Source: a virus
Strand: one strand, 5' to 3'
Length of the DNA: 46,341 nt
Virus record (IMG/VR): IMGVR_UViG_3300024346_000124
Coordinates: 1 to 46,341 of that record
Positions within the stretch are counted from its first letter, which is position 1. Each line of letters starts with the position of its first letter. Both the position numbers and the translations under genes were made by a program. The notes beneath the pieces were generated by a model. It did not search any database. It was not told where the DNA came from and saw only the letters and a program-made list of their open reading frames with translations. Of the stretch, positions 1 to 46,341 are shown one piece after another.

Positions 1-1359
1 ATTGAATCTGTGATGGCTCAGAATGGTCTTAAGGATTCTGATGTAGTTACAAGGGAAACCCACGATGCACAGATTAAGGTTTACGATGACTATCCTTCTC
101 ACGCTTCTGCACAGCATTTTGCTGGAATTACAGATGGCAAAGTTCCGTTTAACCCAGAACTTCCATTAAGAGATAATCAAGAACTTCACCGCAACAATGG
201 TGCTACTGAAAAGTTTATTAGAAACGCATTTAAGGTTGGTACTGAACTTGAATCTCCAGCCCTAAGAGCACAAGCAAAGGTATTCTTTCCAGAAGGATTT
301 AGTGGTCCAATTTCAAATATGAATGGTGCGTATGCAATGGCTAAAAACATTGTAAAGACTAAGCCAGTACAAGAAAGACTTGCTAAGAACTATGGCGTTG
401 GGATGGTTCCCAATGGTGCTATCTTTGACAAGGCTTGGGTTGATGTGACAGGCACTACTGACAGCATTTCTGTCACTAAGATTGAAGTTCCTATTCACCC
501 AGATGCCCAAGAGAAGGCTAGATATGACGCTGTGTCGGCAAGAATGGGAGACAAGATGCCATTCTCTTATGAGCAATTTAAGATTCTGAGTGTTGGTCAT
601 CGCATTCCGTGGTCATACGATGGTCAAGGCAACAAGGTTGTTCAAGTTGGCAAGGGTGCTAACGAAAGATGGCTTCCATATAATGACCTTGCAAAAATTA
701 CTGCTGAACCACCTAAGAATCAGTTTGAGCAGAACAGACTTGGCACTAGCACTTGGCTACAGGGACACGCTGGCAAGGGACTTCATTATGGTCCACAAGG
801 AAATGGGTTTACGCTTGTTTACAATGGTACTATTGACCAACTTAGGTCTCCTAACCCAATTGAAGATTCTCAGTTTGTCAGCGATGGTCTAGGTGCTGTC
901 GTAGATATCAGAAGAATTGGTGCAGAGATGAAGAGTCTGATTAATGGTGCTGGCATTGTTGAGAAGAATCTTAGCGTTTCATACAATCAGAAATACGAGA
1001 ATCTGTCCCTACAGGCTCAGACTTACAGAAAGTACTTCATCGCAAGCGGACAGGAAACCGACAAGGACAATGCACGACTTACCACAATGGTAACCGACAA
1101 CTCATTCCTTAAGACATTTACTCCTACTGAACAGATTGAAATCATCAACGCTATGGAGCGTATCATTGGAAACAAGATTCTTGGTAAGTGGACTGCTATG
1201 GGTGGCAAGGTTCTTGAAGATAGACCTAATGCAGTAAGCGAGGAAACGATGAAAAAGATGATGAAATACGCAGATAAGGCTGGTATTCCTACATTCGAAG
1301 AACTAAAAGCCAGAGACCTTGCTGAAAGGGCTTCCGCAAGAACCCATAAACCCCAATAA
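1..1359 (+). CDS. Internal virion protein, 3' part (continues the gene starting at 44877)
   Basis: The frame is open from base 1, and a near-identical copy of its first 781 bases lies in frame inside the gene starting at 44877. Joined across the contig ends the product is about 680 aa (231 codons before the join point, 449 after). No enzymatic motif is recognised. The gene lies directly after a Gln/Ala/Gly-rich 275-aa protein and directly before the giant 3,717-aa gene; that position, between the tail genes and a giant protein, is where podovirus-like phages keep internal or ejection proteins, so a virion role is inferred. The stop overlaps the next start (TAATG), implying coupled translation. 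The GTG at base 10 is an artefact of the window edge, not a true start. Confidence 0.75.
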   Translation: MESVMAQNGLKDSDVVTRETHDAQIKVYDDYPSHASAQHFAGITDGKVPFNPELPLRDNQELHRNNGATEKFIRNAFKVGTELESPALRAQAKVFFPEGFSGPISNMNGAYAMAKNIVKTKPVQERLAKNYGVGMVPNGAIFDKAWVDVTGTTDSISVTKIEVPIHPDAQEKARYDAVSARMGDKMPFSYEQFKILSVGHRIPWSYDGQGNKVVQVGKGANERWLPYNDLAKITAEPPKNQFEQNRLGTSTWLQGHAGKGLHYGPQGNGFTLVYNGTIDQLRSPNPIEDSQFVSDGLGAVVDIRRIGAEMKSLINGAGIVEKNLSVSYNQKYENLSLQAQTYRKYFIASGQETDKDNARLTTMVTDNSFLKTFTPTEQIEIINAMERIIGNKILGKWTAMGGKVLEDRPNAVSEETMKKMMKYADKAGIPTFEELKARDLAERASARTHKPQ

Positions 1360-4300
1360 TGGAATCGCAGAACTTTACTTATTCCTCCGAAGAAGACCTT
1401 CGTAGGATTGCTTCTCAACAGGGATACATCCTGCCTTCACAGGTAGCAGTTGCTGACCCAAAGACAGACCTTGAGGAGGAGACAAGGGCAAGTGAGGCTC
1501 CGTCTGAAGAACTGGACGGAGAGTCTATTGCTGGAATGATTGCCAGATTTACTACAGAAGGTCATAGACCTACTTTTCAACAGGCTCTTATTTACCGTGA
1601 GCATATGAAGACTAAAGAAGTCGATATGTGGAATGGTATTACAAGTGCAATGTCTGCTACCGCAAGCGACCTTGGCTCTGGTGCTTATGAACTAATTGGA
1701 GATGCCTTGCACCTTAAAGTCCCAAAGGTTGTAGGTTCTGTTATTGAAGGTGCTATTATGGGTACTGCTAATTGGTATCATATGTACGAGGAAGGTAAGT
1801 TTAATGAAGACAGTTTGCTTCACAAGATGCTGTTTAAGAAGAACAATAGTGATGAAGAGTACTATTCTAACTTGATGAATATGCTAGACCTCAGACAGAG
1901 CATTGAGGAGCACACTAGAAACGGATACTTCCTTCCAAAAGAAATGGAGGTCGGGGGTCACAAAATTGAACTTTGGAATCCTGCTGTTGTTATGGCTATC
2001 AGTTATGTTGCAGACCCTTCTTGGGTAGCACCTAATTTCGGAATCGAATCTGCCCTTGCTAAGGGTATGAATAGTGCAAACAGAATGCTCAAACTTAATG
2101 AGCAGTTGGCTAGTGCTGGCATCTGGGCATCTAAGAGTATTGAGGGTAATGCTAAAAAGGTTGGTGAGAGTGCTGGAAGACTATCTGCTGGCATTCTTAA
2201 GGTTGAAGAATCACTTCTTAAAGACCTTAAAGATACATTTGAAATTGATGCCTTCATTGGTACTTCTGGTCAAGTTGTTGACAAGTCTGACCTTGGTAGA
2301 GGTGCTATGACTGCTGTTGGTATGAATGCGGTCAAGATTCCTGCTTGGTCTGTTACTACCCTTACTTGGGGTGTTGCTAAGTTGGGAGAAGGTCTTGCTG
2401 GTGCTGTTGAAACAGGTGCTAGAATTGCCAGAGAAGCCCCTAAGAATGCTGGTATGAGGCTCTCTGAGCGTATTGCTATGGAGTCTGAGAGTAAGGTTGT
2501 TTCGGCTATGGCTAACACTTGGGCTAAGACTGGCTCTCCATTCCTTGAATGGGGTACTGCTACGGCTCATACCACGCTACACGCTGGTATGTATGGTGGT
2601 GCGTTTGGCTTTACCTTTGGCGGTGAAGAAGGCTTCTACAATGGCATTGGTTCTGGCTTTGTGCTTGGTGGTGCTTTCCACCAGATTGGTGCTTTTCATA
2701 ATACTGTTGCTGGTGGCAATTCCCCTAACGAAGTAATTAAGAACTTCCTGTGGTCTACTCAGCACTATGATTTGGCTAATCAGCAGGGTCTTCATCGCCT
2801 CCTTACAAATGTTGAGAGAGATTATGATGACGGTAAGGGCGGTGGACAGAAGGCTAAACTGCAAGTTATGTCTGACATTGCTTCTGCTGAAAGACTCCAG
2901 CGTAATGTAAGAAGACTGATTCTTACTGAGGAGGAAATCCAAGCCAGAATGACTGACGATGAGTGGGTTGATTACGAAAAGTTTAAACTTGCACAGGCTG
3001 ATACTTGGGGTGGTGTTGCCTTTAGACAGAAACTTAGCGGAGAGATGGTAACTATCATCAACGCTGACAGGGCTGTTAAGTCTGCCGTTAAGGAAGAACT
3101 CTTCCACACACTTATGATGTCTGAAAGATATCGTGAAGTGTTCCACCAAGATGCAATGCAAGCCCTCATTGGTACGGATGACCATAAGGGTGCTCTGTAT
3201 CGTATGCCAAAAGAACAGGCACTTAGCCTTCTTAAACAATTTAAGGAAGCCTATGTTGGGCTTGAACAGGAAACCGCAAAGAAGGCTCCTGTTAACGATG
3301 GTCATTTCCAAGAACTTGATAAGCATTGGGATGAGGTCATTAACGACTTCAGAGAAGGCAAAGACCTTGGTGGCAAGATGCACAGTCTCTTTGAGGAGTT
3401 CCTTGCATCGTACTGGAATCGCTACATTGAAGATAAGCCAATCGACTATCTCCTTAAGGGTGGTGACCTAGGTCTTATCCGTAACGCTGTTCAACTGGCT
3501 AAGGATTCTTACCAGAACATTATGCACACAGATTTGACCTCTGCTGGTGCTCACTTTAATTTCGGAACTAACATTGACCATTTCTTCCTCGACCAGAAAA
3601 CTGGTCAGAGAGTCCGCATTCCTAAACTAGAAAAGTTGATGGAGCATTTTGTTAAGACTGCTTCTAAGGAAATGTATACTGGCTGGACTGTTAATCCTCG
3701 CAAGGGTGGGGGCATTGAAGGGGCTGTTGCAAATGAGTTAGAACACCTGTTTAGCAGAGATGCTACTGGTGGGCTTAAGCGTACATCTGAATCTGACCTT
3801 GATAAGGAAACTGCTGTTTCAATGCAGAATGTTCTGCGTAGCATCCTTGAACTAGACAAGAGCCAGAGAGGACTTAAAATTACTGTTAATGGAAACAACG
3901 GTGGAGATGGTCCAATGGCGTTCTCTAGAGGCAAGCCAAAGAAGCCTAAGACCAAAAAACAGGTGGAAGAAGAGGTTACTGGAACCAAGCCAGTACAGAA
4001 CAAACTTCCCAATAGAAGAGCAATTGCAGACCATTGGGATGATGTAGAGCCAGCCACCCCTAGAAAGAAAAGGGGTACAATTGATGAAAACGAAATTGCC
4101 ATCGCTGAAGAAGTTGCTGGCGAAGACACTTCTGGTTCTGGCAGATGGTCTACTGACAAGCGTAAGAAGTTTTGGGAAAGCGTTTGGGAAGGCAATCCAC
4201 GAATCACTATTACTGGTAGAGCGTCTACTGCTGAACTTAAGATTCTTTCCGACCACCTTCCTGCTAATACTGTAAAGAGATTTGCTGAACTTAACACCAT

Positions 4301-7300
4301 CATCGAGATGGCTAGAGACGGTGTGTTTGCTAAGAATGTGTCTAACATTGCCAAGACTGAGTATATGGCAAAACAGAAGGAAAATAATGATGGTAGCCGT
4401 ATCACATACGAAGCGGGTGAAGAAAGAGTACGCCACACTAACTTTATTCCTGTTGAACTACATCTGTACTTTGAACGAAATAAACGAATCGTTGATGGTG
4501 AACCAGAACTGAGTGTTGGTACTGCTCAGATTAAGGTTACAGCCATTGACCACGATGCTCTCATTAAGCGTGTTGACTATGCTTGGGCTAAGTGGGTTGA
4601 GACTGGTATGTCTTGGAGAACTGTCAGAAAACTTTTTGGAGATAAGACCAACCTATACCAAGCCTGTAAGGACTTGATTACTCATTACTCAAACTCTGAG
4701 TCTAAAGAAGGTGGCATCAGAATCTTCCAAGCCAATGGTGCGGTAGGTGCTAGAGATGCTGGTCATATGAGAACGATTGCTAATGCTGTTCTTGGATTCC
4801 ATCCTACCAATGAGATGGTTCGCAGAGGCGAGCATTCTAATCCTAGGTGGAAACTACAGAACAGAATGGAAGGAAAGAAGGTAGATGTTCCCGATGTCAT
4901 CTTTGATATGAACATCAGAAGAATGGGAAGAATCACCACTAGAAACGGTGAAGGATTTGGCGTGGATTGGAATTCTGCCTATGTCAGAAGCCAGTACAAC
5001 CATAGCCCTGCAAAGGTTAAGAGAGACCACGAAGGCAACCCGCTCAGAACGCACGAACTTTCTGCACTCCAGAATAGCGTATACCGAAATAAGGATGGCG
5101 AAATCCTTGCCGTATACTCTCTTAACAAGCCATATTCTTCACAGAAAAGAATGAATGAATCGTCTGTGTTTGATTATGTAGATGAAGGTCTTGGTAATAG
5201 ATTTGGCTCTAGAGGCGGTGAATACTTCTCTGATACTGGCTGGTTGCACTACACTCCAGATATGGGTCTTGCCTCATTGGTAAGCAAGGGGTCTATGAAG
5301 ACTGGGTACATTGATACTCAGAAACACATTGACCTAAGCGACTTGCATCCTACTTCCACGGTTGAAGATGTTGCTGGCGTTCTAGTCAATCGAATGTCTG
5401 AACTGACTGGCAAAAGCAGAGAGTCATTGTTGGCTGAACTGCTTTCAATTGAGACTGGAGAAGGCGTAACGGTTGGTGAACTGTTTAACACTCACGAGAA
5501 TGTGCTTATGCACGAAGGTCACGACCTTGATGTGTGGCTGTTTACTCCAGAAACTGTAAAGTTTATGAATGAAAACGGAATCAACTCCGTTGAGTATCAG
5601 TATCACAATAGAATTGCAGACACTAATAGTACTGCTGTTGCTTTGCTTGATAACAGAAGGTTCATTGAAAATGTGTCCAGAAGAGCAGAGGCTAATTACT
5701 TTGCTTTCAGTCCTGCTAAGAAACCGAGGACTCCCTCACACAACCCTCCCAAGACAATTACCGAAGTCCTTCAAGATAAGATTAGGGCGTTGCAACAGGG
5801 TAACTATACTGAGGCTGATATCCAGAAAGCATTCCTTTCTCATATTGTATCTGAAGATGGAAAGACCGTCTTACAGAACCCAGAACGCCTTACAGAAGAC
5901 GGTCTTGATAGCCTTATCCAAGAACAACTTGCTAAGGTTAGACAACTGACAAGAAAGGAACAGGCTGAAAAGTTTGGTCCAGAAGACAGAGCAAAGATTG
6001 CAAGCCAACTTAGAAGCCATACTCTTAGGGCTTTAAGAGAAAAGTTCCCTGTTGCTCCTACTGCTGTTCTTAATCAGATTGCTGATGTTGCCCTAAGCGG
6101 AGTCAGCGTAAATGCACAAACTGTAACTACTGGCAGGGTTGCTGGTAGGGATATCCAAAAAGAAGTCCTTGCGATTAACGGAACTGTGCTTGGAAGAATT
6201 AAAAAGAATGGAGGTCTTACTGGAAGAAAGATTGAGGACAGCGGTATCCCAATGCTTGCACACATTGCTGAAATGAGTGAGAGAGACTTCCAGATTTTTA
6301 AGGCTATCCCAGAGTACCTTGATGCAATCAAGAAGGGAACTACTGCTGAATGGCTTCAGACAAATCAAAGCATTGTTGATGACCTTTATGGCAAGCACGG
6401 TGGTCCAAAGAAGTTCTACAAAAAGTTTGATGATGCACAGAAGGATATCTTCTTCCTGCTTGATGCACAGTTGGCTAACAAGATTCCATTAACTGATGGC
6501 AGTCTTATGGATGTTGTTAACGAAAAGAAAATCAGAGAGGCTTTTGCTGAGAAGACTAGGGCGTTTGTATTTAAGACCCTTACGGAGGCTGGCTGGGGTC
6601 AGCGTGGTAGCCTTATGGAGACTTGGGACAAGTATAGAGATGTTAAGAAAGAAGCAGAGATGAGCCGTGCTCTGTTCAGAATGCACTCAGAAAATATTGA
6701 GGGGATGCTTACATCCGAGTTCCACGAGCGTGTGCTTGATACCCTTACCGCTCTTGATATCCCTCTGGACAATAAGATTGTCAACCACAGGGAGATTGCA
6801 GAAATGGTTAGAGCCGTCCTGTATGACCAGTCTAGAAAAGGTTTAATCAAACTTGGTTCTTATGAGGCTATTGCTGAGAGCGTGAGACTGTATTATGAAT
6901 ACGCAGAAAGAGAATCTGTTGACGGAAAGAAAATTGTCATAGACAAGAAGAAGGCTCTCAGAGAAAACCTAGTCAAAGCACTAATTGAACTTGAGGAAAA
7001 TGGCTTTGAAGGCATCAACTGGACAAAGCGTCCAGACACTCGTGATGTAACAAAAGAAGGTAAAGTGTTTAAGGTTACACAGAAACTGTTTGCTGGTTCT
7101 GGTGACACGCTGATGACCATTGATGGTCACAACATCTGGGACTTTGAAGGCACTCATTTTAAGGTCATTGAAGAAGGCGTTTGGGCTGATGACTCTGCTC
7201 TTATCCTTCGTGATATGCGTACTGGTGAGGCTATCCTTACCAAGCCAATGAAGAAAGAAGGCTCTAGTACTGCTTCTAATACAGAAAGAGGAAAGATTAT

Positions 7301-10300
7301 CAGAGAGTTTCTATCTGAAGCCACACACGCTATCGTAAAGAGACAGCCAGCAACCGCTCTGTCTATGAACTTTGGTCAAGTACACGGACCAGTTAAGGAC
7401 TACATCATTACAAAATGGCTTGCCGAGGACAAACAGGCTGATGTTGGTATGCTTGGTGGACAAGACTTCTCTAACTTTGCTTTGTATAAACAAGGCAATC
7501 ATTATGTTGCTGTAAGAAAATACGAAAACTATCTGATTGATGAGGCTCTTCCTAAGAGAGAAGGCGAACCCGAAAGAAAAAAGGGACGAGGAGATATTGA
7601 TACTCAGCAAAGAATTGACCAACTTGAGCGTGACTTTGCCAATGGAGTTGTTGAAAGAACTGTTCCATCTGGAAAGAACAAGACTTCTACTGTTAAGCGT
7701 AAGGGTTCTGCCGATGAACTTGCAACGCTCAGAGAGCAGATTACAGACCTAAAGGGTAAACTATTTACTGACAGAGGTGTCATCCTTGAGATGGGGCAGG
7801 ATGGAAGTGTTAGTGTTATTGATACTCCTCACACTATGCTTGAGGTGGCTACGGCTATTAAGAACCTTAAGAAAGGTAACCTTAACACAAAATCTTTTGA
7901 GGCTTATGTGAAAGAGATGTACCGCACATTCCATTACAAACTTAAGGCTTTCCAAGAAAAAGAAACAGGTAGAATTGAAAAGGTTCTTGACCCAAAAGAA
8001 GGCAACCTTGTTAAGATTAAAAAGTTACAGGCTGAAATTAATAAGCACCAGAGCAAGGTGCAGGAACTGTATATGGAGCGTTACAGAAAACTTCGGAAAG
8101 AGAAGTACGCAGATGGCAAAGAAGCATACCCAGAAGAAATGTGGTCTGCTGAAGATATGGTATCGGAAGTTGAAAAACAGATTGATGCAGACATCAAAAA
8201 TGCAGACCAAAATGTACGCAATGCACAGAATAGAATCTATGCACTAGAACAAAAACTCCTAGACTTAGGTGCATTCCCAGAGTTCTCAAAGATGTCTATG
8301 TCTGAACAGCAGACTTGGCTGGCACAGCAGGACAGATACTCAAAAGAAAATGGAGTAGGCGGTAAGTATGACACAGCCAACTGGCTTGATACTAAGATGC
8401 CTATGTTACAGGGAGAACCTACAATGGATTACATTGTAAGAATCAGAAAAGAAAGACAGGCTCAGTCTCAACTTCTCATCCAGCATCAAGGTGCTTATGA
8501 CGGAATGAAGAACCTGCTTGATTACAATAAGGTAAACCTTGAAAAGGTTAAACTTAAGGTTCAGTTCCTTGCTCAACAGTACGCAGAGGCTAGTGGCATT
8601 AAGGTTACCCAGACTTGGCTTAAGGGATTGGTTGCAGGAGGAGAGGGCGAGATGTGGACTCAAGTAATCAATATGGGTAAGATTAAAAATCTTACTGGTC
8701 ATAAGCCTATGACTCCTAGATACCTTCCAGATACTGAAGGCATTGTTGGAAAGAAATCTTCTGCTGTTACTGTAAAGGATATGCATACAGCCTTCCTTGA
8801 AGGTATGATGACTGCTTCGGATAATTGGAGGGGCATTACTGGTAGCAGAATGGAACGGATTAACCTGCTCCTTGATAGGGCTGAGAAACAGGCTGACAAA
8901 GGACCAAAGGAACCTCGTCCTGTTAGACCAGAAGGTATGAGCAATGAAGAGTGGACGCTTACACAGGAATATTATCTAGCCAAGAAACACGCTCGTGAAT
9001 TTGGTGCTACCCACACGCTTCCATTGTTTAAGGAATGGGTTAAGATTAATGAAGAGAAGTTTCCTAAACTTGCTAAGAGTGTTATTTATGACAAAAAGGG
9101 TGTACCAACCTATCAAACTAGAAGCCAACTTCGTATCCACCAGAGACCGCAGGATGTTAATCTCAACATTGAATCAATGCTTAGAGATGCTTCTGTTGAA
9201 AAAGGTCTTTTGTTTGAAGACATTATGGAGGCTGGTAGACAGAAGTCTAGACCTAGCACAGAGTTTGACCTTGGAGATGACCTTAACACCGTCCTTAAAG
9301 GAAGTAGTCTTAACCACGCAGAAGGTGCTTGGGTTCAAGACCCTCTTAATAGAAAAAAGATAGAGGAACTACAGGAGAGATGGAAGGAAGACAGACAGGA
9401 TGACAGACTTAAGGCTGACAACAAGTTTGTTGAAGCCGTTAAGGAAGAACATTTCAGAAGTGTTGTTGGAAAAGATGGAAGAGAAATCCTAGACTCGATG
9501 GATAAGATTGAGTCACTTCAATCACAGGCTTACAAACTTTACAGAATCGTTGATGAGTTAGAATTCCAACAGCATCAGTTGTCTATTACTGGAGATAAGG
9601 ATGGAGAGATTCCTAACCTTAAGGCTAAACAAACTGCATACGAAGATAGAATTTATAAACTCAATTCAGAAATCAGACCGCTTGAGGCTCGCATTCAAGA
9701 GTCTATTGACATTACTGCTGTAAAGGAAAAGCAGGATGCGGTTACAAGGATGAGTGAACCTCTGCGTAAAATCGAACAGAACCTTGACAGTCTTCGTGCA
9801 GAGTTTGATGCCAGAAATCTTTTAATTCAAAAACTCAATCCTCCAGCAGTTCCTGTTCCAGATGGTGGTCCCGCTGGAAGCAGAGCACAGATTGAAAGAG
9901 CAACAGCCCTTGCACAGAATGCGAAGAGACCTACTCGTGCTCAATACGAAGAGATTAAAACTGCCAAACAAGAGATGGCTCAGATTCAAAAGGAAATCCA
10001 CGCTGAAGAGGCTAAGGCTATTCCTCTTAGACAGGCTATCAAAGACACAGGAGTTACAGCAGGTGAATGGAAGTATCCAAAGGGAAGGGTAGAGACAGAC
10101 ATCTCTCCTGTTCAAATTGCTAAGTTCAATAACCCTGCATACCAAATGGTTATTGATATGGTCAACAAGAAGAGGCATAACATTGATACATATCTTCTGC
10201 AAAGAGAGAGAACCCTTAATGAAAGAAAGCAGTTGGCTGAGTCTCACGCTACAGACTACGCAAAGCATCTTGCTACCTTTGACGCTAGAGCCAAGCAACT

Positions 10301-12512
10301 TGGATACAGTTCTTCCAGTCTTATTGTAAGCCCTAACAACCCTAGAACGCATCAAATCTATCTGGCATTCCCGAAGATTTCCTACGACTTGTATGGCTCT
10401 ATGCACCCGCTTGATTGGAGCGGTAGCGAGTGGCAGATTGGAACTACTGCTAGAGGCGAGAAGACAATTAGTTTTGGTAGTTCAAACGACCCAGCCTATG
10501 TCCTGTACAACAAGGAAGTACAGGGAGGAAGAAAGATTTACACGCTGGCTGACTATATGTTCTTTGCACAAAAGAAGGCTGAGTACCATATGGCTAACCC
10601 AGATATGGCTATCTCTGCTGAAGATGCTATGCTTATCAGAACGCTTGTTCCTCCAGATGTGTATACCATTCCTCAGTCCAAGGCTGACACAATCCTTGAT
10701 AAGCATTGGAAAGAAATTAAGAGAATCAAATCTGGCATTATTGATAACCTTGATGTCCCTGCTAACGCAAAGGCACTTGTTACTAGGTTTGTTGAGGACG
10801 GTCTAGACCTAGTAATCGGTCGCAGACAGGACAGAATCAATGCCTTTAAGAGACTTGAAGGTCTTAGTGATGCTGAGTTTATTGAACGCACAAAGGATAT
10901 GACTCCAGAGCAGGTAGACCAGATGACCTTTAAGAAAGAGTATATTGAACAGGCTTACTACTGGCTACAGGAAGCAAAAGATGTTGGTGGATTCATTCAC
11001 CTAACATCAACAACGGAAGCCTACCAGAAACAAGACCCAAGAAATAAGAACTCTACAATACCGTTTCTTACTGAGAAACTTTCTATTCAGAGTATCATTG
11101 AGATGGATGGATTCCTTGCTCAGTTACAGGAGTCTATGGATAGAAGAAAGATTTCTAGTATGTTTGATACTAAGCCGTACTCTAAGACGCTGTACGAGGC
11201 TCTTCCTGTTCAAGAAAGAGTTAACCTTGACGCTACAGTTGTGCAAAGACTTGCCCTAGAAAACGATGCTGGTGTCCTTAGACATCAAGGTCTCCTTGAG
11301 GCTGAACGCAGAGGTAACCCGCAATGGTTCCCCGACCAGCAGAAGGACATCCAGTACACAGGCAATGATGCTGACAGTATTCGACTTGAGCACGAGCGTG
11401 TTGAGTCACTTCTTAAGAAGATTGGTGCTGTTGAGGCTTCAGTTGCTATGTATAAGGGTGAGGTAACTAATTTTATTGCAAAAAGACCTTGGGCTTTAGA
11501 CCATTTGCTCTCCCTTAAGGATGATGGCGTTCATTTCTCTAATCTTGTGTGGAAAGATGGAGATGTAATAACTCGTGCTGACTCTATGCGTACTTCCAAT
11601 GACGGAAGATATATCATTAAGAGAGAGCCTTACGGAAAGGATTTCAGATATCAACTCTACTACATTGGTGAGACATTCCTTGGTGCTGATGGCGTAAAGA
11701 TTTATGAGATTCCAACATCTCAAATTGGTACATTCAGCGACACCACACAGGCACAGGTAATGGCTAGGTTTATTGAAGACGATATTGTCAGACTTCGTAC
11801 ACTACAGAGCCTTGTTAAGGGTGGTAATGACAACTATTCCCCGACAAAGGTATTTAACACATTGATTCCTTACAGTTCTACAAAGGCTGGGCATATCCTT
11901 GGGTCGCTTGCTGAAGTACCAGCGTTTTCTGGTGCTGTTATTAGAGCCTATGAAGCACACGGTGGTAAGCCAGAACACTCCAGCACTATGAAGAAAATCC
12001 TTTCACCATTGCAGGACTTTGGTGAAGTTCAGTTCTTTGCCGTCAACGGAAACGGTCAAGTTGTTCAAAAGAGAAGAATCATTACTCCTAGTGTTGAAGT
12101 AACTCTTAAAAAGTACTTTAACCTATCATACACAGCAGATGGTCACAAGACTTGGACATCTAAGGATAGAACTCAGACCAGCCCTGCCCCTGCCAACACA
12201 GAGCACACGGCTCCGACTGCCAGCAACCCTGCACTAGAAACACCAACAGTTCACGAGCAGAAACTTGCAGACATTACTTCCTTTGAAGCCATCTCTAATG
12301 TGCAGGTTGAAGGTCAGAACTTCCAGCAATGGGAAGTCATCCGTAACAAACTGAACTACCAGATTATTCGAACAAAGGTTAACGGAACCCAACAGTTCAA
12401 GTTGTTCAATCAGTCCTCATTGTTCATTGGTCAATTCCACCACGAGCAAGAGGCTGTGGATGAAATTTTCGCAAAAGAGTTTGCCGAGAAAGGACTAAAG
12501 TATGTCCGATAA
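1359..12512 (+). CDS. Giant 3,717-aa polyvalent-type protein, probably virion-borne and injected
   Basis: This is one uninterrupted frame covering a quarter of the genome. Visible parts: a Gly/Ala-rich hydrophobic stretch near residues 395-455; an EELFH helix at 579-583 that resembles a zincin HExxH helix with Glu in place of the first His; a Lys/Pro linker near 855-870; a divergent ADP-ribosyltransferase-like module at about 1238-1440 (see its own entry); long charged coiled coils at about 2075-2300 and 2665-2890; a small beta-rich module near 3420-3480 echoed at the C-terminus (about 3660-3710); and a Pro/Thr-rich linker near 3606-3634. Multi-domain giants with ART and zincin modules are known as phage polyvalent proteins, thought to enter the host with the DNA. 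No RNA polymerase, helicase or methylase motifs were found. The start overlaps the previous stop (TAATG). Function is inferred from size, modules and position. Confidence 0.85.
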   Translation: MESQNFTYSSEEDLRRIASQQGYILPSQVAVADPKTDLEEETRASEAPSEELDGESIAGMIARFTTEGHRPTFQQALIYREHMKTKEVDMWNGITSAMSATASDLGSGAYELIGDALHLKVPKVVGSVIEGAIMGTANWYHMYEEGKFNEDSLLHKMLFKKNNSDEEYYSNLMNMLDLRQSIEEHTRNGYFLPKEMEVGGHKIELWNPAVVMAISYVADPSWVAPNFGIESALAKGMNSANRMLKLNEQLASAGIWASKSIEGNAKKVGESAGRLSAGILKVEESLLKDLKDTFEIDAFIGTSGQVVDKSDLGRGAMTAVGMNAVKIPAWSVTTLTWGVAKLGEGLAGAVETGARIAREAPKNAGMRLSERIAMESESKVVSAMANTWAKTGSPFLEWGTATAHTTLHAGMYGGAFGFTFGGEEGFYNGIGSGFVLGGAFHQIGAFHNTVAGGNSPNEVIKNFLWSTQHYDLANQQGLHRLLTNVERDYDDGKGGGQKAKLQVMSDIASAERLQRNVRRLILTEEEIQARMTDDEWVDYEKFKLAQADTWGGVAFRQKLSGEMVTIINADRAVKSAVKEELFHTLMMSERYREVFHQDAMQALIGTDDHKGALYRMPKEQALSLLKQFKEAYVGLEQETAKKAPVNDGHFQELDKHWDEVINDFREGKDLGGKMHSLFEEFLASYWNRYIEDKPIDYLLKGGDLGLIRNAVQLAKDSYQNIMHTDLTSAGAHFNFGTNIDHFFLDQKTGQRVRIPKLEKLMEHFVKTASKEMYTGWTVNPRKGGGIEGAVANELEHLFSRDATGGLKRTSESDLDKETAVSMQNVLRSILELDKSQRGLKITVNGNNGGDGPMAFSRGKPKKPKTKKQVEEEVTGTKPVQNKLPNRRAIADHWDDVEPATPRKKRGTIDENEIAIAEEVAGEDTSGSGRWSTDKRKKFWESVWEGNPRITITGRASTAELKILSDHLPANTVKRFAELNTIIEMARDGVFAKNVSNIAKTEYMAKQKENNDGSRITYEAGEERVRHTNFIPVELHLYFERNKRIVDGEPELSVGTAQIKVTAIDHDALIKRVDYAWAKWVETGMSWRTVRKLFGDKTNLYQACKDLITHYSNSESKEGGIRIFQANGAVGARDAGHMRTIANAVLGFHPTNEMVRRGEHSNPRWKLQNRMEGKKVDVPDVIFDMNIRRMGRITTRNGEGFGVDWNSAYVRSQYNHSPAKVKRDHEGNPLRTHELSALQNSVYRNKDGEILAVYSLNKPYSSQKRMNESSVFDYVDEGLGNRFGSRGGEYFSDTGWLHYTPDMGLASLVSKGSMKTGYIDTQKHIDLSDLHPTSTVEDVAGVLVNRMSELTGKSRESLLAELLSIETGEGVTVGELFNTHENVLMHEGHDLDVWLFTPETVKFMNENGINSVEYQYHNRIADTNSTAVALLDNRRFIENVSRRAEANYFAFSPAKKPRTPSHNPPKTITEVLQDKIRALQQGNYTEADIQKAFLSHIVSEDGKTVLQNPERLTEDGLDSLIQEQLAKVRQLTRKEQAEKFGPEDRAKIASQLRSHTLRALREKFPVAPTAVLNQIADVALSGVSVNAQTVTTGRVAGRDIQKEVLAINGTVLGRIKKNGGLTGRKIEDSGIPMLAHIAEMSERDFQIFKAIPEYLDAIKKGTTAEWLQTNQSIVDDLYGKHGGPKKFYKKFDDAQKDIFFLLDAQLANKIPLTDGSLMDVVNEKKIREAFAEKTRAFVFKTLTEAGWGQRGSLMETWDKYRDVKKEAEMSRALFRMHSENIEGMLTSEFHERVLDTLTALDIPLDNKIVNHREIAEMVRAVLYDQSRKGLIKLGSYEAIAESVRLYYEYAERESVDGKKIVIDKKKALRENLVKALIELEENGFEGINWTKRPDTRDVTKEGKVFKVTQKLFAGSGDTLMTIDGHNIWDFEGTHFKVIEEGVWADDSALILRDMRTGEAILTKPMKKEGSSTASNTERGKIIREFLSEATHAIVKRQPATALSMNFGQVHGPVKDYIITKWLAEDKQADVGMLGGQDFSNFALYKQGNHYVAVRKYENYLIDEALPKREGEPERKKGRGDIDTQQRIDQLERDFANGVVERTVPSGKNKTSTVKRKGSADELATLREQITDLKGKLFTDRGVILEMGQDGSVSVIDTPHTMLEVATAIKNLKKGNLNTKSFEAYVKEMYRTFHYKLKAFQEKETGRIEKVLDPKEGNLVKIKKLQAEINKHQSKVQELYMERYRKLRKEKYADGKEAYPEEMWSAEDMVSEVEKQIDADIKNADQNVRNAQNRIYALEQKLLDLGAFPEFSKMSMSEQQTWLAQQDRYSKENGVGGKYDTANWLDTKMPMLQGEPTMDYIVRIRKERQAQSQLLIQHQGAYDGMKNLLDYNKVNLEKVKLKVQFLAQQYAEASGIKVTQTWLKGLVAGGEGEMWTQVINMGKIKNLTGHKPMTPRYLPDTEGIVGKKSSAVTVKDMHTAFLEGMMTASDNWRGITGSRMERINLLLDRAEKQADKGPKEPRPVRPEGMSNEEWTLTQEYYLAKKHAREFGATHTLPLFKEWVKINEEKFPKLAKSVIYDKKGVPTYQTRSQLRIHQRPQDVNLNIESMLRDASVEKGLLFEDIMEAGRQKSRPSTEFDLGDDLNTVLKGSSLNHAEGAWVQDPLNRKKIEELQERWKEDRQDDRLKADNKFVEAVKEEHFRSVVGKDGREILDSMDKIESLQSQAYKLYRIVDELEFQQHQLSITGDKDGEIPNLKAKQTAYEDRIYKLNSEIRPLEARIQESIDITAVKEKQDAVTRMSEPLRKIEQNLDSLRAEFDARNLLIQKLNPPAVPVPDGGPAGSRAQIERATALAQNAKRPTRAQYEEIKTAKQEMAQIQKEIHAEEAKAIPLRQAIKDTGVTAGEWKYPKGRVETDISPVQIAKFNNPAYQMVIDMVNKKRHNIDTYLLQRERTLNERKQLAESHATDYAKHLATFDARAKQLGYSSSSLIVSPNNPRTHQIYLAFPKISYDLYGSMHPLDWSGSEWQIGTTARGEKTISFGSSNDPAYVLYNKEVQGGRKIYTLADYMFFAQKKAEYHMANPDMAISAEDAMLIRTLVPPDVYTIPQSKADTILDKHWKEIKRIKSGIIDNLDVPANAKALVTRFVEDGLDLVIGRRQDRINAFKRLEGLSDAEFIERTKDMTPEQVDQMTFKKEYIEQAYYWLQEAKDVGGFIHLTSTTEAYQKQDPRNKNSTIPFLTEKLSIQSIIEMDGFLAQLQESMDRRKISSMFDTKPYSKTLYEALPVQERVNLDATVVQRLALENDAGVLRHQGLLEAERRGNPQWFPDQQKDIQYTGNDADSIRLEHERVESLLKKIGAVEASVAMYKGEVTNFIAKRPWALDHLLSLKDDGVHFSNLVWKDGDVITRADSMRTSNDGRYIIKREPYGKDFRYQLYYIGETFLGADGVKIYEIPTSQIGTFSDTTQAQVMARFIEDDIVRLRTLQSLVKGGNDNYSPTKVFNTLIPYSSTKAGHILGSLAEVPAFSGAVIRAYEAHGGKPEHSSTMKKILSPLQDFGEVQFFAVNGNGQVVQKRRIITPSVEVTLKKYFNLSYTADGHKTWTSKDRTQTSPAPANTEHTAPTASNPALETPTVHEQKLADITSFEAISNVQVEGQNFQQWEVIRNKLNYQIIRTKVNGTQQFKLFNQSSLFIGQFHHEQEAVDEIFAKEFAEKGLKYVR
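5072..5680 (+). other. ART-PolyVal-like domain within the giant protein
   Basis: Residues about 1238-1440 follow the layout of ADP-ribosyltransferase domains in phage polyvalent proteins: a strand reading RNKDGEILAVY (usual form: D-x-x-G-x-P-x-V-Y-H-G-T), then GGEYFSDT (usual G-x-Y-F-T-D), a GYIDTQKHIDLSDLHP strand (usual Y-L-x-I-x-N-P-L-D-L), and near the end GINSVEYQYHNR followed by a hydrophobic strand and DNRRF (usual G-Y-D-G-V-x-Y-x-N, then Y-x-V-F-D-P-x-Q-I). The usual His-Gly-Thr after VY is Ser-Leu-Asn here, so the His that binds NAD appears lost. It may be inactive, structural, or use other residues. Recognition is by motif order only. Confidence 0.5.
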
Positions 12513-12804
12513 TCAATCAATGGAGGCTGTCCTTGATGACTTCAAGAAGGGTGGCTGGATTATGGCTGTCCTTGGAGGGCTTGGGATGCTTGCTAGGCTC
12601 ATTTTGACCAACGAGGAGTACAAGGTAGCCATCTGGACAAGAAAAGTCATTGCAGGTGGCATTGTGGGGGTAATCAGTTACTTTGCCCTATATGGGGTCT
12701 CCATTGACCCGATGTACAAGTCTGTATTGTGCTCTATTTCTGGTTCTATTGCACCCGAACTATTTGAGTATGTGCGGAGAAAATTTATACAAAAAGCGAA
12801 ATAA
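12502..12804 (+). CDS. LydA-like holin
   Basis: This 100-aa protein has a hydrophobic segment at residues 17-35, a second at 49-68, and a weaker third at about 73-90, followed by a basic C-terminal tail (RRKFIQKAK). Both the size and the pattern GGW...GGLGMLARL...RKVIAGGIVGV...PE.FE are those of the LydA/phage holin-3 group, which form inner-membrane lesions that let endolysin reach peptidoglycan or trigger lysis. The start lies 11 bp inside the end of the giant gene, with AAAGGA upstream, one of the few Shine-Dalgarno-like sites in the genome. A spanin-like gene follows one gene later. The endolysin is on the other strand. Confidence 0.8.
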   Translation: MSDNQSMEAVLDDFKKGGWIMAVLGGLGMLARLILTNEEYKVAIWTRKVIAGGIVGVISYFALYGVSIDPMYKSVLCSISGSIAPELFEYVRRKFIQKAK

Positions 12805-12806
12805 TT

Positions 12807-14885
12807 ATGGCTAAATATACTCCAGAAGGAACATTTCTTCCAGATTATAACAAGGGAGACGAAACCAAACTTGACATAGATTTGTTGCGTAGAAAATTTA
12901 CCGCAAGAGTCAATAATTTATACACTCCTCAATTAGAAGGAGGAATCCAGATTGATAAAAGGCTTAATATTGACCCTAGGGTTCTTTATAGATGGGTTGG
13001 GCTTGATGCTATTAAAGATTTTGATTCAAGCGGACTTATCAGAGGTCCAGAAATAGCAGGGTTTGCGGACGAAGCCGTTATGGGTCAGCAACCTCCGTTT
13101 TTTTCTCAAGGTATGCCATTGTGGCAATACGCTGGAGGAGTTAGTGCTGGAACAGGAACTGCAAAGTCGGCTAGTAACCCATATTTAATTGGTACTGTTG
13201 GTGCTGATTGGACTTCAAGAACAGGTACAAGAACTGTAGATGACTCACAGGTTGTTAAATCTAACTTCGAAGATTACATTGAACAAGAAAGAGGGCTTAC
13301 TCGTGGAGCAAGAGATGCTGTTGTTGACACCCGAATGGAGTTAAAAAAACTTGCTCAATTTGTAGAAGAATTAAGAGAAACTAAAAGTCACAGCCCTCGA
13401 CATATTGAGGGTGTGATGAAAAGATATCAAACAATTCTTGAAGGAATTAAACCTCACGAAAGAACACTTAATAAATATTTACACGGAACTGAAGGACTTG
13501 AGCAAGTATATGACGATGAAGTTCATCTTGATTCTTTAGGTAAATCTATTGGTGCTGACTTAGGTGTTACTACTTTAGATTTTACGCCAGAAAGAGAATG
13601 GCTAGGTGAAAAAGGAGGCGAAAGGCAGTTAAATCAATTTTCAAATATGCTTATTGAAAGAAGAGATGAGTTGTCTCGTCTTACTGATGACCTCCAACCA
13701 AGTCCAAGCACTTTTAATTTAACTCCTAGACAGTATAGAACTTTTAATGGAAGAAACGCTACAAGTTTTGCTCTTCCAAGATGGCTTAAATCAATGGATA
13801 ATTCTACTGACTTAAAACCGTCTGATTCTGCTTTGTTTGAAAGAATTAAAAACGGAACAGCAACGCCAGAAGAATTAAATGCTCTATATGGTATGGGGAG
13901 ATTTGATTATGACTTAAATGATATGGGTAATCCGTTAAGACACCTAGACCTTAGAAGAAGTGGTTCTGGTGCAATGTATCACGAAAGATTACCAAACACA
14001 CGAATTCAACCAAGTAATGCAAATTGGAGTGAAGGCTGGGAAGTTCCTTCTGCATATCTTGATGTAAAAGACAGACCTTTTGCCGTGTGGCAATATACTA
14101 AAAACGGTCTTAGACTTGTTAACCAAGGAAATAATAATCCTGTGCTTGGCAACAGACCAATTCCAACAGAACTACAAGACCCATATCTCACATATATGGA
14201 TTTGGCTGAATCTAAAGCAAGAATGGCTCCAGACTTAACTAGTCAAACAGGAAAAATTAGAATAGAAAAGTTTGCCCAGCCAGATAGCGTTTTTTCACTT
14301 TCAAATGTAATTGATGAATCAACAAAAGGCAGTCGTGCTTATGGAAGAAAAGGTTTTGTAGATATGAATTTGCTTACACAGCCACTTCAACGCCACGCTC
14401 AATCGTTTGCTAATGTTGCCAAGGGTGTTACGGAAAAAGATGAGTTCCTTGCAATGATGCAAAAAGGATTAAGCAATCCAGACCACGCTAGAAATTTTGC
14501 TACGAACTACACAAGGAACCCAGCCTTAAGAGGGGCGGTTAACGCTGAAATGGGAGCAAGTGCTATTAAGTTTTTAGGAAAGGTTGGAGCCGTAGCAGGT
14601 ATTGTAACTGCTCCGTCATCTGCTGTCGAAAGAAGAGACAGGATATTCTCTGACTGGGCTACTAACAATAGAGGGTATCCGCATCCAATCCAAGATTTTG
14701 GTATGAGAGTACAGGCTGGTATGGAGAACGCACTAGCAGTAGGAACTATGGGAATTTCTGATGAATATTTACATCCAGAATGGAGAGAGCAAATAGAGCC
14801 TGTACAGAGAGGATACTACTCAGACAACGGTCAGCGTGTTCCTAACTGGGTTCCTAACCTGCAAAGCACATTACTCGCAAAATAG
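12807..14885 (+). CDS. 692-aa probable virion protein of unknown function
   Basis: No family is recognised. The protein is polar and charged over most of its length, with a hydrophobic Gly/Ala segment near residues 590-610 (KFLGKVGAVAGIVTAP) followed by a conserved-looking ERRDRIFSDW stretch. The 485-aa product at 30494 has a similar C-terminal arrangement (a glycine-rich segment followed by GERRDAIENAHRIF), so the two may share an ancestral end domain; this is weak evidence. It starts 2 bp after the holin stop with no Shine-Dalgarno. Its place between holin and spanin, in the late plus-strand unit after the internal virion genes, suggests a virion or host-entry protein. Arg codons are mostly AGA, as in the other late genes. 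Confidence 0.6.
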   Translation: MAKYTPEGTFLPDYNKGDETKLDIDLLRRKFTARVNNLYTPQLEGGIQIDKRLNIDPRVLYRWVGLDAIKDFDSSGLIRGPEIAGFADEAVMGQQPPFFSQGMPLWQYAGGVSAGTGTAKSASNPYLIGTVGADWTSRTGTRTVDDSQVVKSNFEDYIEQERGLTRGARDAVVDTRMELKKLAQFVEELRETKSHSPRHIEGVMKRYQTILEGIKPHERTLNKYLHGTEGLEQVYDDEVHLDSLGKSIGADLGVTTLDFTPEREWLGEKGGERQLNQFSNMLIERRDELSRLTDDLQPSPSTFNLTPRQYRTFNGRNATSFALPRWLKSMDNSTDLKPSDSALFERIKNGTATPEELNALYGMGRFDYDLNDMGNPLRHLDLRRSGSGAMYHERLPNTRIQPSNANWSEGWEVPSAYLDVKDRPFAVWQYTKNGLRLVNQGNNNPVLGNRPIPTELQDPYLTYMDLAESKARMAPDLTSQTGKIRIEKFAQPDSVFSLSNVIDESTKGSRAYGRKGFVDMNLLTQPLQRHAQSFANVAKGVTEKDEFLAMMQKGLSNPDHARNFATNYTRNPALRGAVNAEMGASAIKFLGKVGAVAGIVTAPSSAVERRDRIFSDWATNNRGYPHPIQDFGMRVQAGMENALAVGTMGISDEYLHPEWREQIEPVQRGYYSDNGQRVPNWVPNLQSTLLAK

Positions 14886-14887
14886 TT

Positions 14888-15511
14888 ATGCAAACTAAAT
14901 GGCTCAAAAGTTTCCAAATGGGGGTGTTTCTATGCCTCTTTGTAACCTTTACTTTAACAGGGTGTTCAACCGTAGCACCTACCCCTCCTGTCATAATTTC
15001 TAACAACAATGAAAAAGACTCGTACATCACGAAGGTCGAAGAAATCGTCTCTGAGTCTGTTTCTGCTCTCGTTGCTGTCGCTCCTGCCCTCCCTGCTGGA
15101 ATCCCTAGAGAAATTATTGAAGGGCAAATCCAAAGACTGAGCGGGTTGAGCAAGCCGTCAGTCGTTAAGGTTGCTGAGTTTCAGCGTATAATTAAAGAGA
15201 AGGACGAGAAGGCTGTGGTCAAAGACCGTGCTGAAGCCGTCAAAGTCGATGCAGAAACAACGGAACTGTGGGCAAAAGTAGAGGCACAAAACAAGAAACT
15301 ATCCGAAGCCAATGCACTAAAACTGCAAGCAGAACTAAAAGCGAAAGAAGAAACCAAGACCAGAGTAGTGTACCAAGCGAGTTCGGCTTGTTTAGGGTTA
15401 TTGATATTCGGAATTCTGGTAACTGCATTTAGTTCGTGGAAGATTTCTGGTCTTACGATTGTCGCTCTGTCCTCTTGTGGCATTGGAGCGGTCTGGTGGT
15501 TCCTATCTTGA
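14888..15511 (+). CDS. Probable unimolecular spanin (u-spanin), lipoprotein with C-terminal membrane anchor
   Basis: The 207-aa product starts with a basic n-region and hydrophobic core ending in a lipobox, LTGC, with Cys26 as the acylation site. A Pro/Ser linker and a long charged, helical, probably coiled-coil region (about 95-160) follow, and two hydrophobic segments close the protein (about 165-183 and 188-205). An outer-membrane lipoprotein joined through a periplasmic helix to a C-terminal inner-membrane anchor is the design of u-spanins such as phage T1 gp11, which fuse the two membranes in the last step of lysis of diderm hosts. Position near the holin supports this. Two C-terminal membrane segments instead of one is unusual. 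It starts 2 bp after the previous stop and is the last gene of the plus-strand late unit. Confidence 0.7.
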   Translation: MQTKWLKSFQMGVFLCLFVTFTLTGCSTVAPTPPVIISNNNEKDSYITKVEEIVSESVSALVAVAPALPAGIPREIIEGQIQRLSGLSKPSVVKVAEFQRIIKEKDEKAVVKDRAEAVKVDAETTELWAKVEAQNKKLSEANALKLQAELKAKEETKTRVVYQASSACLGLLIFGILVTAFSSWKISGLTIVALSSCGIGAVWWFLS

Positions 15512-15526
15512 CAGACCAACCTATTA

Positions 15527-15545
15527 GAGCAAACTTGGCTTGCTC
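15527..15545 (+). terminator. Weak hairpin at the end of the late transcription unit
   Basis: GAGCAA pairs with TTGCTC across a 7-nt loop, 16 bp after the spanin stop. There is no real U-run (AAATAAG follows), so intrinsic termination is only possible, not shown. It lies between two converging transcription units. Confidence 0.35.
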
Positions 15546-15621
15546 AAATAAGTTCGTGCGATGGTTTGTTTGCTGTTGTTGGCGTTGCGTTCCATTTGGG
15601 ACTTACAGAGAAACGGTGCTA

Positions 15622-15642
15622 CCACCTTCGCACGAAAGGTGG
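15622..15642. terminator. Hairpin between converging units
   Basis: CCACCTT and AAGGTGG form a 7-bp stem around CGCACGA. It sits 8 bp beyond the last minus-strand stop and downstream of the plus-strand spanin gene, so it could end either unit. No clear U-run follows on either strand. Together with the hairpin at 15527 it fills the convergent gap of 138 bp, in which I see no gene. Confidence 0.4.
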
Positions 15643-15649
15643 CTAGTGC

Positions 15650-15952
15650 CTATTCGTCTTCATCTTCTAATGGCTCGTGTCGCTTAATAACAGGCTTTGG
15701 CTCTGGGAGCATACCCATACCCTTGTCAATGTTGTAGTCCACAATCATACAGGCTTGGCTTCGGGTCAGACCGTCTTTGACCATAAAGCACTCAACAATG
15801 GTCTCATAGTCGTACAGGATGCCTCCTGTAAGCCCTTCCAGCCCTAGGATGGCTTGGTCTAGCCATTCCCTAGGTTCAAGGAAGATGCCCACAGGGTAGT
15901 CCCTGTCGTTATCCTTTAATTCCGCTTTTGAAAGCCTTCTCGGTTTTGGCAT
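15650..15952 (-). CDS. Hypothetical 100-aa protein
   Basis: The family is not recognised. It has a basic N-terminus (MPKPRRLSK), a central helical part, and a very acidic C-terminal tail (PLEDEDE). It is the last gene of the minus-strand unit and overlaps the end of the preceding gene by 44 bp. That overlap is long, but both frames look protein-like. Confidence 0.6.
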   Translation of the reverse strand: MPKPRRLSKAELKDNDRDYPVGIFLEPREWLDQAILGLEGLTGGILYDYETIVECFMVKDGLTRSQACMIVDYNIDKGMGMLPEPKPVIKRHEPLEDEDE

Positions 15953-16202
15953 CTTTGAATTTGTAGAGGTAAATCTTACGGATAGAGATAGGACTAGTCC
16001 TTACTCTTGCTTGAACGAATTTTACGCTTCCGTCTCTTAGATGCTTTACTAATCGCATCTGCAAGTTTCTTAGAGGTATGGAATATTTCTCCGCTAACTC
16101 GATGGAAGACAAGTATCCTTTCGGTCTCGGTTCTGATGTAACCTTCCTGTACTGACCTCTGGAATTTACCTCGTTCAGAAACTGGCTGGTTGTTATCTTC
16201 AT
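15909..16202 (-). CDS. Small basic protein with possible helix-turn-helix
   Basis: This 97-aa protein carries a stretch reading YLSSIELAEKYSIPLRNLQM, which fits a winged or simple helix-turn-helix that reads a tag such as DNA, and has many Lys/Arg residues. The start (ATGA) overlaps the stop of the metallophosphoesterase gene, so the two are translationally coupled. A DNA-binding role is inferred only from the HTH-like segment. Confidence 0.6.
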   Translation of the reverse strand: MKITTSQFLNEVNSRGQYRKVTSEPRPKGYLSSIELAEKYSIPLRNLQMRLVKHLRDGSVKFVQARVRTSPISIRKIYLYKFKDAKTEKAFKSGIKG

Positions 16203-16939
16203 TTTCTTTCGTGGCTAAAGATAAACTCTTTTCCAACTCGGTGGGCTTGCCAGACTTTCCAGTCGTTACCTTGTACGAATCCATAGAGCCATCCAGTACC
16301 CCACTTAGAAGTAGCCAATCGGTTCTTCGCATAACGCATTTCACGCTTCTTGCAGAGACACCCACCAGAAAAACCAACTGTACCTCGATATCTTCGTGCG
16401 TTGGTTTGCTGGATGCTGTGGATGTGTCCCATAAGGACTGCCCCTTCTTCCAGTCCGTAATGTATTGCGTGTTCTTCCACCGCTCGCACTCCACAAGTGT
16501 ATCCGTGGACTGTTCGTACTTTTCCCAAGGTGTGGACACCATCTTCAGCGTGATAGGGGTAGATTTTCTTACACCCACCCACTTTAAGGGTAGTTCGAAT
16601 AGAGGCATCCATTTCTTCACAATAGTCTTTAGCCATTGCGTTATGCGATGAGTGAATAATTTGGTCGAGGCGGTCTTCGTGGTTTCCATAATGAAATACA
16701 GTAGGGCAGGTGTGTTGTAAGAAATGCTTTCCCCATTGAAGGTCATCTTCAAGAGATTCTCCTTCTTCTTTCATACTACGACCAGACCTAATACTGCGAA
16801 AATCAAAACAATCTCCTAGGTGGATACGCTCCTCTGGAGCATAGGATTTAATAAACTTAAACAAGGCAGATGAGGCATCCTCGTCCACCATATCTCCGTG
16901 ATTGTCCCCAAAAGCCACAAATTTGATGTATTTACTCAC
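16199..16939 (-). CDS. Calcineurin-like metallophosphoesterase
   Basis: All metal-binding motifs of the family are present in order: GDNHGD (11-16), GDCFDF (42-47), GNHED (85-89), VHGY with His145, and GHIH (171-174). At 246 aa it is a compact single-domain enzyme. Such phage proteins may act as phosphatases or nucleases (SbcD-like or lambda-PP-like); the substrate cannot be told from sequence. The start is GTG overlapping the stop of the preceding gene (GTGA). It lies in the replication/lysis unit, downstream of the endolysin. Confidence 0.88.
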   Translation of the reverse strand: MSKYIKFVAFGDNHGDMVDEDASSALFKFIKSYAPEERIHLGDCFDFRSIRSGRSMKEEGESLEDDLQWGKHFLQHTCPTVFHYGNHEDRLDQIIHSSHNAMAKDYCEEMDASIRTTLKVGGCKKIYPYHAEDGVHTLGKVRTVHGYTCGVRAVEEHAIHYGLEEGAVLMGHIHSIQQTNARRYRGTVGFSGGCLCKKREMRYAKNRLATSKWGTGWLYGFVQGNDWKVWQAHRVGKEFIFSHERK

Positions 16940-17190
16940 GAGTGGTTGGCATCTCCATTTTCTTTGAGCGTAGGAATAGCAGAAGGTTCTCTGCGTCCTT
17001 GATTGTCAAGTAGATGAACTTCGCTTTGCTTCTCCTCGCTCCAGACAGCAGGAAGGATAAACGGTTGTCCGCTGGCTGTACGGATTTCTTTGACGGAGTT
17101 GGCATTGTGGAGGATTTGGATAAGTTCTTCAACGCTAAGACCAAGGAGGAGGGCAGACGCTTTGAGACCATTTTGGTTATTGTGATTCAT
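16936..17190 (-). CDS. Hypothetical 84-aa protein
   Basis: A longer frame extends to 17307, but the internal ATG at 17190 is preferred because it fits tightly with the neighbouring 53-aa gene, whose stop lies 12 bp inside it. The segment KASALLLGLSVEELIQILHNA looks like two helices, followed by a polar C-terminal half. No family is recognised. Its stop overlaps the GTG of the metallophosphoesterase gene. Confidence 0.6.
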   Translation of the reverse strand: MNHNNQNGLKASALLLGLSVEELIQILHNANSVKEIRTASGQPFILPAVWSEEKQSEVHLLDNQGRREPSAIPTLKENGDANHS

Positions 17191-17338
17191 ACTTATTGAG
17201 AGGCTTGGCAAACAATTTAGCCCATAGAGCCTTGGCATACACAAAGTATTCTTTAGTCTTAGTGACCTCTGCTGTAGTCTGCTTCTTTGCTTCAAGATGA
17301 CCGCCATTGTGGGCTGGTCGCATCCACTTCTTTTTCAT
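17177..17338 (-). CDS. Small basic 53-aa protein
   Basis: The frame starts MKKKWMRPAHNGGH and ends KPLNKYESQ. It begins 2 bp after the endolysin stop and its end overlaps the next gene by 14 bp, so it fits the chain of overlapping genes in this unit. It is Lys-rich with a central aromatic/hydrophobic helix (EYFVYAKALWAKLF). No family is recognised. It is called a gene on position and overlap alone. Confidence 0.55.
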   Translation of the reverse strand: MKKKWMRPAHNGGHLEAKKQTTAEVTKTKEYFVYAKALWAKLFAKPLNKYESQ

Positions 17339-17340
17339 CT

Positions 17341-17757
17341 TCACAGGATGCCTCTGGCACGATTGAGTGCAGGGTAGTCAAGGTCAGTATTCAGTTTACG
17401 CTTCAAGGCTCCAGTAACGCCCATACAGTAGCACATATAGACACGCATAGGAGTAGGCTTGATGTTGTTTTTCTGAAGGGTCTGCACAATCCATTCGCAA
17501 TGCCATTGGGCTACCTGCCGTGCGATTGGGTAATTGAATGCGTTAGACTTGTTGTACTCCCAGTTGGCAAGGTTACGCTTACAAGCGTCTTCCCAAGCAG
17601 AGCGATGCATCTGGTAGGCTCCAAGAGATTTTCCCTTGTCTGAAATCGAGGTGCATCTGTTGTCAGATTCGATGATGGCTAATTTATCCAAAAAGCCGTC
17701 TGTTATTTCCATCGCCTGTGCATTGAGACACAGGAGAAGTAGCAATACCGTTTTCAT
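17341..17757 (-). CDS. Exported lysozyme-like endolysin (SLT fold)
   Basis: The 138-aa product has a short Sec signal peptide (MKTVLLLLLCLNAQA) and then a lysozyme-like domain: catalytic Glu in LAIIESDNR, then SLGAYQM, the typical GxYQ motif of the lytic transglycosylase/lysozyme superfamily. Cysteines in the mature part may form disulfides in the periplasm. An endolysin with its own signal peptide would reach the wall without holin pores, with lysis then timed by membrane depolarisation. It is separated from the holin and spanin, which are on the opposite strand, and follows tRNA-Arg in the minus-strand unit. The start is CATATG with no Shine-Dalgarno. Confidence 0.8.
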   Translation of the reverse strand: MKTVLLLLLCLNAQAMEITDGFLDKLAIIESDNRCTSISDKGKSLGAYQMHRSAWEDACKRNLANWEYNKSNAFNYPIARQVAQWHCEWIVQTLQKNNIKPTPMRVYMCYCMGVTGALKRKLNTDLDYPALNRARGIL

Positions 17758-17778
17758 ATGTATGTTAATTTGGTAAAA

Positions 17779-17850
17779 TGTCCCTGCTAGGAATCGAACC
17801 TAGATAATTCGCTTAGAAGGCGAATGTTCTATCCATTGAACTACAGGGAC
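17779..17850 (-). tRNA. tRNA-Arg(UCU)
   Basis: A 72-nt cloverleaf: acceptor GTCCCTG pairs perfectly with CAGGGAC; the D-arm reads AGTTCAATGGATAGAAC; the anticodon stem TTCGC/GCGAA closes the loop CTTCTAA with anticodon TCT; the T-arm CTAGGTTCGATTCCTAG is intact; the discriminator is A. CCA is not encoded. It decodes AGA/AGG. It sits between the ERF and endolysin genes on the same strand and is likely cut from their transcript. AGA is the favoured Arg codon in the late virion genes, so the tRNA probably supports their expression. Confidence 0.95.
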
Positions 17851-17857
17851 AGATTGG

Positions 17858-18586
17858 TTAGAACGGAACTTCGTCTTGGGATTCGGGTTCAGAGTCTACA
17901 CCATTCTGCTTCAAAACCCAGAGAGCCTGTGCAGACTTCTTAAGGGACTGGTCTTTAGCACCTACCTTACCAGTCTTCTCCCACGGCTTAGGCTCCCACT
18001 TGTTAGCCCAGTAGTCCAAATCCTTGTCAGCCAGAGCGGACAGGGCAGTACCCTTGTTATTGCCGAACGGAACAGCCAGTTCAAAGTCGATACCAACGCT
18101 ACCAGTATGAGGGGCAACAAAGGTGGCTGGTTTAAAATCTGGGGCTGACTTCTTTAAAGGAGCAGAGGCAGTCTTGACCACACGGTCTACTTCTGCGTCA
18201 TCATCAGCCGTAGCCAGACCTCCAATAGAAGCCAAGCAATAGCGTCTAAGATAAGTTAGGATTGCACCAGCCTGTTGACCAGTAGCCTGTTCGCCAACAG
18301 GAACAACGCACGAGGATTCGATGCTCGTACCATTCTTGTGGGCGATGATGGTCTTGATACCAATACCATTGTCGTGGTACTCAGAGGTAGGCAGTTGAAT
18401 CACCGTGAGACCGTGCTTGTGGAACAGGGGTTTAAGATAAGACAAGTGAGCCGATAGGCTCGCAAATTTATTCTTAAAATGCGGATTAAAGTCATCAGCA
18501 ACTATGTCCTTCGTGTCAGCGTGTACATTTCCAATAGCGATGTACAGTTCAGCCAGATTGGGCTTAGGAAGAGTATCGTCTTGCAT
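17858..18586 (-). CDS. ERF-family single-strand annealing recombinase
   Basis: The 242-aa protein matches the ERF pattern: an N-terminal helix, then NPHFKNKFASLSAH, later LPVGEQATGQQAGAILTYLRRY and LASIGGLATADDDAE. ERF proteins form rings that anneal complementary single strands, giving RecA-independent recombination. The C-terminus ends DEVPF, an acidic tip of the kind that recruits host SSB partners. The ATG at 18586 is chosen because the upstream gene ends at 18609; an in-frame start at 18658 would overlap it. The RecE-like nuclease and RusA-like resolvase in the same unit complete a recombination set. Confidence 0.85.
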   Translation of the reverse strand: MQDDTLPKPNLAELYIAIGNVHADTKDIVADDFNPHFKNKFASLSAHLSYLKPLFHKHGLTVIQLPTSEYHDNGIGIKTIIAHKNGTSIESSCVVPVGEQATGQQAGAILTYLRRYCLASIGGLATADDDAEVDRVVKTASAPLKKSAPDFKPATFVAPHTGSVGIDFELAVPFGNNKGTALSALADKDLDYWANKWEPKPWEKTGKVGAKDQSLKKSAQALWVLKQNGVDSEPESQDEVPF

Positions 18587-18608
18587 ATCGATGCGTGTCC
18601 AGAGTTGG

Positions 18609-18830
18609 TTACTTCTTGCTGACCACGATTTCATTGACGGAGCGAGCGTTGTTCGCATTGATACGGACAGCCTTGCCTTGGTCGTTGATGAACGAGTAGT
18701 ACAGGTAGTGCTTGACCTTTACAGGCTTCAGCAGACGAGCCATACGACCATCGGGAAGTACGACATACTTGGTTGCGTTGTTGACCCCGATGAGTTCGGA
18801 GGTCGCATTGTTGGTGGTTGGGTTTTCCAT
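18609..18830 (-). CDS. Hypothetical 73-aa protein
   Basis: The family is not recognised. A strand-rich middle (KYVVLPDGRMARLLKPVKVKHYLYYSF) resembles a small beta-barrel, and Asn is frequent. It lies between the DnaC-like loader and the ERF gene, all same strand and tightly spaced, so it probably belongs to replication or recombination. Start context is CACTATG without Shine-Dalgarno. Confidence 0.65.
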   Translation of the reverse strand: MENPTTNNATSELIGVNNATKYVVLPDGRMARLLKPVKVKHYLYYSFINDQGKAVRINANNARSVNEIVVSKK

Positions 18831-18839
18831 AGTGGGAAT

Positions 18840-19532
18840 TTATTGGGTAACAGAGGCTCCGTAGATTTTAAAATAGTCTTTCAGTCTTCGGATAATGGCT
18901 GTGCCAGTTTCTCCGTTATTGAATCTATCAGAAAGTCCGCTTCCGTTATAGTTTGTTGTTATAATTGTAGGGCGTTTATTTGAGGTACGCTCGTCAATGA
19001 TTGAAAATAAATCAGTCTCCATACGCTGGGTCAAGCGTTCTTTACCTAAATCGTCAATGACCAGCAGAGAGCAGGAAGTCAGACGCTCGATGACATCTCC
19101 GTGAGTCTGATTGGCAAAGCCCTGCTCAATCTTCTGCTCCAGTTTCCGCATCGTGAGGAACTCAGAGTACTTGGGATAGTGGTGAAGCCAGCCCTTGTTG
19201 AACATAGCCCAAGCACAGCGGGTCTTCCCTGTCCCTGTGACACCGTGGAGCAGTACGCTTTGGTCTGGGGTGTACTCCTCCAAAGCCTGTTGCATCTGGG
19301 GAGCGAGTTTACTGACCACGGTGTCTTGGAAAGCACTAGGCGTGTTCGGGTGCATCGACTTGAAAGCCCAGTCGTGCTTATCAAACACACCCCTGTAGGA
19401 GTAAGGGTAATCGTGATACTCTGCCGTGCCAAAGCAATCAAGGCACACAGACACATTAGTCTTAAACTTCACAGCACGGCTATCCCATACAGGAGTAGCA
19501 GGTGCTTTGCAATGAATGCACTTAGAAGCCAT
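18840..19532 (-). CDS. DnaC/DnaI-like helicase loader ATPase
   Basis: The 230-aa protein has an N-terminal zinc-ribbon-like pair (C5xxC8 and C30xxC33), Walker A GVTGTGKT (97-104), Walker B SLLVIDDLG (155-163), a sensor-1-like TTN (192-194) and a C-terminal RRL arginine region. This is the domain order of DnaC/DnaI-type loaders, which place the replicative helicase on origin DNA. No phage helicase gene was found, so it likely recruits the host DnaB. It overlaps the end of the initiator gene by 11 bp. Confidence 0.88.
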   Translation of the reverse strand: MASKCIHCKAPATPVWDSRAVKFKTNVSVCLDCFGTAEYHDYPYSYRGVFDKHDWAFKSMHPNTPSAFQDTVVSKLAPQMQQALEEYTPDQSVLLHGVTGTGKTRCAWAMFNKGWLHHYPKYSEFLTMRKLEQKIEQGFANQTHGDVIERLTSCSLLVIDDLGKERLTQRMETDLFSIIDERTSNKRPTIITTNYNGSGLSDRFNNGETGTAIIRRLKDYFKIYGASVTQ

Positions 19533-20157
19533 TGGAGTGGTCGTTGTTGGTTAAGGTTTTGGCTTTGGAGCCGTTACTGTTTATTACAAAAAGCCCCTGC
19601 CAGCCAAAGGCAATGCTTTTGTTTATGGAATCTACAGCCTGTGCCTCGTTAGCCCAAGACCCCAGCAACTTCAACTGCTCCGTCTTGGTCATAGGGGTCA
19701 AAGGCTTCTTGGTCTGCTTGCGGTACATCTCCCACTTTGTCCAAGCCTCCTTGAAAGACTCTCCGTAGGGCAATACCTCTGTATTGATATACTCTATCTT
19801 ATCTTCTTTTCTATATGTAGGAAGTCTACTTCCCCCCCTGCGGGAAATAGGTTTCCCCCTCCCTAGGAAATCTATAGCACCCACCAACGCTTGCTTCTCC
19901 ACCGTCCGTAGGATGCGTCTGCCGTTCAGTTCGATGCGGACTACCAACTGGTGGTCGATAAGGGTTTTGAGGACATTCTTGACCTGTCTGTCGCTGAGTT
20001 GCAAGGTTTGTGCAAGGTAGCCGTTGGAGGCGAAACAGCCCTCTTCATTGTCGAGGGCGTTCACGATTCCGTACACCACCTTCTCGGTGATAGTAAGCGT
20101 TTCCAACTGGAAGACCTCTACAGGAATCCAGACACCAGTAAACGATGGCTTGCTCAC
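19522..20157 (-). CDS. Replication initiator-like protein (lambda O / DnaD type) with iterons inside the gene
   Basis: The start is taken as GTG at 20157, overlapping the stop of the RecE-like gene (GTGA); a longer frame reaches 20232 but has no support. The 211-aa product begins with a winged helix-turn-helix (about 15-85, including LTITEKVVYGIVNALDN and LAQTLQLSDRQVKNVLKTL), then a basic low-complexity linker (about 96-116, GRGKPISRRGGSR) and a C-terminal helical domain (FKEAWTKWEMYRK to FGWQGLF). This is the plan of phage initiators that bind the origin and contact a DnaC-like loader, whose gene follows directly. The linker is encoded by a repeat array, exactly as lambda ori lies inside O. 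Confidence 0.75.
   Translation of the reverse strand: MSKPSFTGVWIPVEVFQLETLTITEKVVYGIVNALDNEEGCFASNGYLAQTLQLSDRQVKNVLKTLIDHQLVVRIELNGRRILRTVEKQALVGAIDFLGRGKPISRRGGSRLPTYRKEDKIEYINTEVLPYGESFKEAWTKWEMYRKQTKKPLTPMTKTEQLKLLGSWANEAQAVDSINKSIAFGWQGLFVINSNGSKAKTLTNNDHSNGF
19811..19871 (-). repeat. Iteron-like array A, candidate replication origin inside the initiator gene
   Basis: On the minus strand three units start at 19871, 19848 and 19825, each 23 nt apart, beginning GATTTCCTAGGG, TATTTCCCGCAGGG and GACTTCCTACATATAG. G-runs follow the first two. A 19-nt lead-in and the third unit are almost identical to those of the array at 28844. Initiators commonly bind such repeats; the location inside the initiator gene parallels lambdoid phages. 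Confidence 0.65.
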
Positions 20158-20945
20158 GAATAGATGCTTGGCTTGAGAGCAGGAAGCGTCTTGCAGGAGG
20201 CATAGCCCTCCCACTCGTTGATGGTTTCGCAAATCATATAGCGAGCCAAGTCACGAGTCACACAGTTCTTCCAAATCTGGAGTTCCTCATCGGAAACAGT
20301 ATACAGCACAGCACCGCTAGGCTCCGTGGTCTCAACAGCAAGAAACTGGAACGAGAAGGGCTTACTCCACATCATCTCTGCCATAAGGCAGTAGAAGCCA
20401 GCCTGTACCCAGTACAGCCTATCCTGCACATCATATCGGAACTTGAGAGCGTCTTGGCACGACTTGATGTCCGTGATGACACCACGCTCCACATCAACGA
20501 TGTCGAGTTTAGCCTTACAGTCGATTTTGAACAGGCTACCAAGTACGACCACCTCCTTGCGGATTCCAGAACTGAACTTGTCAGCGTTAGCCTTCATACA
20601 TTCAACGACTGCCTTACAGCAACGCTCCACGACTTCTTGGCTGTCAGCCTTGAGGATAATCTTGCCGACATTCTTCTCTTCAAATTCAGCCTTCAGAATC
20701 TTTCCCTCTTTGGTGCGACCATCGATGTCTGGCAGGTAAGCGATGGAGGCGAAGTACTCTTCTGGCTCTAGGATAGCCGTGTGGATGGCAGTACCGACAC
20801 GCATAGCCTCGCTGGTCTCTACCTCCTTCTGGTGCTTGAAGTGGAACGGTGAACGGACGAAAGCCTTAAAGCGTGAAGCGTTAAGACCTACAAGAGAGCG
20901 GTACTCGCTCTCCGACATTTTACTGGCTACTGGGTTGTTGGGCAT
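20154..20945 (-). CDS. RecE-like PD-(D/E)XK exonuclease (DUF3799 type)
   Basis: The 263-aa protein has the RecE C-terminal nuclease motifs: GTAIHTAILEPE with His55, KAKLD with Asp148, and ITDIKS with Asp159-x-Lys161, followed by helix YWVQAGFYC (RecE-type Q-x-x-x-Y). These make up the metal site of a 5'-3' exonuclease that resects double-strand ends for the ERF annealing protein. The 5' end overlaps the RusA-like gene by 26 bp, and the 3' end overlaps the initiator start. Confidence 0.85.
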   Translation of the reverse strand: MPNNPVASKMSESEYRSLVGLNASRFKAFVRSPFHFKHQKEVETSEAMRVGTAIHTAILEPEEYFASIAYLPDIDGRTKEGKILKAEFEEKNVGKIILKADSQEVVERCCKAVVECMKANADKFSSGIRKEVVVLGSLFKIDCKAKLDIVDVERGVITDIKSCQDALKFRYDVQDRLYWVQAGFYCLMAEMMWSKPFSFQFLAVETTEPSGAVLYTVSDEELQIWKNCVTRDLARYMICETINEWEGYASCKTLPALKPSIYS

Positions 20946-21384
20946 TTTGTTGGTTTTGGTTTTGGGTTATCGTACAGAGAACAGCGGGTTGCTGTGACCA
21001 GTACTTACGGACAGTTAGGCTCCAGACTTGGCTATCGTCAAGCCAGTATCCCAACTTTGTAAATTCATCCAGAATGACCTTGACTACATTGTCGCAGTCT
21101 GGTTTGGTTGTTTTTACAAGCGTTTTACACTTGTTAATCTTTGGTAAAAGGTACTTTGGGGGCGTGTAGTACAGGCTGATTTCGACCTCCACAGCCCCCT
21201 CAATGGGTACAGCGGGTACATACCGCTTGGCGTGTAGGCTAAAAGCGGATACCCAGCCCACCACCTTGGAGTTTTTCATCTTTCCAACAAACATCTGCCC
21301 AGTTTTGGACTTCAGAATCCTCAAGGCGGCTTGATGGGTGCTAGTTGGAGGTTCTAAGTTGCAAGCAATGAAAATATGTGTCAT
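20920..21384 (-). CDS. RusA-like Holliday junction resolvase
   Basis: The 154-aa protein has the RusA signature KPDCDNVVKVILDEF (Asp96, Asp98 region) followed by WLDDSQV (Asp116/117), the acidic residues that bind metal and cut four-way junctions. The C-terminus is a Gln/Asn-rich tail (QNQNQQNAQQPSSQ). It is the first gene of the minus-strand replication/recombination unit. Its start is only 9 bp from the start of the divergent HTH gene, so its promoter must lie inside that gene. Confidence 0.87.
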   Translation of the reverse strand: MTHIFIACNLEPPTSTHQAALRILKSKTGQMFVGKMKNSKVVGWVSAFSLHAKRYVPAVPIEGAVEVEISLYYTPPKYLLPKINKCKTLVKTTKPDCDNVVKVILDEFTKLGYWLDDSQVWSLTVRKYWSQQPAVLCTITQNQNQQNAQQPSSQ

Positions 21385-21393
21385 TTTAGTATT

Positions 21394-21849
21394 ATGGAAA
21401 GCGAATCGCCCTATGAAAGAGTCAAAACAGACAAGAAGTCTACAACCCTTGAAAAGTTAGACCCAAAGAAGAAAGAGGAAATCGTTTGGATGACTGAAGA
21501 GGGTCATACGCAACGAGAAATCGAAGAGAAAGTGGAGGTGTCTGGTCATACTGTCGTGGCGGTTAGGCAGGATATGGGTGATAAGGATATTGACCTAGGT
21601 ACATACAAGAAGGGCGTTAGCACTCTCTTCAAGTCTATTATTATGAAGGGTGCGATTCGTCTAGATACAGAAATCGACAAACTTCCTATCAGCCAGATGC
21701 CCCTAGCCCTTGCTATTCTTATCGATAAGGTGCAGACCCTTAACGACCAGCCTGTAGTAGTTACTGAACACAGACTCAAAGTTTCCCACGAAGCCATTAA
21801 TAAAATGCTCTCTGGTGAGATTATAGACATTTCCTCGGAAAAAAATTAA
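21394..21849 (+). CDS. Helix-turn-helix protein; candidate small terminase or regulator
   Basis: The ATG at 21394 is preferred over an in-frame ATG at 21376, which would overlap the divergent RusA start. The 151-aa protein has an HTH-like segment (VWMTEEGHTQREIEEKVEVSG followed by HTVVAVRQD) near residues 30-60, then helices, then IDKVQTLNDQPVVVTEHR. N-terminal HTH plus helical oligomer domain is the plan of small terminase subunits, but the gene is 10 kb from the large subunit and stands alone between two divergent units, which also suits a regulator. I cannot choose between them. Confidence 0.7.
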   Translation: MESESPYERVKTDKKSTTLEKLDPKKKEEIVWMTEEGHTQREIEEKVEVSGHTVVAVRQDMGDKDIDLGTYKKGVSTLFKSIIMKGAIRLDTEIDKLPISQMPLALAILIDKVQTLNDQPVVVTEHRLKVSHEAINKMLSGEIIDISSEKN

Positions 21850-21855
21850 GGCAAA

Positions 21856-21875
21856 AAGCCTTCCGCATAAGGCTT
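21856..21875 (+). terminator. Hairpin after the HTH gene
   Basis: AAGCCTT and AAGGCTT form a perfect 7-bp stem around CCGCAT, 6 bp after the stop of the HTH gene. The run after it (CAATT) is poor in T, so efficiency is uncertain. Confidence 0.5.
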
Positions 21876-21906
21876 CAATTGGGCAAATGGGTTAGGGATG
21901 GTGGGT

Positions 21907-21920
21907 GTCCGTGGTCGGAC
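21907..21920 (+). terminator. Small hairpin upstream of the shared 32-bp element
   Basis: GTCCG/CGGAC with a TGGT loop, followed 10-20 bp on by GATTTTGATTTT. It occupies the same place relative to the 32-bp element as the stronger hairpin at 27853. Confidence 0.35.
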
Positions 21921-21935
21921 TCGTTCCCGATTTTG

Positions 21936-21967
21936 ATTTTATGCTCCCAGCATCTGCTATCTTACCA
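21936..21967 (+). promoter_or_regulatory. Shared 32-bp element, copy 1 (probable promoter)
   Basis: This 32-bp stretch is repeated without mismatch at 27881-27912; both lie 80-140 bp before a plus-strand accessory gene unit and just after a hairpin. It contains the small palindrome ATGCTCCCAGCAT and ends TGCTATCTTACCA, where TGcTATCTT looks like an extended -10 box. A clear -35 is not seen. Reading it as a promoter with a built-in operator is an inference from position and duplication. Confidence 0.6.
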
Positions 21968-22004
21968 TTGAGCCAAGCGATGTCGGGTAAGACGAGGCGA
22001 TGCC

Positions 22005-22021
22005 CACTCCACTACGGAGTG
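22005..22021 (+). promoter_or_regulatory. Hairpin in the leader of the accessory unit
   Basis: CACTCC and GGAGTG pair around ACTAC, about 85 bp before the first gene. If transcription starts near 21975 it would be in the 5' leader. No function is known; a leader stabiliser or protein-binding site is possible. The whole gap 21850-22105 holds only these short signals. Confidence 0.3.
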
Positions 22022-22105
22022 AGGTCGCTACACCCTGTGGATGTTTAACCAAAATAAAAAACATTTGCAGGGAAGTCTTATTCTGAATTGTGCGGTAATA
22101 AAACT

Positions 22106-22609
22106 ATGAGCGATAACCTCATTGTTAAGTTCAAGACGGCAGTCACGGTGACTGTCCTCGAAACGGTAATCTACTCGTCTGTTGCCCCCAGCAGTTACGA
22201 GACTGATTACGAAGGCAACGGAAAGTTCCTGCGAGCGTTCGCAAAGATGAGCGGTGTCGGCTACCGCTCGTTCTTCAACATCACGCTGACTACCAAAAGC
22301 GAATCGACTGGCAATACCTACCGCCAGAAAATCTCCGCTTATGAGTTCGTCAAGATGGTGGCTTGGGAGTTGCAGTCTGGTGTGATTGAAGCGTTCAGCA
22401 AGTCGATGTTCCAGCACGAGAATGGTTTCGAGAATGACGCAACCAAAATCGTGGAGGACAATACGAAAGAACTGTATGCCTCGTTCGAAGGTGGCACTCA
22501 CTATTGGCGTGTGATGATGGCTGACGAACAGGACAAGGTTATGAACCGTGGCGAAAACTCCTCCACGGTTGCTGACTCGTTCGACACGGATGTGTCGGAG
22601 AATAAGTAA
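22106..22609 (+). CDS. Hypothetical 167-aa accessory protein
   Basis: The family is not recognised. It is soluble, strand-rich at the N-terminus (LIVKFKTAVTVTVLETVIYSS) and helical later, with an acidic end. Start at ATG 22106 has the A-rich leader GTAATAAAACT and no Shine-Dalgarno. It is the first gene behind the 32-bp element, so it is probably expressed early. Arg is coded by CGN here, unlike the late genes. Confidence 0.7.
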   Translation: MSDNLIVKFKTAVTVTVLETVIYSSVAPSSYETDYEGNGKFLRAFAKMSGVGYRSFFNITLTTKSESTGNTYRQKISAYEFVKMVAWELQSGVIEAFSKSMFQHENGFENDATKIVEDNTKELYASFEGGTHYWRVMMADEQDKVMNRGENSSTVADSFDTDVSENK

Positions 22610-22684
22610 TCGCTGACGAGTGTGAGTGCAGTCCGACCCTGCACTTGCATTTATCTGTCTTATCAAACTCCTACAAACACTCCT

Positions 22685-23524
22685 ATGAAGTTATTCAACT
22701 TCGACAACGCAAAGACTCGCAAGGGCGAGCAACTCGGATACTCCACCGCAATTCTTTATCTGTCTCCGTCAGATACGAGTGGAATCATCGACACCTGCAC
22801 CCACGCTACTGCACATTGCAAAGCGTTGTGTCTCAACACCGCAGGTATGGCTGGCATCTTCCCGAACATCATCGCATCACGCAAAAAGAAAACTGCGTGG
22901 CTGGCGAGCAACCCAGAAACTTTCTGGGCGAAGATTAGCCGTGAAGTTCAGAACCACGAGAACCTTTGCTACCGCAACACAAAACGGTTGAAGCGAAAGT
23001 TAAAACCGTGTGTCCGTATCAACGGCACATCGGATTTGTGGAGAATGGAGATGAGGTTGATTATGCATCGTTATCCAGATGTGCAGTTCTACGACTACAC
23101 GAAAGATTTCGAACGCATCGTTGATTGGCATATGGATAAGATGCCGATGAACTACCATCTCACCTTCTCGCATTCGGAAACGAATCTTGAAGAGAGCAAG
23201 TGGTGTCTCGCTAACGGAATCAATGTCGCTGTCGTTTTCGAGAACGATGGTCCGCTCCCATCGTCTTGGAATGGTTACGAAGTAATCGATGGCGATAAGA
23301 GTGACCTGCGATTCCTTGATGCGAAACTTCCGTATCCTAACGCTCTGTATGTTGTTCACGGAGTTGTTATCGGTCTCCGTGCCAAAGGTAAAGCGAAGAA
23401 GGCAACCGCAAAGGTAAACGGATTCGTCAACCCAACGAAGAGTGTGTTTCGTGGTGTTGCTTGGAGTAACCCGATTGATGGCGAAGAAGACGAGGAGCAG
23501 AATAATCTGAACCGCTATGAGTAA
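22685..23524 (+). CDS. DUF7227/gp88-like Cys-containing protein
   Basis: The 279-aa protein begins at ATG 22685. It carries a cysteine cluster (C38, C45, C49, in DTCTHATAHCKALCLNTAG), then RKKKTAWLASNP, VRINGTSD, VQFYDYTK, YHLTFSHSETN and DGDKSDLRFLD, in the order I recall for the DUF7227 phage family, which is related to mycobacteriophage gp88-type proteins. The Cys pattern suggests a metal or Fe-S site, as in radical-SAM-like enzymes, but the biochemical role is unknown. The C-terminus is acidic. It overlaps the next gene by 8 bp. Confidence 0.7.
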   Translation: MKLFNFDNAKTRKGEQLGYSTAILYLSPSDTSGIIDTCTHATAHCKALCLNTAGMAGIFPNIIASRKKKTAWLASNPETFWAKISREVQNHENLCYRNTKRLKRKLKPCVRINGTSDLWRMEMRLIMHRYPDVQFYDYTKDFERIVDWHMDKMPMNYHLTFSHSETNLEESKWCLANGINVAVVFENDGPLPSSWNGYEVIDGDKSDLRFLDAKLPYPNALYVVHGVVIGLRAKGKAKKATAKVNGFVNPTKSVFRGVAWSNPIDGEEDEEQNNLNRYE

Positions 23525-23735
23525 GTGCAACTGTGGTAGCGGTGTGGAATCGTTCTGGTACTTCGATGGTCATTGCATCGAACTGTTCAAGGGTTGTCCG
23601 AAGTGCGAAGCAGATAAGTTCAAGAAGTATCGCCCCGACATTAAGACGCAGTATGTGAGCGAAGAAACTATCGAGCCAGAGCCAGAGGTTCGCATCGTCA
23701 ATCGTCTGACGCAATGGGAGAACGAAAACCAATGA
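23517..23735 (+). CDS. Small cysteine-rich protein
   Basis: The 72-aa product has CNCGSG near the start and CPKC at about residue 27, enough for one zinc knuckle or ribbon, and a Glu/Pro-rich C-terminal part. No family is recognised. Both ends overlap the neighbouring genes by a few bases, which supports it as a real gene of the unit. Confidence 0.65.
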   Translation: MSKCNCGSGVESFWYFDGHCIELFKGCPKCEADKFKKYRPDIKTQYVSEETIEPEPEVRIVNRLTQWENENQ

Positions 23736-24331
23736 GTCGCTTCTATCGTAAGAAGTTAAACGCACAGGGCAGATACATCAACCCGCCTGTTCACGCAAAG
23801 AAGAAGCCAACCATTGCGACTGCAACGCACGGAACTGAAACGAAGTTATATAAGTTTGAGCGTGGTCCGTTAAAGGAAACTTCGACAGAGCGTACTATCC
23901 GAATCGCAAAAGAAGCAGAGGAGCGTTACTACGCAAGACGAGCAGAGAAGGAAGCAGGTAAAATGTTCAAGCAAAAGACTGCCGAAGAGAAGCGTGTGAT
24001 TGCAGAAGCAAAGCGGAAAGCAGAATACGATGCGTTATCCGAAGGTCAAAAGCGTTATGCAGATGTAAGAGAGATGCGAAGACTGCAAAAAAGAAAGTGT
24101 GGTGCTCCTGTTGGTATGTACAAACGCTCTGAGGAAGTAAGACAGAAGATGCGTGAGTCAGCCAAAAAGCGTTGGGCAGGACTGTCACCTGTACTGACGA
24201 AAGAAGAAAAGCGTTTGAAGCACAATGCGTATCAGAACGCTCGCAACCAAAGGCTTAGTGCTGAACGCCGACAGAAAAAAAGCACAGCGTTCGTGATTAC
24301 GATTACAATCACCGACCCAAACAAGTCGTGA
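23732..24331 (+). CDS. Basic, helical, probably nucleic-acid-binding protein with a NUMOD3-like motif
   Basis: The ATG at 23732 overlaps the previous stop (ATGA). The 199-aa product is very rich in Lys, Arg and Glu with a long charged helix (about 55-110). A segment RSEEVRQKMRESAKKRWAG near residue 133 resembles the NUMOD3 DNA-binding motif found beside homing nucleases, though no nuclease domain is visible. It is the last gene before a strong terminator at 24339. Confidence 0.65.
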   Translation: MSRFYRKKLNAQGRYINPPVHAKKKPTIATATHGTETKLYKFERGPLKETSTERTIRIAKEAEERYYARRAEKEAGKMFKQKTAEEKRVIAEAKRKAEYDALSEGQKRYADVREMRRLQKRKCGAPVGMYKRSEEVRQKMRESAKKRWAGLSPVLTKEEKRLKHNAYQNARNQRLSAERRQKKSTAFVITITITDPNKS

Positions 24332-24338
24332 AACTGTT

Positions 24339-24360
24339 GCTCACACCTTCGGGTGTGGGC
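24339..24360 (+). terminator. Intrinsic terminator with UUCG tetraloop
   Basis: GCTCACACC pairs with GGTGTGGGC (9 bp, one G.U) around a TTCG loop, 7 bp after the stop codon and followed by TTAACTTTT. The very stable C(UUCG)G loop makes this a confident call. The rest of the 199-bp gap to the next gene holds weak repeats (CTGTG/CACAG at 24486-24501) and no gene. Confidence 0.8.
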
Positions 24361-24530
24361 TTAACTTTTGCTGTGCTACATACTACGCCCTCAACAGCCG
24401 AGTACTCACAAGGCAGTAGACAGTAGCACGGCAATCCATTTCTCATACAGCGTGAACCCCGACCAAACTAACTAGGGTAGTATCGCTGTGTGAGTCCACA
24501 GAAACGAAACAAACATAAACAGATACGCCT

Positions 24531-25364
24531 ATGAAACAAATGATTGGTAAACTGCTGGCTTGGTTCTTACCAGCCAATACTACGGAGCATAAGTATGCTC
24601 TTTTGGAAATGCGAGTGATGTGCTTGGAGATGGAGAATAACAAACTCCGAGTGATGTTGGAGATGGATGACATCAACGCATCAACGAAAGAGCAGTTCAA
24701 ACCGCACTTCGACACGCTGGTGTCCAAGAGCGTTATGAGTTGGCTGAAAAACTGGCTCGATGATTACGATGTATCCGAATCCGAATCCTTCAAGGATGGT
24801 GTCGGAAGTATTCTCGATGACCACGATTTCAGCGACCAGATTGACGATGCACTTGGCAATCGTGATTGGTCTTACGAGTTGGAAGGTGTCTTGGATTACG
24901 ATGATGTCGCAAGCAAGGTTATCAAGAAGTTGGATTGGTCTGATGTCATCAGCGATAACGACATCGTTACTTCTGACGATATCGATTGTTCCGATGTAAT
25001 GCTAAAGTCCGAGCAACTCTCCGAAGACGAAATCGTCAAGCGTGGCGATTTGGCAGAAGAGATTAGCAACGACTTGAAGCGTGATTGGTTTAAGTCCCTC
25101 ATCGCTGAAATGGTTGACAGCGAATTCCAACACTCGCTTGGCAAGGCTCGTGAGAACGCACAAGCCAATTCCCAGAACGCAATCGATGACGAGATTCAGA
25201 ACGCTGTCGCAGAGCGTATCGAGTCGCAGTTCAAGACCAAGTTCGGAGCCGAGTGGGACAATTGGTTCAGCGAGAATATCCGACACACGGTACAAACTGT
25301 GCTGGGCGAGATGCTCCAATCCGCTTACGAACAGACCAAGAGCGAGGGCAAATCCAATGCCTAA
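24531..25364 (+). CDS. Acidic repeat protein of unknown function
   Basis: The 277-aa product begins with a short hydrophobic/basic segment (MIGKLLAWFLP) and then a helix. Residues about 74-155 are strongly acidic and made of imperfect 13-17-residue repeats built on a Leu-Asp-Asp/Trp pattern: LDDYDVSES, LDDHDFSDQ, RDWSYELEG, LDYDDVASK, LDWSDVISD. The C-terminal third is an amphipathic helical region. Such acidity could mimic DNA, as some anti-restriction proteins do, but nothing proves this. It overlaps the next gene by 8 bp. Confidence 0.7.
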   Translation: MKQMIGKLLAWFLPANTTEHKYALLEMRVMCLEMENNKLRVMLEMDDINASTKEQFKPHFDTLVSKSVMSWLKNWLDDYDVSESESFKDGVGSILDDHDFSDQIDDALGNRDWSYELEGVLDYDDVASKVIKKLDWSDVISDNDIVTSDDIDCSDVMLKSEQLSEDEIVKRGDLAEEISNDLKRDWFKSLIAEMVDSEFQHSLGKARENAQANSQNAIDDEIQNAVAERIESQFKTKFGAEWDNWFSENIRHTVQTVLGEMLQSAYEQTKSEGKSNA

Positions 25365-25617
25365 AAAGCCCAAGGTCTCCGAGGAACGCACCGCAGAGTT
25401 GGTTAAGATGTTAGAGATTCCAGAAACCATTTCGCCAGAGGATTACCCATCCGCACGGCTTCTTGGTGAACAGAATATCTTCATCGATATCAGTTCCGCT
25501 TGCAAAGCGTGGCGTAGAGTTGACCGAGGAGTATCCGAAAGGATTTTCAAGGTCATCAATGACGCTGGATGCGATGAGCACGAAGTCGATGCCCTCCTTA
25601 ACGCCATTACACTCTAA
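25357..25617 (+). CDS. Hypothetical 86-aa protein
   Basis: Translation likely starts at ATG 25357, inside the end of the acidic repeat gene (a longer upstream frame is a shadow of that gene). It has a basic N-terminus (MPKKPKVSEER), then helical segments and a C-terminal helix (DEHEVDALLNAITL). No family is recognised. Confidence 0.6.
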   Translation: MPKKPKVSEERTAELVKMLEIPETISPEDYPSARLLGEQNIFIDISSACKAWRRVDRGVSERIFKVINDAGCDEHEVDALLNAITL

Positions 25618-25723
25618 CCAAGAGTAATCGCTTCTGTCCCCAAAATTTGTGCGAAAAACATTGGAGCCTCCACAGGTTCTAGTGCGAAGTAGCACATAAC
25701 CCAAAGAAAAACCAAACACACAT

Positions 25724-26668
25724 ATGTTGTCCTACAACATTCAGTCCGATGCCGACCTCACAAGTCTGCGTCTTCAATACGAGCAGGAAGTCGCAAGACA
25801 TTCTGCTAACGCTCCGAAGGTTTCCTTCGGTGCAAACGCCCATAAGTATTCAGTCCGTGCCGTCCCGCTCTACACGAGCGAAGGCATTCCTGCTAACTGT
25901 TGGGGTAATCAGCGGTGCGATAATGGAGCAATCATTGGTAAGGTGTCCGAGAAATACGGCATCATCCAGAACGATGACTTCGAACATCGCATCCTCAACG
26001 GCTTCGAACAGAATGGTCTCACGCCTACTGCATTCGAATCCATCGTCACTCGTATGGGAGCACGAGCACACTTGTGCTACGATTTCCAAACCGAGAAGTT
26101 CGATGTTACCCACAAGGGTGATATCGTTGCCCTGCGTATCACCGCAAAGAACTCATTCGATGGCACTAGCCGTTCGTCTGTTTCTGTCGGTGCTCTTCGT
26201 TTGGTCTGCCTCAATGGTATGACATCGTTCCGTGAAGATGTGTTTATGTCTGTGCGTCACACACAGTCCGTATCCGCAGACTTCGTGAGCAACATCATCC
26301 AACAGGCGATGAACGAGTGGACTCATATTCGTCAGTCGTTCCAAAATCTTGCTACTAGCGACATCACGCAAGAGCAGGGTTGGAACGCTATCGAGAATAT
26401 GGTTAACCGTGGCATTCTTGGTGCTTCGCTTCGCAAGCAAGTCCACGAAGTCTGGGAACAACCATCGTATGAGGAAGACCGCAGTCGTAATTTGTGGAAT
26501 CTGTATAATGCCCACACGCAAGTGCTGACGCATAACCACGGCAACCACAAGTATGAGATGAAGCAACGCCAAGGTGGTGCTGTGCTTAACACTCTGCATA
26601 CGGCTTCGACCTCTGCTGAATTCGCACGACTTCTTCTGGCAACACCAGACGAGGTTCGCTCTAACTGA
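25724..26668 (+). CDS. DUF932-family protein
   Basis: The 314-aa protein matches the DUF932 pattern found in phages and conjugative elements: EKYGIIQNDDFEHRIL near 78, then VALRITAKNSFDGTSRSSVSVGALRLVCLNGMTSF near 135-170, and a helical C-terminal half. The biochemical role is unknown. Arginine codon use is striking: one AGA among about 20, the rest CGN. The start is ACATATG with an A/C-rich leader and no Shine-Dalgarno. The 106-bp gap before it contains no gene. Confidence 0.8.
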   Translation: MLSYNIQSDADLTSLRLQYEQEVARHSANAPKVSFGANAHKYSVRAVPLYTSEGIPANCWGNQRCDNGAIIGKVSEKYGIIQNDDFEHRILNGFEQNGLTPTAFESIVTRMGARAHLCYDFQTEKFDVTHKGDIVALRITAKNSFDGTSRSSVSVGALRLVCLNGMTSFREDVFMSVRHTQSVSADFVSNIIQQAMNEWTHIRQSFQNLATSDITQEQGWNAIENMVNRGILGASLRKQVHEVWEQPSYEEDRSRNLWNLYNAHTQVLTHNHGNHKYEMKQRQGGAVLNTLHTASTSAEFARLLLATPDEVRSN

Positions 26669-26675
26669 TATTACA

Positions 26676-26705
26676 GGGACGCATCATAGCAATGTGGTGC
26701 GTCCC
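26676..26705 (+). terminator. Long hairpin after the DUF932 gene
   Basis: GGGACGCATCA pairs with TGGTGCGTCCC over 11 bp (one G.U) with an 8-nt loop TAGCAATG, 7 bp after the stop. There is no U-run (CGCTTATC follows), and the next ATG is 11 bp away, so it may rather protect or separate the transcripts or attenuate them. Confidence 0.5.
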
Positions 26706-26715
26706 GCTTATCACT

Positions 26716-26904
26716 ATGAAAGCAACATTCGGTATCGGTCTCGAACCAACCAAGCGTAACAAAGTTTGGGTTGTGTCTATCTATATCAACCTGCCCGACA
26801 AAGCCCCAATGCTCGACTCTGAACATTCGTTCAAGACGAAGCGTGATGCGAAACTGTTCATCGAAGGATGGAAGGCTAACTGTGAGTGCAATAATCGTAA
26901 CTAA
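26716..26904 (+). CDS. Hypothetical 62-aa protein
   Basis: A small alpha/beta protein: two strands (ATFGIGLEP, KVWVVSIYINL) followed by a helix (KTKRDAKLFIEGWKANC). The start ATG 26716 lies right after the hairpin. It resembles in layout the 72-aa product at 27087 (strand, then a helix with RDA), but the family is not recognised. Confidence 0.6.
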   Translation: MKATFGIGLEPTKRNKVWVVSIYINLPDKAPMLDSEHSFKTKRDAKLFIEGWKANCECNNRN

Positions 26905-26905
26905 T

Positions 26906-27106
26906 ATGATTACGATTAACGGAGTTGAGTTAACTCCTGCACAGTTAGTGTCGCTCACCAAGTTGGTGAATGTCGGTTGGACTATTGATTACTCGTCAAT
27001 CCATAAACTGCCAGCAGAGCAATGCATTATGGTCGCTGTCAAAGGCAACCAGACAGGTGCTCAAATGGTAATCGGAATCGAAGCAGATGGCTACTCGCAC
27101 TCGTAA
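26906..27106 (+). CDS. Hypothetical 66-aa protein
   Basis: It begins MITINGVELTPAQLVSLTKLV, a strand and a helix, 1 bp after the previous stop, and overlaps the next gene by 20 bp. No family is recognised. Supported by tight packing in the unit. Confidence 0.55.
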   Translation: MITINGVELTPAQLVSLTKLVNVGWTIDYSSIHKLPAEQCIMVAVKGNQTGAQMVIGIEADGYSHS

Positions 27107-27305
27107 GTTTAGTTGGCTGGTAGTAGCACAGACCTACAAGTCTGCCGTCATCAAGGCTGAAACTGAACGAGATGCTATCGATGTGTTTCATAACATCGAA
27201 TACAATGGTTCAACCAGAGCGAAACAGGCATTGGAAGACAGCACCGCATACGAGGTTGAAGCACACGAGTATGATTGCCCTCGTCCTAAACGGAAACGAA
27301 AATGA
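27087..27305 (+). CDS. Hypothetical 72-aa protein
   Basis: A strand (KFSWLVVAQTYKSAVIKA), a helix (ERDAIDVFHNIEY) and a basic tail (PRPKRKRK). The stop overlaps the next start (ATGA). No family is recognised. Confidence 0.6.
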   Translation: MATRTRKFSWLVVAQTYKSAVIKAETERDAIDVFHNIEYNGSTRAKQALEDSTAYEVEAHEYDCPRPKRKRK

Positions 27306-27742
27306 GTCTCGATTTCGAATTCGCCAAGGGCATTAAGAAAGAGTTGATTGAGTATCGGCAGAAAGATGGTTCGTTGCATTGGTTGCCTCGTGCTCAATCG
27401 TTCGTCTTCTATCAGATGTTGTTACAACACGACATCGATGGTGAGATGACCGATAAAAAGATGTGCGAGATTAACAGACGCATAGAAATCATCAACGCCA
27501 GCATCAGCAAGCATTCGCATTGGTATTCAGCAACCGAAGGATTCCAACATCAGTTGAATGATGTCGTTGTCTATTGGGGGCTTACGACAAATGTATCCCA
27601 TATGTCTATGACCAAATGGAATGCTTGGTTTGCAAAAGCCCACGCTCGTAGAAGTATGGAGAATCATAAACAGTATGGCTGGCAGAATGCTGTATTGAAA
27701 CCATACGAACAGTTGTCACGAGCAGATGACAACGCTGGCTGA
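27302..27742 (+). CDS. Hypothetical 146-aa protein
   Basis: Mostly helical, with several Trp and His residues (LHWLPRAQSF, SKHSHWYSA, KYGWQN-like end). The family is not recognised. It overlaps its upstream neighbour by 4 bp and a tiny membrane peptide gene by 17 bp. Confidence 0.65.
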   Translation: MSLDFEFAKGIKKELIEYRQKDGSLHWLPRAQSFVFYQMLLQHDIDGEMTDKKMCEINRRIEIINASISKHSHWYSATEGFQHQLNDVVVYWGLTTNVSHMSMTKWNAWFAKAHARRSMENHKQYGWQNAVLKPYEQLSRADDNAG

Positions 27743-27797
27743 AGCAGTAGTGGTTGGCATATGGCTCTGCATATTAATCAAAGGATTGCGAAAATAA
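27726..27797 (+). CDS. 23-aa single-span membrane micropeptide
   Basis: MTTLAEAVVVGIWLCILIKG plus LRK: one hydrophobic helix with a basic end, starting 17 bp inside the previous gene. It is the last frame of this unit. A second tiny membrane peptide with a basic end lies in the same place at the end of the next unit (28536), which is the main reason to call it. Confidence 0.4.
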   Translation: MTTLAEAVVVGIWLCILIKGLRK

Positions 27798-27820
27798 GCA
27801 AAAACCTTGGGTTAAAGACA

Positions 27821-27837
27821 GGTTTCACAGCGAAACC
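27821..27837 (+). terminator. Short hairpin
   Basis: GGTTTC and GAAACC pair around ACAGC, 24 bp after the micropeptide stop. It may act together with the stronger hairpin at 27853. Confidence 0.35.
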
Positions 27838-27852
27838 CAGCCATCACACAGT

Positions 27853-27875
27853 CCACGCATCGTGCAGGTGCGTGG
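27853..27875 (+). terminator. Intrinsic terminator before the shared element
   Basis: CCACGCA pairs with TGCGTGG over 7 bp with a 9-nt loop, followed directly by ATTTCATTTT. Stem plus T-rich tail at the end of a gene unit fits intrinsic termination. The 32-bp shared element starts 6 bp later, overlapping the T-tract. Confidence 0.6.
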
Positions 27876-27880
27876 ATTTC

Positions 27881-27912
27881 ATTTTATGCTCCCAGCATCT
27901 GCTATCTTACCA
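27881..27912 (+). promoter_or_regulatory. Shared 32-bp element, copy 2 (probable promoter)
   Basis: Identical over 32 bp to 21936-21967, including the palindrome ATGCTCCCAGCAT and the extended -10-like TGCTATCTT. It precedes the Lys-rich gene at 27991 by about 80 bp and follows a terminator, a position that suits a promoter. Confidence 0.6.
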
Positions 27913-27990
27913 ATAGGAAAGCACGGCACTACGCACGGCTGACCTCCGCACGAACCAACAACAAGTGCGGTGACGGAACCACGAACGCAT

Positions 27991-28539
27991 ATGAATAAAC
28001 AAACCCCCGAAGAAATCGCCATCATCAAGGCGAAGGTGAAAGCGGAACAGGCGAAACAGAAGGCGAAGGAACTTCGTCTCGAAAAGAAAGCGAAGGCTTT
28101 CGACAAGGCGAAGGAACAGCGGATTGAAAAACTTCTCGCCCGATTGGAAAAAGCGAAGGACGCAAAGTTCCTCGCAGGTGCAAAGAAGGTTTCGTTTATC
28201 GTGACCCAGAAAAATTGGGACAGCGTAATCGAAACGCTTGAAGGTCACGGCAAGAATATCGCTGACCCGAAAGCAAAAATCGGGATGGGCGAAGTCTGCC
28301 ATTGGGCTGACAAGGTTGAGCCTATGCTCCTCGGTCTGATGTCCGCAATCAAGGCAGGTCAGAAAACCGCCTTCGAAAAAATGGAGGCGAAGGAAAAGCG
28401 GACGGTTCGCCGTCTGACCGCTGGCATCAGCCAAACGAAAATCAAGCCAGCGAAGTTCAAAGCCATCCTGTTGAAGCAAGCCAAACGCATCAACAATATC
28501 GTGGAGGACATCGGAGAGTTTAAGAAATATATTTCGTGA
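27991..28539 (+). CDS. Lysine-rich helical protein
   Basis: The ATG at 27991 (GCATATG) is preferred to an in-frame GTG at 27970. The 182-aa product starts with a long charged helix of Lys/Ala/Glu (about 8-60), has a small globular middle (KKVSFIVTQKNWDSVIETLEGHGKNI) and ends with basic helices. It is strongly basic, so DNA or RNA binding is plausible, but no family is recognised. Confidence 0.65.
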   Translation: MNKQTPEEIAIIKAKVKAEQAKQKAKELRLEKKAKAFDKAKEQRIEKLLARLEKAKDAKFLAGAKKVSFIVTQKNWDSVIETLEGHGKNIADPKAKIGMGEVCHWADKVEPMLLGLMSAIKAGQKTAFEKMEAKEKRTVRRLTAGISQTKIKPAKFKAILLKQAKRINNIVEDIGEFKKYIS

Positions 28540-28595
28540 GCCTCATCGCCCTCGGAATATTCATTATCGTCCTGCGTATGTTGAACGGAAAATAA
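28536..28595 (+). CDS. 19-aa single-span membrane micropeptide
   Basis: GTG start overlapping the previous stop (GTGA): MSLIALGIFIIVLRMLNGK. One hydrophobic helix with a basic tail, in the same setting as the peptide at 27726. It is short enough to arise by chance; the parallel with the other unit raises it above noise. Confidence 0.35.
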   Translation: MSLIALGIFIIVLRMLNGK

Positions 28596-28631
28596 TCCGT
28601 TACGCATCGCACGGCATCACGAGAAAAGAAG

Positions 28632-28670
28632 TGCATCCTCTCGCCCTACGGGGCGGGGGGGTGCATTCTT
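28632..28670 (+). terminator. Strong intrinsic terminator
   Basis: A 15-bp stem (28632-28646 with 28651-28665, including four G.U pairs) closes a TACG tetraloop and is followed by TTCTT. It ends the accessory region before the long non-coding stretch. Confidence 0.75.
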
Positions 28671-28972
28671 CCTCACAAGCCTCATTCTCCAACGCATTCA
28701 GATACACACTTTTTACTTGCAAAAGACTAGTAGTGATGAAGGCAGGGGTTATTAGGGGGGTAGTTGGTATATGGTGTCAAGTGGTATCTGCTTGGTAGGG
28801 TCAATATATGGCGTTTTTTAATGTTCTGGGTAGGGGGAAGTGTATTTCCTAGGGGGGTGTAATAGATTTCCCTAGGGGGGTGCTATGGATTTCCTACATA
28901 TAGAATAGGGTATAGGATAGACTATAGAGATACAGGTATTGACATATCGATTCCTCTGGGGAAAGTAGACAT
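28671..28972. other. Non-coding region with G-runs; possible origin or control region
   Basis: No convincing gene is seen in these 302 bp. It holds several runs of four to six G on the plus strand (28744-28760, 28833, 28851, 28874), a T-run with an AT-rich patch (28801-28823), the iteron-like array at 28844-28910, and an AT-rich stretch with repeated TATAG words (28900-28930) just before the gene at 28973. This is the kind of content expected for an origin or a late promoter region; a promoter for the right-hand unit must lie here or inside it. Confidence 0.5.
28844..28910 (+). repeat. Iteron-like array B, second copy of the array in the initiator gene
   Basis: Three units start at 28844, 28866 and 28889 (spacing 22 and 23): ATTTCCTAGGGGGGTG, ATTTCCCTAGGGGGGTG and ATTTCCTACATATAGAA. 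The third matches the third unit of array A over TTCCTACATATAGAA, and GGGTGCTATGGATTTCCTA (28878-28896) matches the lead-in of array A with one mismatch. Shared order and spacing suggest binding by the same initiator. Confidence 0.65.
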
Positions 28973-29482
28973 ATGAACCACAAGGAGTCGGAGTTGGTAG
29001 ACATTCTTAACATCACCAGAGCCGAATTTAAGTATCTACGGAAGAATCTGGCTAATTCTGATAAGAATGTCGGTCCTCTTTGGATGCGTGAAGAGTCAAA
29101 CAAGCCAGAACACCTGCGTACCGTGTATTGGACTGATGCTGGTATGTACTTTCTAAGGGCTTACCTGTCTGAGAAGGCTGGTCAGCCTGTGATTAAGCCA
29201 GATACTGATATGAAAGTAATGAGTAAGGCTCAGTTTCTTGATATGGTGCATAAGACCAAGTGGGTAGGCAAGGTTGTCAGAAACCTATACAAGAACCATA
29301 TGGTCTTGATGGTGGAACATAACTCTGGGTTTAATGTTATGGTTAACTGCCGTGACAACCAACTATTTTCCAAAGGTGCGTGGGTCGTAGTTGACACCAA
29401 TGAGAATAGCCACACCGTTCGTGGTCAGTCTTTTAAATCTTATGAAAAAGCCTTCGAAACCCTCTCCAAAAAAGGAGTCTAA
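28973..29482 (+). CDS. Hypothetical 169-aa protein, possible DNA-binding N-terminus
   Basis: The N-terminus (ELVDILNITRAEFKYLRKNL) could be a helix-turn-helix; a strand-rich C-terminal part follows (HMVLMVEHNSGFNVMVNCRDNQLF, then GAWVVVDTN). It is the first gene after the non-coding region and so of the late/packaging unit. The start is ACATATG with no Shine-Dalgarno. A small terminase role is conceivable from its place upstream of the large subunit, but no match is recognised. Confidence 0.65.
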   Translation: MNHKESELVDILNITRAEFKYLRKNLANSDKNVGPLWMREESNKPEHLRTVYWTDAGMYFLRAYLSEKAGQPVIKPDTDMKVMSKAQFLDMVHKTKWVGKVVRNLYKNHMVLMVEHNSGFNVMVNCRDNQLFSKGAWVVVDTNENSHTVRGQSFKSYEKAFETLSKKGV

Positions 29483-29576
29483 CTGTGGCACAAAAGATTT
29501 GTGCAAAACCCTAGGTATTCCTAAATTCAAACCTCTCGACCACGAGCAAAAGGAGAAGTCTAAAAATGGGAAGTAA
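29442..29576 (+). CDS. Small Lys-rich 44-aa protein
   Basis: MKKPSKPSPKKESNCGTKDL... ends KEKSKNGK. It overlaps the end of the previous gene by 41 bp and the start of the next by 11 bp. Two cysteines; no family. Called on packing and frame only. Confidence 0.4.
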   Translation: MKKPSKPSPKKESNCGTKDLCKTLGIPKFKPLDHEQKEKSKNGK

Positions 29577-29910
29577 AGGAGGTCGTGGTATGGCACAGCC
29601 TACCTATTTGCCGACTACTGGTACAGACCTGTCGCAGTTTAACAACACTCCTATGAACCAAGGCTTTCAATGGAATAAGCCACAGGGTTTTAAGGATGCT
29701 ACGGAATCTAATATTGGTACTTCTAATTACACTCCAAATTTCTTGTTCCAAGATTCGCAGTTTGGTATGAGCGGTTTCCAAGGTCAGTCTAACGGTAACA
29801 CTAATCCTGCTACTAACGGTAATGTTGGCTATAATGGTGGAAACCAAGCAGTTGACCCAAACAGTTTCTGGAAACCTATTAACCAATATGGACCTTCGAT
29901 GTTCAGATGA
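29566..29910 (+). CDS. Asn/Gly/Gln-rich 114-aa protein
   Basis: Low-complexity, uncharged product (e.g. SGFQGQSNGNTNPATNGNVGYNGGNQ). Asn/Gly-rich proteins in late phage units are often minor virion parts, but there is no match. The stop overlaps a tiny following frame (ATGA). Confidence 0.55.
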   Translation: MGSKGGRGMAQPTYLPTTGTDLSQFNNTPMNQGFQWNKPQGFKDATESNIGTSNYTPNFLFQDSQFGMSGFQGQSNGNTNPATNGNVGYNGGNQAVDPNSFWKPINQYGPSMFR

Positions 29911-29981
29911 ATATTGACCCTCACACAGGCGATGATGAGGATGATGATGATGGCGAAAATTTATATTTCCAAGACCAATAA
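29907..29981 (+). CDS. Tiny acidic 24-aa frame
   Basis: ATGA overlap with the previous stop, product with an Asp run (GDDEDDDDGEN). A competing frame in the same DNA reads MAKIYISKTNNKIEVLT and ends at the TAG inside the hairpin at 29992. Either or neither may be translated. Confidence 0.25.
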   Translation: MNIDPHTGDDEDDDDGENLYFQDQ

Positions 29982-29991
29982 CAAAATCGAA

Positions 29992-30013
29992 GTTCTGACC
30001 TAGCGGTCAGAAC
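29992..30013. terminator. Perfect 9-bp hairpin upstream of tRNA-Thr
   Basis: GTTCTGACC and GGTCAGAAC pair around TAGC. There is no T-run after it on the plus strand, so it may be a processing or stabilising hairpin near the tRNA rather than a terminator. Confidence 0.4.
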
Positions 30014-30031
30014 GATACAGAACTGATTTAC

Positions 30032-30103
30032 GCATTGGTAGCACAATGGTTGTGCAACAGTTTTGTAAACTGTAGGTTGTCGGTTCAAGTCCGACCCGAT
30101 GCT
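30032..30103 (+). tRNA. tRNA-Thr(UGU)
   Basis: Acceptor GCATTGG pairs with CCGATGC (one G.U); D-arm GCAC/GTGC around AATGGTT; anticodon stem ACAGT/ACTGT around TTTGTAA, anticodon TGT; T-arm GTCGG TTCAAGT CCGAC; discriminator T. CCA is encoded at 30104-30106, unlike the phage tRNA-Arg. It reads ACA and possibly other Thr codons. The HNH endonuclease gene begins 11 bp after the CCA. Confidence 0.95.
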
Positions 30104-30116
30104 CCACTTTAACACT

Positions 30117-30494
30117 ATGGAAGAAAAATGGCTCCCAGTACCAATCAAGCAATTTGAGGGCTTGTACGAGATTTCCGACCAAGGGAGGCTAAGGTCTTGC
30201 CTCAAGACTACAAGTGACGGCAGAAGGCTTCCCAGCAGGGTAATTAAGCCTACTGCTACCAAGGCTGGATACTTACAGTTCAAGTTGCATAACAATAAGT
30301 TTAGGTTTAATGTAAATGCACACAAGATGGTTGCTATTACTTTCGGTCTCATTCATTGGAATGAACACTCTTTAACGAATATGCAGATTAATCACATTGA
30401 TGGAAACAAGCACAATAATTGTGCATCGAACCTAGAGGCTTGCACCCCTAGCGAGAATCTTATCCACGCTTACAAGACAGGACTTAGAAAGTAA
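30117..30494 (+). CDS. HNH homing-type endonuclease with NUMOD4
   Basis: The 125-aa protein starts with a NUMOD4 motif (WLPVPIKQFEGLYEISDQGR) and ends with the HNH_3 core: VNAHKMVAITFG, INHIDGNKHNN and NLEACTPSENLIHA. The catalytic His and Asn are present, so it looks active. Such genes are mobile and often sit free-standing beside conserved genes. It lies between tRNA-Thr and the virion genes; its stop overlaps the next start (TAATG). Confidence 0.9.
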   Translation: MEEKWLPVPIKQFEGLYEISDQGRLRSCLKTTSDGRRLPSRVIKPTATKAGYLQFKLHNNKFRFNVNAHKMVAITFGLIHWNEHSLTNMQINHIDGNKHNNCASNLEACTPSENLIHAYKTGLRK

Positions 30495-31951
30495 TGGCTG
30501 AAGACCCTTTTGCTAAGATTGTACAGGACTGGCAGGATGCCAACCCTACAGTAAGACCTAAGACAAAACAACCAGCGTCAGCAACTACAATCATTAGTAA
30601 CAATCCCAGAACTACTGGTACTGTTGCTGGTGCTTACTTTGCTGGAAGTAAAGCAGTTGGTGCATACCGTACTGGCATCCTTGAAGCAACACAGGCTCTT
30701 CGTGCAAGAGGAGTTGAAGAGGTTAAAATTGCTAAAGAACTTACTAAACTTGGATTTGATGTAACTTCCAGCACTCCTACAGGCGGTAAGGCACTTGCTA
30801 CTGCTGGTCGTGATATTGCTTCTAATTCACGGTGGGGTAATTTGCCTTGGGGTAAGGGTTATGAAAATGCAGCAAATATGGAAAGAATTCCTCAACTTAC
30901 AATGAGAGGAAGAGAAGCACTCCCTTATGTTGCTGATGCTGGAGCACCTACTAGACTTGTTTCTACTGCCGAATCCGCAGTAGTAGACGCTAAGAAACTT
31001 GCACAGGCTGTTGCTGATGGAAAGATTACTCCAGAACAGGCTCTGAAATTTTCTACAAAAGGACTACAGCCAGCAGTTGCTGACCCTGTATCTAGATGGG
31101 TAAAGGCTGGAAAAGGATATCAAGCAATTATGGGTGGCAGTCAGCCTGTAAATTCAATGGCATCTGTACGAAGCGGATTCAGAGGTAATAAGATTCCTAT
31201 GGCAATGGCTGGTATGGAACTTGGTGGAGCCGTGTATGATGTTGTTGGTGAAGATGGAGTTTTTAATAGAGAATATATGAAACAGGTTGGAAAATCTAAA
31301 GACCCACTTATTCAAGGTCTTGGTGTAGCACTTGCTGGGCTTCAGTCTACCAAAAGAATTGGCAGAGGTGCTGGCGAGGCTCTTACATTTGGCGGTCTTG
31401 GTATGTCTGGTCTTCCAGACGCTGGAGAAAGAAGAGATGCTATTGAAAATGCCCATAGAATCTTTAGAGAAGAAAAGGCAAAGGTTACTGGAGACTCAAG
31501 CAAAAGTCATCCAGTTGAACTAACTCATACTTATCCGTTGAGCGACAATCACGGTCTTAAGCAGAATGAAAACGAAAAAGGAAACGAACTGTTTAAGGCA
31601 GTTGAGTCTTCTCCTAGATTTAAGGCTATTTATTCCAAGGAACTTGCTAGACTTGGTGTGCCACAAAGTATGTGGACTCCCGATGTGTATAAGGGTCCAG
31701 AACACGAATACAGCATCGATATGAATGACAACATTAGAGCAACGCCTTTTGGTTCTGCCCTTGAAAGACAACAGATGCAAATTGCGTTTGAAGATGCTTC
31801 TCTGCAAAAATACAACAGAGGGCGGTCTGTACTTAATGTTGACCCTTCTGCTGGACCAATGGGTTGGAGTACTATTAGAGGTACAGACCCAAGAGATTTA
31901 GGTCTTAATCCAGATGCTGGAAACTATTCTACTGACGGATTTATTCGATAA
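30494..31951 (+). CDS. 485-aa probable virion protein
   Basis: The family is not recognised. It has an Ala/Gly-rich stretch near residues 45-60 (TVAGAYFAGSKAVGAY), helical middle parts, a Gly-rich segment near 290-310 followed by GERRDAIENAHRIF, and a polar C-terminus. The last arrangement recalls the 692-aa protein at 12807. It is located just before the large terminase with abundant AGA codons, so it belongs to the late unit. Confidence 0.6.
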   Translation: MAEDPFAKIVQDWQDANPTVRPKTKQPASATTIISNNPRTTGTVAGAYFAGSKAVGAYRTGILEATQALRARGVEEVKIAKELTKLGFDVTSSTPTGGKALATAGRDIASNSRWGNLPWGKGYENAANMERIPQLTMRGREALPYVADAGAPTRLVSTAESAVVDAKKLAQAVADGKITPEQALKFSTKGLQPAVADPVSRWVKAGKGYQAIMGGSQPVNSMASVRSGFRGNKIPMAMAGMELGGAVYDVVGEDGVFNREYMKQVGKSKDPLIQGLGVALAGLQSTKRIGRGAGEALTFGGLGMSGLPDAGERRDAIENAHRIFREEKAKVTGDSSKSHPVELTHTYPLSDNHGLKQNENEKGNELFKAVESSPRFKAIYSKELARLGVPQSMWTPDVYKGPEHEYSIDMNDNIRATPFGSALERQQMQIAFEDASLQKYNRGRSVLNVDPSAGPMGWSTIRGTDPRDLGLNPDAGNYSTDGFIR

Positions 31952-33559
31952 GTGGACGAGTTAAACTTCACGCCTTCTCCGCATCCGTTCCTTAAGATGC
32001 CAGATATCAAGATGCTCGTTGAGCGTCTTGGTATTGAGAAGACCGCTGAAGTTCTTGAACTTAGAGAAGACAAAATTCTTGCTGAACAGTTAGACCCATT
32101 TCGTCACGGCTTTGAACCAGAACATTGGCACGAAGCAGATAGGTTGATTAAAGAGAAGCAGGAATTGCTTGTGTTGGGTGGCAACCGTGCTGGCAAAACA
32201 GAGTGGATGGCAAAGCGTGTAGTGCAGACCTTAGTCGGCAAAAAGAACGCAATGGTTTGGTGTCTTCACACAACTCAGAAATCCAGCATCCAGATGCAAC
32301 AGAATGTTGTCTGGAAGTATATGCCTCCAGAATTAAAAAATCTCAAAAAGGGCAAGGTAACTAACATTGCGTACAGTCAGAAGAATGGATTTTCCGAAGA
32401 GTCCTTTATTCTTCCTAATGGTTCGCAATGTGTGTTTATGAATTACGCCCAGAAGCGAGATGTTATTGAAGGTGGCGAGTGTGACCTTATCTGGTGCGAT
32501 GAACTTGTGCCTATGGACTGGGTTGAGACCTTGCGATACCGTCTTGTTACTCGTAGAGGCAAACTGGCAATTACCTTTACCCCTATTGCTGGCTACTCGC
32601 AGGTGGTTAAGGAGTTTGTGTCTGGTTGTAATTTTATTAAAACCCTTCCCGCCACTATCCTAGACCAGAATAATGTCTATGTTGGGGGCTGTCCAAAGGG
32701 ACATATGCCATTTACGGCTCATTCCTATCGTGGAAACGCTTCCGTAATCTGGTTTCACTCTCAACTTAACCCTTACAACCCCTTTGATGAGTTAGTTAAG
32801 ACTCTTACAGGCAAAAATTTGTACGAACAGAAGATTCGTGCTTACGGCTGGGCTGATAATACGGTTGGAAACCAGTTTCCAAGGTTTGGAGACAAGAATA
32901 TTGTGCCATTAAAGGCTCTACCAGAAGAAGGAACCAATTATATGGTTGTAGACCCTGCTGGAGCCAGAAACTGGTTTATGATTTGGGCAAGAAAGGCTCC
33001 AGACGGCAATTTGTTTATCTACAGAGAGTTTCCAGACATTTCGTATGGTGAATGGGCTTTGCCTAGTGAGAAAGCAGACGGTAAAGAAGGTATGGCTCAA
33101 AGAAATGGTGCTGGTATGGGTATTGATGACTACAAGGTGACTATTAAGACTTTAGAGGGCAACGAGGAGATATTAGAACGCTATATCGACCCTCGTGCGG
33201 GTGCGACACAGGCAATTGGGCGAGACGGAGGCACATCCGTCATCGAGTTGCTAGACGGAGGTGATAAGCCAATGTATTTCGCACCCTCGGCTGGAGTTGC
33301 TATAGAGCAAGGCGTTGCTATGATTAATGACCTGTTGGCGTTTGACATTAATGAACCGCTATCTCCGCTCAACCAGCCAAAACTTTATATTACAGAAAAC
33401 TGTAAAAACTTAATCTACTGCCTACGAGAGTGGACAGGTCACGATGGTGACAAGGGGGCAACAAAAGACCCTATTGACTGTTTGAGATATTTAGTAGTAA
33501 TGCAACCAGAGCATATTGACGATAAGTCAATTCCTATCAATGTACCCTTTTCATACTAA
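31952..33559 (+). CDS. terL: Terminase large subunit
   Basis: The 535-aa protein has Walker A GGNRAGKT (76-83), Walker B DLIWCDE (178-184, Glu184 catalytic), and a C-terminal RNase-H-like nuclease with Asp334 (MVVDPAG), Asp413 (YIDPRAG) and Asp509 (KDPIDCLRY). It pumps DNA into the prohead and cuts the concatemer. GTG start directly after the previous stop. The stop overlaps the portal start (TAATG). Type of ends (pac, cos or direct repeats) cannot be told from this protein by eye. Confidence 0.95.
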   Translation: MDELNFTPSPHPFLKMPDIKMLVERLGIEKTAEVLELREDKILAEQLDPFRHGFEPEHWHEADRLIKEKQELLVLGGNRAGKTEWMAKRVVQTLVGKKNAMVWCLHTTQKSSIQMQQNVVWKYMPPELKNLKKGKVTNIAYSQKNGFSEESFILPNGSQCVFMNYAQKRDVIEGGECDLIWCDELVPMDWVETLRYRLVTRRGKLAITFTPIAGYSQVVKEFVSGCNFIKTLPATILDQNNVYVGGCPKGHMPFTAHSYRGNASVIWFHSQLNPYNPFDELVKTLTGKNLYEQKIRAYGWADNTVGNQFPRFGDKNIVPLKALPEEGTNYMVVDPAGARNWFMIWARKAPDGNLFIYREFPDISYGEWALPSEKADGKEGMAQRNGAGMGIDDYKVTIKTLEGNEEILERYIDPRAGATQAIGRDGGTSVIELLDGGDKPMYFAPSAGVAIEQGVAMINDLLAFDINEPLSPLNQPKLYITENCKNLIYCLREWTGHDGDKGATKDPIDCLRYLVVMQPEHIDDKSIPINVPFSY

Positions 33560-35796
33560 TGAGTAAACAAGACAAATTTATGGGAGATAACACTACTGAC
33601 GATAAACTGTTGTATGGTAGCGAAACTCCAGATATTCAGCAGTTAATCTTTGAACTTAACCGTTCTTACCTGTTTGGCTCCAATGTTCACGAAGTTAACG
33701 ATAATGATGATATTCGTTATTGCAGATGGAATGGTCAAACTTCTGACGGTAAAAAATTTAGCAAAAACCGTGATGAAGATGACCCTGCATTGCCGTTTGA
33801 AGGTGCATCCGATGCAAGAGTCAGACTGATTGATAGAATTATCAATGAACAGACGGCTCTTTGGATGAACTCATTAAAGGGTGCTAAACTTGGTGTGTCT
33901 GGAAGAACTTCCGATGATTCTGCTACTGCTGGCGGTATGCAGATGCTTTTAGAGTATGTTGCTAGAGGAAGACAGAACCAAGAGATGAGAAGAGAGGCTG
34001 AAATGCTTGGTCAATACACAAACCAGTATGGTTGGTCTGCTATGCATATTGGTTGGGAGCAAGAAATGGGTACTGTTGAAGAACGCTTTACAATTTCTGA
34101 CTTGGTAAATGTTGCCACAGAAATGGCTAGTCAGAATCCAGAAAGCCCTCTTGCTTCTCTTCCTTCTATCATTCTAGACCCTGCTCAAGACGAACTTGCT
34201 GTAACTTTGGTTGCTAACTATATGCCTTCAATGTCCGAAAAGGATATCAGAAGAATGGTTAAGGAATTAAGAGAACAGTCGTATGCTGTTATTTACAAGG
34301 AAACTCTTATTAAGAATCTTCCTGTTGTTACTGCCCTTAAGCCGTATGACGAAATTTCGTTCCCGCCAGAAACTATTGACCTACAGAAGGCTCGTCTAAT
34401 TTTCAGAAAAGTCTTTATGACTGAATTGGAAGTTCGTGCTATGATTAACACGGATGACTGGAGTGAAGAAGGCGTTGATGATGCTATTAAAACCAAGGGT
34501 ATGTTTACTCTTTGGAGAGACCCTAATATTGTTCCTGTTAACCGTTCAATGAACGACTACAGAAGCAAGACCGCTAACCTAATTGAGGTTAGTTATGCTT
34601 ACTATAGACAGTTGAATGAAGCAGGTAACCCTTGCATCTATTACACTATCTTTTCACCCAATGCACAGGGTGATACATATTTGAAGCACGGCAAACTGGG
34701 TTACGCTCACGGTAAGTATCCGTTTGTTGTGCTTCGCAGGGAGTACATTCGCAAAGCCGTTTACGAAAGCCGTGGAATCACCGACATCCTATCGACAGAC
34801 CAAGCGGAACTAAAAGCACAGCACGACTCAATGAGAGACCGTACTGCTTTTGAAACTGTTCCTCCCCTAATGTATAAGAGACGAGTTGGTGGGACTGGAA
34901 GAATCGGACCAGCAATGCTACTCCCTGTTTCAGATGTAAACGACTACAAGTGGATGGAGCCACCGAAGGGTACTCCTACTATTGCTGAGTTTGTTGTGAA
35001 CACGGTTGAAAAGAACGCTTCTGCTTACTTTGGTCTTGTGCGTGAGGATACCCCTCCTGCTCTTGCTCAGATGCTTCAGCAGAACTCAGTTGATAACTGG
35101 CTTACTGCTTGGACTGAAATCTACAGCCAGATGCTTCAACTTTCTCTCCAGTATATGGATGTTGTTGAAGTTGAAAGAATCACATCACTTCCTATGCCAA
35201 AGGTAATTGATAACATTACCCATCAGTACGATTTTGAAGTTAAGTTTGATGTCCGTAATCTGTATTCCGACTTGGTGTTGGAAAAACTACAGGCTATCTC
35301 GCAGTTTGTCCTTCCGATGGATAGCGGTGGTGTCATTGATAGGAATAGAATGGTTCAGAAGGCTATTGAAGCCATTGCACCAGACTCTGCAAAGGAACTC
35401 ATTATTAACAATGCATCTGCATCCCAGAGGCTGTATAAGGATGTCCAGACTGAGATTGGTATGATGATGCTTGGCAACGAGGCTAGTTATGTCGAAAACG
35501 ACCCTACGGCTTCTACCAAGATGCAGTACTTGCAGGACATTATGAGCAAGAACCAGAAGGCTCAACAGGCTTCCCAGCAAGACCAGATGTTTGGTCTACT
35601 TCTTCAGAACTATGTCAAAAACCTGCAAATGTCGGTTATGCAGGAACAGAACAAGCAGATTGGCAGAATTGGCGTATCTCCTGTTGCTGATAAGATGAAA
35701 CAGGAAGGTCAAGGCGGTCAGCAGTCTCCTACTATTAATAACAACATTAATGTAAACTCTAACAATCAACAGCCACAAGGAAATGAAGGATACTGA
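33559..35796 (+). CDS. Portal protein
   Basis: At 745 aa, placed between terminase and scaffold/capsid genes as portals are. It shows an N-terminal acidic part, a region SDARVRLIDRIINEQTALWMNSLKG, a long alpha/beta middle, and a helical end rich in Gln and Asn (from about 650). Podovirus portals of this size have an extended C-terminal barrel, and the helical end fits this. It forms the dodecameric DNA channel and docks the terminase. Confidence 0.88.
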   Translation: MSKQDKFMGDNTTDDKLLYGSETPDIQQLIFELNRSYLFGSNVHEVNDNDDIRYCRWNGQTSDGKKFSKNRDEDDPALPFEGASDARVRLIDRIINEQTALWMNSLKGAKLGVSGRTSDDSATAGGMQMLLEYVARGRQNQEMRREAEMLGQYTNQYGWSAMHIGWEQEMGTVEERFTISDLVNVATEMASQNPESPLASLPSIILDPAQDELAVTLVANYMPSMSEKDIRRMVKELREQSYAVIYKETLIKNLPVVTALKPYDEISFPPETIDLQKARLIFRKVFMTELEVRAMINTDDWSEEGVDDAIKTKGMFTLWRDPNIVPVNRSMNDYRSKTANLIEVSYAYYRQLNEAGNPCIYYTIFSPNAQGDTYLKHGKLGYAHGKYPFVVLRREYIRKAVYESRGITDILSTDQAELKAQHDSMRDRTAFETVPPLMYKRRVGGTGRIGPAMLLPVSDVNDYKWMEPPKGTPTIAEFVVNTVEKNASAYFGLVREDTPPALAQMLQQNSVDNWLTAWTEIYSQMLQLSLQYMDVVEVERITSLPMPKVIDNITHQYDFEVKFDVRNLYSDLVLEKLQAISQFVLPMDSGGVIDRNRMVQKAIEAIAPDSAKELIINNASASQRLYKDVQTEIGMMMLGNEASYVENDPTASTKMQYLQDIMSKNQKAQQASQQDQMFGLLLQNYVKNLQMSVMQEQNKQIGRIGVSPVADKMKQEGQGGQQSPTINNNINVNSNNQQPQGNEGY

Positions 35797-36010
35797 TTAT
35801 AATATTGGCACATTTGCATTTACCGCTCCTAACCCGCTCTGGGAGCATATTTTGTATATTGTTGACCTAAACATTCAGTCTGAAACCAATAGGGCGTTGC
35901 AACAGGATGTAGTTGGTGAAACTCGTGTTCACCAATGCGGTAGAGCCTCTGCAATGACCGATTTCAAGAACCTGCTCCTTGAAGAGCGAGCCAAGGCTCT
36001 GAAAGAATAA
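35783..36010 (+). CDS. Hypothetical 75-aa protein
   Basis: A small helical protein (HILYIVDLNIQSETNRAL, FKNLLLEERAKALKE) overlapping the portal end by 14 bp, with one of the few Shine-Dalgarno-like stretches (AAGGA). No family is recognised; position suggests a head-assembly accessory. Confidence 0.6.
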   Translation: MKDTDYNIGTFAFTAPNPLWEHILYIVDLNIQSETNRALQQDVVGETRVHQCGRASAMTDFKNLLLEERAKALKE

Positions 36011-36021
36011 TTTTACAATCG

Positions 36022-36048
36022 CTTGACACTTGTAAAAAAGGTGTCAAG
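36022..36048 (+). promoter_or_regulatory. Inverted repeat upstream of the scaffold and capsid genes
   Basis: CTTGACAC (36022-36029) pairs with GTGTCAAG (36041-36048); an alternative, mutually exclusive stem joins ACACTTG (36026-36032) with CAAGTGT (36045-36051). It contains a TTGACA word but no matching -10. It lies in the 108-bp gap before the scaffold gene, where a capsid promoter or attenuator would be useful. No T-run follows. Confidence 0.4.
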
Positions 36049-36118
36049 TGTGAGTCCAACAGTTTCTGGAAGTCTGTAAAAATCCTGCCTAAAACAAAAG
36101 CACTTTAGACTTATTCTA

Positions 36119-37087
36119 ATGACCCCCGATAATAAAACTGGAAACGAGAATACCTCCAGCCCCGAAAATTCTCAACAGGAAGATTCTTTTCCTAGTTCTA
36201 GCGTTCTAAACGATAGACTGAACCAACTTCTGTGGGACGATGAATCCGCACCACAGACGGAAGAAGGCGAAGCCGATAGTAATCAGCCAGAAGTCCAGCA
36301 GACTGAAAGTGAGCCAGAAATGGACACTAACACAGATACTGATGGCGAAGAGGTTCATTCAAAGTCCGAGGGAGAGCAAGAGGAGGTATCTCGTGGTGTA
36401 CAGAAGCGTATCGATAAGTTGACGGCTAAGAGAATGGAAGCGGAAGCAACCATCACTCAGTTGAAGGCAGAACTCGAAAACGCCAAGACCACGGCATCCA
36501 AGCCTGTATATGAAGACAGAAGTATTCCTTTTTCCAATATTGATTCGATTGCTGAAATTGAGGCAGAGATTGCCCAAGCAAGGTCGGTCAGAAATTGGGC
36601 AGATGAAAATGCTGATGGAATCACAGTTACAGACAAAGATGGGAATGAAGAGTACTTTGACCCTGCCAAATTAAGGCAGATTAAAGTTAACGCAACGAAG
36701 GCACTTGAAGAAGGGCTACCAGAGCGTTACAAGTACATTCAGACTAGAGACCAAGTCGAAACCATTGCTAATAAGGAGTACTCGTGGTGGAAGGATAATT
36801 CGTCCAAGGAAAAGCAGATTGCAGAATCGTTTCTTAGGTCGTTTCCCCAAATCAAGAGATTTCCAGATTACAAGATGGTTATTGGGGACTACATTCGTGG
36901 AGTCCGAGCCAGAGAAAACGGTAGCCGTCAAACTACCATTTCAAAAGCACCTGTTCAGCCTCGTTCTAGTGGTGTAGCACCGACTGTTCAAAAGCAGGAA
37001 GTTCGCAGTCAGAACGCATACGCCAAGTTCGCCCAGTCTGGGAGAACGGAAGACCTTACAGATATTATTATGAACAAGTTCCTGTAA
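36119..37087 (+). CDS. Scaffolding protein
   Basis: The 322-aa protein has an extremely acidic, disordered N-terminal third (Glu/Asp/Ser/Gln), a coiled coil near 95-125 (RIDKLTAKRMEAEATITQLKAELE), and a basic C-terminal part. It lies directly upstream of the major capsid gene. This composition and place are typical of phage scaffolds, which guide prohead assembly and then leave. No protease gene is recognised. Confidence 0.8.
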   Translation: MTPDNKTGNENTSSPENSQQEDSFPSSSVLNDRLNQLLWDDESAPQTEEGEADSNQPEVQQTESEPEMDTNTDTDGEEVHSKSEGEQEEVSRGVQKRIDKLTAKRMEAEATITQLKAELENAKTTASKPVYEDRSIPFSNIDSIAEIEAEIAQARSVRNWADENADGITVTDKDGNEEYFDPAKLRQIKVNATKALEEGLPERYKYIQTRDQVETIANKEYSWWKDNSSKEKQIAESFLRSFPQIKRFPDYKMVIGDYIRGVRARENGSRQTTISKAPVQPRSSGVAPTVQKQEVRSQNAYAKFAQSGRTEDLTDIIMNKFL

Positions 37088-37104
37088 CCTAAAAAACTAC
37101 TACT

Positions 37105-38136
37105 ATGGCAAGTCTAACAGAAAGAAATATCGTCAGCGGTAAGCGGGAAGCCCTCGCTGACATCATCTCGCTCATCGATGCGAAGTCCACTCCGTTCACC
37201 TCTATGGCTCCCAAGGTTGCTAAACCTGGCAACACGCTGTTCAGATGGCAGGCTGACTCCCTCCCCACCGTTACCTCCGAACAGGCTGGTATCGTTGACG
37301 GTACGGATGTTGACCCGAATGGTGCTTCCATCAAGAACTTCGTTAAGGACGGTGCTACTCAGTACCGCTACGAACTCTCCAACCACATTCAGATTTTCAG
37401 ACAGGCAACTCGTGTGTCTCCTCTGACAACTGATATCGCTGTCATCGCTGGTGTTAAGTCGGAACTCGCCAACAATGTTGGTAAGGCTACCGAAACCATC
37501 AAGCGTACTATGGAGAAGACTCTTTGCTCTGGCAATCTTCCCAAGGCTGACGATGGCGTTTCGCAGGGTTATGCTACTCGTGGTCTCGATGGCTGGATTA
37601 AGAACGACTTCACAGGTGACACCTATCTGGCTGTCCCTGCTCCGTTCCGCACTCCTACCGCCAGCATCTCCACGGTTGGTACTGCCCTCCTTGATGAAAC
37701 GGTCTGTCAGAATATGCTTGCTTCCGTCTTTGAACAGACTGGTCGCTCGCAGTCCTTTGACGGTCTCGTTGGCTACAAGTTGAAGCAAGCCTTCACGAAC
37801 CTCACCTATACGACCAGACAGAATGGTACGGCTAATACCGCTTCGGTCATCAGAACTCTTAACAGAGACTCTGAAGCCAGCGTGTACAAGTCTGGTATCG
37901 ATGTCTTCGAAGGTGACTTTGGCTCGATTCGTCTGCATACCTCTCTCTTCCTCAAGAACAACTTCTGCGGTTACCTGCTGAATATGGACTTGGTTGGCGT
38001 GGGTTATGGTGGCAACATCGCACAGGTCAAGGAACTGACTGACAATGGTGGTGGTCCTGCTCGACTTGTCGAAGCCGTGGCTACTTGCATCGTCAAGAAT
38101 CCCCTTGGTCTCGCTAAGTTCGACTTCACCTCGTAA
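37105..38136 (+). CDS. Major capsid protein
   Basis: The 343-aa protein (MASLTERNIVSGKREALADIISLIDAKSTPF...) fits the SU10/DUF5309-type HK97-fold capsid family: an N-terminal helix, STPFTSMAPK, a TSEQAGIVDGTD-like loop and TLCSGNL. It follows the scaffold. Codon choice is more biased than in its neighbours, with GTC/ATC/CTC endings common, as expected for the most abundant protein. The leader AAAAAACTACTACT has A at -3, -6 and -9 and no Shine-Dalgarno. Confidence 0.88.
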   Translation: MASLTERNIVSGKREALADIISLIDAKSTPFTSMAPKVAKPGNTLFRWQADSLPTVTSEQAGIVDGTDVDPNGASIKNFVKDGATQYRYELSNHIQIFRQATRVSPLTTDIAVIAGVKSELANNVGKATETIKRTMEKTLCSGNLPKADDGVSQGYATRGLDGWIKNDFTGDTYLAVPAPFRTPTASISTVGTALLDETVCQNMLASVFEQTGRSQSFDGLVGYKLKQAFTNLTYTTRQNGTANTASVIRTLNRDSEASVYKSGIDVFEGDFGSIRLHTSLFLKNNFCGYLLNMDLVGVGYGGNIAQVKELTDNGGGPARLVEAVATCIVKNPLGLAKFDFTS

Positions 38137-38143
38137 CTAATTC

Positions 38144-38509
38144 GTGGCTGAAGATATCGTTCAGTCACTTGTCGATGTGATTCCCGCCCATCTCCATAAG
38201 GATTTGGAGCGGGAACTCATCCACGGTTGGAGAATGAATGAGGCTGTCGCAAAGGCTAACGCCACCAAGATGGCTCATTTCAACCATACGCACGAAGCCA
38301 ACAATATTGAAGGTTTCGGGCGTAAGGTTGCCAACATTCCAGATGATGCTTTTCACTATTGGGGTCATAGACTTGGCTACGATTGCTGGAAGGATAAACA
38401 ATTTATGCGGGAGTTCCTTCGGGATAACCCAGAATGTGCGGTGCGGAATTATGTTAAAAAGACAGTAGTCCAAGGCACAGTATTCGGTGCTGACGGATTC
38501 ATCACCTAA
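38144..38509 (+). CDS. Hypothetical 121-aa protein
   Basis: GTG start 7 bp after the capsid stop. Mostly helical with several His and Trp residues (MAHFNHTHEA, FHYWGHRLGYDCWKDKQFMREF). Position between capsid and neck genes suggests a head-completion or capsid accessory role. The stop overlaps the next start (TAATG). Confidence 0.65.
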   Translation: MAEDIVQSLVDVIPAHLHKDLERELIHGWRMNEAVAKANATKMAHFNHTHEANNIEGFGRKVANIPDDAFHYWGHRLGYDCWKDKQFMREFLRDNPECAVRNYVKKTVVQGTVFGADGFIT

Positions 38510-39282
38510 TGCGTACCACAGAATTTTCCCAAATCCTATTTGAGTCGTTGCAGTATAGCGGTAACGACAGACACAATATTAATGACGAGACCTTTGCACA
38601 GTTTAGAGACTTTGCTTCGGCTCGTATGCGTGAAGTTTGGGAGTCACAGGAGTTCCCAGACCTAATCAGACTTACTACATTTACTGCCCTTACTGACACG
38701 GCTGGAGTAACTTACTTTGCTCCGCTGGCTACGGCTGGTGAAGTTCTTGGTGTATTTGACAAGAACCCACAAATCACCTCCAGAGCACTTGAACTTAAAT
38801 ACGAGATTTATGACCTAGGCACATCCGTAAGGGTGATTCTTCCTAGCGGTCTATTTACGACTGGTTTCTATTCTTATAGAACTAAGTTCGTCCCCCTTAC
38901 TGGCACAATCTGGAAAGCCACAGATGTGTACTACCAGAATGCACAGATTTATTTTGACTCTGGCTCCGCTACTGGCACTTATGTTCCTGTAACTGGTAAG
39001 CCTCACAGCGGTGATTTCTACTACTGTACCATTAGTTCTACTACGGCTGGCTCTAACCCAAGCAATAACCCTACCCAATGGACAAAGATTTCAATTCCCT
39101 ACATCTTTGGCAACTATATGGCTTGGGGGATGGCGGCTAATTTCCTAATCTCTGAAGGCAAGATTCAAGAAGGTGCTGGTCTTGAACAGAAGGCTGAAAT
39201 GATGATTGCCATTGAAGTAGACAAATATTGCAGACAGCAAAATCAAACACGAAAAATCAACTTTACTAACCCATACGCTTAA
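38509..39282 (+). CDS. Neck/head-tail adaptor-like protein
   Basis: The 257-aa protein has N-terminal helices (FAQFRDFASARMREVWESQEFPDLIRL), a beta-rich middle and a C-terminal helical end (EGAGLEQKAEMMIAIEVDKYCRQQ). This helix-beta-helix order, placed after the capsid gene and before the fibre and nozzle genes, fits a podovirus adaptor (gp4/T7 gp11-like). There is no direct motif, so the role is inferred. Confidence 0.65.
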   Translation: MRTTEFSQILFESLQYSGNDRHNINDETFAQFRDFASARMREVWESQEFPDLIRLTTFTALTDTAGVTYFAPLATAGEVLGVFDKNPQITSRALELKYEIYDLGTSVRVILPSGLFTTGFYSYRTKFVPLTGTIWKATDVYYQNAQIYFDSGSATGTYVPVTGKPHSGDFYYCTISSTTAGSNPSNNPTQWTKISIPYIFGNYMAWGMAANFLISEGKIQEGAGLEQKAEMMIAIEVDKYCRQQNQTRKINFTNPYA

Positions 39283-39596
39283 TGTCCTCCTCCTATATTA
39301 ACTTCTCCTCCCCATCCGTAAGAAAGATGGCTCATTCGGACATCACTATGTCCGCTACGCCTAATACGGTTGTAGAAATCCTTACCCCTCCTGCTCTTCC
39401 CACCAGAAGAACAATGGTGTTTATTCAGAACAAGTCTGCCACCGCCAATGTGACTGTCATTTTTGATAGTGTTGGTGCTGTCGGAATTCTTGTTCCTCCG
39501 CTTAGTAACATTAACATTGATAACTACAACGGTACTGTCAGATGCAGTTCGTCTGTTGCTAGTACTGTCGTTCACCTCGCTTACGCACAGGTCTAA
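39282..39596 (+). CDS. Small beta-rich virion protein
   Basis: A 104-aa protein rich in Ser/Thr/Val with strands such as RTMVFIQNKSATANVTVIFDS and GTVRCSSSVASTVVHLAYAQ. It looks like a beta-sandwich of the kind seen in head or tail decoration proteins. Stop-start overlaps on both sides. Confidence 0.6.
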   Translation: MSSSYINFSSPSVRKMAHSDITMSATPNTVVEILTPPALPTRRTMVFIQNKSATANVTVIFDSVGAVGILVPPLSNINIDNYNGTVRCSSSVASTVVHLAYAQV

Positions 39597-40609
39597 TGGG
39601 AATCTCTGCTTCAGTTGGTACTCAGATTCCTACAAATGTTGTAGAAGTTGGAACGGAAATTACGCAACCTTCTCTGGATGCCATTAGTTCCGCACCGTCT
39701 GCTACATCGGTAAACAGGTTTGTTGTTCTTAACGACCTTACTGCTAAGGCTAACCTTTCTGGTGCTAGTTTTACTGGCAAGATTAACCTAGCCCCCCTTA
39801 CCGTATCTTCTGCCTCTATTAACCTTGGCATTGGGACAGTCCCAACTACTACTGTTGCGGGTGATATCTGGATTGGAAGTAACCTAAACTTTAAGGACAA
39901 TACAGGAGTCTCAAAAGGTGTTGCTAACACAAACACAGTAAATACTTTTATTGCTAATCAACTTATCACCTGCACTTCAACAAGTGCGGGTTTAAAGATT
40001 CTTCAACTTGGCACAGGCGATGCTCTTTCAGTAGAAGATGAAAACTCAGATACATCTAAATTTGTCATCAATCAGTTTGGTAAAGTTGGAATTGGCGTTG
40101 CTCCAGATACTAGTGCGTGTCTAGCAGTTGATGATACTGGTATTAAGTTTAATGACGGCACATACCAGACTACAGCATCTCAAGGTGTTGTTGGACCTGC
40201 TGGACCTGCTGGAGCCAATGCAACTGCTTGGGTATACAAGGGTGCTTACGATAACGGCTACACTTATTCTGTTGGAGATTTTGTCACACTTGAAGGTTCA
40301 AGTTATGTGATGTATACTTACATTGGTGCTGGTGGATACTCTCCTCCTTCATATACAGGCTCTTGGCAACTTGTAGCCAATAAAGGCGATACAGGACCAC
40401 AGGGCGATACAGGTCCGCAGGGAAGTAGCGGAGGCAACGGTATGGATGGTGGCACTTTTCCAGACGCAAGTCCCGATGGAATGGCTTATGTCCGACAAAA
40501 TAACAATTGGGTTACCCTGTCATCTCAACTACCAAGTAGTATTGGTGATGCTCCACAAGACGGTTTCCTCTATGCTCGTCAGAACGGAAGTTGGGTACTA
40601 ATTCCTTAA
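39596..40609 (+). CDS. Tail fibre with collagen-like and carbohydrate-binding-like parts
   Basis: The 337-aa protein has beta-rich repeats in its first half (GLKILQLGTGDALSVEDENS, FGKVGIGVAPD, GIKFNDGTYQTTA), which recall trimeric fibres. Then comes a collagen-like GPAGPAG (near 200), a CBM5/12-like module (WVYKGAYDNGYTYSVGDFVT... GGYSPPSYTGSWQLV), a second collagen-like stretch (GDTGPQGDTGPQGSSG, near 262) and two short repeats (MAYVRQNNNWV, FLYARQNGSWV). It likely binds a surface sugar on the host. Confidence 0.8.
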   Translation: MGISASVGTQIPTNVVEVGTEITQPSLDAISSAPSATSVNRFVVLNDLTAKANLSGASFTGKINLAPLTVSSASINLGIGTVPTTTVAGDIWIGSNLNFKDNTGVSKGVANTNTVNTFIANQLITCTSTSAGLKILQLGTGDALSVEDENSDTSKFVINQFGKVGIGVAPDTSACLAVDDTGIKFNDGTYQTTASQGVVGPAGPAGANATAWVYKGAYDNGYTYSVGDFVTLEGSSYVMYTYIGAGGYSPPSYTGSWQLVANKGDTGPQGDTGPQGSSGGNGMDGGTFPDASPDGMAYVRQNNNWVTLSSQLPSSIGDAPQDGFLYARQNGSWVLIP

Positions 40610-40612
40610 TCT

Positions 40613-40750
40613 ATGACCTCCATAATCATCCTTCTCATTACCCACACAGCATTCCTTGTTGCTGGCATTTGGATTGGCGTTAAGAACGCTGACTCTCAGA
40701 CCATCAGCAAAGGTAAGGCACTTCTTAACGCCTTGAAGAAGGGGGACTAA
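40613..40750 (+). CDS. 45-aa single-span membrane protein
   Basis: MTSIIILLITHTAFLVAGIW is a membrane helix, followed by a polar, basic tail ending LKKGD. It is 3 bp after the fibre stop and its stop overlaps the next start (TAATG), which supports a real gene. It could assist DNA entry or lysis; no family is recognised. Confidence 0.6.
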   Translation: MTSIIILLITHTAFLVAGIWIGVKNADSQTISKGKALLNALKKGD

Positions 40751-42435
40751 TGCCCATTGAGTATAAGAAAGATGGGGATATGGGTTTTACTGGCTTAAAC
40801 AGCCGAGACAATCCATCCCATCTTCAGCAGGGTACTGTTACTCAGTCCCAGAACTTTCGTCTAGACAGAGGTGTAGCGACAGTTCGTAAAGGCATTAAGC
40901 GTCTTACCCTTGGCGATATCATTGGCAAGACCGTGTATGGTTGTGGCTCTTACCTAGATAATGCTGGACAAGAAATCATTGTATTAATTACAGGTTCTAC
41001 GGTTGCTACTGTTTTCAGTAATCAACTTTGGACATACAATCCACAGACATCTGGCATTACTGGTCCAATTTCTTTTGCTGGAGAAACTATTACTACAAGT
41101 GATGGTTGTGAAATTTGTTATGCAATGGAGAAGGTCTTTATTACAAGAGGTCACAATAAGAGACCCTTGATTTGGGACTTGGCTAATTCCATTACTCCGT
41201 TTGGTACATATGACCCTCTTATTGTTGCTCCAGCAACACAACCAGATGGCTATCAATTTCCTAACTGCAATGGGCTTCTGTACTATTCTAACAGACTAAT
41301 TGCTACTGGTCAGCATTACTTAAGTGAAGGAAGGTCTAACTATGCCGTATGCGTTGCTAACTATCTAGAACACTTGAGTTGGGATGCGGTTGATGAATTC
41401 CTGTTCAATCAAGGTGGTAATGATGAAGTCATTTCTATTACGCCTTGGACGCTAAATGAGTTTCTTGTCTTTCTTAGAAACAGTATCTTTTATGTAAACA
41501 TTGGTCTTGGTAGATATTCTACTGGTGACGGTCTTTCTACCACATCTTTTATTAAGTCTCTTGTTACCGACACAGGCTGTCTTGCAAAGAGAACCGTAGT
41601 CCAAGCCAATGGTGGCATTCTGTTCCTGTCTGACAATGGTGTGTACTTCCTACAGCCTCAGAACAATTCGTCTAACGACTCTGTAAGACTTTTGACGGTT
41701 GCCGAACCGCTGTCTGCACAGATTAATGATGTCATTCAGACTATCAATAAGACTACCGCATACAAGTCTGTTGCTATTTATTTTAACAACAGATACTACC
41801 TTGCCGTGCCAATTGGTACATCTGAAACAAACAACTGTGTTCTTGTTTATAACTTTATCCTAAAAGGCTGGGAGTCTGTTGACACTTACCCTGCTGGATT
41901 TGATGTGTTTAACTTTATTGTATGCAAGCGTAACAACGAAAAGAGAGTGTTTATTGTAGATACAAATCAAGGCATCTTTTTGATGGATGAACTTAATTAC
42001 GATGAGTATCAAGATTGGGCTATTGGAGACCCCAACCAAGGTACACCTATTCTTCCTTTTCCCTGTGGCAATGGACTGAGTGCCTTGCTTGATGAAAGTT
42101 CTTTCCCTAAGAATAAAATTACAGGAGTTCTCCAGACAAGACGCTATAACTTTGAAAGCCTTGGACAAAAAAGGTTTAGTACAGTTGAAGTTGAAATGGT
42201 CTCTGAAGGCTCAAGTAGCGTTCTTACAGAGGCTATAGTAACAAATCCAGACTCAGTTACTACTATTGAAGGTTATGGTTACACAACTACTGAGGACTCT
42301 ATGCGTAGAAATCCTATCAGAAAAAACGGTTCTGGCATTCAATTAAAATTTACATCTGATAACGACAGACCCACAATTCGCTCTAGTTTTGTGTACGCAA
42401 CTGTCTGGACTCAGAACAACATTAGCAAAAAATAA
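40750..42435 (+). CDS. Tail nozzle / stabilisation protein (beta-propeller type)
   Basis: The 561-aa, strand-rich protein starts with GLNSRDNPSHLQQGTVTQSQNF and RKGIKRL, which is the usual opening of podovirus nozzle or stabilisation proteins. Repeated blade-like motifs follow (LIWDL, GLLYYSNRLIATG, ILFLSDNGVYFLQP, RYYLAVPIG). It would extend the portal/adaptor as the tail tube or needle. Confidence 0.75.
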   Translation: MPIEYKKDGDMGFTGLNSRDNPSHLQQGTVTQSQNFRLDRGVATVRKGIKRLTLGDIIGKTVYGCGSYLDNAGQEIIVLITGSTVATVFSNQLWTYNPQTSGITGPISFAGETITTSDGCEICYAMEKVFITRGHNKRPLIWDLANSITPFGTYDPLIVAPATQPDGYQFPNCNGLLYYSNRLIATGQHYLSEGRSNYAVCVANYLEHLSWDAVDEFLFNQGGNDEVISITPWTLNEFLVFLRNSIFYVNIGLGRYSTGDGLSTTSFIKSLVTDTGCLAKRTVVQANGGILFLSDNGVYFLQPQNNSSNDSVRLLTVAEPLSAQINDVIQTINKTTAYKSVAIYFNNRYYLAVPIGTSETNNCVLVYNFILKGWESVDTYPAGFDVFNFIVCKRNNEKRVFIVDTNQGIFLMDELNYDEYQDWAIGDPNQGTPILPFPCGNGLSALLDESSFPKNKITGVLQTRRYNFESLGQKRFSTVEVEMVSEGSSSVLTEAIVTNPDSVTTIEGYGYTTTEDSMRRNPIRKNGSGIQLKFTSDNDRPTIRSSFVYATVWTQNNISKK

Positions 42436-42438
42436 CTT

Positions 42439-43611
42439 ATGGCACAAATTAAACGAGGAGACACATTTGTTGACGGTCAACAGGTAACTGGTGACAGACT
42501 CAACAACCACATTAACAATGCTAGTCTTGATGACGATGCAATCATTGGACAGACCGCCCTTACTGTAAACACGGTAGCGGTAGGTGACTCGTTCTTGATT
42601 CACGATTTGTCTGCTACTTCGCCACCCACTAAACTTAGAAAGATTACGGCTACTGGATTTCTCAACAGTCCTCTTAACTGTTCTTTTAATCTTTTTGCAC
42701 AACCACTTAAAGACATTACGCTAACTCCTATTATTGGAACTGGTGTACAGAACAAAACCATTTCTCCTACTACAGTTGGTGAAGTAACCACAGTAAAGAT
42801 TGTGTCTGCTGGTCACGGTCTTCTTGCTGGACAGGTTATTGTTGTGACTGCTGGTCCTTCTGATTTTAATGGAACTTGGGAAGTTGATAGCGTTACTCCA
42901 GACGAAATTAACTACAAACTTTTTGTGAAGTCAGTTCAGACCGCTGGAACTTGTTCGTATGTTAAGGCTCCTAGTGTACTTTCTACTGGGCATATTTCTG
43001 TTACAGGCGGTCTTTATTCAGACGGAACTAATAAGTTTGATGGCGTTACCCAATGTATGGGCAATCTTGTTGCTGAGTCTGCCCTTACTGCTAAAGGTGT
43101 GTGTAACTTTACAGGTACTGTTCAGTTTAAAGGCACTCCTGTCTTTGGTCTGTATTCTAAAATAACTTCACCTCTTACTAATGTTACCTTGTTTGGCACG
43201 GACAATGTTTATCGATTTGCGGCTTGGTCTGCTAATTGGATGAATTTTGGTAAAGTTACTTATACTGAAGATTTTATTGTTCCAGATGAAGAGACTTGGG
43301 AGATACACCTTGTTTCTACATTGTATAACAATATTGTGGTTGGTGCTGGCAATTATGGTTATGGTTGCCAATTAATTTCTAGTGTAAACAATGTTACTAC
43401 AACTACTACAATTGGAGATACATTTAGCATTGGAGTCAATAGATACACCGCCACTCCATACATCTATAATGTTATTCTTCCTTCTGGTACTCACACTATT
43501 AGAATGGTTGCCTGTCACTTTGGTGGAGTAAGTACTGCTGGCTCTGAACTTAACTGTAGTACCACGGTTGCCCCTTCTCACAAAACTGTAAGCAAGTTCA
43601 AGACTGCTTAA
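42439..43611 (+). CDS. Fibre or tail surface protein
   Basis: The 390-aa protein contains the stretch VSAGHGLLAGQVIVVTAGPSD followed by FNGTWEVDSVTPDEINYKLFV, matching the widespread fibre motif H-G-L-x-x-G-x-x-V ... F/Y-N-G-T. The C-terminal half is beta-rich with Tyr and Asn, typical of fibre tips. It starts 3 bp after the nozzle gene; the stop overlaps the next start (TAATG). Confidence 0.7.
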   Translation: MAQIKRGDTFVDGQQVTGDRLNNHINNASLDDDAIIGQTALTVNTVAVGDSFLIHDLSATSPPTKLRKITATGFLNSPLNCSFNLFAQPLKDITLTPIIGTGVQNKTISPTTVGEVTTVKIVSAGHGLLAGQVIVVTAGPSDFNGTWEVDSVTPDEINYKLFVKSVQTAGTCSYVKAPSVLSTGHISVTGGLYSDGTNKFDGVTQCMGNLVAESALTAKGVCNFTGTVQFKGTPVFGLYSKITSPLTNVTLFGTDNVYRFAAWSANWMNFGKVTYTEDFIVPDEETWEIHLVSTLYNNIVVGAGNYGYGCQLISSVNNVTTTTTIGDTFSIGVNRYTATPYIYNVILPSGTHTIRMVACHFGGVSTAGSELNCSTTVAPSHKTVSKFKTA

Positions 43612-44042
43612 TGACAGAAGAAGACTTCCAGAGCACTTGTAGATTTGTCTACGAGAACAAAGACAACGGCAAACGCCCTGTCTTTCAGTTAGACTATCTT
43701 GATGACTGGCTGAAGTGGGCGATGGAAAAGGAATGGATGTTTATCAATAAGGTAAACAATGAGGTCAACGGAGTTGTAATCATCTACCCAATTGGTAGGT
43801 GGGCAGAAACTCCAACCCTTGAAGATGTGTTCAGATGTTCTGGAAACACATATGTTGACAACGACTACTTCATTATGGACGCTTTGGTTGACAATGAAGA
43901 TGCTAGGGCTAACATTTGCCGTCAAATCGACAATAGATTCCCAGAGATTAGAGGGGATGAGAACAGCCAAATCTTTTCACAACGAGGAGATATTGTGCAA
44001 AAACTCAAAAAAGACCTAATCATAAATTTAACAAATAACTAA
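43611..44042 (+). CDS. Hypothetical 143-aa protein
   Basis: An alpha/beta protein with Trp and Asp residues (FQLDYLDDWLKWAMEKEWMF, VNGVVIIYPIGRW). The layout vaguely resembles GNAT acetyltransferases seen in some podovirus tail regions, but the acetyl-CoA motif is not visible. Position between fibre and internal protein genes suggests a virion or morphogenesis role. Confidence 0.55.
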   Translation: MTEEDFQSTCRFVYENKDNGKRPVFQLDYLDDWLKWAMEKEWMFINKVNNEVNGVVIIYPIGRWAETPTLEDVFRCSGNTYVDNDYFIMDALVDNEDARANICRQIDNRFPEIRGDENSQIFSQRGDIVQKLKKDLIINLTNN

Positions 44043-44043
44043 T

Positions 44044-44871
44044 ATGGGTTCAACAAAAGTACAGGCTCCACCGCCTAGAGATTATTACAAGGAATCGGTT
44101 GATACGATTCGTGCTCAAGTAGATATGGCTCCCATCATTATGGATGCGGAGCGTAGAATTGTTCCGCAGATGCAAGCAATGCAGATGGAGCAGATGCTTG
44201 GTCAGTCCAAGAATCTTCTATCTTTCTATGGGCAGGTGATGGACCCGTTTTCTAAGTTGGCTGGGCAGTATGCTGAGTCGATGAACAAGAACACGATGGA
44301 GCCTCTTGCTAGAAGTAGCAGAACTGCATACGAGGCAAGTCTTGGTGGCGGGGCTGGCATTCAAGACAAACTCCGCTCACAGGCGTTTTCAGACCTTGAT
44401 GCTGGATTCAGCCTTACTCCAGAGATGAACACATTGGCTACACAGATGGCTAGGGCTGGGGCTACTCAGCGTGGTATGGCTGGTGGCAACTATGGCTTGG
44501 CTTCCGAAATTCTTGGCGGTTACCAGATGGGACAACAGAGACAAGATAGAGCCAGAACCTTTGCTGGTGCTGTGCTTGGTTCTGACCAGCAGTTGGCTGG
44601 ACAGGCTTACGCTCAGTATGGCTCTCCGATGATGGCTGGCATTATGCAGGGCTTTAGTCCTACAGGCATTGCTGGTAATGCTATGGGTATGAACACCAAC
44701 CTTGGTCCATCCTATGTTAAGCCAGAATCTCAGATGGCTCAGAATATTTACGCTAGTAACTACAACGCTGAACTACAGGCTAGAACTGCTACTGCATCTA
44801 ATAATGCGGCGATGATTAGCGGTGCTATGAGCGGTGCTGGTTCTGCTCTAAAATCTGGCTGGGCTAAGTAA
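44044..44871 (+). CDS. Internal virion protein, Met/Gln/Ala/Gly-rich
   Basis: The 275-aa protein begins with APPPRDYYKESVDTIRAQ, then helices rich in Met and Gln (MQAMQMEQMLGQ), a Gly-rich middle (GGGAGIQDK, GGNYGLASEILGGYQMGQQ) and a C-terminal Ala/Gly segment. Such composition is usual for podovirus ejection proteins that leave the virion to form a channel in the host envelope. The next two genes, a 680-aa and a 3,717-aa protein, would complete an ejection set. Confidence 0.7.
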   Translation: MGSTKVQAPPPRDYYKESVDTIRAQVDMAPIIMDAERRIVPQMQAMQMEQMLGQSKNLLSFYGQVMDPFSKLAGQYAESMNKNTMEPLARSSRTAYEASLGGGAGIQDKLRSQAFSDLDAGFSLTPEMNTLATQMARAGATQRGMAGGNYGLASEILGGYQMGQQRQDRARTFAGAVLGSDQQLAGQAYAQYGSPMMAGIMQGFSPTGIAGNAMGMNTNLGPSYVKPESQMAQNIYASNYNAELQARTATASNNAAMISGAMSGAGSALKSGWAK

Positions 44872-44876
44872 AACAT

Positions 44877-46341
44877 ATGGCATCACCATTTACACAATAT
44901 ACATCTGAGCAGGTAGGTCAGATTAACATTCTTCCTGCTGTTGGTCAAATCAGCGAGATGCTAAGAAAGGGCATCGCTGACTTTGGACAGGGCGTGGGAG
45001 AGGCTTATACTGGGTACAAGCGAGAACAGGCAGAGCACGATATTATGGCACAAAATGCCGTAACATCTGCTATGAAATATCTCAAGCAGGAGGAAAAGCC
45101 TAATGATGATAATGGTGACAGCGGTCAACTTAACTACGAACTAGACCCTAATACCCCTATGCATACGGCACTCCTTATGAAGGAGGCGTTTAAGGTTGGC
45201 GGTGGAGATTGGACTAATCCAGAGACTGCTATCAAGGGTCTTGCTGGGATGGACACTAATAAACTTAGAGCGTGGATGGGTGATGAGAATAAGTACAAGG
45301 TTGAGAAACAGCAGGAGTTTGACAACGATATCAAGGGAAGAGAAATGAAGGCTAGAGAGAAAACTCTCCTACTTGCTGAACAAGACGCACAAAGAAAAGA
45401 CGCAGAATACCAGCGTGGTGTTGAAACACAGAAGGCTCTAATTGCCATTGAAAAAGAAAAGGTCGCTACTACTGCCATTGGTGAAAACAAGATTGTAACC
45501 AAGCACAGAATTGGTGACTTGTATTCTAAAACAGGAGAACTTCTTGCTTGGCAGACTGACATTGAATCTGTGATGGCTCAGAATGGTCTTAAGGATTCTG
45601 ATGTAGTTACAAGGGAAACCCACGATGCACAGATTAAGGTTTACGATGACTATCCTTCTCACGCTTCTGCACAGCATTTTGCTGGAACTACAGATGGCAA
45701 AGTTCCGTTTAACCCAGAACTTCCATTAAGAGATAATCAAGAACTTCACCGCAACAATGGTGCTACTGAAAAGTTTATTAGAAATGCATTTAAGGTTGGT
45801 ACTGAACTTGAATCTCCAGCCCTAAGAGCACAGGCAAAGGTATTCTTCCCAGAAGGATTTAGTGGTCCAATTTCAAATATGAATGGTGCGTATGCAATGG
45901 CTAAAAACATTGTAAAAACTAAGCCAATACAGGAAAGACTTGCTAAGAATTATGGCGTTGGGATGGTTCCTAATGGTGCTATCTTTGACAAGGCTTGGGT
46001 TGATGTGACAGGCACTACTGACAGCATTTCTGTCACTAAGATTGAAGTTCCTATTCACCCAGATGCTCAAGAGAAGGCTAGATATGACGCTGTGTCGGCA
46101 AGAATGGGAGACAAGATGCCATTCTCTTTTGAGCAATTTAAGATTCTGAATGTTGGTCATCGCATTCCGTGGTCATACGATGGTCAAGGCAACAAGGTTG
46201 TTCAAGTTGGCAAGGGTGCTAACGAGAAATGGGTTCCGTATAATAACCTTGCACAGGTTACTAATGAACCACCTAAGAATCAGTTTGAGCAAAACAGACT
46301 TGGTACTAGCACTTGGCTACAGGGACACGCTGGCAAGGGAC
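44877..46341 (+). CDS. Internal virion protein, 5' part (continues at base 1)
   Basis: Open from ATG 44877 (ACATATG) to the window end. Residues 1-60 are mixed; about 125-205 form a charged coiled coil (DIKGREMKAREKTLLLAEQ and following). From 45570 on it matches the frame at 10-1359, with some amino-acid differences clustered near its end (EKWVPYNNLAQVTNEPP against ERWLPYNDLAKITAEPP). Confidence 0.75.
   Translation, partial: MASPFTQYTSEQVGQINILPAVGQISEMLRKGIADFGQGVGEAYTGYKREQAEHDIMAQNAVTSAMKYLKQEEKPNDDNGDSGQLNYELDPNTPMHTALLMKEAFKVGGGDWTNPETAIKGLAGMDTNKLRAWMGDENKYKVEKQQEFDNDIKGREMKAREKTLLLAEQDAQRKDAEYQRGVETQKALIAIEKEKVATTAIGENKIVTKHRIGDLYSKTGELLAWQTDIESVMAQNGLKDSDVVTRETHDAQIKVYDDYPSHASAQHFAGTTDGKVPFNPELPLRDNQELHRNNGATEKFIRNAFKVGTELESPALRAQAKVFFPEGFSGPISNMNGAYAMAKNIVKTKPIQERLAKNYGVGMVPNGAIFDKAWVDVTGTTDSISVTKIEVPIHPDAQEKARYDAVSARMGDKMPFSFEQFKILNVGHRIPWSYDGQGNKVVQVGKGANEKWVPYNNLAQVTNEPPKNQFEQNRLGTSTWLQGHAGKG
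45561..46341. repeat. Near-identical copy of bases 1-781 (contig-end overlap)
   Basis: 781 bp align without gaps; I count 24 differences, 12 of them within the last 125 bases. This fits a circular or terminally redundant genome assembled from more than one strain, with a unit length of about 45,560 bp. Confidence 0.85.

Follow-up and report, generated by a model that had tools for sequence, protein, structure and literature searches.

A second copy of the replication-origin module, and probably a second origin, ahead of the late genes of a phage genome

The DNA analyzed here, IMG/VR record IMGVR_UViG_3300024346_000124, is a stretch of 46,341 nucleotides, referred to below as the window. Its ends overlap, with positions 1 to 781 matching 45561 to 46341 at 757 of 781 positions (97%, 24 differences). 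The genome is therefore probably circular or circularly permuted, with a length of about 45.6 kb (~45,560 bp), and the window was apparently put together from slightly different strains. Genes for an O-like initiator, a DnaC-like helicase loader, an Erf annealing protein, a RecE-like exonuclease, and a RusA resolvase lie together on the minus strand, and a single plus-strand open reading frame (positions 1359 to 12512) encodes a very large protein of 3,717 amino acids adjoining the late genes. A 36-nt direct repeat (21932 to 21967 and 27877 to 27912; 97% identical) resembles, on the minus strand, part of a tRNA-Pro; ARAGORN predicted no tRNA at either place, and the pair possibly represents decayed tRNA genes. 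Searching phage records with the nucleotides from 18800 to 31000 returned zero matches. A genome search for the host gave weak, partial matches to the initiator only, and no host was found.

Two arrays in the window share a common layout, in which palindromic units with G runs between them lead into an A/T-rich repeat that melts easily. One array, termed ori1 here, lies within the initiator gene; the other, ori2, lies about 9 kb away in noncoding DNA, and the two are inverted relative to each other, with their melting sides facing outwards (Table 1). A family search with the protein of the late gene that follows ori2 returned nothing above the cut-off.

Table 1. Coordinates of the two arrays, their genes, and neighboring elements in the window
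Feature	Position	Strand	Evidence or remark
ori2 unit 1, GGGAAGTGTATTTCCT, imperfect 16-bp palindrome	28835..28850	+	Conserved in relatives
ori2 unit 2, GTGTAATAGATTTCCC	28857..28872	+	Conserved in relatives
ori2 unit 3, GTGCTATGGATTTCCT, joined to conserved tail ACATATAGAATAG	28880..28895	+	Conserved in relatives
A/T-rich repeats (ATAGAATAG..GATAG) beside ori2 units, candidate DNA unwinding element	28896..28936	+	Fourth lowest duplex stability (45-nt stretches, whole window)
ori1 unit 1, GTGCTATAGATTTCCT, within initiator gene	19865..19880	-	Sequence
ori1 unit 2, GGGAAACCTATTTCCC	19842..19857	-	Sequence
ori1 unit 3, GGGAAGTAGACTTCCT	19819..19834	-	Sequence
A/T-rich 12-nt-type repeats of ori1, candidate DNA unwinding element	19778..19818	-	Second lowest duplex stability (45-nt stretches, whole window)
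O-like replication initiator: winged helix, disordered linker encoded by ori1, C-terminal domain	~19522..20154	-	HTH_36, 8e-8; PHROG 678 'replication initiation O-like', 2.7e-15
DnaC-like helicase loader	18840..19532	-	PHROG 50, 8e-28; IstB_IS21, 2e-12
TTGACA, candidate -35 element	28939..28944	+	Invariant in relatives with ori2
First late gene (169-aa product), a putative small terminase subunit judging by position only	28973..29482	+	Homologues directly upstream of TerL in other clades
TTGACA-20 nt-TAATAA between C runs, promoter-like, directed away from ori2	28749..28781	-	Conserved in clades with ori2 and several without
Strong hairpin between upstream genes and ori2, candidate terminator	28628..28672		Relatives fold to a hairpin here

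The promoter-like element (28781 to 28749, minus strand) points leftwards to the hairpin about 100 nt off, an arrangement that may be compared with lambda oop, and a short RNA adjoining ori2, running from this element to the hairpin, is possible. The orientation of the TTGACA-20 nt-TAATAA element relative to the late genes varies between clades.

The likeness of the two arrays had been noted from the sequence alone, and its core held up, although its geometry did not. Half-sites (ATTTCC) in ori2 begin at 28844, 28866, and 28889 on the plus strand, confirming the spacing of 22 and 23 nt given for the noncoding array; the in-gene units begin at 19871, 19848, and 19825 on the minus strand, so that both spacings are 23 nt there and, contrary to the earlier claim, the two arrays are not spaced equally. 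TTCCTACATATAGAA occurs exactly twice in the window, at 28891 to 28905 (+) and 19809 to 19823 (-), ending unit 3 in both arrays (chance expectation, 0.13 with up to 2 mismatches), and GGGTGCTATGGATTTCCTA is exact at 28878 to 28896 (+) and is matched at 18 of 19 bases, with 1 mismatch, at 19864 to 19882 (-) (chance expectation, 0.01 with up to 3 mismatches). However, the 18-of-19 match pairs unit 3 of the noncoding array with unit 1 of the gene, so the units do not follow the same order; rather, the noncoding unit 3 combines the body of gene unit 1 with the tail of gene unit 3. When the in-gene region was aligned locally with the rest of the window, the segment from 28844 to 28910 (+) scored 45 against the initiator gene (-), compared with about 16 for the next best place and with an average of 14.7 (largest, 20) over 150 dinucleotide-preserving shuffles. 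The likeness is in fact longer than that segment, to which it had been confined, and runs on through the A/T-rich stretch to about 28936 (84 nt, 71%). A generic scan, which ignored unit sequence and looked for two or more runs of G or C with A/T repeats after them, found just two sites in the window, namely, ori1 and ori2. Rfam gave a weak match to mir-3689 at 28835 to 28895 (E = 0.13, far under the cut-off), which we discarded as chance, and nothing else at the array.

Initiator-based searches yielded 80 loci that were kept for comparison. In two clades that are sisters in the tree, the second array is present in 18 of the 18 records that cover the place, some of which are near-copies of each other; absence of the pair from close relatives, proposed earlier as a refutation, was thus not observed. 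The other refutation proposed earlier, a chance-level match in shuffled sequence, was likewise survived. In every one of them, ori2 lies on the opposite strand, 7.6 to 8.9 kb from ori1, in noncoding DNA directly before the homologue of the gene at 28973, and additional copies of ori2 were seen in fragment records. The L010 record is 88,287 bp long, about twice the usual genome length of the group, and is possibly a doubled assembly. In other clades, clade-specific patterns and the generic scan detected a second array in 0 of 15 near-complete records (L023 to L031 and L111 to L147), with the generic scan giving ori1 alone as a single site. The place of ori2 is taken in these clades by a tRNA cluster or, in the L026/L027 clade, by other unrelated DNA; what appear to be several tRNA genes lie before the small-terminase homologue in L125, L147, L159, L187, L146, L029, L163, and L137, and at least one lies there in L131. 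No second array was found in the nearest named phage by initiator, Cruim01 (33% identity; 19.5 kb scanned of 55.7 kb), or in the nearest by terminase, C75C1 (whole genome scanned). Four matches to a 17-mer, in L036, L041, L045, and L046, were discarded, their contexts being unrelated. The simplest history may be one gain of ori2 with a possible loss in the L023 to L027 clade, which sits on a long branch whose place in the tree is unsure.

In these relatives, the noncoding array is far better conserved than the DNA flanking it. In a set of eight diverged genomes that includes the window, the units of ori2 have a mean pairwise identity of 0.85 (85%), compared with 73% for the ori2 A/T-rich repeats, 100% for TTGACA, and 44 to 63% for the flanks. 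Sequence variants, moreover, tend to be shared between the two sites of a genome: both copies contain CCTACA in most of the window clade, CCCCCA (or a sequence close to it) in L020 and L104 to L109, ATAGTA in L011 and L020, and CAGATA in L017, L021, and L103. Permuting ori1/ori2 partners gave a P value of 0.007 within the window clade and <0.0001 over 14 genomes, with kinship ignored. Because of this disregard of kinship, and because the copies mismatch at a T/G position in L008 and L010 and read ATAGTA/ATAGAA in L106, the matched changes support shared recognition short of proof. Across the wider family, the unit palindromes differ greatly (GGAA..TTCC, GGCAA..TTGCC, TGCGG..CCGCA, and GCCGA..TCGGC), whereas the A/T repeats CATATARNAMAGARGATAA, the runs of G or C, and the 22- to 23-nt spacing are constant; recognition was therefore altered many times under a stable layout.

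The in-gene copy bears a complementary signature. The predicted model of the initiator has a winged helix, a low-confidence linker (residues 93 to 125; pLDDT < 50), and a C-terminal helical domain, and ori1 is encoded in the predicted disordered linker. Among 17 relatives, synonymous codons are 87 to 92% identical over residues 91 to 123 (74% in a short stretch beside an alignment gap) but mostly 54 to 76% identical elsewhere in the gene, with single bins at 43% and 80%. With this peak of synonymous conservation at the array, ori1 is under nucleotide-level constraint, as expected for an origin within a gene. Taken with a noncoding array conserved above its flanks and variants that track ori1, this agrees with the earlier proposal that shared binding rather than coding explains the pair, and the comparisons give good support to the view that one initiator would bind both ori1 and ori2. 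A fold search with the initiator gave no match at E ≤ 0.001; its winged-helix N terminus showed weak similarity (E = 0.01 to 0.03) to PDB entries 4pql, 4pt7, and 5kbj, which we take to be RepA_N-type plasmid initiators with winged-helix N termini. The initiator genes of L103 to L151, with their diversified iteron palindromes, form a natural series for the evolution of initiator specificity.

The A/T-rich segments were assessed by duplex stability, calculated from nearest-neighbor energies for 45-nt stretches over the whole window. The ori2 segment falls within the least stable 0 to 0.8% of the locus in every relative tested and is the least stable stretch of the locus in several, and the A/T motif CATATARNAMAGARGATAA (up to 3 mismatches) is present in 24 of 24 records tested. 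Among the functions suggested by the sequence-only reading, a second origin is the best fit because the melting element was copied too.

Comparison with known systems points the same way. Two iterons together with an A/T-rich segment make up the minimal unwinding unit of lambda (PMC7466680), and the composition of both arrays, iterons with an A/T-rich segment, suggests origins. Similarity to ori-lambda in gene O extends to the O-like initiator, the mid-gene iterons joined to an A/T-rich segment, and the adjoining loader gene (PMC3349717, PMC7466680); whereas lambda has a single such origin, with four 18-bp iterons, this phage has three units 22 to 23 nt apart and a second, noncoding copy. The closest known case is SPP1, where oriL lies in gene 38 and oriR in the noncoding late region, both have repeats and an unwinding element, and gp38 binds both (PMC6316719, PMC3485210). 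There, stalling of forks by gp38 at oriR, and with it the start of a switch to concatemers, has been proposed (PMC6316719, PMC3485210), and this theta-to-concatemer switch at the second site is a model even in SPP1 (PMC3485210). Judging by sequence, the phage studied here likewise has an initiator gene holding an origin with repeats and an unwinding element and, in the noncoding late region, a second array with the same sites and an unwinding element; recombination genes are found in both phages, and the origins are about 12 to 13 kb apart in SPP1 and 9 kb apart here. Unlike SPP1, this phage has an O-like initiator with a DnaC-like loader, inverted copies, palindromic units with G runs between them, and an ori2 followed directly by a conserved TTGACA and the gene for a putative small terminase. 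The ori1/ori2 pair thus resembles, in anatomy, the oriL/oriR pair as described for SPP1.

We therefore hypothesize, at a probability of roughly 65%, that the array at 28835 to 28936 is a second copy of the replication-origin module of the phage, at which the same initiator and loader would act and which would serve as a start site and/or a fork barrier. The O-like initiator would bind the units of ori1 and ori2 and melt the A/T-rich side, and the DnaC-like loader would put host DnaB at the melted DNA. As the modules point outwards, a helicase loaded at ori2 beyond its units would be expected to run with late transcription; ori2, which likely works as a second origin, might be a start site firing into the late genes along their direction of transcription. 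It might also, or instead, act when bound by the initiator as a barrier to forks from ori1, and such a barrier could, in line with the proposal for SPP1 oriR, trigger a change from theta to concatemer replication close to the terminase genes. Clades related to this one lack ori2 and still do well, which makes it dispensable for this kind of phage.

The chief rival, which we consider unlikely, is that ori2 is an operator at which the initiator, bound upstream of a late promoter (TTGACA at 28939), would switch the terminase-late operon on or off with no replication start. A position just upstream of TTGACA fits a regulatory site too and counts against the origin reading; in relatives with ori2, about 3 nt separate the end of the conserved module from this invariant hexamer, and about 37 nt separate it from the first late gene. 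An operator, however, would have no need of copied A/T-rich repeats, no consistent -10 hexamer was found after the TTGACA of the late gene, and TTGAC precedes the homologous late gene in most clades lacking ori2 as well, which argues that the promoter-like element is independent of the array. Control of the late promoter or of packaging, the other roles raised by the sequence-only reading, keeps some plausibility since both the conserved TTGACA and the gene for the putative small terminase adjoin the array. The two kinds of role could also be joined, although we hold this to be doubtful: ori2 would then be a combined replication, late-expression, and packaging switch, at which initiator bound ahead of the terminase promoter would act both on forks, by starting or stalling them, and on expression of the late operon, and concatemers would thereby form at the place where packaging begins. 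On this view, ori2 would have been gained once in the ancestor of the group and would have evolved since then in step with ori1.

Considerably less probable is a titration or handcuffing site, which would take up surplus initiator or pair with ori1 and so limit initiation. The same units, inverted and at a fairly fixed distance of 7.6 to 8.9 kb though some intervening genes differ, would suit such a site. Control iterons of some plasmids need no melting element, and those of the incA type lie outside the origin and have no unwinding element; ori2, unlike these, has a conserved candidate unwinding element, and in several relatives no other stretch of the locus is less stable. It is very improbable that ori2 is a dead remnant left by duplication of the initiator gene, a reading to which a short translated stretch like initiator residues 95 to 125 in two relatives might point: the array alone is present, with stops, is better conserved than the surrounding DNA, keeps its place and orientation in 18 records, and changes along with ori1. 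Lastly, a chance or low-complexity match, for which the G runs common in both arrays might speak, is refuted by the shuffles and by the relatives, and the likeness of the two arrays is real, nonrandom, and conserved.

Paired origins are already well known from SPP1; what the second origin does there is still a model. The group described here offers many natural genomes with and without a second origin that share the same initiator family and a similar gene order, and wide variety has arisen among its recognition sites. What a second origin does, and likewise the joint change of an initiator and two distant sites, can therefore be tested by comparison in this group.
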